NCBI GenBank assembly: GCA_030272585.1
Contig: BSYQ01000003.1
Location: forward strand, 868,001-932,000
DNA length: 64,000 bases
From: Bryopsis sp. KO-2023
Taxonomy: Eukaryota; Chlorophyta; Ulvophyceae; Bryopsidales; Bryopsidaceae
Direction: 5' to 3'
Position 1 is the first letter of the stretch. Every line of letters starts with the position of its first letter. Position numbers and translations under genes: made by a program. The notes under the pieces are model-generated. The model did not search any database. It had not been told where the DNA came from and worked only from the letters and a program-made list of their open reading frames with translations. This document shows, piece after piece, positions 1 to 64,000 of this stretch.

Positions 1-1617
1 AATCCCCACCTCTTGGACTGAACCAGCAGACGTGAGGTACAGCATGTTTTGGCAAAAGAATTATCTTACTTTGTCCGTGGAAATTGATCTCAAAGAAAGA
101 AGGGCAACCCTTTACCCTGGATATGGTTCGTTTCAAATCTTTTAATTTTTTTATTGTTATTTTTCTTTTGTCTTTTGGGGGGGGAGGGGCCAAGCACCCA
201 TAATATTTTCAGAAATATATATATTTTTATCGGCTGGGCAAATTGAATGCTGTAGTCCCAAAATATCTGACTCTAAAAATTATGTACTGCTTTTTTTTGC
301 ACCAAGTGTTTTTGCCTTTTTTTCAGGTCCAAGGTCAGTGCCATTGTGGCGAGACAGCACAAAATGCTACAGGAAAGGGTGGAGAAAATTCAATCCAAAC
401 CAGGACACATATTGAGGAAGAGGGCAAAGGCAGCTGCTTTGAGCCAGTCTGGAAAAGTGGATGCATTCATCAAGAGAATATTTGCCAGACAAGATTCCGT
501 TTTCCTGGAAAAGCTCAAGAACAGGGTCGCTGAGAAGCAAGGCGCTTTGGTGACTAGGATTGAAATGATCATGGAAAAGCACAGGAAGAAAATGTACGAC
601 CTGTTGGAAACGACGCTCGATGAGAATTTCAACACGCTTTGCAGGAGGCTGAATGCTCTGGATGGCAAATCGGACACGCAAATTCCGGGTGTGGTCGAAA
701 GGGTGCTCCTATGTCTGACTGGCAGGATCATCAGTCAAGTTTTGGCTCTCAGATCGCAGCAGAGGGAGTTCTTGTTGGAAAAGCTGAAAAGGAGGACTGG
801 GGATAAATCATCGGTGTCGAAATTGACCGCCAAAATGTTTGCAATGCATAAGGAGACGGCGCTTTCTCGAATTCAGGGTTTCCGGGCAGGTCAGGTCAAT
901 TTCTTGGTTGGGCGATTGAGGACCATCCAGGCAAAAAAGAGGAGTCGATCGGTGGAATCAGTTAGAACGGCCATAGTCCGCCGCCATGAGGCGATGGCAC
1001 AGAGGGTCTCCGAGGTTTTGGGAAAACGGAGCAGACTGGAGCTTCCCTGTGCCATTTCTGGTGTCATTGATACGAAATGCAACAAGCTGAAGGTCCGGAT
1101 GACCAGAGGCAGCGAATTCTGCTTTGACAACATGTCGGCGAGGTGTGAAAGAGTGACCTCTCGTCAAGAACCCAAAATCGTTGATACGATCCACAAAGTG
1201 ATGGAGAGGCGAACTGAAAAACTGGTGCAGAGGGCACTGCTCGTCACAGGGGAGCCGTCAATGGAGGCGGACGATTTGGCCTTGGAAAAAAGAACGGATG
1301 TGGGGAAAAGGGTGCTGGAGAAAGGCAGCGTGTTGAACCGTCGAATGCGCAGGATTGCCAGGGGGAAAGGGTGTGATGCCGATGTGCTGGCCTTAGCATG
1401 GTTGAGGGTCCAAGAGGGGGATGTGTTTGTTGTGAATCGGGTTTCTGGGACGAAAGGGGTGTTGAGGGCTGGCGAAGCCAACCATCTGAAGATATCGGAG
1501 GACGAATTGGCGAGGTTCACGAAAGCATTGAATGAGTTTCGAAAGGCCCCAGACGATTCGTCGGAATGGGTAGAGGTGCAAAAGGAGGATGACTGGGAAG
1601 TCGTGAGCATTGATTGA
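1..1617 (+). CDS. Basic alpha-helical repeat protein, 3' part (5' end outside window)
   Basis: I do not recognise this protein. The last exon runs 327-1617, opening after a T-rich acceptor at 325-326 and ending with TGA. A short upstream exon (1-36, donor GTACAG at 37) joins in phase but is tentative. There is no ATG near the exon start, so the N-terminus lies upstream of the window. The visible ~430 residues are rich in Arg, Lys, Glu and Leu and predicted almost wholly helical. They carry about seven degenerate copies of a ~30-residue unit, roughly V-x2-I-x3-(M/I)-x2-(R/K)-(H/Q/R)-x3-(L/M/F)-x2-R-(V/L), for example starting at VSAIVARQH, VTRIEMIMEKH, VESVRTAIVRRH and VDTIHKVMERR. The last ~60 residues are less basic and end in an acidic tail with a Trp. 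Structural, nucleic-acid-binding or cytoskeletal roles are possible, but nothing decides between them. Confidence 0.7.
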
Positions 1618-2288
1618 ATATTAGAGGGGGTTCCGTCATTGTGCTTGACGTTTTTGCGAAGTATTGTTCTATTATGGTGGGGGGGGGGTACGTATTCTGA
1701 TGGGGTGCAGTATGCTAGTTTATATGATTTTTTTGTCAGGAATTTTCCAGCGCAAGTTGTTTCCAGTGGACTCAAGTGTTGTGGGCTAGGGGCCCTACTC
1801 CACAGCGCTAGGAGGGGGGGTTTGAGGTGATTTGTTTGTTGTATTATCTGTTGAAAGTCAAGCACGGCGGCGTATTTTTGTGTGGATTTAAGATTCTTGA
1901 ACGTTACGATTGTTTTGGTGGACTATAGTATTGGTGGTGGAAGTGTCGGGAGGATGGTGCGATTTGTTTCAAGGAAAGGGTGGTAACTGGGGGAAAAAAA
2001 CATCCTCCCCACTCCCACTTTCCCAGGTAAATTTAATGCAGAGTTGTGTGCACAGCGAAAACGACCCTTCCCAAACGCCATTTTCCAACCCATCTGTTTC
2101 CCAACACCAATTTGTTTCACAAGCCAATTTGAGCAATCCTTCTTGTTCTGTCAGACCGACATGCATTAGATTCCGACTGCCATGGCCTGCCGAGATCCGT
2201 CAACCTTCAATGCTGTTCGACGCAGAGGTGTTTCTGGCGTTCGTGTTGGATCGCGCATCTTTTTCTGTCCACTCCGTTTTCACGTATC
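1618..2288. other. Intergenic region between two tandem + genes
   Basis: This stretch holds the 3' flank of the helical-repeat gene and the 5' flank of the tRNA-binding-domain gene. It has a G run near 1678-1687. I see no convincing TATA box and no further coding region; the overlapping short open frames look like chance. Confidence 0.5.
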
Positions 2289-3029
2289 ATGGCGTCGGTG
2301 GTCTGTTCTAGTCGCTGCCCCGCCGCCGGTCGCCGCCATAGTTTTCCGACGGCGCGCCTTCACGCGTCAAAGGTACCGACGATCTTGTCACGGTCCGCAC
2401 GTTCTTCCCTCCACACCAAGGCGGGAAGGCAACCGATTAGAAACGCCCTGGTGGCATGCACAGCAAGCGAAGCAGCCACCGAAACCAAAGAAGAGAACAC
2501 TGAAACCAAAGAAGAGAAGCCTTTACCTCCGATTTCCGTGTTGGACATTCGAGTCGGCCAGATAAAGGACGTCAAACTGCACCCAGACGCTGACACTCTG
2601 TACGTCGAATCCATCGACGTCGGAGAGGAGGAGCCGAGAACGATCGTCAGCGGCTTGGTAAACCACGTCCCAATAGAAGAGATGCAAGACAGGAAGGTCT
2701 TGGTCCTGTGCAATCTGAAAGCTTCGAAAATGAGGGGCATAACATCCAGCGGGATGGTGATGTGCGCTTCTGAGAAGGGGGATGGGGTGGTGGAGTTGCT
2801 GGAACCCCCAGAAACGGCAGAAGTGGGCGAAAGGGTATTTTTTGGGGAGGACAGCGAACAGGGGCCAGCAGAAACTCCAAATCGGATCAAAAAGAAGAAA
2901 ATGTGGGTTTCTCTGCAACCCTTGTTGAAGACCAGGGATGACAGGGTTGCAGCTTTCGATGGAACGGCCATGAACACAGCAGCTGGGCCAGTCATGGCAA
3001 AGACATTGGCAGCTTCACCGATTTCTTAA
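2289..3029 (+). CDS. tRNA-binding-domain (EMAP II/Arc1p/MetRS C-terminal-like) protein, probably organelle-targeted
   Basis: Intronless 246-residue protein starting at an ATG in a GC-rich 5' context. Residues 1 to ~55 are rich in Ser, Arg and Ala with almost no acidic residues, as in chloroplast (or mitochondrial) transit peptides. A charged linker follows with two copies of TETKEE. From about residue 82 comes a tRNA-binding OB-fold: VLDIRVGQIKDVKLHPDADTLY, then the EEPRTIVSGLVNHVP and LKASKMRGITSSGM blocks typical of the EMAP II, Arc1p and MetRS C-terminal family. The C-terminus ends with the usual KKKMWVSLQPLLKT segment. Such domains bind tRNA non-specifically and deliver it to aminoacyl-tRNA synthetases. 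No synthetase catalytic domain is present, so this is a stand-alone cofactor. The domain is certain; plastid location is inferred. Confidence 0.93.
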   Translation: MASVVCSSRCPAAGRRHSFPTARLHASKVPTILSRSARSSLHTKAGRQPIRNALVACTASEAATETKEENTETKEEKPLPPISVLDIRVGQIKDVKLHPDADTLYVESIDVGEEEPRTIVSGLVNHVPIEEMQDRKVLVLCNLKASKMRGITSSGMVMCASEKGDGVVELLEPPETAEVGERVFFGEDSEQGPAETPNRIKKKKMWVSLQPLLKTRDDRVAAFDGTAMNTAAGPVMAKTLAASPIS

Positions 3030-6000
3030 TTTTTGCCACTTTATACCAACATTCTCGCTAATTTCCCCACAGATTTTCCTTAATTATCATCCATCTGGTT
3101 CATTTTTTTTTCCTCCCGAGGGGTTCTTTGGTGGTGGTTTTACTTGGGATTTTGAGGGACATTTTTGTCGATTTGTTTTTGCTGGAATGGCGGCCGGTGG
3201 CTTGCCTGTAATAATTAAACTTGTGGCGTTCTTGGTAATGTTGCATACCAAAATGACGTGTTTGTCGTTTCCCAAATACATATAATATGGTATGTATGTG
3301 GGGTGCATGGATGAATGTGAGGATCCAACATCACAAACTCTCAGGGAAAAGATTTGACCAGTTTTAAAGTGAGGTGTTCCAGAGTTTCTTCTCGACAATC
3401 GAATCATGACCTTTCTTTCAAGGTGTTCTTATGCAGACATTTTATCCATGAGCCAGACCAACATCCAGTCAACCATTAATATAAAATGGGCACATTGACA
3501 CTAGATATACTCTGTTTGCAGCAGAGTGAAGAAAGTGTGACCAACTCCAGAAATGAAGCTTTGCAGTCAAATCACACCACCACATTAAATCACACAGCAC
3601 AAGCATAAACCTCGACCTTGCATCTTTCCATGTGCTGTCAGGAGCGGTACCCATCAGCAACGGCGTTTTTTGTCAGAAACTTGATCCTGGAACAAGGATT
3701 CTGCACTCAACAGTGTCAACTCGACAAAAGAAAATACATTAAGATTGGTTGAAAGTACCTTATATAATTTGCAAAGAAAACGACCCTTTCATTTGAGACA
3801 TAGATTAATTGGAAGATGTTCCAGCCCTGGACAATAAGGAAAGAACTTTTTCAGGGGTATCATCTCCTTGGATATTTGGTTTGATGCCATTTCTGATTTC
3901 CCTTTTTCTCCAAAAAAACAAAGTGAAAAATGGAACAGTAAAGTGAAAACAGATGATGAAAATAATATGGGTGCCCCCCTCCCCAAGCGAGATTTTTTTT
4001 GTCTGACATATAACGGAAGCCCCGTCATCGGTTACATGTACCCCATTTTTCCCCAAATGAAAAAAACGGAAGAACAAGACAATTAAACAAACACCTATAT
4101 TTTTGTTTTCTTTTCTCAGTTTTTTTTCCCTTTCTTTCTCACTCTTTTTTTTAATGATCAATAACACCCCTTCTATCCGTATCTAAGCAACGATCGTTCT
4201 ATTTCTTTTTTCTTTTTTTTTAATCCCCCTTTTGTAAACTTCCCCCCAAAACCCCGGGAAAAATATAAACAAAGAGTGTGTTAAAAAAAAAATACCCTTT
4301 TGTTTTTCCACCGCCTTCCCTTTTCGAGAGGAATCCTTGTGCGAAAAAAAGAAAAGGAATAAATTAAGGAAGAAAACGACAATAAGAAAACACCAGAACC
4401 ACTCATACTCCAAACTCCACAATTTTCTTTCCAACTTTTTTTTTTCTCTCGACCAAATTTTTCCCCCCTCCTCCTCACATTCTGTATATGTGTGCAGAAA
4501 TATTCCGTAAAATCCTCTGAAACTCTTTTTTTCCAGCAAAAAATTCAACTGACCACCCATTTCAAACCAAAGCGGTAATATTCCGTGAAAACCTCTGAAA
4601 ATCTTTTTCCAGAAAAATAAAACAAACCACCAAGAAACTCGAAACAGATTCCCTCAATCCGAGGATACGGAATATTTCCAAATATAAACATTTGCGCACA
4701 AAACAAATGCATCCATCCTTTCATTAGGCGGATGCTTGGCGCTGCCAAGAAAACCACACACACACACATAAATACCTCCCCAAGGAAAAAATAAACAAAA
4801 GGCTACCATTTCGGTAAGCCCTTTTCTTTTCCCTTTTCAATTTTCATTTTCCCCTTTTCCCCGCACATCACCCCAATCACTCAGCAATTGGGCATTTCCT
4901 CGAAAACAAATTTTTTCCAGTCCAGGGGGGGAAAAATGAACGATAACAGATAGAGAAAAAAAACTCGCCACAGACGATATGCATTCAGACATCAAATCCG
5001 AAAAAACAAAAGAGGTTTGATTTTTATCTTTTTTTTTTCCTAGTGAAAGATTCCTTCAGGGATAATTGCTCCTTTTCCTTTCTTTTTTGGTGCTTTTCCC
5101 TGTCATGTAATAATTCTATGAACACCACTTCTGATCAACTACCACCTCACATTTTAATCACTCTTTTTTTTTTCTTTTTTCGGATGGTGCTCCTGCTTTC
5201 CTCCCTGTTTCCTTTCCTTTCAGAATTCCTTCCACCATCCAACAAAGTTATCCTCCACAATCTTCGGACCGAAAAAGACAATAGAGGTTTTTTTTTCAAA
5301 CATCAATATAATTGTGGTCCAGAGTGCGTTTTTTCCCCATCTGAATTTCCCCCCTTCCCCCCCCCCCTGCATCTTTTTTTTCTTTAAACCATCCGCCAGG
5401 GAGATCGAAAAAAAAAAACAGAAAAAAAATGACTGACTAAATTCTTTTCTTTTTTCTCGATTTTGTCTCTCCCATGTTTTTTTTTTTTTTTTGTAAATTT
5501 CATCCCCTAAAAAATTCAAATGCGAAGGGTGGGAAAAAAAAAGACGCAAAAAAAGAATCATGCGTTTCATCTGTCAACTCGATTCCCAAAAACCATCCAA
5601 AAGAATAGTACAATATTCCACCCAATTCCCAAAACCGTGTGGCAAAACAGCTCTTTTTTTGTTAATTCTCCTTAAAATTTTTTAAGAAGCTCAAACACGC
5701 ACACACACACATAATACCCCATCCTTTTTCAATTTCTTCCACCCCCAATATCTTCTCATTTCCCTCATATAAGCACGTTTTGAATTTTAATATATCTTTT
5801 CCATTTTTCCCTTTCTCCCTGAAGTCAAGGGATGAACAGAAATAAGAAAAGGTTTTGGGGGGGAAGGAAGGGTAGAGGGGGGGGGAGGGAAAATCAATCG
5901 ATCAATAAAGAAAAAAAACAAAACGAAAGAAAACACGATTCGATGTTGAATTGATTGTGTTTTTCTTTCTCTCTTCTACCTTCCCCACTTTTTTTTTGTA

Positions 6001-6205
6001 AATTTTTTGTAATTTTTGTTTTTTTTGCAAATGTATTTTTTTTCTTTTCCCCATCCTTTTCTTTTCCCTGATTCTCTTTTTGCGATTTCGAAAAGGTCGA
6101 TGGATAGAATTTTCCCCCCGAAATGTTCATCATATCCAAGATTTAAAAAAGAAAAAAAAAATGAATCAAAAGGCAGTGATGTAAAAAAGAGCATGGAAAG
6201 AGATA
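3030..6205. other. Convergent intergenic region, homopolymer-rich
   Basis: About 3.2 kb between the 3' ends of the tRNA-binding-domain gene (+) and EXECUTER (-). From ~4.0 kb it is dominated by poly-T, poly-A and C/T tracts. It includes a CA microsatellite near 4752-4766 and another near 5698-5711. The short open frames here encode only Lys/Phe/Ser-rich low-complexity peptides. TGTAA near 3208, about 180 bases past the stop, resembles green-algal polyadenylation signals but is weak evidence. I see no gene, RNA or mobile element. Confidence 0.6.
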
Positions 6206-9200
6206 TCATGAAGTCAGGTTGAGTCTTTGCAGCAATATGAGAAATCGCCGGGCACCGGGGACGGCCCAAACGAAACCCAATTCAGCTCCTCCGGTTAGCA
6301 TTGATCCCCCGGTCCTGCTGAATTGAAGGAATTCACCGTTTACCCACCGGGGGTCGCTGAAACCAACATCCGCCACTCGGCCCTCACCAGGGAATCGAGC
6401 AATGATGCCCAATTCCTCGGGGTACTTCTCTCGGCTGTCCAGCCTGTGTTTTCTACCCACGTTTACCCTGTTCCAGCAAAAATAAAAGGACAGACAAAAA
6501 TAACAGTGAGACTCTGATCATTTTATTTGTCATATCATTTCTGAACCACTTTCACAATTGTTCGATTTCATCCCTTGCAGAAAAACAATGCACAGCAAAA
6601 GGTCCCAGTGGAAGTGCTATCATATGGAATTTCCCCTTCAAGAAAATCATATATGATGCGAAACAAAAAAATCAACAACAATAAAAGTATAAATCCCTGA
6701 CCATTTGACATGTTGAACAAATTGAAAAAATATATTTTTTTTTCCAGATTGGAGGTTCACCATTGACTTGTCAAGATTCATCTGCATATTCGGTAGGTTT
6801 TGAAACAAACAGATGGATCTAACTCACCGGAAGGAAACCTCTCCGGCAGGGACGTTTGGGTCTCCAGTCAATTTCAGCCCCTCCACCATATCAACATCCT
6901 CCCCACACCGTGTCCGTCTGACCAGCAGAAGTTCTGGTCCGTGGGGTCCAAAAGCACCCAGGTAGAGGCCCGAGAAAGGATCCGTTGGGGGGTGGTCGAT
7001 GGGAATCCGAGTGAACCTGGACAGGCGAAACAAAAAAACACCAACTTACACACATGCAAGAAGTAAAAAAAAATTATATGCGACTGACTGGGTCAATATC
7101 TGTTGTTGGCACAGAGAAAAATGAACTCACCGGACTTCGTTTTCAAAACCGAAATCTTGGCGCATGTTGAGCGCCAGCAGTTCGGCGATTTTTGAATACG
7201 TGTCCTCGGTGTATTCCCCGTGCATCATGCCCACTAGCAAGTCCACGAGCTCTTGCCGATCGATGGTCACTTTTTCGGCCTTTCCTCCAAGCTGTGGATC
7301 AAACAAATGCACACATCACATTAGGAAAAAGCATAATCAGTCAAATTGTTCACACCACATCAAAACAGGTGCATCGCTCCATAAAACCCAAGCGAAAACT
7401 GGACCCAAGCACCCGTTGTCTACTTTCAACAAGTGGAAGTTGCATGTCACTGATCCATTAAATCCAATCTGCCCTTCTTGGTCTTTTCTCTGTTTTCAAT
7501 CCTTTCTCAAGTAATGCAAAAAACAGAAATTGCTGTGTCAGGACTTCATCAAGACTCCCAGTTACCTGCTTGGACCCGACCGTTCTCGCGACTGCCTGGA
7601 GCGCCTCCACTGAGCTCGCACCAGTCTGGGACATGGCGGCTCTTTCTTCCAGATTGCCGATGATGTTCAAAGGCAAATCCTGAGAAACACAGCAAGGCAA
7701 ATCAACAACGTCAAGCTCGGATTGTGAACCACCTTCCAAAGTAAAAAAAGCCATCAGAGATGTTCATACCAGGCAAACCACTGCAAATTGAAAAGAGAAG
7801 AAGTCAATAGACATGTTCCATACAAGACGAATCACTGCAAATTATTGCTCACCGAGTCGCTGGGACCAGCCTCGGACAAATCCGAGGTGATCGATCGGCC
7901 CCACGGCTCAGGGACGACGCTCTGCGGACCGGGATCCTCATGGACGTTGAGGTAGAAGTGGTCCCGGTCCAGCCACTTCAGGTCAGCCTGTACCCTGTAC
8001 AAGGCTTCGTCGGGCGTGATGTCCCCGATTTCCTCCTCCTCCCCCTCATCGTCGCTCGACTCCTCGATCTCCCAGTAGGAGGCCTCCGAATCCTCGTCGA
8101 AATCGTCGAAGTTAGAGGAGGAGAAGGGCTGGGTGGGCAACGACGCCGGGCCCTCCTCGTAGCGGACCTCGACGTCCTCCTCGTCCATGGCGCCCTCCTT
8201 GTCGTCCGGGCTCTTGAACGTGACCGTCATTTTGGTCACGTTCCCGTTGGCGTCCTTCTCGCTGGCAACCATGACCTGACGACCGATTTCAGGCAGGTTC
8301 AAGGAGCCGTCGGGGTTCTCGGTCGCTGCTCGGATCTGGGCCACCACCACAAGGCATTTTGCATCCATTCAGCAAGCATCATCATGCAGAACAACAGTCC
8401 ACCTCTTATCATGACTGGGAATTGCGGCAGACGAGTGTCCATACTCCGATCAATTGAGGATAATGTATCGATGGAGGTGATGCCTCCTTGCGTTCCCACC
8501 TTCAGTGCACAGGCCTGGTGCTCCAAAGTCCCCTCCGCGTTGGCCCGCAGGTAGACCTCCATTGCCGTCCGCCCCATTTCCCTTAGGTTTTCGCTGGGGG
8601 TTCGGCCTCTGGACGTCATCTCATCATCGTCCGTCCACCCATGGGCCTCCGCGATGTCCTTGGTGGAGTAGACCCGTGCAACATACCGGGAGTAGTCCGA
8701 CCGGATGTGCACCATTTGACCACAGGGGTCGTCCAACCCCCGGGCCACCCACCAACCCTCCAGGGCTGAATGCCCTTCGTCCCGGAGCCTGGCCGCGTCC
8801 GCATAGCGCTCCTGGTTGATCGCGGCAGCCAGGTCCTACAGTAAAACCAACCCAAGATCACTCCACATCATAATTGGGGGGAGCTCATCCCAGCTGGGAG
8901 TTTCGATTGCCATGAATTCGACCCCACCAAGTGCATTGCTAAAAGCTACTCTTGAAGCATCAAATCCATTTATTTGGTAACCAAACCCAATGAGCAGCGA
9001 TCAGGCCAAGTCAAAATATAAAAAGCAAAGGAATGCGTTCAGCGTTCATACCTGGTTCAAGCTGCTGAGGGTGTCGTCGCTACCGACAGCGCTCAGCTCG
9101 TTTCGGATTCGAGAGGCAGTCTCGAAATCCTGCACTCTCACAGCCTGCTCGAGTTCTCTCTTCATGGCACTCTCGAACAGGCCATCCTCATACGCATCGC

Positions 9201-10275
9201 GCATGTAGTACAGCCAATCGGCCCACTTGGGGTCGATGGCCTTGCCCTCAACGCCGGGAGAAAGCACATTGAGTGCTCCCTGAAAAAGAAACCACCATCC
9301 CACATGCATTCATTCAGCGTCGATGATTTTCAACAGATTTCTCTCAGACATTTGCATGTGCATGCCGATTTCATGAAGTGCATGATGTGCCAGTATAAGA
9401 GATGCATCTCCACACATCATGAATCGAGATGTGTTATGCATGTCGATGTACATGCATTTATTTTCTATGGATGCATCAACATTCACATCACCACTGCAAG
9501 TAAGCAACAACAGCAATCTTAACCCCAACTATGGACACACATAGCCTCAAATTTTATGAGTATTTATTCAATTCATTAAGAAATCTTAATAAAAAAGGGT
9601 TTAGGAAAATATGCCACTAATCCCTTAACCATGAAGTGATTGTGACATGATTCAGAGCATCATACAATTCGAAAGGGTGCAAAATCAGGTGCAATCACAT
9701 GTTGATGCATGACAACAGGTGCAGCTCCTTTTCACCTGAACGTCTTCGGGGGTTGAGTTTAGGCAACGGACCTGAGTCCGTGCAGCTCTGGACCCCGCGA
9801 TAGCTCCGTTCGACCGCACTCCGACAAGAGGTCGCGGGTGGAGGAGTCCCGGGCGTAATGACCGCACTTGAGCCTGCACAACAACAAACTGCTTTCAATC
9901 CTTTTTCACGTGGGACTCCGAGTCAGACATGAACACGTGCGACTCGAAAAGGTTTCTGTTCTTTCAAGCCCCAACCGCCCGGAAATAAAAAGTCGCGGGT
10001 ACGACGGGATGTCGGGAACGTCGGTTGGTTCGCTTGCGCCAGAAATATAAACTGCAAAAGGGAGTCCAGAAAATGTGCGCTGCGCTCGGAGCCTACAGTC
10101 CACGACATCAGCGTCTAGACTGACCTTCCCGAGTTCTACGGGAAAATAGTGCTACGACAGCGCGAAAACCCTGGGCGCAAAATTTCACCGAAGAAACTAT
10201 GTCACGACCTCGGGCTCGAAAGGGGGGAGCGAAATATCGTCGAACGGTAAAAGAAGCACAGGTCCGATGAAACAT
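6206..10275 (-). CDS. EX1: EXECUTER-family chloroplast protein (UVR motifs plus EXECUTER C-terminal domain)
   Basis: Nine-exon model, 5' to 3': 10275-10125 (tentative), 9866-9736 (start tentative; CAG-ending acceptor at 9873 is the alternative), 9279-9052, 8835-8500, 8335-7853, 7679-7566, 7291-7131, 7016-6828, 6467-6206. About 684 residues, similar to land-plant EXECUTER1. The Arg/Ser-rich N-terminus looks like a transit peptide. Two UVR motifs follow in tandem (RVQDFETASRIRNEL and NQERYADAARLRDEG), then the GWWVARGLDDP block, a long acidic middle, and the diagnostic C-terminal blocks TDPFSGLYLGAFGPHGPEL, VKLTGDPNVPAG-like (here LKLTGDPNVPAGEVSFR), YPEELGIIARFPGEGRVAD and a final LILLQRLNL. 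EXECUTER proteins sit near thylakoid grana margins and relay singlet-oxygen signals to the nucleus. The first exon is the only uncertain part. Confidence 0.92.
9304..9480. repeat. Cluster of ATGCAT/GCATG palindromes in an EXECUTER intron
   Basis: Within the intron between exons 9736-9866 and 9052-9279, the hexamer ATGCAT and its overlapping relatives GCATG and CATGC recur about ten times in under 180 bases, mixed with ATGTGCA-like variants and partial inverted copies (GATGCATCTCC; CGAGATGTGTTATGCATG). The stretch is AT-balanced and not a simple tandem repeat. Confidence 0.6.
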
Positions 10276-12537
10276 GAAACACGGGACACTTCGCAACCAG
10301 CACCACCTAGGGAAGATGGCGCGGAAGCCGAGAGACGAGGCAGTTCAACAAAAAAGCAATAATTGGACTTCGGTGCCCAACTAAACAAACATAAGAACAG
10401 AAATTCAGAAGCAGATGAACCCAGAGGTCGCGCTGATAATAATAACACCGGCTTCTCTAGGTTTATCAACGCCTATCTGCTGATAAGAGGCTCAAAACAC
10501 CGATATTTTGACAACCCGTTGACAGTCGTTTGGAGAGGTGCAGAGAAACAAGCTATCTTCCAGGAAAACATACCTTTGGGCAGGTGGAGGGGAGTCCGCA
10601 AGAGGGACGAAAGCCGCCGATACGAACAGCCATCGTGTGCAGTGGTCCCACAGTGGCGCAGGAAACGTCCAAAACGGGTAAGCTGGGAGGTCGACTCGTC
10701 CAGACAAACAGCTGGGTATGCCTCAGCTCTCACAGGCTCAGCTGAGGATGCTTGCCCCGGATGCGAATTTGTGCTGGTGTCGTACCAGTTGGTCGTACGA
10801 TTTCCAACGCCTGGACGGCTTTCGGGTGAGAGCTGCAAGGGAAAGACCCAAGGAAAGACCCAAGGAAAATGGTATTGCTACCCTCCAAAGCGAGTTGGGG
10901 AAAAGCCCAAGCGTAGTGTTGACCCAACCGATTAATTCGGGTAAATAATGGCAACTGGTTGAATAATCAATGATCAATGATCTGCGGCCGATCAGCTGTT
11001 GGGGGACCACGTAGAGGGAGATCACAACAAGGTTTCTGTACATGCATACACATGCTTATGTTTCCCAACATGTTGAATCTATCTGCTTGGATGCATCCGG
11101 CCGAGTGTTGACATGGGCCCAGCTCTTTCGTTGGCTGCAGATACATTAGCTGAGGGGTTTGGAGTAGCTATTTGGCATTCGACTACGGGTCCCGGGAAAA
11201 CTCGGCACGTGTTCCGAGTTCGATAGCAGCCATTCAAACTTTGGGAGCGTGGTTGTGTGTGTTGATGTTGTGCATCTTTGTCCTTGCGAGAACAGCCCCT
11301 CCATCGAATCAAGACAATCGACTGTCTTGCTCGACGAGCGCAATTCAAAGCTCTCGCTGCTTTGGTCAAGACTCTGAAATTCGCGTTCGAAGAAAGGCTG
11401 AACGAAAACGTCAACACAAGCATGTACCTAAGTATTGGCCAGTTGAATCGTCTCTGAGGATCCAGCAGCAGCACACCCGCCTGCAGGCCAACAACTCCGC
11501 AGTGTGACTGTTAGACGTCACACAGCATTTTCCATTTGTGTTAAGACTTCAGCGCCAGTGAATATTTTTAGTGACAGTCAATTAGGTATTGTTACCAGCA
11601 TTCGTAACAGCCACCACTGAACACCAGAAATGTTGTTTGCTCAACACCAGTCACAAATTCCCGCGGCGCGCAAGAAACCTTGTCTACTCCGCTCTTTGTA
11701 AGCTGGTCACACGGGGCACATGGTCGTTTTGTACCGCATTTCACATTACCAGACAGGCACTGTCAATGCCGCATTGAGGAACCAGGGGCCTTGAGAACCC
11801 GTTCACGACGACGTGGTCCGAGAGGCACCGTGCGATGACCCCCGTCTGGAGATCCAGTGTGACCGTAGCGTTAGTAGACCAACTTGGATGGCGATGTACT
11901 ATGGTCTCCCTTTCTGCGCTAAGCCACCCATACTTTGCGTGGTTGACTGGGCTGTGGGACGTCAGAGCAGGAGGGAGTTAGAAGACAGAGAAGGTATGGA
12001 AATGAAGACCATTGGGTGTTCGTCCCTAGGCTAAAAGTTCGACGCACAGGCAATAGATCCAAACGGCCACCCCTTCAAGGAGCCAACAGAAACTCGGTAG
12101 CGATGCGAAGCATTAAGCGATATAGACAACGCGAACGCGTTTGTGCGGCTGCGTGTTAAGCTGACTTCGGCACTTTCTTTTTCTCCGCACAATTGTTTCC
12201 ACTAGGAGAACTGTACCAACTTTTCCTTTCTCGAATCATAGACTTGCTCAGTGTTGCTCACCCGATAGCGTCTCTGGAAGTCCGCAGTTCACCCTGAAAC
12301 CAGCGATAGGGACGCGAAGTTGAGTTTCGTGGAGCGAAAGAGTGACACCTGTTCTTCTCGCGCGAGGACAGCGAGCGGCGCGCGCCACGTGGTGTTGCGG
12401 CATGTGCCTGTTGCTGGCGTCGCGTAAAACTGACTATTTTTGCTTGCGTGCTCGTTGGTTTCCGTATTTAGGATATTGCTTCTGGCGACCGGCAGCTCAG
12501 GTGATCAGGCACCATTAGTGGAGGATACGTCAGGCCA
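10276..12537. other. Divergent 5' region between EXECUTER (-) and the next + gene
   Basis: About 2.3 kb of balanced base composition without the homopolymer runs seen elsewhere. It probably contains two promoters and 5' UTRs, perhaps with UTR introns: CAG just before 12532 could be a 5' UTR acceptor. An ATG-initiated frame at 10718-10948 and a longer overlapping frame at 10363-10935 are open but resemble nothing I know. A short tandem duplication lies at about 10843-10866 (AAAGACCCAAGG twice). No clear TATA box. Confidence 0.5.
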
Positions 12538-14127
12538 ATGGCGGACGAGGCAGGCCTGACTCTCGCCATACCGGTTCAGGGCGATTGGGTGTCCAGCTCT
12601 CCCTCCTGCGACACGATACAAACCCAGATTCAGCCCACAGGCAAACTTTTTAACCAACCATCATACAACTCTTCGACCGACTTCAGTCTAGACCTCGAGA
12701 GGGACATATTCTGGTCGCCGTTCGAAGAGATATTCAACCCTCAGGCCGTCTACTCCTCAGACAAGCTGCGGACGACCCCGAGAGATGTTGAGGACAGCCA
12801 GCAAGGAAAACACTCGAATGCAGTCAGTTTCAAGGTGTCTGCCTCGACCACTTCCCTGATGGACGACCTTGGGAAGCAGGACGTTCGAATCAAGAAGAAA
12901 AGCAAGTCAGTTTTGCAGGAATCTGCCAACACTGCCAGGCTTTACAGTGGGGAAGACTTTGTGAACCCCTTACCTCTCAGTGACAACGATTCACCCAGAA
13001 TCAACTTGAGAAGTCTGGGGCATAATCACCACCGGGCTTCTTATGGTGGAATGAATGAAGAAATGATGGGTAGACTTCGGACTGTGGACATAATCAGGGA
13101 AAACCTAAGGTGCAGATCCCAATATGTATTCTACCTGGCAGGCCATCACTCCTCTTTCTGATTCTTACTTTCTTATGTGACTTTTGAAACATGCAAACCG
13201 TTGAATTCCAACAATATCTTGCATGGAAGCTGCTTGTTTCGGCAGCTTTTCTCCATGATGAAATCACAGTGCATGATTTCAGCACTTTTGTTCATGGTGG
13301 TGCTATTTCAGACAGGAGGGATATCATAACCTTGGATCAGGCCGCTCCACTGCCTCTTTTCATCCCAATTTTTCTGTGGCGATTGGAGACCATGTGGATT
13401 CGAAACAGAAGAAATCAAAGAAGCAAAAAGTCCTGTCAGCATTCTCGAAACTGATAAGGTGTTCGCCTTTGGGAAAAGCAAGAAAAAAGGAGCAGGCAGC
13501 CATGCAACAAATCCAGGCTGAATGTAAGTGTGAATGAATCCACCCATGAGCAAGTCTATTTTTTTAATGGTTAAGGGCTGACCAGCCAACCTCCCGGCGA
13601 AAGGAATTTACATAGATTTTACCAGATATTCTGCAACATTCATTTCTTGGGTTCAACTCAATCGCATGCTCAGCTACTGAAATCCAGCAAGTTGAAGTAT
13701 ACACATTCTCGTTTTGATGGTCTCCACCGCAGAGCAATCTGTTTGAATTGATGTGTTTTTGTCAGGTAAAAACTCAACCAGGCAAATCAGAGCTGGGACC
13801 TTGTACTTGAAAAGGCAGGCATCCCTGACGAAAACCATCGAGGAGAAGCTCAACGATCAACCTCTCTGCAGGGAGGGTCGTGGAGGGACGCCAGTTCTTC
13901 GAAAAGTCAGAAGTGTGCAAGATACGCTGAACGAGTTTCCTGGACCTCTGAAGAAAAAACCTCTCAAATCCCTCAACACCACCACCTCCACCTTTTCCCA
14001 CAGAAGACCACCCACTCCAAAAAGCGCCGATTTTCCCTCGGCCCCACCCAGCCCTGGGAAAGAACGCAAGAAGGTGAAAAGCCTGAGGTTGAAAATGAGA
14101 AAATCGATGTCTATGGCGATAGCGTGA
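12538..14127 (+). CDS. Unknown Ser/Lys-rich protein, three exons
   Basis: Exons 12538-13109, 13312-13523 and 13766-14127 join in phase (AG|A to give Arg; T|GT to give Cys) to give 381 residues. I do not recognise it. The N-terminal ~190 residues are acidic-neutral, Ser/Asn-rich and probably disordered. The middle is a basic stretch (KQKKSKKQK, then GKARKKEQAAM) compatible with a nuclear localisation signal. The C-terminal exon is Pro/Ser/Lys-rich (PPTPKSADFPSAPPSPGKERKK) and ends KSMSMAIA. There are no membrane segments or signal peptide. The start ATG has no other in-frame ATG upstream, and the 5' flank is shared divergently with EXECUTER. The model is solid because the phases fit at both introns; function is open. 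Confidence 0.78.
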
Positions 14128-16579
14128 TATGTTCACGAAAACGGGCAAAAAAAAAAAAGAAACTTGCAAAAAAGCCACAAAAAATAGGAATTTGACAGGA
14201 TATAGAGATTTACTTGTACATGCTGGTTGTTAAAGAGGGGGTGGAATCGAGGAGAGGAAAAAAAAACAGGGGCAGAAACACTGCCAATCCGGTTTGATGG
14301 GGGGGGATAAGAAGACAAGAGTGTGTGAAATTCGTTCATCCATTATTTTTTTAAGTTTGATTCTCATTGCTTGACAGGAAAACATATTATTTACCACGAG
14401 AATCAATGAGTAGGTTAGAGCTGGTGCATGTTTGTACAAGACGAAAAGGAAGGAAAAAAAAAAATATAAAACGGACAGATGGGGCAAAAGAGAAAACGAG
14501 AAAATACCCCCAACAGCGCTGTGAATTTGTAGTATAATGGGAACGAGGGATTTTCAAAAACAAAAAAAAAGGCGTTGGGTTTTCCAGATCAAAAAAAGGA
14601 AGGCAAAAAAAAAAAAAAAAGAAAAGAAAAAAGAGTATCATATTTCTCAAGATTTATGATGTCTCCCAGAATTTTCCTCTCACTTGAAAGGGGAAAATAG
14701 CCAAAGAGTTGCTTTAAGTGTTTTTTAATTTTTCTTTTGTGAGAGAGAAAGAGAGAGAGAGAGAAAAAAAAAAAAACGAAGCGAAAGCTCTGGAGGGATT
14801 ATTTTTGGAAAACGTGTGTGCATGGATTTTGGGGGCGCATGGGGAGGGATCTAGGGAAAATGTGTGGAAAATGTGTTGATGCTAATTTTAGAGGAAAATT
14901 ATTTTCAAGGATAATGGAATGGAGTGCAGTCTAGCGAGAAAGAAGTTGCCGAGAATTTGTTGGTGGTTGAGTTGTTTGTTTCGGTTGTTTTGGTGCTTTT
15001 TTTTGTTTTCCCTCTCCCAAATATGATACATCCTTCATAGGATGTGTTTTTCCCTGTCATTCGCACACAACCCTCTCCCCCCCCCCCCCAAAAAAAAAGA
15101 AAAAAAAAAATTGGGAGCGAATGTGGAATATCAGGAAGATAATCGAGGGAGGAGAGGGAGGGGGGACCGTTTGAAACAAAAAAAAAGGGGGAGGAAAGGT
15201 TTAAAAAAAAACAGGTATCTGGAAAATTGACATCACAGAATTGGAACTCTTTAATGAGTACGCGCGCTTGCTAGGTTTTTTGTGATCACCTACATAATAA
15301 TCACGATTTTTCTCAATGACTCCATTTAAGAATCGTTCACATGACAATTTACAGGACAGGGAAAAAAAAAGAAGAAGAGCAGCTGATGCGTTTCTTGTGT
15401 TTTGGTTTTTCGGGGGCAGGAGGATGGTTTGGGGGAAAAAAGATAATTCCATGAAGGAAAATGAAAAGAAAAGAAAAAGAAAAAGAGAGAGAGATTCCAG
15501 GTGTTTATGTGTATTTCAAATTTTCTCGGAGCATCCGATAGAAAATTTGAAGATTGGTATTTGCCTGTTGGAGAGAGATGGATGGATGCAGAAAGAAAAC
15601 AAAAAAAAATGGGGGTTCCAAAAAAATGACATTTGCTTACATTCGGTCAAGTAGAGTTGTGGGAATACGGTTGACGGTATATTTTCTTGGGAAAAAAAGA
15701 AAAACAAAAAACAGGAAAAGACGAGAAAAACAAAATATATCTGGATAGAGGGAGCAGAATCCCATATGCTTGTATGCTTGAAAACATTGATTTCTCAAAG
15801 TTAAGAGTTTTCAAATAAAAAAAAAGAAAAGAAGAAAAAAAAGGAAGAGAAAAAACTGTGAACGACGATAGAAACTCTGTCTGACCATACTGATTTACAC
15901 AATCAAGAATATTCTTAGTGGGGGCGCATGCTGTTTTAGGAAGTGGGGGTTTACCAGTAAATTAGATATCATACTAAAAATAGAAAATAGCGCGACCTAT
16001 AGATTAGTGCCATTCTTTCTTTTTTTCTTTCATATTTTTTTCACCACCTAGGATTTTTTATTTCTACTGTTAATGGGATATGCAACACATATGTCGTTTA
16101 GTGGAAAAACGTTATGAAATGAAAAAAATCGAATATGCTTCAAAAATGTTTTCTTTGAGATGTGTGCTCCATAGGGTTTCCATTTTTTCTTTTCCTTTCC
16201 CTTTTTGCCTCTATGTCTTACAAAAAGAAAAACACATCGGTGCATTGAATCATATTACATCACCCCCCTTATCAGCATGGGCAAACCTTTCCAAAGATAA
16301 ATCCAAAAGCATAAACAAAAAACAGAAAAACACCCCGGTAAATGAACGCAAAACACACACAGACTAAAAATAGCAACGGATGCATGCATGAAAAAGGAGT
16401 GCATTTCTTCTCGTTTTTCACACTCATCCCGCTGGGGTCCCCCCACATGATGTCTTTCTATCATGCGCATGGTTTTTCCTAAACCATCTGTTCAAAAATA
16501 TTTCCAACAGTCGTCGAACGATTTCTTACTTTTCCCCATCCAAAAAACCAACTACACGAAATCCACTCTGGCATCATCA
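14128..16579. other. Convergent intergenic region, purine-rich then pyrimidine-rich
   Basis: About 2.45 kb between the 3' ends of the unknown + gene and the PHD gene (-). The + strand is G/A-rich to about 15.9 kb and then turns C/T-rich toward the PHD gene. It contains A, GA and C-A homopolymer tracts (GA repeat near 14741-14764; C13 then A9 at 15077-15098). I see no gene; the open frames encode only Lys/Arg-rich low-complexity peptides. Confidence 0.6.
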
Positions 16580-19500
16580 TCATCCTTCTTCTTCTTCTCT
16601 TTTCAGCACAGCCTTGCCATAACACAATGAAACAAAATTAGCCCTAGACATATTTTTCCAGTGCTGCACAATCTACAGACAAACACTGTGCGGGTCAAAA
16701 AAACTTTTAGGTCCCCCCCCCCCAAAAAAAAAGCAAAAAAAAGGGTAGAAATGCAAATGGATGAAAAGAACCGCTTACTTTCTTTCCAAGAGTGTCTGCT
16801 GGGGAATTCTCTCTTTCTATGTTGGCCTGTCTGACTTTTTCGCCTTCAGTACGCGCCCCACCCCCTTCATCAACAGCAGCAACCACCGCCTCGGAATCTG
16901 ATCCCAACAGCTTCAGCCGGCCTTCCGCAAACCTACAGAAGCAAAGCAGTCAAACGCATATATATATATATATATATAGCCAGAGGTGCTATCCGTTCAC
17001 TCAGTTTGATTCGTATTAAAAACACCAAAAATCCACCAAACAGCTTGCATTCTGCAGCTTACATTCTTGTTGGGGGTTTGTTGGGAGATTCAACCCAGGG
17101 GAAAAAAAGACGCAACAGCAATGCTTTCTGTTTTCAATATTGAACATTTCCCACAGTGATCTGATTCTTTTTTCAATTTATTTTTGAAGGAGGTTTTTGC
17201 CTGGAGGTTGACTCTTTTGATGAGAAATTGACAGGAGTTTCTATCATAAGATCGGAAAAACTAAAATAAAAAAGATAAAAGAGCTGTGGCTCTGGACCAA
17301 AAAGAACTGCCATGTGAACTCCTGTTGATAGTCCCCCTGCTTTTCGTATATCCTAATATTTCACCGACAGGAGAGTCGGAAAACAATGTTAAAAAAACAA
17401 AAAAAGGATAATTCTCTGACTCACTTACTTGTTTTCGAAGGAGTGTCTTTCACACAGCATGATAGTATTGCCATCTTCCCTCACACACCCCTTAAATTTT
17501 TTCGACCGCCCACACAGCACGTGAAATGTATTGCGACATTGGCGGTATGAACATTGACTATATAAAACACACAAGAAAAAAGAAATTGTTCAGAAGGGCA
17601 CGTGCCGAAAGGAAAAAACTCACGGAAAAATAAAAATAAATTGACATTTCAACAAAGTAAAAATCTGACGAAAGGTTGCAAAAATAAGCAAGGGATCTCA
17701 CTATGTGGATAAATCAGAATTTCCGTGGAAATTTTTAATTCAATTAAAAAAAAAGCAAAAAAATGTTATATATGTATGTATTTTCTATTTCTCTTTTTTC
17801 TGAAGAGGGCATCATATAAGGAAATGTACAGAAAAAAAAAAACAGAACCCAGAGAAAAAAAACCACAGTAGAAAAGAAAAGAGGAGGAAATAAGTGAATT
17901 CTTACATAGCTCCGTTGCCTTGTTTGCAAATGCAACACAGCGCATCGACTTTTGCATATTTGAGCCCTGTCAAATCCACATCCATGACTCTGGAGGGATC
18001 TTGAAACGAAACGTAAGGGTGCCATAATGCGCAGCAAGTGTGAACAAACAGAGGGTCCTTTGAAGCAGTTGGAGCAACGCAATTCCCAACCTTGGACACC
18101 TGCCGTCAAAACCATTTGCCAAAAATAGAAGAAAAAAAAACAGGGGCCAATCAGAAATCTTCCTTCTCTCAAAATTGCACAGCTGGCGAACGAGAATGAA
18201 AACTTTTTTCTTGAAGGGTGAATGAAAAAGGGGGCTGTTGCAACAGGTATGCTGAATTCTTTGTTTTTCCCCCCAAAAAAATAAAACCTCAGGATCCATG
18301 TTATGTTTCGTCAAACTACTGTTGTTGTTGAAGAGTAGAAGATGAGCAGAATAAAAAACAACAACGAATTCACAAGGAATTTGCTTACTTTTTTCAACAC
18401 GCCACCGGAGACTGGGCAGAGAACGCAATTTGAAGCTTGGGGGTTCAATTTCGCTGCGCAAATATCGCAGAACCATGGATCTTGTTGAGGAACCGTCATC
18501 AACCCATGGCAGCCAATGTGGACCAGAAAATTGCAGTCTTTACCGTCGCACATGATGATCATATTCCTGCGTTTAAATGGACCCAAACCAGGAAAATAAT
18601 TATAAAAAAAACGTCCAGAGTGAAGATATAAGCACAAATACAAACAATGTAAACAGTTCTTCAAGTGAAAGGGGAGGAAAAATCCATGGAAAAAAAACAA
18701 ACTTTGCTATATTTGCAACTCTGAAGATCATTCTTCGTATAAAAAATATGCATGGAGTTTGGGTGAGTATTCCGCATTCATTTTTTTTATCCGTTTATTT
18801 TTTTGGAGTGAGATATCCCAAACCTCATGGCTTTTCTTCATTTTTGAAAAAACGTTCAGCGGAAATGTCTCCTAAGGAAAAAAACGTTGCTTACTCATCG
18901 TCCCAATGCGCACATCCACACACTCCACAAGGATCCTCTGGCCATTCATATGTTACCTGGAAATTCAGCAAACATGCTCAGGTTTTCGCCAGGACAGAAA
19001 AATCTTATTTTTACGGGGAACTTTCCTTTTTTTTCTCCTTGAAGAAATAATGAGGTGGCGAAACATAGCCAGCACTTTCTTCTAAAAAGTTCAAGTGGGG
19101 GGAAATTGAGCAAATGAGAATCATGATACGTTTATATCCAAACCACAAATGCCCAGTTTCACAAAAAAGGTTTCCCCTTTTCTAAATGATTCGTCCAGCC
19201 TCAGTTCTTCAAAAAGAAACACATGAAAAATCAAAATCAACAACTGAACCAAACATGATCCACAGATCGATCCGATCATACCGGCACCATTTCCTTCAGT
19301 TTCACTCGGCTGGCTGATGGGGGTTTGGGGGACCTCGCAGGTGAAGCTTTGGGACGGAGTGGAGAATCATCGGCAAGCAGATCTGCCATTGCATAGCTGG
19401 GACCTCTTCTTCTCCTGGAGGATGTCCGCCTTTTGACGGGCACCTCTTCAATCTCGGAGGTCTCCGCACCACTCATGTTTTCTTCAAATTCTTCCTCCAG

Positions 19501-20666
19501 CCGAACATCTTCTGACTCTTGTGCTGGCCTGCCAATCCATTCATACACGCACTCACTCATCCACCCATTTGCCCAGTGGATGCGCTGCATGGAAAAGATC
19601 CCATCTGTCTGTATGAGCTCTCTTACATCCGTTCGGTGCATGTGACTATAAAAACTTTCCGCAATTTCGCAGGAATCGGGGTTAATCACCTCTTTCGCGA
19701 GCGCTTTCTGGCTGCTGTTGGAGGGGAGGCCTTGGTCTGTGTGGTCTTCCTCTGATTTGATGCTGGTGTCATTTGTGGATAGTATGGTAATTTCAGAGGG
19801 CTGCGAACCTGGGACATCCCCTCGCTAGGGGCGTCTGACATGGGGTCGGTGGGACCGCGAGCGAAGCTGTCGATGGAACTCCTCAAAGCCCTGTCTGCAT
19901 AGGGAAGGACAGGATTTCCTTGCGTCTAATGGAAAGACAACAAAAAACAAAAATGAAAATGACTTTTGCGATGCTCAAGAATGACGATGACTCCCCCATA
20001 TCGATATTGTGATTTATATATATGCAGAAAAAATGAAAAATAAAATAAATACATTTATTCAACGAGAAACACATGAAAGCACTTTACGACAGGACAATGC
20101 CGATTCCACTTTCCGGAAAAAAAAAACGCAAAGATGGAAGCTTGATTCAAGGTTTTTCAAATGTGCAAAAAAAAAAGGCAGAAGGGGAGGGAGGGCAAAC
20201 AGTTCTGCACCTGTTTTTTTTCATTTGCTGCTGCAGCAGGAGCGAAATTGAATTGAAACCGAGAGTTGATGTCCATCAGCGTGAAAATTTGCCATCTTAA
20301 CGTCAGCAACTGCGCATCCGTGGTTACCTTATAGAATTCACAACCCAAACACGGACAAGCGTTATTAATCAGTGGATAACATCACCAATCCACAGATGAT
20401 CTAGATGATCTTCATTTTTTTTCCCTACATAATCTAGACCTTTCAGTGTGCAGTTGGGCCTTGTTTTCCATAAAGCCTGGGTGAGCAACCTAGTAAAACC
20501 CCAATAGCTTGTTTTGGGAAGCTTCCACAAAAGACGTCCTAAGTTGTGTGGCTGCAGAAGCACTTCGAGACGACGCGGATACACGTCCACTTACAACATG
20601 GTCCTTCAAATATTCCAGCTCCTCTGCTGATAACCAATCTTTGGGGTCGGTGTTCAGGGCGGTCAT
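16580..20666 (-). CDS. PHD finger plus extended PHD (ePHD) chromatin-associated protein
   Basis: Ten-exon model: 20666-20595, 20309-20211, 19925-19690, 19645-19282, 18956-18895, 18566-18389, 18099-17906, 17557-17429, 16932-16779, 16672-16580; about 526 residues. All phases match. The first half is mostly disordered and basic (AARKRSRKR; VKRRTSSRRRRG). A canonical PHD finger begins at EDPCGVCGC and runs through MIIMCDGKDC, VHIGCHGL and PWFCDIC. A C-x2-C knuckle and a second, extended PHD follow (VHTCCALWHPYV, ALCCICKQ, IQCSYRQCRNTFHVLCG, ending LCERH). This PHD-knuckle-ePHD module occurs in BRPF, JADE, AF10 and trithorax-type proteins that read histone H3 and nucleosomes. No bromodomain, PWWP or SET domain is visible, so the class is uncertain. 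The start at 20666 and the final exon are the weakest parts. Confidence 0.88.
16958..16978. repeat. (AT)n microsatellite
   Basis: A 21-base alternating A/T run inside the penultimate-exon-upstream intron of the PHD gene. Confidence 0.9.
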
Positions 20667-21722
20667 GTTTTGGGCAAAACAGGCGAATCCGGAGAGAAAC
20701 CGCAGTATAAATGGCCCGTTCCATTTTCTGTCAGACGTGCAGGAAATCACCGAGATGACACCTCTAATTCTGTGGCTTCGTTTTGGGAAGATGAACAGGA
20801 CATTTTGTTTGAGGACATTTCGGCGTAAATGAGGAAACTGTCCTCATTTAAAACGGCCTGCTGATGAAGGAAGCCACACAGTCAAGCACTTCCACGTTTT
20901 CAAGGTCAGTGGCGGCGGTGGTGGATGATCGCTTTTCTCGGTTGGGCGGGTTTGGTGGTCTCTGTGTAAAAGGAGGATTCTGTTCATGCAAATGTTTCGG
21001 TTCTTGTTCCGAGCTCTTGATTTTCTGGCAAAATGAGATGGTTGTGAATCTATGCGACGTTGAGGACGGGTGTGCCAGTGCAAATTGCTCTGGCAATGGG
21101 AGTTGCATCGTGTCGTGTGAAAAAAAATAATGGTGTGAACGTGGGAAGACCTTGCATGGTAATGAATGCTGCGAATGGCAGTGCACGATTGGGCAGTAGG
21201 GATATTGTGCTATGCACGGTTGTGCATTGTGCCATTTAGTGAGGCGCCAGGGAACAGAGGTTGTAACAGCGTTCGTATGGAAGTGGTGTTCCCATATACG
21301 TTTGTTGTTTGGGATTGTTTCCCTGTGTGCGTCCGACTCTCTCCCCTTTGATACCTTTGAAAAGCAGCAATGGCAATTGCAGAGGTTGCAATCGGAAACA
21401 CTATGTGTCTCAAAATGTTACGCACACAAGGAAAACATACTCTCTGCATCCAACACCATATGGCAGACCATGCATGGTCTGCCTGCCCCCAGCACAGGGA
21501 CGGCAAGCAGACATCTCCCTTGTACCTGATAACGGTTCATTCTGTATTTCTGACGCGATATACCATCGCGAGACCAAGAGAGTGATGTGGTTTCATTCCA
21601 ACACTATAGAAGTTAGCTAACTTCTATAGGAATCGTTTGTGCAGCCAATCGAAATCGTAACATTTTTGTTGAGTGTGGCACCCACAAGATTTTTCCTAAC
21701 TCGGAGCGAATTGAGAAAAATA
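20667..21722. other. Divergent 5' region between PHD gene (-) and TTLL gene (+)
   Basis: About 1.05 kb, balanced composition with little homopolymer. It should hold two promoters. On the minus strand an in-frame-incompatible ATG (around 20811) lies upstream of the chosen PHD start and could mark a 5' exon. A perfect 26-bp palindrome lies at 21604-21629. The other open frames here look like chance. Confidence 0.5.
21604..21629. repeat. Perfect 26-bp palindrome upstream of the TTLL gene
   Basis: The half-site CTATAGAAGTTAG is followed immediately by its exact reverse complement, with no spacer. It lies about 95 bases upstream of the proposed TTLL start codon, in a region with no coding support. 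It could be a dimeric transcription-factor site or form a cruciform; neither is shown. Confidence 0.85.
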
Positions 21723-24700
21723 ATGACGAGGCCTTCCAAAGATCGCACGGACAAGAGACGAAAGAGGTACAAAACGCGGAAGTCAAGCCTGGTCAGCGCG
21801 CTGAGACAGGCATTAAGTTACTGCGGCGCGACCTGCAATTCTAGAGCCAAAAATGCTATTTGACCAAGTCACGTGGGAGCCTGAGATGGAATCTTGGTAG
21901 CTGACGGCGGTGTGCTTGGTTTTGATAGGGATAATGTTCGAGTGAATTTGAGCTACTGCAAGTATGAATCTATACGGAACATTGTGGAGACGCTTGGCTT
22001 CGTTGCTCTGGATGATGAGGTGGGGGACATGCAATATTTAACTCCACTCCACCATCGCTCGACTGAGGATTAGTCTCTCTCGTATCACCATAAACTGCAG
22101 AATTCGTTCTGAGGATACCAAATAGTCTAGAAGACGACAGTGCTGAAAACAGTCACTAACACTTGCTTCGTCTGTGTTCTGTTGGTGCAGGACGAGCACT
22201 GGGATTTGTTTTGGAGTGATTTGTCGGTAAGTCAGAGTGGAACACTAATTACATTTCTGTCCAGTCGCCATATGCAAGCTTTTACCTGCTGGTCAAAGAC
22301 ATAAGATATGAAGAACAGCACAAAACCTTTGTTTCCAAGAAACAAAATCCACCAGGGCTGGTTTTCACGTAAGCTGAACCTTCACTCCTCAGGTCTCATC
22401 GGAGAGGGTCAATCGGATGAAGCCGTTTCAGAGGATGAACCATTTTCCAGGAATGTTGGAGATTTGCAGAAAGGGAGGCCTGTCAAAGCATATCAGAAGA
22501 ATGTCTGCTTATTTCCCAGATGAGTTTTCGTATCATCCTCGAGCCTTCTTTATTCCAAACCAAATTGAAGAATTCCTCGTCGCTCTGCGACGAAACAAAT
22601 CGAAGGTGATGACAGGTGCTGAAAGTGTCCTACCTTTTTTGAAGCAACAGCGTTGTGAATGAATGGTACCCAGAGTTATTGATACTTGAACTCAATTTCT
22701 CGGGATCCAACTGCCCACATAGAAGTCAGCACCAGACAGACGCGATTGTGACAAAAGCTCCACATCTTTCACAGGGAAAAGGGAAGGCCGATACCTACAT
22801 CGTCAAGCCTAGTGCAGGGGCAATGGGAAGAGGCATCTTTCTTGCACAATCAGAAAAGGATGTTGATTTGTCGGACTTAACAACGTCAGTTGCACAGTTG
22901 TACATTCGTGAGCCTTTGTTCCTGAATGGATACAAATTCGACCTTCGCTTGTACGTGTTGATTTCGTCTGTGGATCCCCTCAAGGTGCGATGGCAAAGTA
23001 AGTCATGATTGGTTTTTTTCCTGGACACTGTGGATATTTAAGAGCCAATTCTGACTTAAGTTTCAGATGACTACCGAGTCAGTGCAGATCCTATCTTTCC
23101 AGAAAATTCAATTATTCAGGGTGTGACAAGTGGTTGCGATTTTTTTTTTGCTACGGACAAGCTTTTTCTTTTGTTGATTTCTAGTCTTTGAAACGTTTGT
23201 CCTCATCAGTACCCACCCCCCACCAATAGCGCACATACAACTAATGCTTCTTGAATGAACAGATCTACATCCACAAGGAGGGAATCGCAAGGCTTGCCAC
23301 ATGCAAGTACGAGGCTCCAACAAGACGGAACATCAAAATTCGTAACATGCATCTGACGAACTATGCCATCAACAAGACATGTGACGGATATGTTGACGAT
23401 GGTTCTCCGGATAAGGTAGCATCTGGTATGTGCGAGTTGCCTCCGACAAACAGTGGTTCTTGATGAGGGGGATAAGACAAAAGAGTCACTCGTACATGAG
23501 AAATAGTTATTTGTGCAACGTGGGTGAATTGTACTCAACCTGTATCAATCTTTTTTTTCAAGGGTACGAAGCGACGCATGAGCGCAGTTTTTGAAGAGCT
23601 GCAACGTGAAAGAGGTGCCAATCCTACCGAGATTTGGGATAAAATATCTACGATAGTCGTGTTAACTGTGCTGTCTATCCAGCCTCTCCTGGCCCACACA
23701 TATCACTCGGTACGATGCCACCCCACCCCCTCGTAGGCTCCAGAAAAACTCGTTCCTGATAGTATTGCGGTATGGATTGGTGCGCATCATTGTGTGCTAA
23801 TTTGGATGTGTTTGTGTGTGCAGTCGCTGGGAGCTAATTGCGGAAACAATCCGAATTTATGCTTTGAGCTCCTTGGGTTCGACATTTTACTGGACAACAA
23901 GTACACTCCTTGGTTGCTCGAGGTCAATCATTCTCCGAGCTTCAATTGCGACACGGCAGTAGACATGGGTGTCAAGTCTGCTGTATTGACGGACACCATA
24001 AATTCACTGCAACTGACTGCCGCAGCGCGCCACAAATTCAACGAGAATGAGCGAAGGGCCTTGAAGGACCGTTTATACAAACCAAAGACCAAGTGAGATA
24101 AAAATCCATTGGGTGCTTTGGCTAGATCTATCTGCCAGCACTATTCACAGAAAGTTTTCCAAGCGCCTAGTGCATTGCTTCTGACAACGCCTGATGGGTT
24201 CGATTGTGATTTTTTTCAAGGAATAAGAGACCATTGAGCGCAATGAGCAAGCAAGCCGCCCTTCGAACAGCGGCAGCTGCACTCGAAGATGCCCTGACAT
24301 GGTTTCCTGATGGCAACAATCCTGCAGATCTTTGCACCACGGAAGACTTGGGAGACGGAAAATTGCACGCGACCAAGGATGCCTCGAGAATTGGAGGGTT
24401 CGAGCAAATATTCCCTCCCCTGGATGAGGAGAAAAAGAAGATGTTTAAAACTGTGTTGAACACCGCGGCGGATCTTTTCCCGAGTGAAGGCTGCGTCTGC
24501 GGATATTGTCGCAGAAGGCAAATGGTACAGCATATACACATATATTATAACTCCCTGTGGAATCCATTGCTTGTTGGACTGCCGTTAAAGAGTCACAATC
24601 TGTGTGCGTCTTTCCGATAGGCTACGCACAGCACCGGATATCACAAAGGCAGCCACAGTATTTTCTCCACCAAGAATAATGCCCGTCCAGGGAGCGCGAC

Positions 24701-25626
24701 TACTGGAAAATACAGCTCTGGACGGATCTCCCCAGGTCTTGACCAAGTAGAAAGAGAAGGTAGCCCGTCACAAACTCAAACCCATCGTCCGAGACGCCAC
24801 CGACGGCGGGAAACTCCTACCTCGACAGAAAAGTGAGTTTCCTTGATCTTTGTTGTCCAAGCCTTGAAGGGGTATTATTGCCAGTGTCTAAATTGTTTCA
24901 ACTCTCGTCAGATCGACGTTCCGTGCATCCACCCCAGTCTGCTCCAACCCTGCTGAGGAGAAGCAAGAACCACGACAATCCGTAGGACACGAGTGCTCCA
25001 AGCCTGAATTATCCAATCGACAGCGGCAGTTGTTGCGAACGACCACATACCCAATGTACTTCCCACAATGCGACAAGAAATCCCAACTGAGGAGATCAAA
25101 ATCTGCACGCCTACCTGGGCGCCGTGTTTCAAGAAAATCAGAAGAAATCGGGGAGGCCGCAGCACCAGCCATCACCTACGCTGGTGCAATTGGACGCAAG
25201 GATAAGAACAAGAGCTTCAAGGCGGCCCCTGTGAAAATGCGATCGCGGAGAAATCGAGCAACAGCGGTGGCGACTGCTCCCGCGTTGTCGGTTGCAGACT
25301 GGTGCAAGAAAAGAGAAAAATCCAAACCAAAGCCTCTCACGAAGTCGACCGTTATCGCCGGGCTGAAAATAAAGAATCTTCTCCCAGTGACGACTGATAT
25401 CATGCCGGACTACTCGCCACGGCCGCAATTGGTGTCCCGTTCCAGGAAAATGGATCGACGTCCCTCCACAAGCAACGCTCGAGTAGATGAGCACCTTATC
25501 GACTCGTTGGCAATAAAGCTGTTGAACAGTAAGAAGTACACTTCTTCTTTGCCTGGCTCATACTTCGCCACCCCGGGGACGTCTTTGAAGCTGGCCACGA
25601 GAGTGTATGGGGAGTACAAGTTGTGA
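21723..25626 (+). CDS. TTLL: Tubulin tyrosine ligase-like (TTLL) polymodifying enzyme
   Basis: Eleven exons: 21723-21766 (tentative), 21929-22019, 22191-22226, 22393-22605, 22775-22984, 23263-23415, 23563-23709, 23824-24092, 24221-24524, 24621-24832, 24912-25626; about 797 residues. The TTL domain spans roughly residues 15-390 with hallmark blocks VNLSYCKYESIR, EHWDLFWSDLS, MNHFPGMLEICRKGGL, the ATP-grasp core YIVKPSAGAMGRGIFL, FDLRLYVLISSVDPL, IRNMHLTNYAINK, and LCFELLGFDILLD then WLLEVNHSPSF. TTLL enzymes add glutamate or glycine chains to tubulin tails, mainly in cilia and basal bodies; the HFPGM and NHSPSF forms suggest a polyglutamylase-type member. The ~400-residue C-terminus is basic, Ser/Thr/Arg-rich and probably disordered. 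Only the first exon is doubtful. Confidence 0.95.
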
Positions 25627-26539
25627 TTGGGGTGTGTCGCTTTGGGTAGAGGGGATAGGATAGTGAGGGGCGAGCATGCTTCGTTTGTGATTCGTTTGTA
25701 TAATGTTTTAGGCAGGGGAAGACTGTATCGACAAATTTTGTTCTTCGCATGACCGCCAAGTTTTGCCAGAACGGAAAGCCTTTTTTGAGCGTGCAAGGGT
25801 TTGGACGTTTTTAGTTGAAATTGAAGGGGTTTTGTTTGGTAGGGCATTATATTCCCTTTTTTTGGTGGCTTGTTGGGAGGTTTTGGTGGACTCTCCTTTT
25901 TACCATGTTGAGCGATTTTTGAAGAGAGAGGTCCCCATCATGCTTTGGTTCTCTTTGATTTTGGAAATGGGTTTTAAGACTGTTCACTCACACACTCAAA
26001 CAAGCAGTCGATCTGTACCCAAATGACGCTCAAATGTCGTGTGTCGAGTGCTTGCATCAAGTGATCTGATGGGTTGACAAGATGTGGCCTTTGGGACCTC
26101 CAGATATTGGGGAAGAAGAAAACAAAAGTTTGTTGAAAGTTTAAGCCGCACACATTGTAGCATACTACTTGATTCTTCAGGACTTTTTATTTATTTTTTG
26201 CTCCAGAATCATGCAGGTTCTTCGATGGGGGAGGATTTCTGGTGGATCCCATGAAGCTGTTTTCATTTTGAAATATTATATCAGTTTAGACAGGTTTTTA
26301 TGCCTGTACCTGTGTTGTCTGGATAAATATCACAGTCCAGAAGAGGAAAATCCGGGTCCACTTGAATCCAACTAAACTTGAAATCATTTCCGGTCAATTC
26401 TTCAACATGTGCACATAGGTCCATGAATGAACCATCATTCTGTGATGATTTTTTTTTCTTCCTGCACAAAAGTGCCTACACATAATACCATCCATAACAC
26501 AAAAAAGAACCCCCCCCCCCCTGCATTGATCAATCCTTC
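25627..26539. other. Convergent intergenic region (TTLL / DDT-WHIM genes)
   Basis: About 0.9 kb between two 3' ends. The left part is G/T-rich; the right part becomes C/A-rich with a C run near 26509-26521. No gene seen. Confidence 0.6.
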
Positions 26540-28667
26540 CTACTCTGCTTCTATGTCTGACCCCCCCATCATATCATCATCACTAGCATCGTTTTCACTC
26601 CTAGCCGGTAAGTAATCTGGCTCCCCATCGCTCCAATTTTCTTTCTTGCTTGTTCCACCACCATCGCTGCCATTCTGTTTAATCTCTGGGTCCTCCAGAA
26701 ACCCTTCCAGGTAAGCTCTTCTCTTTTTCAAGGGCTGCGAGAATTCCTCATACTCAGCATTGGCACCATCTTCCTCGGCATGTCTGGAGGCAGTGGATGT
26801 TGGCTGGAAAGAGGTGTGAGGTCCACCCCCATCCGCTCCAGAAGGACCGATGATTGCTTCGTTAGGATTCGGTGGCTGTTTCTCGGTTGAATTGATATGT
26901 ATCGACCCATTTGGCTCCCCTTCTTCAGCCACCCCATCCATATCATCAACACCACCGCCACCACCGACCCCATTCTCCCCACTGTCAAGCTCCGAATCCT
27001 CCTTCATCATGCTTTCTTCATCAGTAGCCTCCGAACCTCTGAATGGCAGCCACACCAGTTACGTCAAGAAAACACACTGGAGATTCACAAATCAAACCAC
27101 ATGAGCACTCACACTCATGCACAGATTTCGACATGATAAAAGCAAAGCTGTGTGGTGTTTTAACTCACAGGATTCCAGCCACAGATCGACCACGGCGAAA
27201 CCCTTTCTGTACTGCATCCATATCTAGGTCTGCCAGATTTCTCTCGGGCTCCACTGCGGGCCTCACAGGGAGAGTTTCGACAAAATCCAGCTCTTGGACA
27301 TCAGAAGCATTGATGCCTTCATCGATCATGCGGTCGTACTCATCAAATCGATAAGATATCTCCTTTCTTTTTCGCCGCGACCTGTCAATCCATAATGGTG
27401 GTTGGGCCCCAACAACTCAAGTAAAATCATGTACAACTCAAGCTCCACTTCCTCAACTGACCCTTTATCAGCCATTGAGCAGGAAAATCGAAACCACGAG
27501 ACAGGGGGCTTCCTAAAATCACACTAGACCGCCCAAAGAGAAAACAAAGGATCCATAAAAAAAGACTGCGCATGGGAAATTGAGTGTGGATAATCCTGAT
27601 TTACTGAAACAACTCAGGTCACCTTCCGTAGCCTCCATCCGTGTCTAAAATAACGTTCCCCAAATTGACTCTCAGCTTCTCGGCTTGCTTTCGTTTCCTT
27701 TCTTCTGCAAGCTCTCGATTTTGCAGTTCTGGAATGATTTCATTGAAGATCTGGGCTCCATCACAAGGTAAAAATACTGTCAAGGTGGCAATTCCCCAAC
27801 TCAACAGCGAAAGAAACAACCTGGGAAAGCAGGTTTCCATTTAATCACCCGCTTGCTCAATGCTGCACATTTCCTTTTCCGGGTCCCAATGAGGTCCTCC
27901 CCCAGAGACTCCAATTCAGTCAGACTGGATGCTGCAACCTCCCAGGTTCCACTCGGCGGTCCTTCGCTGACCATCGAGCCTCCAAGGATTGGTACTAATG
28001 GTTTCTTGGCTCGCCCCCGCCTGCCACCACCTCTTCCTCGGCCCCCTCGACCTCGGCCCCGGCCTCGAGTTTTGGAAGTCGTGTGTGTGTGTGGTGCCGG
28101 TGTCAGACTGCCGTTTCCAACAACACCACTTCAAAAGACTGGTGTCTCTCATACCTCTGAAACGAGAAAAAACAACATCCAAGTCTAATCTCATCCCGCC
28201 CATCAACATCTAAATTCTTCCTTTTTTTCTTTAAACTCTTGTTTGTTTCATTTTTCTCCTCCCTTGTGACGCCACAACACCAGGATGCCAGGGGAAAACC
28301 CTGCTGCCTTTTGAGCAACTTGGCTTTTTTTTCCAAGTTTTGAAATTTTGATTTTGGGAAAACTAGAGGATTTGGTGTCACCTTGCTGCGGGCATTTCAG
28401 CGAGCGTCTCCTTGTACATGCGAATTCCACAGGAACCCCACATGTCCAGAAGCCAGTATCTCTCACCATTAGATCCCTCACCTGATTAACACCCGAACGA
28501 TGACTTTTTATTCATTCACCCGCTTTAGATTTGTATTTTATTTAATTTATATATATATATATTTTTTCCCTCAACATGAGAATGCTTCTTGTATCAAGCA
28601 CCATGCAATGATTTCCAATATGTTGTTTGTGACCCCATTTAAAAAAAAAGAAAACAAAGAGCCCTCG

Positions 28668-28709
<42 letters not shown>

Positions 28710-30531
28710 GACAAGAATGCCCCAGTCCAGACAAAATACTTCGAACTGTATACATATATATTATATTATATACACTGTGTAATACTATTTCAGGTTCCGC
28801 CATAAACTAACAAAAAGTCTTGCTCCCCAAACACACCATACGGAACTCTTCTGAAGTCGTCAATGGTGTGGTGGATCACTCCATTTTGGCCCCCTTTCAG
28901 TTTTCCTTTCTGCTGTTCTCTGGCCTTTTTGGGTTTCAACACTGTCTCTATAAGGCTCCGGACATCCTCTCTATCCCCACGCATCTCACACAATGCTTTC
29001 AAAGCGCCCACCCTGTGCAGTATGATTCGATATTCAGACCACAAAATGGCAGAACACTGGGAACTCTCCAGTTTCTGTCAGAGTTTCCGGAAGTTATACT
29101 TTTTTTCAAAGAAAACCACATTTCATGGAGCACCCCCCTCTCACCTGTTAGTGGAAGATAGGGCTGCATATTCTTCCATTTCATGACCTTTTTGAGGAGC
29201 AAAATGCAGCTCTGCACGTTTCCCTTCTCGAATGTGTTGGGCCAAAAGTTTGCTGGCAAGATACACCGTCCAAGTTTCCTCGTTGATCTGAGACCTTGGA
29301 CTGATGCCTCGAAGAAGCCCCTGAAATAACCAAACAATAATAAAAATCACAACAATAAGCATATTTCTTGAACGAAAAGATGGATTTTCCTAAAAATCCA
29401 GCTTTCAAATCTTCAAAGAAATCTTCAGTTTTCAACCCAAAATCCTGACTGGAGGAAACGCATTCCTCCAGTCGAAAAAAAACCCCTTTCATTAACTGGA
29501 AATTGGAGAAAATATGATTGCATCATACAACTCACCATGTGGATGCTGGCAAGGAGGCCTGGACCAGGTGATTGAACGATGGCTTCTTCCAAAGCATCCG
29601 CAGAAAAAATGGTGGGCATCTGGAGGATGGATTTGAACACATGCAGGAATTCCAAAATCTCTGCCATTTCCCACATCCCTTGGATATTTTGAAGTTCTTT
29701 CGCCACATCCCTGGCACCCCTGCTGGCCTCTGTTTCCCAAAAAAAGATAAACCACAGAGAAAAAAAATTAACCATCTTGCTTGACATATAGGGCATTGGG
29801 TTGCTTAGCTTAGGGGGGTGGGGGGTTGCTCAACAAAGAGTGACAGGGAGAACGGCCATTCCCCCAAACCCTTCCAGAAAACAATATCGAATGTTGCGAG
29901 ACCCCTTTTTGCAATATGAGCCTGACTTTCGAAAACGAATCTGGGGTCGGTGCCGACGTCCGTGGAAAGTCTCACCAGGAACGGCAATAGCTTCCTGTTT
30001 CTTCTCCTCGATCTTATCCCCAACGGTCGGAATTTCCTCATCTTCATATTCTGCATCAGACTCCACCTGTTTTCGTTGGGACCGCAGTTTTCTCGTCATC
30101 TCATTGTCAGGACGTTCTCTTCGTCGGTCGTCACGCGCGCCCTTCCTGGATTTTTTCCCTCCCTGTTTTTTTCTGCGCTTGGCTCCATCTGCACCCGAAT
30201 AATCACTATCGCCCTTATCGCCCTCCGTCTCCGCGTCCTCAGATTCGTCAATGTCTTCCAAAACGAAATCACTATCTGAATCGTGCTCCTGCTCGCTCTC
30301 GCGTTTCACGGCCATTTCCGGCTTCGCTTTCGAGCGCTGCCCACCATTTCCAGCAACAGGAAATCTTTTTGTACCCTGTTCCCCCGCATCACCCTCCACT
30401 GTTAAATTTGCAGAGTAATCGCCCCCCCGACTGTCACCGCCAGCTTCCGTTACAGCGTTTACAGCTCCACTGGGATTAGGACTCCCCAGCGTGGGCTGCG
30501 AAAGCGAGGGCGTTTCTAGGTCGGTCGCCAT
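26540..30531 (-). CDS. DDT-domain and WHIM-motif protein (chromatin remodeller accessory subunit type)
   Basis: Nine exons: 30531-29976, 29729-29536, 29320-29145, 29012-28837, 28481-28382, 28107-27849, 27750-27623, 27381-27169, 27038-26540; about 766 residues, all phases consistent. The N-terminal ~185 residues are acidic and Lys-rich (EHDSDSDFVLEDIDES; KRRKKQGGKKSRK). Exons 2-3 form a DDT domain (EILEFLHVFKSIL, ALEEAIVQSPGPGLLASIHMGLLRGI). Exon 4 matches WHIM1 (RVGALKALCEMRGDREDVRSLI) and leads into RRVPYGEGSNGERYWLLD, the PxGxD-x-N-x-YW-type signature seen in RSF1 and ISWI partners. Exon 6 is an RG-rich, AT-hook-like stretch (RGRGRGRGGRGRGGGRRGR), and the C-terminus is acidic. Such proteins link ISWI ATPases to linker DNA and nucleosome spacing. 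An upstream in-frame ATG at ~30599 is possible. Confidence 0.88.
28672..28707. repeat. (CT)n microsatellite
   Basis: A 36-base TC dinucleotide run inside an intron of the DDT/WHIM gene; it reads as GA on the coding strand. The CAG that follows it on the + strand is not a splice site for the minus-strand gene. Confidence 0.95.
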
Positions 30532-30903
30532 CGCAGGACCTCCAGTTTCCCTCGGACGAGAGGGTTGCTTGTAAAAACAACGAACGCTTGATGGCATTGA
30601 GCGCGAAACTGGGCAGGGTGAAGGCACAACTACTGCTCCCCGCATGACAGACCAGAATGTAAATGCCAACAAATCCCAACATTCGCTCGAATTTGGGCAG
30701 CTTTGTTGAACCACCAAGCCTCCACACAAGAGAGCGTTATATGCTTCCACGCAATTCAAAAATGTCACAGAACGACTTTTCTTGCCGAAACCTGTGCGAT
30801 GATCGTACATCGACGTCTTTTCGGGGTGTATGATCGTCCTTTTTAATTCAACACCTCCACCAGCTCACCAAAAAGTCGTCCTGGCTGCGCGAGCTAGCGC
30901 AAG
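30532..30903. promoter_or_regulatory. Short bidirectional promoter region
   Basis: Only 372 bases separate the start codons of the DDT/WHIM gene (-) and Mg-chelatase H (+). The region lacks homopolymer tracts and must carry both 5' UTRs and promoters. I see no TATA box, so the call rests on gene arrangement, not a motif. Confidence 0.6.
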
Positions 30904-33900
30904 ATGAACGGAACGCACTTCCAAAGACGTGTCGTGGGATTAGGACTGGCGCCTGTGCACACCAAATGTCGCTTGGCTATAGTCCATCGGCCCTGGGCGC
31001 GCCAACCTTATGGAAGCATCCCGCGAAAGAACGAAGGATTTCGAAGCGGGCGACCCTCGATGGCCGCCCTGAAAGCGTCTTCTTCTGAAGTTGAAACCAG
31101 GACTGAGCAGTTCGTGAAAGATCTGGAGGAAATGGAAGGCGGGCAAGACGTCGAAAGCATGAGATCCAGTCTGTTGGCTCTCCAAGACGAGGTGACGGGT
31201 GGATGATAACACTTCAACCGACGTCTTTGGTCTATTTCGGAAACGAAGGTTTCACCTAAGTTCGTGTTGTGATTTCGTTGCAGGCGGGCGGCCTGGGGAA
31301 GGAAATCGACGACGCTTATCGGAAGATGTTTTCGGGGCGGTCGGTGTCAGTGGAGGCCGAGAGTGGTGGTGCTGATGATGGTTCGAAATCTGACGAAATC
31401 GTCCAATTGAATGATGTCGATGAAGCCGCATTTTCGGAACTGGGAAAGGAAAGCCCAAAGGTTGGAAGAGATCCTTTACCTGTGGCGATTCGTCCTATCG
31501 GATGGTCTGCCTGTAAACTACTACAATGGATTTTGTTCATGTCTGCTGAGAAATGAGTGAAGTGCTAGGTTTTGCATGCATGCATGCATGCTTGCTTGCA
31601 TGACTGACTGACTGACCACTCAGGATTTGTGAGTCCGAAGCCATGAAGATCGAAAGTTTACCAGTCGATGATGAACTGGCGCAACTGTGCTGATAGATTT
31701 TGAATTTTGGCATCTTCCTTTGAACATGCATTTCTTCAGTTGCATATCCACTTCAGAATTTCTGAACTTGGGTGTCTTCTCTTGCCAGGTTTTGATGCAA
31801 ATACTGCAAGACATTTCCAAAAACCAACCGAACGAATGGCAGGAGTTCCAGGCACGAATCCAGCAGCTGAAACTGAAACGAAATCGGGTCGATCGGAAGA
31901 TCGAAGACATGGAGTCTGCCCTGGCCTCAGCAGAGCGAGAATCAGCAATGAAATCTCTGATTCTGGAGGACGAAGGGGATGTGTATGATGAGTCGTCCAT
32001 TAAACCCATCAGCGGCACCATGAACATCGTGATGGTGACTGGATTTGAATCCTTTAATTCTGGATTGTACATGAAAGCAGCTCAGCGAGTTTCCAAACGG
32101 TAGGGACGTCGTGTGCATGTCTCACTCAGCTTAAAAAAACCCACCCACAAAAACATTTTCCATGCTTCGACATTATCCTTTTCTTTTACTTCACTTTTTT
32201 TCGTAGTGCAATAGCAGACTCCCTATTTTGGCTTGTCAAAACATGATGAATATATTTTCTGAAGAAAAATCAACAAAAAAAACTGTGCCATCGAATGCCG
32301 GATTCTCAAGGTTGTATGTTCTTTGACATTAGGTTCCCCAACGTATCGATATCCGTATTTGATGATCGAGCAATCAAAGGAAATCCAGAAAAGCTAGGCA
32401 AGGCGATCGATTCTGCTGATGTCGTCTTTTCCAGTCTTATTGTGGATTATGATGATGCCCTGTGGCTAAGGGAACGCATAGAGAAAGTACCATTGAGATT
32501 CATTTTCGAATCGGCTTTGGAGCTGATGTCCATGACTAAGATAGGGTCCTTCCAAATGGCCTCCGGAAAGAAAGCCGAAGCCCCTCCGATCGTTAAGAAG
32601 GTTTTGGGTTTGTTTGGATCTGGGCGAGAGGAGGATCGATTGCTGGGGTACCTTTCGTTTCTAAAAATAGGACCGAAGCTGTTGAAATTCATCCCTGGAG
32701 ATAGAGCCCGTGACATCAAGAATTGGTTGACTGTGTACAGGTATGGTGGAGAAAAACTCTCGATTCTCGATCAATGACTGATGGTTGAACGGTGCTTCAT
32801 TAAATCAATAATTTTCACCTTTTTTGACCTTCAGAGCGGGTATCCTGCTATAATACTATGTTGATTCCATGACTGTCATAGAAACAAGTAGCAAGAATTG
32901 CCCTGATGCACACCCCATCGATGATCCAAAGCAAAAAATTATCACATTCCTGAACCTGTGTCGATTCTTGCAGCTACTGGAATCAAGGCGGGCTGGAGAA
33001 TGTCAAAAACATGTTTCTGTACATCGTCGATCAGTATTTGGGGCCGACAGGTCTTCCTGAAACTGGCGTTGTGGAAACCCCACAAACCGGGTGCCTCCAC
33101 CCTGATTATGATGGGTATTTTGCCTCCCCTGCTGAGTACCTGAAATGGTACGAAGCCAACGGGCCTGTCAAAACTAGGAACGCACCGACAGTGGGTGTGA
33201 TGGTGTATCGAAAGCATGTGATCACTGGGGCGGAGTATGTCAGACAGTTGATCACTTTGATCGAAGAGGGGGGTTTGAGGCCGGTGCCCATTTTTATCAA
33301 TGGTGTGGAAGCCCACACGATCGTCAGGGATCAAATGACCACGGAACATGAGCAGAAATTGGTCAAGGCTGGAAAAGGGGACAACCCCACTCTTCAAAAG
33401 GACGCCATCATGGTGAGTCGGGTGGCTGGATTCATGTTTACACCAGAATTGTATTTTTAATATTGATCCAACCATCGGCTGTCTGTATCATTTGCCTTTT
33501 TTGTTGAATCTTTTTCTCAGGTCGATGCGATAGTTAACACTATTGGATTTCCATTGGTTGGGGGTCCGGCCGGTAGCGTAGAGGCCGGCCGTCAAACAGA
33601 CATTTCTAAAGCTATTCTGAAGACCAAGAACGTACCCTACATTATCGCATCCCCTTTGCTGGTCCAAAATCTGGAAAGCTGGATGAAGGATGGAATCACT
33701 GGTGAGCCCACATTTAGATATCTCGAGATCTCTTTATTTTCTTTTTCTGTTCTTTTTTTTGCAAGGTAAGATTTGTTTTGAACCACATTATTTTGGTCAG
33801 ATTCCAGAAACCACTTTGACCAGATTTGATTCGATCGTTATGTGCTTGGCAGGTTTACAGTCCGTAGTCTTATACTCTTTGCCAGAACTGGATGGAGCCA

Positions 33901-36900
33901 TTGATACCGTTCCCTTGGGGGGTTTGGTCGGGGACAACATTTTCTTGATTCCCGAAAGAGTCAAGAAAATGTCAGCCAGGCTGAAAAACTGGATCAATTT
34001 GAGGAAGAAGCCCCCATCAGAGCGTAAAATTGCCATCTTGTTGTACGGATTCCCTCCTGGGGTGGGGGCCACAGGGACAGCTGCTCTGCTCAATGTTCCG
34101 AAGTCGTTGACCTATGTTTTGAAAGCCTTAAAAAAAGAGGTGGGGGAAAACACCTGTCCACAGCCATCTTCTTTCATACATTTTCGCTGGAATCGCTCCT
34201 TTGCAGGATTAAATCATGGGTTTAAAATTTGGTGACCAAAATGGGTAATTTTTTCCTCCTATTATAACCTACAATTGTGATGCGTTGTTGATATGTTGAT
34301 GTCATTGGTCCATATGGTTCATTTCATACGAAGTCTCTAGTCAAATCAAACAGCCATTTGCTGGTGAAACCAATGGGGTGGGTGTTTGGACTGTGTGTAG
34401 GGTTATGACCTCGGGGACATGCCAGATGATTTCGATGGGGAGGCGTTGATCGAAGCTTTGAAAGCCCAAGAAGGCCAACGAACAGTGTTCAAAGGAAAAG
34501 ATGGAATCCACACCGCAGGATCTGGCTCGGCCGAACAGTATGGAGTGCAAGCAGCGGCGGCTGAGGTCGCCCCCAGAGAGTTGAAAGAAATGTTAACATA
34601 TCCAGAGGAATGGGGCCCTTGGGAGTGGGGCCCTATTCCGTTCTTGCCAGAAAATGACATCCTCGTGCAGAGGGTAGAGAAGCAATGGGGAAAGTTGGAA
34701 CGCTACAGGTAGGCAGATGGGTATCCGTAATGGCGGGGGGGGGGGGGGACCATTACCCCCATGGATCTTGATCGGATTAAAAACAGGTGTCCAAAAACCT
34801 GTTCAATCAAGCTTCCTCATTCCTCAAACGGTAATGGTGCACCATCCACGTCATCCCCAATTCGATGCTGGAGCATGCCCTGATGTTTTTCGGTGGAGTG
34901 TTTTGCAGGGGCCTGTCTACAACTGCAAAAGGGAACTACTTGATCGGAGGCCTACAGCTAGGAAATGCATGGATCGGCGTCCAGCCGCTGTTGGGTGTTG
35001 AAGGGGACCCCATGAGGCTACTCTTCGAGCGGGATCTCACACCACACCCCCAATACGCAGCCTTCTACAAATGGCTGGAAGCCGAATACCAAGCTGATGC
35101 TGTTTTGCATTTTGGAATGCATGGCACGGTGGAATGGCTGCCGGGATCCCCTCTCGGAAACACTGGGTTTTCGTGGTCGGATGTGTTGCTGGGTAATATG
35201 CCGAATGTGTATGTGTATGCGTGCAATAATCCGTCGGAGTCCATCATAGCCAAGAGGAGGGGTTATGGAACGATCGTGTCGCACAATGTCCCCCCCTATG
35301 GAAGGGCGGGGCTGTACAAGCAATTGAGCGAAGTGCGAGGTCTAGTTTCGGAATACAGGTGAGAGGATAAGGTCAAATTGAAGGATGTGTCTGTTTTAAA
35401 AATCGCACTGGTTTGCCTTTGGTGATGTTTTATTTCATTTTATTATTATAAATATACATATTTTTTATATTTTATGTTTTTTTCTTTTTTTTTGGGGGGG
35501 GGTCCCAGTGGCTGGAAGTTGTAAGTAAGAGTGTACCATTGATTGGCTCATCGTCTTTTAATTTGATCGGTGCAGAGAGCAGCCGGCGCCTGAGATGAAA
35601 ACTTCAATAGTTCAAGCTTTGGATACGGCTGGGCTCCAGGAAGATTGCCCATTTCAGCCAGGGAAAAATGGAGCACCCGACAAGACCATCGACCCAGAAA
35701 ATGCCGGCGAAATCTCAGACGATGAGTTCATGGAGTATATGGGCCGAATCAATCAGTACTTGCAGGTAGGCAATGGACACCCCTGGAGCATATCTGTGCA
35801 TGAACACTCGCTGCTGAGGAAAGAATGTCAAAATCTATAAACGAGGATGAGCCCTGCACGCATCCATCTTTGAATTTCCCTCCGAAAACGAACCTACATA
35901 ATTGGCAAAGTCTTCCCTTGTTTTTTGTAGGTTCTGGAAAACCGACTGTTTTCTGAAGGCTTGCACGTTTTGGGAGCCCCCCCTTCGCAAGATCAATTGG
36001 CTCAGTACTTAGGGGCGTATTTTGGGGACGATATTCCTGAAGAAATCGTTGAAAAGATCAGCAGTCTACCACAAGGCTTGCCCTCATCCAGCATCAAATC
36101 CACATTGGGTCTGAACGGCAATGCTGAAACGCTGATGCCCAGAATCGAAGAGGCCATCGAAATCCGAGACTTGCTGTCGAGAAATTCCGAGGAAATCGAT
36201 GCAATAGTGCAAGCTCTGAACGGCGAGTATCTGGAGGCAGCCCCTGGGGGTGATTTGCTAAGGGATGGAGCTGGGGTTTTGCCCACCGGGAAAAACATTC
36301 ACGCTTTGGATCCCTACAGAATGCCAGGGCTTGCTGCAGTGGCTCGAGGTTCGAAAGTTGCTGAGGCAATCATCGAGAAACACTTGGCTGATAACGATGG
36401 AGTTTATCCAGAGACGCTCGCTGTGAACCTGTGGGGCCTGGATGCAATCAAGACCAAGGGTGAATCGGTGGCGATCGTTTTGCACATGGTGGGGGCAAAA
36501 CCAGTGCAAGAAGGCACCGGTAGAATCGCCAGATTTGAGCTGCTGCCATTGGAGGAACTTGGGGGGCGGCCGAGAATCGATGTGCTGTGCAACTTGAGTG
36601 GGATTTTCCGAGATTCCTTTCAGAACGTTGTCGAACTGCTGGACGACCTTTTCCAGAGAGCAGCCGATGCGGATGAGGACCCAGCACTGAACTACATTCG
36701 GAAGCATGCCTTGGAAATGAAGGGCACGGGGCTGGAAAACTCGACTGCTAGGTTGTTCTCGAATCCAGCCGGTGATTATGGGTCGATGGTGAACGAAAGA
36801 GTGGGGGCATCTGATTGGGAAAACAGTGCTGAGCTTGGGACGACTTGGGCATCCAGGAACTCGTTCAGTTATGGAAGGGGGGAGAAGGGGACCGCCAGGC

Positions 36901-38103
36901 CGGAAGTGCTGCAAGCGTTGCTCAAAACGACTGATCGGATCGTACAAGAAATCGACTCTGTGGAGTACGGATTGACAGACATCCAGGTGAGCATGTCTAA
37001 TGATCTTCAAGGGGGGTCGTTTTTATCTTTCGGAGGAAATGGATGCTAATGCGGTAGCTAGCGATGGATGTGTTTACCAGCAAATCACTGGCAGAATTTC
37101 TGTATGTTTGGAAACAGGTTTTCTTTTGGAGAAGATTAAATCGCATTTTACCCTCCATGAATTCACGATGCTGAGTTCAGGATCTATGTTTTGCTTCGTT
37201 TCATTCTCCTGTGGCATCGAAAATAAGAAACAGTGTGGGTTCTCTTGTTTTTGCAAAGGAATATTATGCCAACACTGGGGCATTGAAGCAAGCCGCTGAA
37301 ACTGCCCGTGATGGAAAAAGAGTGGGGGCCAGCATCGTGGAGACATTCAGCAAATCCGTGAAACCCACCGAACTGGATGACGTGCTGAGAATGGAGTACA
37401 GGACGAAATTGCTGAACCCGAAATGGGCTCAAGCAATGTCCGATCAAGGTTCAGGAGGAGCCTATGAAATTTCCACCAGGATGACTGCAATGGTGGGGTG
37501 GGGGGCGACGACTGGGTTTACTGATGATTGGGCCTGGGATCAAGCAGCAGACACTTATGCACTGGATCCAGAAATGGCTAAGAAACTCAGGGATGCCAAC
37601 CCTCAGGTAACAGGATAAATGCTATTTCAAATTTGGCATGCTTTTCCAATATTTATTGTTTTGTAGAAAAAGTGAACCATAGAAATTGATTCCAGAGCAT
37701 CAGGCAATTTTTTTGTAGACCTATTTATATATGGCATCCCATTCAGGTTCTAGAGGTAGTTTAGCTAATATTTAGTTTATCTCTAATTTGGAGAAATATG
37801 TTTTCATTTTTTTGGGGGGGGGGCTGGTGACTGTCTTTTTGTGGAAAATGCTTTTGGTCTGTTTCAACATTATTGGCTAAATCAAAAGCAGGCGAGTTTT
37901 TCTGGTCAGTCCATCGCTTATTTTTGGCATTGTTTCTTGTTGAATGTGTGTTTGCTTCCCCCTTTTCAATTCAGGCTTTCAAGAATACTGTGAGAAGGAT
38001 GCTGGAAGCTGCTGGTCGAGGTTTCTGGAAAACAGATTCAGAGACCATTACCAAACTCCAAACAGTATACGGCGATATTGAGGATGAGTTGGAGGGGGTT
38101 TAG
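30904..38103 (+). CDS. CHLH: Magnesium chelatase H subunit, divergent (CHLH2/bacterial BchH-like) with N-terminal extension
   Basis: Thirteen exons: 30904-31191, 31284-31460, 31789-32099, 32333-32740, 32974-33412, 33521-33701, 33853-34139, 34401-34708, 34909-35358, 35576-35765, 35931-36986, 37259-37606, 37975-38103; 1523 residues, no phase conflict. The protein is the porphyrin-binding subunit that inserts Mg into protoporphyrin IX with ChlI and ChlD, the first committed step of chlorophyll synthesis, in the plastid. Residues 1 to ~60 resemble a transit peptide; ~150-230 add a charged helical segment absent from usual H subunits. The H domain starts at IVMVTGFESFNSGLY (~233). Family blocks include GVQPLLGVEGDPMRLLF, ADAVLHFGMHGTVEWLPG, CNNPSESIIAKRRGYG, VLPTGKNIHALDPYRMPG, RPRIDVLCNLSGIFRDSF and RTKLLNPKWAQAM. 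FGMHGTVEW and VPPYGRAGLYKQL differ from land-plant ChlH and recall green-bacterial and CHLH2-type proteins. Confidence 0.96.
31573..31614. repeat. Compound (GCAT)n-(GACT)n microsatellite
   Basis: Tandem GCAT units, two TTGC units, then GACT units, inside intron 2 of the Mg-chelatase H gene. A second GCAT run lies near 63747-63763. Confidence 0.9.
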
Positions 38104-38381
38104 AAATCAAATAGGTGTTATGTGTACGTTTTTGAAAGGACTGATAACTGCTGTGAATATTCTTAGGTGGGATTGTTTTGGGTCGATTGATTTTTCATGA
38201 TTGGTTTGTTGTGGGGTGAACAGAAGCAAAAGATTTGATTTATGGCAGGTTTGGAAAAATTGCCTGGTCCACCTAGGATTCTGGACTGGAAGACCACCTT
38301 TTTGAAACAATGTCAGAAGTTGCGTCAAAAACACAGGTGCATCGAATGGATGGGAAAGTGCAAACAAGGGGTTTCTGTTCT

Positions 38382-38705
38382 CTATATCGAGTGGTGTCCA
38401 GCCCATTGAATTCGCTTTGATCCAGCTACCCAGCAACGAAATCGATCGAACAAACATTTCCACATTCTAACGTATAACCAAGGCTTGCAGACCTTGGAAA
38501 GGGAGGTTGAAGATGGTTCAAGAAACTTCAAGCAATACTTTGGACTCTTGCTGGAACAGTAGATGCCCCACCAAATGATCCCAAGTGGATTCTTCTTCTT
38601 GGGAATCTTGGCCGAACTGACGAGCGCAAACACATCAACGAGAACAAATCCAACGAAAACGAACCCGAAGAGCAATGGAGTGAGGTGACTTCCTGGTGTC
38701 GTCAT
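38382..38705 (-). CDS. Candidate small membrane protein (107 aa)
   Basis: An ATG-initiated frame encoding a hydrophobic segment at residues ~8-31 (PLLFGFVFVGFVLVDVFALV), a KKKNP patch, a second short hydrophobic stretch (GIIWWGIYC), then a Cys/Trp/Arg-rich tail. Its start is only 153 bases from the start of the next + gene, matching the divergent pairing seen across the window, and its end is 278 bases from the Mg-chelatase H stop. I do not recognise it. No splice partner was found, and it may be part of a longer spliced gene or chance. Confidence 0.38.
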   Translation of the reverse strand: MTTPGSHLTPLLFGFVFVGFVLVDVFALVSSAKIPKKKNPLGIIWWGIYCSSKSPKYCLKFLEPSSTSLSKVCKPWLYVRMWKCLFDRFRCWVAGSKRIQWAGHHSI

Positions 38706-38858
38706 CGTCCTACGTGCGTCGGTGGAGGTGGGGCGACAATGGGATATAATCCCATACGAATCAGTGCTCTTCCTCGCCTTTTGTTTTCTTTCGAGTCGAG
38801 TGTGTGTGTGTCTTGTTTTGCGCTTTGCAGCCAACTTAGCCTTCAGCCTTCAGCCATC

Positions 38859-40075
38859 ATGAAGCATCGTGGGTAAGTAGACGCGAATCGCCACTCTCGA
38901 AGTGGTGGCTTGGCGACCGGATTTTTTCGATTGGTGTTTCGATTTCAGGCTATTTAGGCTATTTGGCCTACATTTTTTTTCTTCTTTCGAACTGTGCCAG
39001 ACACTGTTCCGAATATTTTTCAAACCTCGCTCGAGGTGTTGGATTTTGGTGTTGGATTCGCCGCCAGGTCTACAATTTCGCCAATGCATGGGTTGGCGCC
39101 AAAATTGGTCGAAATCTGCCCGTCAGAACAAGCAGCAATGCGCTGCCAGCTACCATCTCAAGCACCACCCTTATGTTTATCGATGTATTTGCCGCTCGTT
39201 CCCCTCTCTATCCGTCCGTCCCAAGAATGGCGGCTCGCCTATTTGGACGAGTTCAAAGAGCGGAAGCGTTCTAGCGTATCGTGCTAATCTCGCTCAAGTA
39301 AATAATTTCGTTGTTTTTGGATACTGTAAAAATGAACGCAATCGTTATTTTGCGGACACCTTGTTGAACGACGCAATGTGTGTTGTGTCGATTTTGTGGT
39401 CAACCAGCCAGTCATGATTCATATAAAATGAGCAATTCACGAGAAAAGAAAAATACCTTGAAGAAGACAGACTTTGTGTTTTGTTTTGCTCAGGATTTTC
39501 GCCCTGGTGTTTTTTATGTTGCTTCTATTCTCCGGTTACTTTGCTGGAATCAAAAATCGGAAAATAAGCAAAAACATCAAAAAAGAGCTTTCCGAAGAGA
39601 ATCTTTACTACGGCCGTTATTACGGCGAAATCGCTCATTCGTTCCAAAAGCCTAAGAAACTTGTAAGTCGCGTGTTTTTTTTGTTTTTTTTTTTGACTAA
39701 TTTTCAGTTGCGATGGAAGGAGAATAGAGTTTTTGATTCAAAGGTTTTTTCTGGAAAATGCTTAACTATCGACTGATTTAATTAGGCAGCAAATTCCAAA
39801 AAGGGGCCAATCCACTTGTTTCAAATACTAAGGACCTGATATGTGTTTTTCAGACTTGTGAAGAAATATATCCAGTCACCTTCTCCACCTGCATCTTGTG
39901 CTATCTCATCCTCGTCACCGCCTACTCCGCTGCTATGCTTTTTGTGAAACCGCCCAAATGGATCCTCTTGTTTCTCGACGCTTTTGTGATGGGAGTTATA
40001 GTCGTGTGCGCTTTCATAATCACCATGTGCCAAGGCCTTCGACAAATTATCATCAAAGCTCAAGAAAATCCATAA
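38859..40075 (+). CDS. Small three-span membrane protein of unknown family
   Basis: Exons 38859-38872 (14 bases, encoding MKHR plus two bases of Gly), 39494-39662 and 39854-40075 join in phase to give 134 residues. The N-terminus is an uncleaved-looking hydrophobic segment (IFALVFFMLLLFSGYFAG) followed by a charged loop (NRKISKNIKKELSEENLYYG). Two further spans follow: FSTCILCYLILVTAYSAAML and WILLFLDAFVMGVIVVCAFI. It ends in a basic tail (GLRQIIIKAQENP). Topology suggests an N-terminus in the cytosol and a ~65-residue loop outside or in the lumen. I do not recognise the family. The intron 1 model (621 bases) depends on a very short first exon, but the phase-2 donor GTAAGT and phase-2 acceptor agree exactly. 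Confidence 0.72.
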
Positions 40076-41856
40076 AAGAAAAGTAAGTGTGGGGACAGAG
40101 GGGGGGAAGGCCCGAAGAAAAAATTTGAAGAAAGCACAAGGAGTGTATATTTGTGGGTCAGCTTGTTATTGCAACATCTTGGTGCGAGGTTTTTTTAATG
40201 AAAAATGAGAAATTGTGTTGTCGTGAAATTTTCAGGAAGCTTCTGAACCGTACCTGGCCTCCCTCAAAATCTGGGTGGGAGTTTTGAATTCTTCTGGTGG
40301 AGAAGCTCAGTTCTGGAAAGCCGTTTCATATGTTACCCGAGGAGATGGTTCTGTTTCCTTTGATGATTGGACAGTCAGCCTGTAGTAAATGGAAGTATGC
40401 TGAATATCAAACCCACCACGACAAAGAGGTGGTTGCTTGCTGCTGTTTGATCCAAAGCTTGGCGAAGACCGGAGGTGCAATGGAAAGAAACCTTCCTGAG
40501 CTGTGGGGGAGGTGGGCTCTTTCTGGAATTTAACAATGTGGTGCAAGTGTTGGAAAACAGGGGAAAAAAAGAAGCAATGGGAGATTTTTTTCACCGTTTC
40601 TTTATCGTATTTACCAGGGGTATTTGTCAATAGGGTTATGCAACGCTGTGGGCTATGTCCACAGCTGTTCTGTTTTTCGCTGAGGGAAAAACAGAAAGAA
40701 AAAACCCCAACCAGAATTGACAGTCAATATGGGATTGAGGTCAGGACCTGCTGCTCCAGCAGTGGCCTCATGTGTGCATCCATGTTGGGAGAAAGGATGT
40801 GAGACAGGAAATGTTGGTTCCAGCGAAAAAGAGTGAGGATTTGGGGGACGTACTTCAACTGGAAGAACAAAGTATGCTTACGTTGGGAGAAGTGATGTGG
40901 GAAAAGATATGTTGGATCAAGTGGAATAGTGATTGATGGGAAAAAGAAGTAAAAAAGGGGGTGGGGCTAGCATGTCTAGCATGTTTTCTTTAGGGGAAGG
41001 GGGATCTGAGAGTTTGGTTTTGTTTTGATGACAAAAGAATTGATCCAAGCTGACAGGAGGAAAGGAAAAAAAAGATCATATTTGGAAAGGAAAAAGGAAA
41101 TATAAATCTATCCAAGTTTGGTTTGGGGGTTGTAGGTGGGTGTGCAAAAACACCATCTGAACAGAAATAAGGTGTTCAGCCCCATCATCCGACTGGGAGC
41201 GACTTTGGTCATTAGTTGGGGAAGAGGTAAGCTGTAGAATTCATTCATTCTCTGAAATGACCCCCTACCCCCCCCAAAAAAAAATAGAAAGGAAAAGGGA
41301 AAAAAAGACCTGGCTGGACCATGGTTGGGAAAAAGTATGGACTGAATTGAAGTGTATATTGTTACATGTCAATATTTTGGAAAAACAAAACACCAAGAAA
41401 AAAAAAGTTAGATTTGGAGGCTAGTCGCGCAAGGTTTTTGCAAGGTTTTTTGGTTTCATTTCATTTTCTTTTCTCAGTCACTGAATTAAAAAAGGGGGGT
41501 TGGGGGAGGGGCCAGTCCTGAAACTGTATACATACATACTGTATACATACTGATGCATGTACAAAAGAAAAATCCTTTTAAATTTAAAGTTGCATTTGGA
41601 CAAGCAATCTCCTTCTACTCCAAAAAGCAACATTTTTTTGCCAATGAATCACCCCCAAATCCAGTGGAGTACCTGAACCACACTTGGATGGTGGTGATTT
41701 TTTGATGGTGTGAAGAGGGTTGAATGATACAGAAAGACGACCTCAGTCGTTGAAAGAGAAATACCCAACAAAACTAAACCAGTTCGAGATAAAATCGACC
41801 CTGGCGGCGCCACGAAGGCTCGAATTCGAGATGGGATCGTCGTATTAGATATTGTT
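40076..41856. other. Intergenic region between tandem + genes
   Basis: About 1.8 kb. The + strand is G/A-rich through 41.4 kb, as expected for the 3' flank of a + gene here. A C8-A9 junction lies at 41268-41284 and a TATACATAC-type repeat near 41525-41552. The last ~100 bases before 41857 are balanced and probably the F-box gene promoter. No gene seen. Confidence 0.55.
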
Positions 41857-42882
41857 ATGGGCGACAACGGGATTCTGGAGTGGGACCTTCCAGAAGGGGT
41901 GTTGGGTGTTATTCTTGAGATTCTCCCTATCAAGCAAATGGCGAGATGCTCTTGCGTGGCGAAAAGTTGGAGGCATATCATTCAGGAGGATTATTTCAGA
42001 AGGAAAGTCAGGCTGGAAAGAGCTTGGCGAGATTCAACGATCGAACCGAAGGAGCTGGTGCACGATCCGACTTGCCGGCTCTGCGCCAAAAGTTCAGCCA
42101 AGGGAGGGGATTCAGGGAGCTTTATCGTGGCAAACATCCGAACTGGCGGCTTCACCAAACACAATACTCCTCCGGTGGATTTGTGCTTTTGTTTCATTAG
42201 TGGGATGCTTCTTTCCATTGGTGGCCCGACAACGATTCGCGTTTTGGAAACCCCTAAACTGAACGAAATAGCTACGTTTCAGGTTCCATTCACCCCGAGG
42301 TTTATGTTGAATGTTGAAGATAGTGTTGCGATCATTGGTGCTCAAAAGTTTGGTTTGTGGAAGAAATTCGAATGGACGTGTGTTGCGATGTTGAGAACTG
42401 ATGTTGAAAACTGCAAGGGAAAGATCATTCATTGCGTTGCTTGGGACAAGGAAACAAGCACATTGGTATGTGGATTGGAGGGAGGAGGCCTCAAGCTGTG
42501 GAACCTGGCATCCCTCACTCTTGTTCAACTTCTTAAGATGCATTCCAAAGCTGTGCTTGGTGTTGATGTAAACAAAAGCACAATCGTTAGTAGCTCCAAG
42601 GACTCTTGGGTTAAAGGTTGGCGGCGAGAAACCGGGGCATACTTCTTTGGACTGAAAACTTCATTGGGTGTGAATAATGTCGTGGTTTTGAACGGAGAAA
42701 GGCTTGCTTGTAAAGCGTCCAATTATGATGTGGACGTCTGGGATATTTCGGAGGGGCATTGTGTGCGAAGGTTTCAAACTGACCAACCTGTTGCGTTCGT
42801 GTATTTAACGAAGGAAAAACTGACAATAGTGCAGAAGTGCTACAAACTACTTGAATGGGACTTTGCCTCTTTTATCGGGTGA
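41857..42882 (+). CDS. F-box and WD40-repeat protein, intronless
   Basis: 341 residues from an ATG in context GTTATGGGC. Residues ~8-50 are an F-box (WDLPEGVLGVILEILPIKQMARCSCVAKSWRHII in pattern: LPxxVL..ILxxLxx..xxxCxxVxKxW), which binds Skp1 in SCF ubiquitin ligases. The rest forms degenerate WD repeats: IHCVAWDKETSTLVCGLEGG then GLKLWN; VLGVDVNKSTIVSSSKDSWVKGW; ERLACKASNYDVDVWD. These likely make a small beta-propeller that recruits substrates. Cys62-type residues (CRLCAKSSA) between the two parts are not a clear zinc site. The gene has no introns, unlike most neighbours. Substrate unknown. Confidence 0.85.
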   Translation: MGDNGILEWDLPEGVLGVILEILPIKQMARCSCVAKSWRHIIQEDYFRRKVRLERAWRDSTIEPKELVHDPTCRLCAKSSAKGGDSGSFIVANIRTGGFTKHNTPPVDLCFCFISGMLLSIGGPTTIRVLETPKLNEIATFQVPFTPRFMLNVEDSVAIIGAQKFGLWKKFEWTCVAMLRTDVENCKGKIIHCVAWDKETSTLVCGLEGGGLKLWNLASLTLVQLLKMHSKAVLGVDVNKSTIVSSSKDSWVKGWRRETGAYFFGLKTSLGVNNVVVLNGERLACKASNYDVDVWDISEGHCVRRFQTDQPVAFVYLTKEKLTIVQKCYKLLEWDFASFIG

Positions 42883-44674
42883 TATGTTAAGGATGGACGG
42901 TGGTTCAAACACAGCGTAACATGCAAGGCTTACGCTTGGTGGACGTTTTTGCTCTGGTGGCCTGTAGTGGTTTTTGATTGTACCTTTACTGCTGTTTACT
43001 CAATTTTGGATGAATCAATGATTGACAGCAAGTCTGTCACTAATCGCTGGCTGAAAATTCAACAATGTCGGACACACACCAGGAAAAACCAAAATTACAC
43101 ATACAAGGACAAGGAATTCTTAAAAAAAATGCAAAGAAGGAAAATTACATGTTTGCTTCGAAAGCCAATTTCTCCAATGTCCAGCAGGGTGGAGTTGATG
43201 AGATGAAGTCTGTTCATAGAAAGAAAAAACCCAAACCCACCCAAAAACCGTAGTCATCAGACCAAAAGAATATCCTCCTCTTTCAGTTTTCCTTCCAATG
43301 ATATTTTCTGTGTTTTCTCTCTGAATGCGTTTCCATTTTTTTTTTTTTTTGCTCCGAAAGATCATTATTCCTTCCTTCTTTGAACCCTTTGCTTCTTTGT
43401 TTTTTGTTTTTTTTTCCAAATTTCCAAATTTCACCTCCTTCCACTTTTTTTTTGGATGAAAAAAGTGGAAGAAGAGTGGCCTCATCAAAGTAACAAATAC
43501 ATAACACTTCAAATACAAAAGCCCATTGAATCGCATCAATTCGCTTTTCCTTTTTTGTTTTTTTCTCTCTCTCTCCCATTGTTTGCCCCCCCCCCCCCCA
43601 CGTCCATTTTTGTTTTTTCTTCCAAATTTCCTCTTTTCTCTTCCCCTTTGCATCGAATTTTCAAACCAAATAAAAAAACCACAAACCAATCAAAAACCAC
43701 ACCAAAAAAAAAAAGAGAAAAAATTGAATTTTTTTTTGCCAAGAGAAAGAAAACCCGGCCTCCCAAAACAACAGCAAAGGAAGCCGAATATATTTACTAG
43801 AATATAGTTTTGAAAAAAACAACACAAACCAAAAGAAGCGAATATTTTCACCCAAGCCCTTTCATGAGCAAAATAGACTACCACATTTAGCCTCGAATCG
43901 TTGTGATAACTACCAGAGTGAATTCCCCCCCCCCAAAAAAAAAGAAAGAGGGAAAAAAAACAGAACAAATACATTGATAATTTTTTGCCTTTGGTTTCTT
44001 TTCGACCTCCCCTTTCCCTACATAGGAATACATAAGTGAGAAAAAAACACACCCACGACCACTTCGCAAATATATATATATAACATATGTATATTTCTTT
44101 CTTTTTTTTTCTTCCCATTTTTTTCCAAGGACCAAATGCAAGTCACCCCCCTTTATATATATATATAAATATATAAATCCAAACTCATTCACACACAATT
44201 CTCTGACCTCCTTTCCCCCCCCCCCCTTCTTGCTCCACAAACAATAATGATTGACTAACCCCAAAGCCCACCAAATGTTTTCACATGTACACATACCGAC
44301 TTAAAATTCAATTGCACTTTTTCCCCCCTCCCCTCTCCCTTTTTTTTCTCCAGTTCCTCCTTAATCAGCAGTTTTCCTTTTCTTTTTTTTTTTTCGTCTC
44401 AATTTTTTGTTTTTTGAACGTTTTTCTTTTTGCTCTTTACAGAAAATCATGTGTGCTGTTTCCTTTTCTTCCCCCTCCTGTTCGTTTTGCTTCTCCCACT
44501 CTTTTCCCATGCACAAAGTGTGTTTTGCACCCCCTTCCCCCCGAAAAAAAACTCAAATCTCCTCCTCCCCCCTAACAATCCCCCCCCTTGGTTTCCCTTA
44601 CAACAATTTCTTTTTTTGCCCAATTTTTCTGGGTTTTTTCATTTTTTTTCATAATATTGGGTCGAGCAAACCGC
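42883..44674. other. Convergent intergenic region, C/T-rich
   Basis: About 1.8 kb between the F-box gene (+) and an unknown gene (-). Strongly C/T- and A-rich on the + strand, with C runs at 43586-43599, 43925-43934 (followed by A9) and ~44215-44227, and AT microsatellites near 44070-44080 and 44152-44166. Open frames are low-complexity. No gene seen. Confidence 0.6.
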
Positions 44675-46343
44675 CTATCGAAAATTCAAATCCCCATCGC
44701 TGGGAAACCTCTTTTTTTCATGCGGAAATTTTGGACTTGCCAGTTCACCTTTTTTAGGCATTGGAGATCGACCGTGAAACGAAGCTGCACTGCTCAACCT
44801 GCCCTTCCAAACACCATTACTCCGACCTCTACTGCTGGCAGCATTTTCAATATTCGCCAAAGCCACCGACAGGCGATCATCTACAGTTTCAGATAAGTCC
44901 CCTGAAACAACTGCGTCGACCTCCTGGGGGTAACCCCCCTTCCCACTCTCCTTTTCAATGTTTTCATACAACAATGATTTCCTGCTCGCATTCTGGGAAT
45001 TCCTCCCCAGCGAAGGGGAAGAGGGGGGCGGACACGGAGGTAAAACTCCAGCTCCACCCCCTCGTTTTTTCTGGGAGTTTTTTTTGCTTCCCTTCTTTTC
45101 CTTTCTCTTTATCTGAGCTTGACTGCCAGGGGTGGTCGACCCTTTCTCCAGGGAATGCTGCATCTCGGCCAATTTGAATTGGACATTGGCTTCATCCCAA
45201 AAACTGACTCTACGGTCTTTCAGGGACTTGACTGATTTGACAGATGGCGGCGAGCCGTAGCCGGAAGGAGTGCGTGTATTCGCCTTCTCTGATTGGACCT
45301 CCAGGTTGATCTTGATGCCTCTTTTGCTGCCGGATATTTCTGCATCCTCTATGAAATTGTACAGGGCTGCCTGCCGTTTGCGGTATCCCCTCTCTTTCGC
45401 ACTATGAATGGTTCTGGGCTTCACACCTGCACGTTGACAAATTTTTCTTCACTTAATTACATATATATAATATTTCAATTTCGATGTTTGTATACATGAA
45501 ACGTGAAGACGCATATATCTGTGTATATATGCACGTACGCCATTTTCCTTTCCCTCTTTCAATAAGACTATAAAACATGCGTGTCAGGACAGATATCCAT
45601 GTCCACATTTTTCAAGGTCCTACAATGGGATGGGGGAAAGCAACTGTTATTTCTTATATCAACTCCTCAAATTGTATAAATATGTTTTCAGAAGGCCTCT
45701 TGGAAGCAAAATTAGCCACTGCTGAGAAAGAGTGCAACGTTGTTGTGAGTTGACTGAAACTTGCTGCCGTAATCGAAGGGCGGCACTGCCAAATAATTTC
45801 GAGTTGAGGTCGCGACATTTACGACACCACCAATCCGATTTCCGTAAGATATTTTTTTTAAGGGTCGCGTTCCGGAGATACTAGGGTCGAAAATAGCTTG
45901 CAACAAAAAAAACAGAGCGCAAAGGCTCCGATATGAATGTGTCGACGCTTCCCGACAAAACTTCGAGTTTTTTCGCGTTTACGGAAGCGAGAGGGTCGGG
46001 GAAAGGAAGCGAGCAGGAAGAGAACCTTACATCTTGACTGAATTACCGCCATGGCTGCCTGCGCCTCGCGATGCTCCTTCTTGTTGAACAAGCCGAGGAC
46101 TTTGCTGGCGCCGTTCAGGCATGAATTGCAAGGACGCCTGTCTCGGGGGGTGTCGACATAGTCCCTGTCTTGGGAGCGCTCCCTCACGCTACCTCCGCAA
46201 CTCCCAGAAGCGCTCGACAGCGAGCTGAAGTCGCTGGACTGCGTTTCAGCGGAGTCCCCCGAAGAACTCTGCCATGGAACGCGCGACTTGCGCACCCCCG
46301 AGCTGGTTTCCCACGTCGCGGGTAATGCGAGTGTGTTGGACAT
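44675..46343 (-). CDS. Unknown Ser/Lys-rich protein, two exons
   Basis: Exons 46343-46031 and 45426-44675 join in phase (T|GT giving Cys) for 354 residues. Not recognised. Exon 1 is Ser-rich (SSDFSSLSSASGSCGGS) and contains a CNSC pair followed by VLGLFNKKEHREAQAAM. The exon junction gives a conserved-looking basic helix (HSAKERGYRKRQAALYNFIEDAEISG). Then follow a VSFWDEANVQFKL segment, a Lys-rich stretch (KRKEKKGSKKNSQKKRGGG), and a Ser/Gly/Pro-rich tail. There is no signal peptide or membrane span. It could be a nuclear or cytoskeletal protein; the HSAKERGYRKRQAALYNFIEDA part is the best seed for a homology search. The 5' flank faces the alpha-2-macroglobulin gene. Confidence 0.75.
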
Positions 46344-47681
46344 CCTACACAAAGAAACACCGCCACCGCCACCAACGGGCTCTTTCTTCCGTTCCTTCGG
46401 AGAGGGAGCGTCTTCCAAAAAAAAAGAAGAAAAAAACGGTGCGCGACCGTCGCTTTCTTCCACCGCCCGTTGGTAGTATCAAAAGCCAACACAGAGAGAG
46501 GACACCTCCAGGATGCTCCTCGTGCTGCGAGCACAACCGCAAACAGGGGTCGGGCGCGCCACCAGGGGCAGGGGCATGACACTTGACGGATGCGGTGTGG
46601 GAAATTACTAATACGTCGCTGTAGATTTCACTGTGCTGGCGGTGAGTAGTGGGAAATCCAAGCGAACGGCTGCGTGCTGTTCTTGATTAGAGTGTTTTCA
46701 GCCATTTTGGTCGTTAGGAATGTGGGTAGATAGGCGCAGGGGGGGAGGGAGTTCTGGCTGCTCGCGGAACTTCTTGGTGTTTCTCGTCAGGCGTCGAGTT
46801 CAGTTACGTGTCCGCTGTTGCGTTTTTTAGTGCAACTCGTAATTGAATGGATAATAGCGGAATGACTGCAGTTGAGTGATAGGCCGCGGTACTACGACTG
46901 CCAAGTGGGGCGGGTGAGGCCCTCGCTCGAGGGGGGGGGGGGGGGGTCGATTGGTGTAGTGAACGGACTGAACCCGTCGATCGGGGGTAACAAGACGCGT
47001 TGTTGGTCCAGCAGGCTGTGTGCGTCATTGCTGCTATGGGCACGCTTCCTTTCCTTGCATTTCTGCCTTCTTGTTTGCCCCCCGCTCTGGCCACGTTTCG
47101 TGGCGATACAAAAGCCGCAATTGTGTGGCGGCCCATCCAGCGCCGGCTCCTCTTCCTCCACTTCAGCCCCCCCCTCCGCCGCCAGTAGTGCAACACTTCG
47201 TCCCAACCTTCCCCTTCCCCAAGCTGCTACCAAATTTCCCCAAAATTTTCAAGGACACCACGCGCGCAAAATAAGAAACATATCACAAACATATCACAAG
47301 GTTGGAAGAAGACATCGGCAAATTACGCACAGACACTGCTGTTGCTCATTTGTCTTTCTGTTGTTGAGGGCTCCATCCTTCAATGTACATCCGTCGGATC
47401 GGTAGATTTAGCCCATCTAGGGGAAATCGATTACGAAGGGCATCGCTCCGTTCTACGCACTGAAGTTCAGAGCAAGTCCGATATTTCGGTGCGCCAACAG
47501 GAAGTGACGGGAGTTCGTGGGAACGACTAGAGTGACTGTTTGGAGTTGGCAACAAAATCAGCTGGGGGTTTACGAAAACATACTTGTTCAACACACAACT
47601 GAGTCGAAGTTGAAAAATCAGACCAGCAACGAAACGAACGACGCTATTATCTGCGCGAGGGGAAAGTAAAAAAGAACGTCG
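46344..47681. other. Divergent 5' region with an 18-base G run
   Basis: About 1.3 kb between an unknown - gene and the alpha-2-macroglobulin gene (+). Mostly balanced composition, but it holds an uninterrupted G run at about 46930-46947 that follows CTCGCTCGA. The long + frame at 46872-47405 translates through this run as polyglycine and is probably not coding. No TATA box recognised. Confidence 0.5.
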
Positions 47682-50600
47682 ATGGGGGCGCTGAAATGGC
47701 CTCGTGAACTGTTCAGGGCAGGTGGGATCCCTGTCTTTCCTGTGGACAAAAAAAGTTGATTTCTTCTCGGGACTTTTTCGGGGAAAGAAAGGAAGAAAGA
47801 CAACAACGGAATCCATGCACAGCCCACCGAACGGATATTCTCTCAGCAACCCGCCTCATGGTTTCGCTTTTCGCTGCACCGATTCGCGTGGAGCTTGTTC
47901 ACTAGCTTTCGACCACCCAATGCGATTGCTGTCTCATATTTTTTGCAGTTGGCTGGCTGGGAATCGTCCTGTTGCTGTCGGACGGCGTCTCTGCGAGGGC
48001 GCTGAGATCCGAGGGGGAGGATGTGAACAGCCAAGGGGGTGGGTTCCTGGAAGATGAACTTCCATTGACGATAGTCGTCACCACCCCAACGAAACTGTCG
48101 TCGGAACGTGAAACCAGCCTTACAGTGCGGGATCAACAGGCGATCACGGTGGGGGTCGCAAAATCCAAGCGCGCGAAATTCACACGATGGACTACAAAAA
48201 ATGAAGAAGCAAACGAGAAGCTTCCTACCTGTTTCCTCTTGCATCCAATTATCCTCCTTATCAAACTCACACTTCAATTGTTAACTGATCAGATCTGATC
48301 AATTATTTTTTGGGGAGGAAAACCCAATTTAAACAGATTTCTTGAGTCCAAATTGAGTCCATGATGGTCGTAATGTTCATAATGAACCACCAAGAATAAT
48401 GGGGTTTTTTTCTCAAAATTTCTTCCCAACTGTTGAGATTGGCAAATTCACTGGATAGTAAAAGTTCAGGCAAATAAAACTGAAATTCAGCCTTTGGAAA
48501 TCACCCATCATAATTTTCGTCACATCATGGATTTTCAAAATGCTTAGAAGAAAAGTGTTCATTTTAGGTTGTGTATTCGAGGTCAGTCATCGCTCTGGGT
48601 CAAGACTTTGGGACCACCATTCTTCCAGATGACAAGGTAAAAATGACTAAACTTGACCTGCTCAACTTGACCTCAATTTTCCAGCAGGTTTTGTTCGACT
48701 GCAAAAGGAGGCGTTGTTTTATGAAACATATTTTTTTTTCACGTCAGGGGTGGATTCAGTCTGCATTGCATGTTGTTTTTCCTAAACAACATAATAATAA
48801 TACTATTCTTTCAGTAACAAAATCCTTTGTAAAAAACATTTGGAACGGAAAAAAAAAACCAAAACAGCCTCACTTCACGATCGAATCCAGCAAAGTGAAG
48901 GAAAGTCTCGGTGTCTCTATATCTAGTCTCTATATCAGGAGCATAAAATCCAATTTTTTGGGAAATCACCTAGCTAAAAAAAAACTCTTAGAAAGCACGC
49001 AAGTCAATACATGAGTTTTGTGTGTGCGTTTCTTTTCTTTTCTTTAAAAACAGGTGCCTTTCACTTTGGAGCCCAGTGTTCCAGGACGGTTTCGATGGGT
49101 GACCACCTACATTGCTCGATGGGATCCGGAAGGAAGCTGGCCTTTAGACTCAAAAATCAAATTCAAGCTCAACAGCAAACTCAAAACACACGACGGTACG
49201 ATTTACATAATTATTTTTTTAGCAAACTCAAAATACTCAATGGTACGATTTCATAGATTTCTTTTTTTTCTTTTCGTGATGACTCATTATTTTTGCTGTG
49301 CTTCCGATTGTATTATTCTGCAAGAGTACGGCAAGTTGTTTATACTTTCGTTCATCAAGGAAGTAAAATGACGTGAATTTTTTTGTTTTTTTTTTGTTCA
49401 GGCATTTTGTTTAACACCACTGGCATTTCTGATTCAATCACACTTACCACACCTTCATTGCGAATGTCTTTCGCTGGCGTGAAATCGGAAGCAGCTCAAA
49501 ACTTGACGGATGGAAATTGGACACCCAATTCTGGAATCAGGGATGATGTACTGCCTGAAGTACCGCCCGACGGTAATTTCTTTCAATATCATTTTTAAAT
49601 AGAAACTGCAGAATATTTGAGAGTTCGGATTGTTTCATTTTCATGGCCGATTTCTGTTGTTTTTCTGAGTTTTTTTTTTGCAATCATGCATATCCAACGG
49701 TAAGGTCTCCTGTCAGCTAGCGATTTTTTTTTCTGAATTCTGTTTTGATTTGTTTCAAAATGAAGGCATTCTTCAACTCACATTCAATCATGATGTATCG
49801 ATCAGCGTTCTGACCAAGGAACTTCAAGTGAGTTCGGCAAAAAAAATATATAATAGGAAATCCAAAAACCTGACGATTGTTTGGCATGAGATTGAAAATG
49901 AACGAATAAATTCACAATGGTGTTTTGCTCTGGCTCAAAATTCTTTGTGGAAGTTTTTTTTCTTTTGTTATATTTTTTTTCCCTTTGAAATTGAAGCTTT
50001 CAAACATGATGTAGAGTAAGGTGGATATTGTACATCGTTTTGTTTTTATTTTTCTTAAGAATTCTTGTGTTTGTGATGAATTTTATTACTTTTTGAATTT
50101 TATTTTATTTTATTTTCGTACTTTGTATATATGCTGAGACTTTTTCAAATTCAAATTGAAAACTGATATTTTCTTCATGGTAGATTTTGGACGAGAATGA
50201 AACAGCCATCAGCAGTCTCAAGGCTGTTGTATCGCCTTGCGAACCAGACTCCTTTATATCACCAATTTTACCCTGCATTAAGGTATGTGCGGTTTTGGCT
50301 GATACCTCAAAAATAGGAGTATTTGAAAAAAGGAAAACAAAACAAAACATCCAAGTTCTTGAATACACAATTTTGTCTTGAGAATTTGCAAGTCATTTTC
50401 TGATTTTGTTCTTTTGCTGTCGATATCAAACTGGTAACAAAACTCTTGAATTTGCTTTATTTTAATTTATTTGTTGTTAGTATTAATATATTTTTTAGAA
50501 GGGGGGGGGGATGCTGAAAGAAGGGTATTTTTAATGTGTTTTTTTCTATTCGTCAGGATGTGCAAAAAAACAGAGAATTATCTAACTGCTGGATCTTATT

Positions 50601-53600
50601 CAATGGAGGATATTTTCCTTTGCATTGAAAGTGAATTTTCGTGGAAAAGTAAAAAAAAACTTTGTTATGATTTTTTCAGTGTGGATCCAATCGGAAAGGA
50701 AAGAAAACAAACCCCGAAGAAAGCTCATGTGTACAAGTATCCATCGACGGCGAATTAGAAATTCAAACAGAGTGAGTCTTAAAAAGCAAAAAAAACAACA
50801 ACTATCCTCTTGAAAACAAGTTGTGATGGACTGCTGTTTATTCATCAAATACTCAATTGTTACAAAAGAGAGAGGGCTTGGAAAAAAATGCTTTGTGTGT
50901 GTGAGTTGGTTTTCTTTTTTCTTTTGTGAACTCAGGTACAATTTATTTCTTCCGAAAGGCATTATGTACAGTAAGAAAGCTGGGCTTCTGACTAAGAAGA
51001 AAACAGCAAAATTTGGCGGGCTGAGGACTTTCCGAATTCCTCTGCGGGCAAAACAGAGGTATTGTCGAAGCATTGTTCGACATCTTATGGTTTTTTCAGG
51101 GAACACAAAAAAAAGAGACTCAAGCTTCAAAAAGAAACAAAAAACATATTTTTTTAAAAATGCCAATGAGTAAAAACTTTCCAATGAACTTTCCTGTTCC
51201 TTTCTGTTAATCTGATGAATACGAAAATATTTTCGAAAGAATTTTTGTTCAGGAAACAAGAAGCAAAAGCAGAATTTGAAGTTTGAAGTTTGAAATCAAT
51301 TGGGTGACAGGGAGGTTGGAAAAGCAACTTGTGTGTGTGGTGTTTTTTTTTCTTTTTCTCAGAGTGAGCAGCAGAGTCCTTCGATTGAATCTTCCACATG
51401 GGTTGGAAGAATCAAACAGCAAAGGAGTTGAAGCGCTGAAGCAACAGTTTGAGTTTATCAGCACCGAAACTGAGGAAAAGGTGAAAATAAATATATATAA
51501 AAAACCCCTTTCCCACATCAAGAAAGTAACTAGCTGCCACCCTTTAGTCATCATTCCCTGAAACAAATGTTTGATTTCGAGGTCAGTCAGAAGGTATTTC
51601 ATATCTCAACATTAGTGAAGGCCCTGGTTTGGTGTTGTCAAATTCTATGAAGGGGGAAATTTCGGATGAGGCCACCCTCCCCCCCCCAAAAAAAAAGAAA
51701 AGAAAAAAAGCATAGAAAATGCGATGGAAAATTATTTTTTGGGAATGTGTAAACGGTTGCCTGTTTTTGATTGATCGATTTCTTTTGACTTAATTGAGTT
51801 TCGACACATTTATGGTCTCTTTTTTTTGTTGAATTTTGATTGTTCAGTCATTTTCTTAAATCAATTTTTTTTTTCTGTAACGCCATTTGTCTGTTTGTTT
51901 TCTCGAGCAGATCGATTTTGATATGACCCTCAAGAATAAAGGGACTTTGGAAATCAGAGCTGAATTGATGCCATCAACAGAATACAGGTAAAAAATAAAG
52001 CTTGAATATACGGCGAAAAAAGAAGTAAAAAAAACCAAACTTGTGAAATAGGATTCCGCTCATTCTACTTTCTAATCACTCGGGTGGTGTTTGTTGAAAC
52101 CACGATGATCTGTGTGTAGACCTGATTCTTTGCTCTTTCTTCAATGATCCATGTTGGGGAAAAAAAACGATCTTTCTTTTCTGGGAATTTTGGATGTTTT
52201 GGCATGTGCATAATGAAAAGCTGGTTGATTTTATTCATATTCTTTTTTTTTAATTTCTAGGTTGAACGTGATCGAATCGAACGATGTGTTGGATGGCTTT
52301 GGACTTCCGCTGCTTGGCTCATCTACTTTGATGGAGACTGTGGGGCTGGAAGATAAATTTGGTGTTGTTGATGCAGCAAAGTAAGGCCCAACAGGAATGG
52401 GAAAATGCATTTCGATAATAGAAGAGCAAGATATATTTTTCTTTTGATACATGATACAACCTTTCGATCACTTGTCTTATTGAATTTAAAAAGTGGAATA
52501 AATAAACAAAAGAGCAATATTTGTTGTCTGGCTGCAAAAAGGGGAAAGCAAAAAGAGTGAGAAATGGAAAAGAAGGAAGAAAGCTGGTGGAATTCGACTG
52601 TGAATCTGGGGAAGTCGGTTTTATTACGAGGGCATGGGCTTTCAGAACTCAATTGCAGAGTTCTCAGCCTTGATGCAACACAATCTAATAGAAAATAAGA
52701 AAATAAGAATACTGATATCAAATTCCTGTGTCGGAAAAAAGAACGCCACAGTTGGTTGTTATTTCTTGTATTTTTTCGAGTTTTTTTTTTTTCCGTTGTG
52801 AACTCAGTGGGATGATTTTCGAGGCTGGCGAAGACTGGGGTAAAAAATTGGTTGCTGCATACATTGGCAATTCAGTAAAAGCCAAATGCCCTGGAGTGCC
52901 ACCAGCCACTGTCAATGCTTACAGAGTCCTCGGTCAAAAAGAGTTAAAATCTGCCCTTGGAGCTCAACTGAATGGTGTTCCTTCCAAGTCCATTGCCGAT
53001 CGATTCCGAAGTCCAGGTCAGACATATTGATCATCTCAGAAAAAATTCTACAAATAAAATAGATCGAATTATGTACATCTTTTTATGTGCATGTACTTTT
53101 TAATCAATGCTTTTGAACATTTAATTCTGTTTTGCATTTTTAGCAATGCGTTCGGGCAATTTTCTGGTTCCTAGATTCCATTTCTTATGCCCTTTTCAAA
53201 TTATTGATATTTCAAATCTTTTTTTTTTCCAGGGCTGTCATTCACTCGTGAGGGAAATGATAAGCTTGGAGAGTTGGCCGAAGCCGACATATCCAAGCTG
53301 TTGAAGCCCAGCGGCATCGTATTATTTGAACATTGCGTGAAGGGATTCTACCAGTAAGCCAAAAACCTGTTTCATATTCTATCGTTCGAAAAAAAATAAA
53401 TTGCAATTTTCAGACTGAGAGCTCCCCTGAAACGCTCCCAGTCATTTTCTTTTTCTTTTTCTCGCTTTGTCATTATATTAAACTTTTGTTTCACTTTGCT
53501 TTGTTAAATTTTTGGTTCTTTTTTGGTTTGTTTTGTTTTTCCCCCTCCAGGAGTCGTATCGATGTGAACATGGTGACTGAAACTGATTTGCAAGTGATTG

Positions 53601-56600
53601 CGCTGGGCTCCTCCGTGGGTTCCAGTCTAGTTTTCGTAACTTCCATGAAAACTGGAAAGCCTGTCAGTGGGGCCAAAGTCATGCTTTACAGGAATAGCTT
53701 CAACCGATTTGAGGTGAGTTCTGTTAAAACTAAAATACAACCGTCAAAATTAGGCTTTCGTTGACCTGGGTTCGAATCCTGATGAACAGTCATTTTTCTT
53801 TTCGAAAAAAAGTCGGTCCAAGGAAATCAATGGCTTGGAACACCTGATCATGACATGCAAATATGTAGAGATGTATATTTGCCTGTGCCCCCCCCCCCCC
53901 GAAAAAAAGCCATCAACATAAATCCACGACTTACCGCCCTTTCTCATTTTCCTTTGTGTGTGTGTGCAGGAAGTGAACAAACTGGACCCCCAGGTCATCA
54001 AACCTGTTGCTCATAGCAAAACCAATGAAGACGGAATAGCTCTGTTCGACGAATCCTTCTCCGAGATGCATTTGCATGTCGAGCACAGGAAAGATGCAGT
54101 GTTGATGCCGGGCATCCGCAGCGGGCATTTCAACGGAGGCCCCGACGATGTCGCCAGACTCGTTTTGGACAAGAAATTAGCCCAACCTGGTCAATCAATG
54201 CACATCAAAGGTGATATTCCCAATCAATCCATTAATCCATTATCCACACTGCCCCCACACGGATGTATATACATTATCCTTAGTTTTTTCCGGTTCTGCT
54301 CGATAGGTTTCAATGGTTACCACAATTGCCTTGCAGTTCTTTGTATTGTGATGCCCATCCCCGGCCGGCACTCGGAAAAACATGAATTTGCTGATTACTT
54401 TCTTTTTTTTCTTTTTTAGGCTATGTGCTGAAACCTACCGGGAAAGACGATTTGAGCTGGGAGCCCAAGCCTCTTGTCAATCCAATCGTCAAGCTCAGTC
54501 CATCCTTGAACCCAGACGAAATCACCCCGGACCAATTCTCAGTAGAAATGGATGAGAAATTTGGAACTTTTGAGCTGGAAATCCCCATCCCTGAGGGTGC
54601 CCCTCTCAAAGAGTACTCCGTTGATTTGCTCAGTGAAAATTCTCTGAATGATTACTTCTATTTGACTTCGGCGAGGTTCACTGTGGCGGACCCCAGGCCG
54701 CCAACCGTGGAACTGACAATCGATGCACCTTTCTGGGTAAGATATTTTATTTTTTTGGTGTTTTTTGTCTCTATCGACAAAAGCACCGGCTTTTACAGGT
54801 GCCACATTCTTGTGGTAATTTTTTTCTTCACAAAACTGTCACAATTTCTGGTTTTGATATTTTTTTTGAATTTTTTGGTTTTGAAATGGTTGTGTTGCAG
54901 GCTCGTCCCAATTCCACGGTTACAATCGATTTGACTGCTGAAAGCTTCATTGGATCTGCCGTTGGTGATGCTGAAATTACCTTGAAATGGAGTATTCCTG
55001 GTGAGAGAATTTCCCATTAGCTCAATCAACTTTGATTTTTTTTTAAATACAGAGATTGAACTAATAAAACAAACCAAGGGTGAATGTTCGTGGCGAAATC
55101 GGCCATTTTTTGGTATTCTAATCAACAGGTCCCTCCAGTTGGAAAATAGCCCGAGGATTTTCCAACTAACTAGTCGTTTGTGGTGTGCTCTACAGGCTCT
55201 GAAAAGAGTTTGGACGGTGAGATCGAGGTCAAAACAGATGCCTCAGGGAAAGGAAAGGCCGAGATTGATTTGTCTGACCTGGAAACCATCCCCAAGCCTG
55301 GTCAAACTTTGACAATCGACGCTACCTGGGTTGGACCCACAAGAGAGCTCATTGAGAAATCGACATCTGTAATGTACGGGATTTTCTGATGATTTGCTGA
55401 AAAATCTGGTCAGACAACGAGCGAAGTAAAAGTTCCATGGGAAAACTAACATCTTATATATTGTAGTGATTTTTTTTCATGTGTGTGGAAAATCAGGTTG
55501 GAGGTGGCTGATGTGAAGTTGAAATTCAGACGGACCGTAGCGACGGATTTTCCTGGGCAAGAATTTGGGGTCCTGGCGGAGCTGACGGATTTGAAAGGGG
55601 TGCCCTTCGAGAAAACAAACCTGCTTTTGGAATTGAAGCAGTTGGATGAATCAATGGAGGAGAGGCCACTCGCCTCCGACTTGGAGCCTTTGGATGGGAG
55701 CATTGTGGATTCGTGTGAAATCGCATCAGGTGTTGTGTCCTTGCTTGTTGGTTTTTTCCCCTTTTTGTTTTTTTTTTGGGGGGGGTCCATTGGGATGCCT
55801 ATGAAATATATGACCAATTTGGTGACTAATTTCCCCTCGTTTGCTATTTTTTCAAGATTCGGAAGCGTTTGGATGTCGATTTTCTCTTCCTGATGTGGGG
55901 GCTTTTGCTTTGGAATCCTGCATTGAGGTTCCAGAGGAGGGAACTGAAAAAGACATCATGGTTTGCACCAGAGTCTTTCTGGGAAAAACTGCAAAAGAAT
56001 GGGAAGCACGAGGGTAGGGCCGTTGTCTCGAATCCATAAATATCTTCTGACTTTCTTTCTTTTTTTTCCTCTGTTCTTCTTTATTATTTTTCTCCAACGT
56101 TGCTAATTGTGATCTGGATACGAAGGGACTCTTTTTTTCCACCATTACTGTTTATATATTTTTTTTCTTGATTCGGAGGATTTTTTCTTTTTTTTCTAGG
56201 AACAAAAAGGTGTGCTGGATCTTCCCTGCATTAATTTTCTTTTCATAAGGCCCTGTCCATTTTTTTCTTTTTATAAGGTATCGGGAAAGCACCAGGAAAC
56301 CCCCATCATTTTTGTTTTTGTTTTGGGGGGGGTTTGTGTGTGAAATTTCAACCATTTTTTTGCAGGCCGATCGAAGATCACATCCTGAAACTGGGTTTCC
56401 AGAAGCTGGATGCAGCTGGGTCCAAAGTCGGGGGAACAGCGAAGTTTGGAATAGAAAATCCTTTCCACAACGTGAAGGCCATTTTGATGTGGGGGAGCAA
56501 ACTCGGAACGCAACACAAGGTAATAATCCAGTGTGGGGTCCGTGGGGACCCAAGTTCAAACCCGCTTTTCCTGTAAAATTTCCCAAATTTACTTTGGATG

Positions 56601-59600
56601 ACACAGCACAAAAAAGAAATGGCACATTTGCCATCAGAAATCCAGGTTTTGTTTTTTGGGGTTTTTTTGGGTTTTTTGGGTTTTTTTTTTTGGGGGGGGG
56701 GGGGCGGGGTTGGTGAGCGAATGTGAATGAATCGTATGGAATCTCAATGAACCCCCTTTTTGTGTTTTTGTTTTCTTTCTTTTTCGACAGATGATTTCAC
56801 TGGAGGATTTTTCATTCAACGAGGTGGAAATCGAACTGGGTAAAAATTGCGTGGCAGGGTGCAGCGTGAAATTCGCTGTCTCCATCCCTAGACAGACCTC
56901 GGGGGCCATTTTGGAAAGCAAAATTCCGGTGTCGAAGGTTTTTGATCTGGCAATGCCTCACAGCACTTCCTATGATGCAGACATCACAGTGGAACAAGTG
57001 AGCCATTTTTTTTTCTTTTCCTGAAAACAGACTATTGTTCGAATTTTTTCCGAAGCCATCAAAAATGCCTTCGGAATGGATGTCTTTCCTGCTCCTTTTT
57101 TGTCACATTGATGCAACCTCATTTTGCTGTTTTTGTGGGGGCAAAACTGAAAAATGTAGATTTAATAATAAGTCGAGCGAAACCAAGGCAATGGCTACTT
57201 TGACAAAAAAAAAATCAAAGGTAGCCATTGCCTCGGTTTCGCTCAACAGAAGTTTGAACAGAGTTGGGATTGTGGCAAAAATCCGCACCCCCCCCCCCCC
57301 CCCCCCTCCTCAGAAAAAAAAGTGGAAAAAAGAAGCAGCATGGACCAACCGAAAAGGGACCAGTAAATACTTGTACAAATTTTCAAATTTGTTCATGAGT
57401 AGTTTTTTTCAACCATTGGGTGCAAAACTCTTCAGGATACTTCTTTCGACGTGGACCTGTCCTTCCCAGACCTGGCAGCAGACGAAAACAACGATTTCGT
57501 TTTGCCTCCCGGCGAAACCACAAAAATCGAAGTGCAAATTCAAGAAGGAGGACCAGGGGAGGCCGACGTGACAGTGGTGGCGGTGGACAAGGCAATTTTG
57601 GATTTGATCCCTCATGCACTACAGGACGTGGCGTCTGATTTCGTTTTGGATTTCACGGGCTCGTTTGCGATGGAGGAGTCTGCTGAATATCTGGTTGCGC
57701 CATCTGCCATCAAAAGCTTGATTCAGGATTTTGCGAGGAGGAAAAAGTTGGATCCCTGGTTCTATCCAGTGTTAGAGGTGATTGATAAATGGGTGCATGA
57801 AACAACGTACATTATCGGTGCATTACAGTTGTTTCTTTTTCTTTCGATCACCATTTTGGCAGAAAGAGTAACCATTTTGTTTAATTTTTATTTTTTTGGA
57901 TTGATCTGTTCGTTCAATCTGGGGTTTTCACCAACAAGCAAGAAACACCTTTCAGAAAAACATTTAAAATCATAGAAATAGAGTTGGTTGACTTACCCCC
58001 CCCCCCCCCCCCCCCCCCCGAAAAAGAAAAACACTACTGGATGCAAGACAGATCATGCATCAATAACATCGAAAAAGAAGAAGAATCTTGGTTTATTGAA
58101 TAACAGCAACGAAAATTTTATTTGTGGGTTTTATAGGCAAGACATGGTCGTGGCGTTGACTTGAGCGACGAAGAGTATCTGGAGCAAAACAGCGAATTCA
58201 TCACTTCATATGAAACGCACAGCTCTTTCGGTGAGAGCTTCCTTCCTCTTTTTTTAACCTTCGAAAAATCTTCTTTTCCTCTACTGCTTTTTGTTATTCG
58301 TTTATTTGTTACTCAGAATTGGTTATCACCTCCATGCTACGAGAGGAATCACACCAAAACATATCTATTCCATGCAAAAATCCAAAGCTTTTCCCATCTG
58401 ATTTCCAAGAATGCTGAAAGAATTAGAAAAACACGAAGATCACACAAAGCTGGGAAGGGTTTTTCGGAAATGAGCGAATGTGTTATCCAGGGGGTGGACG
58501 TGGGCGTGGGGGTGGTTTTGCCACTGTTCGGACATTTGCCAGGAGCGACGCGTTGGCTTTCAGCAGTAATGCTGCTGTACAACCTCCCGCAGCAGAACCT
58601 TCCACGGCTGTCTTCTCAGTGGGAACCAAAGGACGGTCTGCCTCTTTTGGACCCCCTCCCCAATTGAGTGCCAAAATTGCTGTTGCTGATGATGCCATTG
58701 GAGGAGCAGGGTTTGCTGCAGAAGGCCCAAAGATTTCCGTTCGGGTTCAAAAAGGCTTCCTTTCCACACCCCTGTTTGAATCGGGGGTTACAGAAGGGGG
58801 AATTGCGGCAGTCAATTTCACGGCTCCTGATAACTTGGGGACGTTCATTGTGAGGGCCTACGCTTCCACAGGTATGACTAACCAGTAAATATATATATCG
58901 AATTGATCGACCCCAGGTGGAGCCCTGTTTTTCTAAATAACATATTAATGCACATATCTGAAAGGCATTGGTTGGCGTGCATTTGGGGTCTTTGTCATTT
59001 AGCCTGAAAGAAGTCGATTTTTCTCATTACTGTTCGCAGGCACCGGTCGATTTGGGAATGCGGAAGAAGAGCTGATTGTTCGACGGGTGATTTCTTTGAC
59101 ACCATCGGCCCCCAGATTCGCAAGAGTGGGGGATGTATTCGAGGCAGGTGCTGTGGTGACTGTTTCTGGATCTTCCAAGAATAGACCAAGTGTTTCGGTC
59201 AGAGTTTTGATGGAGGGTGAAACTGGGGAGAGGTTGGAATTGGTGGATGGTGGTGAAAGGACATATAATGCCAGTGATGATGGGACCGATGAGATCAGGT
59301 TTCGATTCAGAGCCAAACGAGTGGGGGATGCGACTTTCAAAATTATTGCAGGTGAGGTTTTGTGGATACGCTGCATGCAGGCAAAACTTAATTTGTTTGG
59401 TGATGTATATAGATGTATTTTCGTGAACTGAAAATTGGTCATCCTTGAATGCGATGGGAGTGCTGCAAAATGCATTGCTTTTTGTCAGTGACCCTGTTAT
59501 ATACCCTTTCCTAAGCGTTTTTTTTTTTAAATATTAGTACTGAATAGTAGTAATATTTATCAGTATTTTTGGTTGCTCAACAATATGTATATATATTATA

Positions 59601-62600
59601 GTATATAGAGAGAGCTGAACATGATTTTCTGTGTCCGAAAAGATGTGGATGGAGCGGGCGATGCATTGGTGATCGATTTTCCAATAGAAGGATTGCAAGA
59701 GGCAGTCACGGTGGCTTCTTCTTTTGCGATCGATGGAAATTCATCCCAACAATGGACCGAAGGCCTTCAATTGCCGAACGCCGTTCCAGGAAGCGGGGAT
59801 GTGAAAATTCAAGCTGGGGTCGGCCGGATGCCTGTCATTCTGTCCCTTGCCGAGGAAATCTACTTGCAAAACCCAAAGTGAGTGCTCGGCTCCCGTTTCT
59901 TCCCTGATTTTTATTGTCAAATTTCTCTTTCTTCCATCCAATGAACAAAAAGAATTTGAATTTTTTATTTTTATTTGAAACAATTACAAATAACATATGC
60001 TTTTGTTTTAATACATTTACAATGAAGCAAAAAAAGATGAAATCTGTGTTGTACGATTTGTTCTTAATTTATTTTTATTTTTTCTGCTCATTCATTGGCT
60101 TCAATTTCTTTTTTTTTTTCTTGTTTTTGTAAAGTTTCTTAATTTTTAATTTTTCATGAATTTGCTCCGTCTTTTTTTACATATCATGTGCATAACGGTT
60201 CCTTTTTTTTCTTTCCCCTACAGCCATGAATGCCCGCTCCATCCGCACCACTCCTTGGCTCTATCGGCCATCCCTTTCATCACCGAAACCTACAAAGTGC
60301 TGCACTTGGACAGAAATGCTCTGGCTCCCCAAACCGGAGATATCTTGAGCGGAATGCTGACTAATTTGACAGCTGCTATCGAATCATTGAAAGAAATGAC
60401 CACCGATAGACTCGGCCTCACAAGAGACAACATAGAGCGGTGTCGACGAGAAGGAAGCGTTCGTTCCTTTCAAAGAACCCCATCAATCCACTTGAATGCC
60501 CAAGGGGTGTGGCTGCTGGCGACTCTCAGAGCAGATATCGGAAATTCTTTACTGGAGGTATGTGTTTGTGTTGATTTTCTTCATTTTTTGTCTTTTTTTT
60601 TAAAGATATTGGATTGTGGTGGGGTTTTCAAAAATTAGTTTGGTTATGTACATTTGAAAAACAAGGTTTGAAACGAAGAATCAATCATGATTGTGGATGG
60701 TGGTCGTGCTTTGGAAGAATAATTCTTGGTGAATGTATTGTGCAGGATGCAGAGGGGACAAGGTCGAATTCGCTGGCGTCGTTCGAGGAAACATGGACTT
60801 CAGTGCTTTCACAGGCTCTTGCGATCGAAGCTGTTAGGTCCAGAAACAGCCGATTTCCATTTCCCATCAGTGCAGGCACTGTGGCTGTGGCAAGGTAACA
60901 AATGCAAATAAATAAAAAGAATCAAGACGAATCGAACCGTAACAATTTTGTGTTTTGTTCGCATTTTCTAGAAGGTTGTTTTTCATTGTATCTTTCTGCT
61001 TCCTCGTTTTGGCGATTTTTTCAACATCGTTTGTGCGCTGTTCTGTCGCAGATGGGCTCTCGGCGGAAATTGGACCCCTCCATTTCAAATTGATGAAACC
61101 ATCGAGCGAGACTTGTCCATGCAACGATTGTCGGAAGAATTTGACAATTTGAGTGTCGTTCATCAAGCCTACTACGTCCATGCACGGTTGGGAATGTTTG
61201 ATGGCATCAATCACCCTGATGTGCACAAGGCCATCAATACCTGGACGAACAATTTCAGAGTCGGTGGCAGAACCGCATACATCGCTGCTTTCCATGGCTC
61301 AGCCACTCCAGCAAGCAACATTGGAAACTCCCTGGTTTTGTCGGTGATGACGAAGACTGGGATAAGAAATGCTTTGGTGGAGAAGCTGGCAAACTACATC
61401 GGCAGCCCTCCGGTTGGGCCCTATAGAGTGCGATCGTTTGGGAATTTCGACAAGGTGGTGACGATGGTTTCTTTGAGGGACTACGATGTGGCACGAGGGA
61501 GCAATCAGCCAGACCTCGACTTGAAAGTCAGAAGCGGTGAAAAAGATCTTTTGGAGGTACACAGACGTTGCTGCCAAAATATGGGTCCTATGCTCTTCAC
61601 ACACTCCATAGTTATTTCCCACAAGAAATTTCAAATCTGACCCGTTGAGGTTTTTGACGCTTTTGACGACTTTGTGACGTCTTTGTGACGATTTTGATCC
61701 CGAGGTTATGTCTGTGGCTTTCAGGTTCTGTTTCAAGGCAACAACCAGGTGGTGGCATCATCCTCGACCCCGTGGGAAGCCCTGGCCTCTCCTCCCGAAC
61801 CCCTCGAATTCCAAGCTCAAGGAATTGGCGAGGTGACCCTGGCGGCATCCCTCTCATTCGTGCCAGCAAAACTCCTCCCATTCCCGACCTACAGAGGCAT
61901 GTTCATCGAACGGAGCATAACGATTTCGGAGTCGGAAAACGGGGCCTCGCTGAAGACCATCCCTGTGGGCTCCGTGGTGGAGGTTTCTGTTCAGATGACC
62001 ACTCCCGATCGACTGGATGAGACCACTGTCAGGGTTTTGATGCCTGCTGGATTGGAACCCATCGACCCTAACGTGGATGGCTCAGGCAATTTCTGCCCAG
62101 TGCCGTTTTACTCATTCTTTGGTGGAAATTCCTTCTTTTCTTTCTTTTCATGTCCTGAACAGGTATGTCGCCCCCCCCCCCCCCCAACACACACATCCCC
62201 ACTTTTTTGTTTTCTGATTGGCTCACTTCACATGTGGAATTAAAAACATCATCATACCCAGCTGGAACTTTTTGCTCTTTCTTTCCTGTATTATCCACCT
62301 TATCCACCACACATATTTGACCTTTTTTTTCTTGGTTTTTCTCTTAACAGGAGACTCGGCCTTCAGTCGTGACATTCAACTACAGAAGCTTGACCGCGGG
62401 GACCCACACTCTCAGCTTCCGAGCAGTTGCTGCGACTGCTGGTGAATTCGCTCTTCCCCCAGTCAGGGCATTTGTCAACGAACAGCCTGAATTGATGGGA
62501 CTGAGCAAAGCGGGCAGTCTCACCATCTGTACTGGAAAAGATTGCCAAGCTGTAGAGGACTCATTGCCCAAGATACCCAAAATGTGTCCAAAGAACTGCA

Positions 62601-62692
62601 ATGATAACGGAGGGTGCGATTTGGACACCGGAAGTTGTTTTTGCTTGCCTGGCTTCGGTGGGGAGGACTGTGGTCAATACACAGCCGCGTGA
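47682..62692 (+). CDS. Secreted alpha-2-macroglobulin, bacterial type, lacking thioester motif, with C-terminal EGF-like domain
   Basis: 33-exon model, ~2174 residues: 47682-47721, 47949-48148, 48568-48636, 49054-49195, 49402-49572, 49766-49827, 50184-50282, 50680-50771, 50936-51058, 51363-51480, 51911-51987, 52261-52380, 52808-53016, 53233-53353, 53551-53713, 53970-54210, 54420-54736, 54901-55000, 55196-55373, 55497-55729, 55857-56013, 56366-56519, 56791-56997, 57436-57777, 58137-58230, 58491-58871, 59040-59351, 59643-59877, 60224-60557, 60746-60894, 61052-61556, 61725-62162, 62351-62692. Every junction is in phase. Signal peptide (GWLGIVLLLSDGVSA) at ~15-29. Macroglobulin blocks: TDLQVIALGSSVGSSLVFVT, TGKPVSGAKVMLY, QPGQSMHIKG (~675), VTVVAVDKAILDLI (~1185), Gly/Arg-rich GGGRGRGGGF (~1278), APDNLGTFIVRAYAS, PRFARVGDVFEAG. 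Where GCxEQ is expected (~1588) the sequence is NHECPLHPHHS. Six-Cys EGF-like end. Expected to act as an extracellular protease trap. Confidence 0.92.
55137..55167 (+). repeat. Perfect 11-bp inverted repeat in an alpha-2-macroglobulin intron
   Basis: AGTTGGAAAAT at 55137-55147 and its exact reverse complement at 55157-55167, with a 9-base loop. It ends about 28 bases before the acceptor of exon 55196-55373, so it could hide or expose the branch-point region in the pre-mRNA. Confidence 0.85.
57175..57244 (+). repeat. Long near-perfect hairpin in an alpha-2-macroglobulin intron
   Basis: Left arm 57175-57203 and right arm 57215-57244 are reverse complements except for one mismatch and one extra G, around an 11-base loop of C plus A10. 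The arms read GAGCGAAACCAAGG... and ...CCTCGGTTTCGCTC. The intron lies between exons 56791-56997 and 57436-57777. Confidence 0.88.
57996..58019 (+). repeat. C24 homopolymer followed by an A-rich tract
   Basis: The longest of many C-then-A junction tracts in the window, lying in the intron between exons 57436-57777 and 58137-58230. Confidence 0.85.
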
Positions 62693-63924
62693 CTTCAATT
62701 TTTTAAAAAAATCAAGGGGAAAACATCTTCACATCATGGGACTGAGAATTCCTAGTTCTAGACTTTAGGGTGGCTGGTGTAGGGTTAGGATTGCCATTCT
62801 CGCTTAGAGCTTTTTCACTTAAATTTTCTTTGTGACCGTTTGTTCATGTTCTACAGCCTATGACTACACTTCTTTTTGGAAAAAAAAAAAAAATCATCAC
62901 AGAAATAGGAGGAAAAAAAGGTTGAAAGTATTGATAGAAAGTGTCGGGTAGGGGAAATTGTTTTTTTAGAGGTAATTGGGGTCTCTTGTTTTTTGGAAGC
63001 AATTTTGTATGAGGGGTCGATCAGCTGTGGGCCCATCTTGATTCGCTATGTTGTGGTTAGCTTAAATCAAACTTGTCTTCTGTCATAATGTGGCAGTCAT
63101 TTTTTATTGATGATGTGGAAGGGTGTATCTGGATTTAATCTTTTTTTCCTCAGTGAATGCAAAAGACTCTATGAACGTGTCCAATGCTGGAGGTTAGATG
63201 TATACAGCTGGACCAGACGATGGAAATTCAACCATAATTGCTGATTTTTCAAACAACCATGCAAGAATTTCCATCTTTTCGTTAAAGGGAAAGACGAATC
63301 TTGCCATGGAAAATTCTATGGTGCTCTTTTTTAATCTCCAAACCTATTTGCAAGCCAGAATTCGGAAGGCTCACTCAAGAATCACTTTTTCATCCCCCAC
63401 CATCGATTTGACCGACCAGTATGAACTCAGGTCAATATATATTTGAAACCTTAATTACAAAACCAATTTCCTTATTGGTGCATCCAACAAATATTCGACC
63501 AACACCTTCAGTTCTTGTGAAGCAACAGGTGGATGGAGGATGTTTCTTCTCAATAGAAAAAGAAAAAGAATCGTGTGGAGTCGCTGTTTTTCTTTAATTC
63601 ATGGTTGGTACAGCACTCGATTGCTTTGAGGATCCACATGCACATTCATTATGCAAGAGTTTGGTGCCATTTGGGTGAGCTCAAATCGAATGTGCAAGTT
63701 GAACAACGGGGCCAAAAAAAATCAGCCTCTTGTGCTTTGGCGGGGAGCATGCATGCATGCATGTAATCACTCCGATATTTTCCATGAAATATCTGAGATA
63801 TTATATCTCGCATCCAAGCACGTGGTTGGATTCTGTGTGGGCGCTGAGTGCTGCTGGGCAACACTCTGCTCAATTGTTCAAAAATTGATCCAGGCTTCAA
63901 GCTGCACCACCACGCCAACAACAA
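62693..63924. other. 3' flank of the alpha-2-macroglobulin gene and 5' flank of the next gene
   Basis: About 1.2 kb. It includes an A13 run at about 62881-62893, a GCAT microsatellite near 63747-63763 and a 15-base palindrome GAGATATTATATCTC at 63795-63809. The short open frames are not convincing. Confidence 0.5.
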
Positions 63925-64000
63925 ATGGAAGACGCACACGCTGCGGAGATCGCTGAGGTTGCTTGGAAACGTTACAACAACTGCATGGAGTTCGCTTTGG
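63925..64000 (+). CDS. 5' end of a gene truncated by the window edge
   Basis: An ATG after AACAACAA opens a frame of 25 codons to the window end (MEDAHAAEIAEVAWKRYNNC...). The fragment looks like an amphipathic helix. Its codon use and the preceding balanced 5' context resemble other gene starts here, but it is too short to identify or confirm. Confidence 0.45.
   Translation, partial: MEDAHAAEIAEVAWKRYNNCMEFAL

Follow-up and report, generated by a model that had tools for sequence, protein, structure and literature searches.

In a 64,000-nucleotide stretch of Bryopsis DNA (hereafter the window), a 33-exon gene at 47682-62692 (+) on balance probably encodes a secreted alpha-2-macroglobulin (A2M) of the bacterial Type I lineage, the one linked to PBP1C. 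Judged from its sequence and by analogy with a bacterial protein, it would act as a non-covalent, bait-triggered protease trap, and it appears to be one of at least 17 duplicated loci. The family is a set of natural replicates for testing if an A2M can function when the thioester is gone and in what way the bait determines specificity.

Gene model and domain layout

Rebuilt from the sequence, the gene has the same span (47682-62692) as the in-phase, intron-filled 33-exon model of the preliminary description. All 32 introns are GT-AG, and the 6525 coding bases are in phase and give 2174 amino acids, the sole stop being the last codon. The motifs listed in that description were recovered in the rebuilt protein: VDKAILDLI, GGGRGRGGGF (from residue 1277), VRTF (1289), APDNLGTF, AGVGRMPVIL and a cysteine-rich end. 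The proposed secretion signal is also present, judged by eye, as a signal-peptide-like start in exon 1 and the start of exon 2 (47682-47996) with probable cleavage after VSA; inspection by eye found no membrane anchor at the C-terminal end.

The HMMER search against Pfam suggested earlier places three domains expected of the bacterial-type A2M superfamily above their curated cut-offs (all features are on the + strand). They are A2M_BRD (32.7 bits, E 1.1e-7, cut-off 22.7; residues 1026-1188, exons 22-24, 56409-57606, ending at VDKAILDLI), A2M (34.8 bits, E 1.4e-8, cut-off 21; residues 1377-1451, 58790-59182, containing APDNLGTF and PRFARVGDVFEAG) and, on the C-terminal side, bMG10 (68.7 bits, E 7e-19, cut-off 26.2; residues 1973-2104, exons 32-33, 61896-62479). 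The N-terminal region (exons 2-14, 47949-53353) has an Ig-like/MG1-like start and weak similarity to bacterial N-termini. It is followed by bMG3/MG2-like macroglobulin domains (exons 15-20, 53551-55729) in the expected order, both under cut-off (19.0 and 18.5 bits), where the family profile scores 16.8 bits against the Myxococcota protein L031. A variable bait-like segment, assigned by its position between A2M_BRD and A2M, spans residues 1248-1358 (exons 25-26, 58143-58735). The MG9/thioester-domain region (exons 28-31, 59643-61556) was placed by profile alignment with bacterial MG8-TED, and an EGF-like module with six cysteines (residues 2140-2170, 62585-62677) is suggested by its cysteine spacing and by weak EGF profile matches under cut-off.

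A phmmer search of the PDB with the whole protein (E 0.01) returned no sequences, no NCBIfam family matched the C-terminal 789 amino acids, and none of 104 pattern matches in viral contigs was a relative of the family. AlphaFold gave poor models of exons 31 and 29 taken singly (mean pLDDT 35.7 and 46.1). An in-house gene finder trained on the window gene itself, and therefore a loose consistency check that is not independent, predicted 37-57 exons across a longer span with 27-31 of the 33 exons exact, and 25 of 33 exact after retraining. At the sequence level, the gene model finds stronger support in 16 further loci, which contain collinear exon-sized pieces and have intron positions and phases in common.

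A multi-copy family and its bacterial relatives

The gene had been described as a single one. In the 91,088,769-base genome (28 contigs), at least 30 matches to the bMG10 exons group into at least 17 loci: the window gene on contig C3, nine on C12, two on C7 and one each on C1, C6, C8, C10 and C18. Six of the nine C12 copies are packed in about 0.22 Mb (C12:1.538-1.760 Mb). When 18 stretches were compared with the window protein by tblastn, 16 contained a paralog in collinear pieces, and a neighbouring stretch (L017) and the animal-type gene (L030) were without a family member. A small gene finder, with the window gene and similarity as its training input, supplied the 16 paralog models. Pieces of intron remain in some of them, and the N-terminal part is largely absent, as each stretch covers just 9.9 kb. 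At one locus (L022, on C8), nothing ahead of window residue 1407 matches the family, and this copy may be a relic.

The modelled part includes 20 window introns, and 19 of them are matched (within two columns, same phase) in at least two of the 16 paralog models. The eight best kept, at residues 789, 822, 881, 1063, 1586, 1747, 1916 and 2062, recur in 9 to 13 models, and the intron at residue 1698 has a counterpart in none. These common positions and phases indicate that many introns predate the duplications, and duplication is the best reading of how the family multiplied.

The presence of bMG10, together with the absence of Pfam matches to the animal domains TED_complement and A2M_recep, bears out the assignment of the window protein to the bacterial type. 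We scored a profile of the family against 13 proteins (L032, a near-copy of L031, was left out), a thin and biased sample including six loci from one query-seeded scan and five from the plasmid matches listed. The highest scores were those of Myxococcota L031 (138.2 bits), Aminicenantes L033 (112.7, a partial protein) and Gemmatirosa (98.6), followed by Treponema (60.3), Verrucomicrobiales (53.7), Prevotella (52.5), Rhizobium L044 (41.7), Chitinophaga (34.1) and Deinococcus (32.6). At the low end were YfaS (19.9), YfhM (8.7), Azospirillum (8.3) and the genome's own animal-type A2M (-1.9). The gene neighbouring the A2M has PBP_1c as its best match in the three cases tested (L031, L033 and L044), and of these only the L031 match exceeds the curated cut-off; no PBP1C match was found among eight window ORFs scanned with Pfam. 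By profile score, the family lies nearest, among the 13 proteins compared, to the Myxococcota and Aminicenantes A2Ms, which carry CxEQ and are linked to PBP1C, and neither YfaS nor the animal-type protein of this genome comes as close. A closer kinship with thioester-less YfaS does not hold, given 19.9 bits versus 138 and 113 for these two CxEQ-bearing proteins, and their closeness makes loss of the glutamine with retention of the cysteine in a Type I-like protein the likelier history.

Type I bacterial A2Ms (L031 and L033, with E. coli YfhM as the studied case) have the domain order bMG3-MG2-A2M_BRD-A2M-TED-bMG10, as does the window protein, in which bMG3 and MG2 are weak. They differ in carrying a CxEQ thioester motif (GCTEQ, LCLEQ or GCLEQ), which the window family lacks, and, being bacterial, in having no introns, whereas the window gene is intron-rich. 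L031 has no EGF match and differs from the window protein in matching Big_5 and TED_complement; YfhM itself is distant from the family. Type II A2Ms (P. aeruginosa MagD and E. coli YfaS) resemble the window family in having no CxEQ while keeping a bait. However, YfaS is far less similar to the family than L031 over the whole profile and in the TED, where it scores at shuffle level, and MagD, which acts with mag operon partners, is likened to the family by trait and not by sequence. The animal-type A2M/TEP of the same genome (C1:5.27-5.28 Mb) shares the superfamily and the A2M domain with the window protein but has GCGEQ, TED_complement (235.8 bits) and A2M_recep, all three absent from the window protein; conversely, it has no bMG10 within the 876 amino acids scanned. 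This gene, at G000:C1:5270000-5287800 (L030, L039), reads MPSGCGEQ, and no TED_complement match was found in the genome outside its exons.

A quick-mode tree of 23 rows, including 10 of the 17 family members and carrying a long-branch warning, recovers the family as one group (support 100) on a stem of 1.9 changes per column, with end branches of up to 1.4. The family joins Rhizobium L044 (90) and then L031, L033, Treponema and Gemmatirosa (88); neither join is starred. The L044 A2M (1989 aa, beside a PBP1C-like gene; 3143-9109 on a Rhizobium plasmid) has bMG10 and no EGF match, and it too has lost the thioester, in the reverse manner: its cysteine is gone and EQ is kept, where the window family keeps the cysteine.

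Thioester site, bait-like segment and EGF-like tail

Aligned profile to profile, the MG8-TED region of the family matches that of six bacterial proteins with a probability of 99.4 and a score of 169.7 over 443 columns. Controls scored far lower (at most 19.7 in 30 column shuffles, 25.3 for the reversed profile, 20.1 for the genome's own animal-type protein and 18.9 for YfaS), and profiles of single proteins gave 34.0 for YfhM, 52.3 for Treponema and 106.3 for L031. According to this alignment, a thioester-domain region is present between MG8/9 and bMG10 in the window protein. The alignment puts HECPLH on YGCTEQ of L031 and Cys1589 (60231-60233) on the thioester cysteine.

That the thioester is missing, as first proposed, is true of the whole family: the last-place glutamine is present in none of the 17 members, and the cysteine is kept in 16. 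The six-residue site reads HECPLH (window), KECPID, HNCPIS, HECPIR, HECPIS, HKCPID, HECPID, YQCPMD, HLCKPE (L025) or LRDWIS (L020). A second cysteine of the domain, Cys1659 (60441-60443), is present in all 16 rows with letters there, L025 having a gap. Both positions are filled in 15 of the 17 members, and the family has 18 conserved cysteine columns in all. These patterns point to a Cys1589-Cys1659 disulfide as the replacement of the thioester; against it are L020, which lacks Cys1589, and L025, which lacks Cys1659. A scan for C.EQ found CxEQ in 8 of the 13 compared proteins (DCTEQ in Gemmatirosa and Chitinophaga). The CxEQ-less proteins that align at the site all lack the cysteine (L044 SPYGPTEQ, Azospirillum PGGAEQ, YfaS WGGVIN), and L035 and L036 have no alignment there.

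The only CxEQ in the window gene is CPEQ at 62151 (residues 2058-2061), within bMG10 and outside the thioester domain. We rejected this CPxQ place as a relocated thioester: CxEQ occurs there in only 2 of the 17 members, the others reading CPDQ (11), CPVQ (2), CPAQ (1) and CATQ (1), a second cysteine (2039) is conserved alongside, and the glutamine codon is an exon-end CAG, which splice donors favour.

The bait-like segment, from the end of A2M_BRD to MG7, has the lowest conservation among the nine parts of the protein compared. Across the 21 pairs of seven close paralogs, its mean identity is 0.40, compared with 0.95 for MG7, 0.86 for MG8, 0.85-0.86 for the TED, 0.89 for bMG10, 0.82 for the tail and 0.66-0.70 for the upstream MG domains and BRD. 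With 16 proteins (all but L022; 120 pairs), it is 0.27 versus 0.43-0.62 elsewhere. The segments of several copies contain differing runs of G, P or DY. The glycine-rich stretch followed by VRTF had been read as a bacterial block; this was a misassignment, as both motifs fall within the segment that varies strongly between paralogs. The true counterpart of the bacterial VRgDFrATAFF is VRVQKGFLSTPLF (1360), about 70 residues past VRTF.

We calculated dN/dS for eleven pairs, six of them close (L023/L026, L021/L028, L024/L029, L026/L021, L026/L027 and L021/L027). In the close pairs, values were 0.03-0.13 for MG7, 0.13-0.21 for bMG10 plus tail and, in five of the six, 0.14-0.54 for the TED, which is identical in the sixth. 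These codon comparisons show purifying selection outside the bait. For the bait, dN/dS was 0.31-1.02, not clearly above 1, and dS was high in most pairs, so that misalignment, relaxed constraint or a mere linker also fits; strong divergence is established, positive selection is not. Elsewhere, L024/L029 reached 0.54-0.69 in MG8, the first TED half and BRD, and L018/L019, which have identical baits, reached 0.80-0.85 in BRD and the second TED half on few differences. In L023 and L026, of the C12 cluster, the aligned TED codons are identical while the baits are 35% identical, which suggests gene conversion outside the bait.

The EGF-like end described for the window gene recurs as a cysteine-rich tail in all 17 models, with six cysteines of EGF spacing (the last is missing in the L013 model) and two more. 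Four of six tails tested (L021, L016, L025 and L020) exceed a Pfam EGF cut-off; the window tail (21.5 versus 24.3) and that of L014 fall just short.

Proposed function, alternatives and genomic setting

We propose that a protease in the surroundings, be it bacterial, a predator's or the alga's own, would cut the exposed bait, and that the domains would then rearrange and close on the protease, retaining it by shape without a covalent bond. The model for this is MagD of Pseudomonas, a thioester-less A2M that traps protease non-covalently by experiment, as stated in the cited part of PMC5764988; trapping by the family is proposed because MagD can trap. A2M baits are described as largely disordered, and their cleavage as the trigger of rearrangement, in the cited part of PMC4498604. 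The Cys1589-Cys1659 disulfide would occupy the former thioester place, the EGF-like tail might serve assembly, surface binding or clearance, and duplication with bait divergence could yield a set of traps for different proteases. We tentatively extend this to a fuller history, as a whole less likely than not, in which a bacterial periplasmic trap armed with a thioester passed to a photosynthetic protist, where a disulfide at the original cysteine replaced the thioester, an EGF-like tail was added and the gene expanded into secreted non-covalent traps with diverging baits and the rest held constant. If true, an organism other than an animal would possess an anti-protease arsenal of many genes, together with a separate thioester A2M of animal type in one genome.

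The main alternative is a structural, adhesive or matrix protein that no longer traps proteases, with the TED as a disulfide-stapled spacer, the variable segment as a linker and the EGF-like tail binding a surface or partners. Thioester-less relatives with animal-type architecture include both a junction protein, Drosophila Mcr, and a protease trap, chicken ovostatin. The precedent of Mcr, the missing thioester, the EGF-like tail and the richness of the variable segments in glycine, proline or DY would all suit a structural role, but variability peaks exactly where a bait is expected, MG7 is the most conserved part tested and the TED is constrained in most pairs, and we consider such a role somewhat unlikely. 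As for the site itself, the exact retention of Cys1589 in 16 of 17 members could also reflect a reactive free thiol, forming for example a mixed disulfide with a captured protease. This is improbable, given the equal conservation of the second cysteine and, as weak evidence, the even number of conserved cysteine columns. The thioester might also lie in an exon missed by this gene model, which is predicted from DNA, or the gene be a relic. We regard such an artefact as very improbable: sense-frame GCxEQ was found neither in the span of the window gene nor in any of the 16 paralog loci; the six sense CxEQ strings of those loci fall outside the TED site; NPNHECPLH, the nine residues round the exon 28/29 join, shows a gap-free alignment with bacterial EYPYGCTEQ; and the proteins are under constraint.

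Acquisition from bacteria, as first proposed, is plausible for the trap favoured here; the tree that bears on its donor and age has support of 88-90, a long stem and a long-branch warning. It is possible, though less likely than not, that the family is instead an old eukaryotic inheritance, with bacterial-type A2Ms present in early eukaryotes or received via an endosymbiont and lost in most groups. The deep divergence within the family, seen in its stem and end branches, and the shared introns indicate that it is old in this genome, whereas the A2M holders named in the cited part of a review from 2026 are metazoans and Gram-negative bacteria (PMC12939704). Among the literature matches listed (titles and starts of abstracts, few subscription journals covered), none dealt with A2Ms of the bacterial type from an alga or any other protist. 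The CAGE complex, considered as a protist A2M-like cage, was set aside, as the cited part of its description reports single domains to be fold-similar to A2M (PMC12485934). The presence in an algal genome of at least 17 loci of a bacterial-type family, together with a single animal-type A2M, is relevant to the spread of such traps between kingdoms.

Fragments of a gene for magnesium chelatase subunit H, interrupted by introns, also lie in the window at 34835-37046 (+) (CobN-Mg_chel, 219 and 348 bits; partial BchH match) and indicate that the host is photosynthetic. An ORF at 2319-3029 (+) has a tRNA_bind domain (113.7 bits) and is presumably EMAPII/Arc1p-like, and a 384-codon ORF at 41728-42879 (+) has an F-box (30.6 bits) and WD40-like matches.
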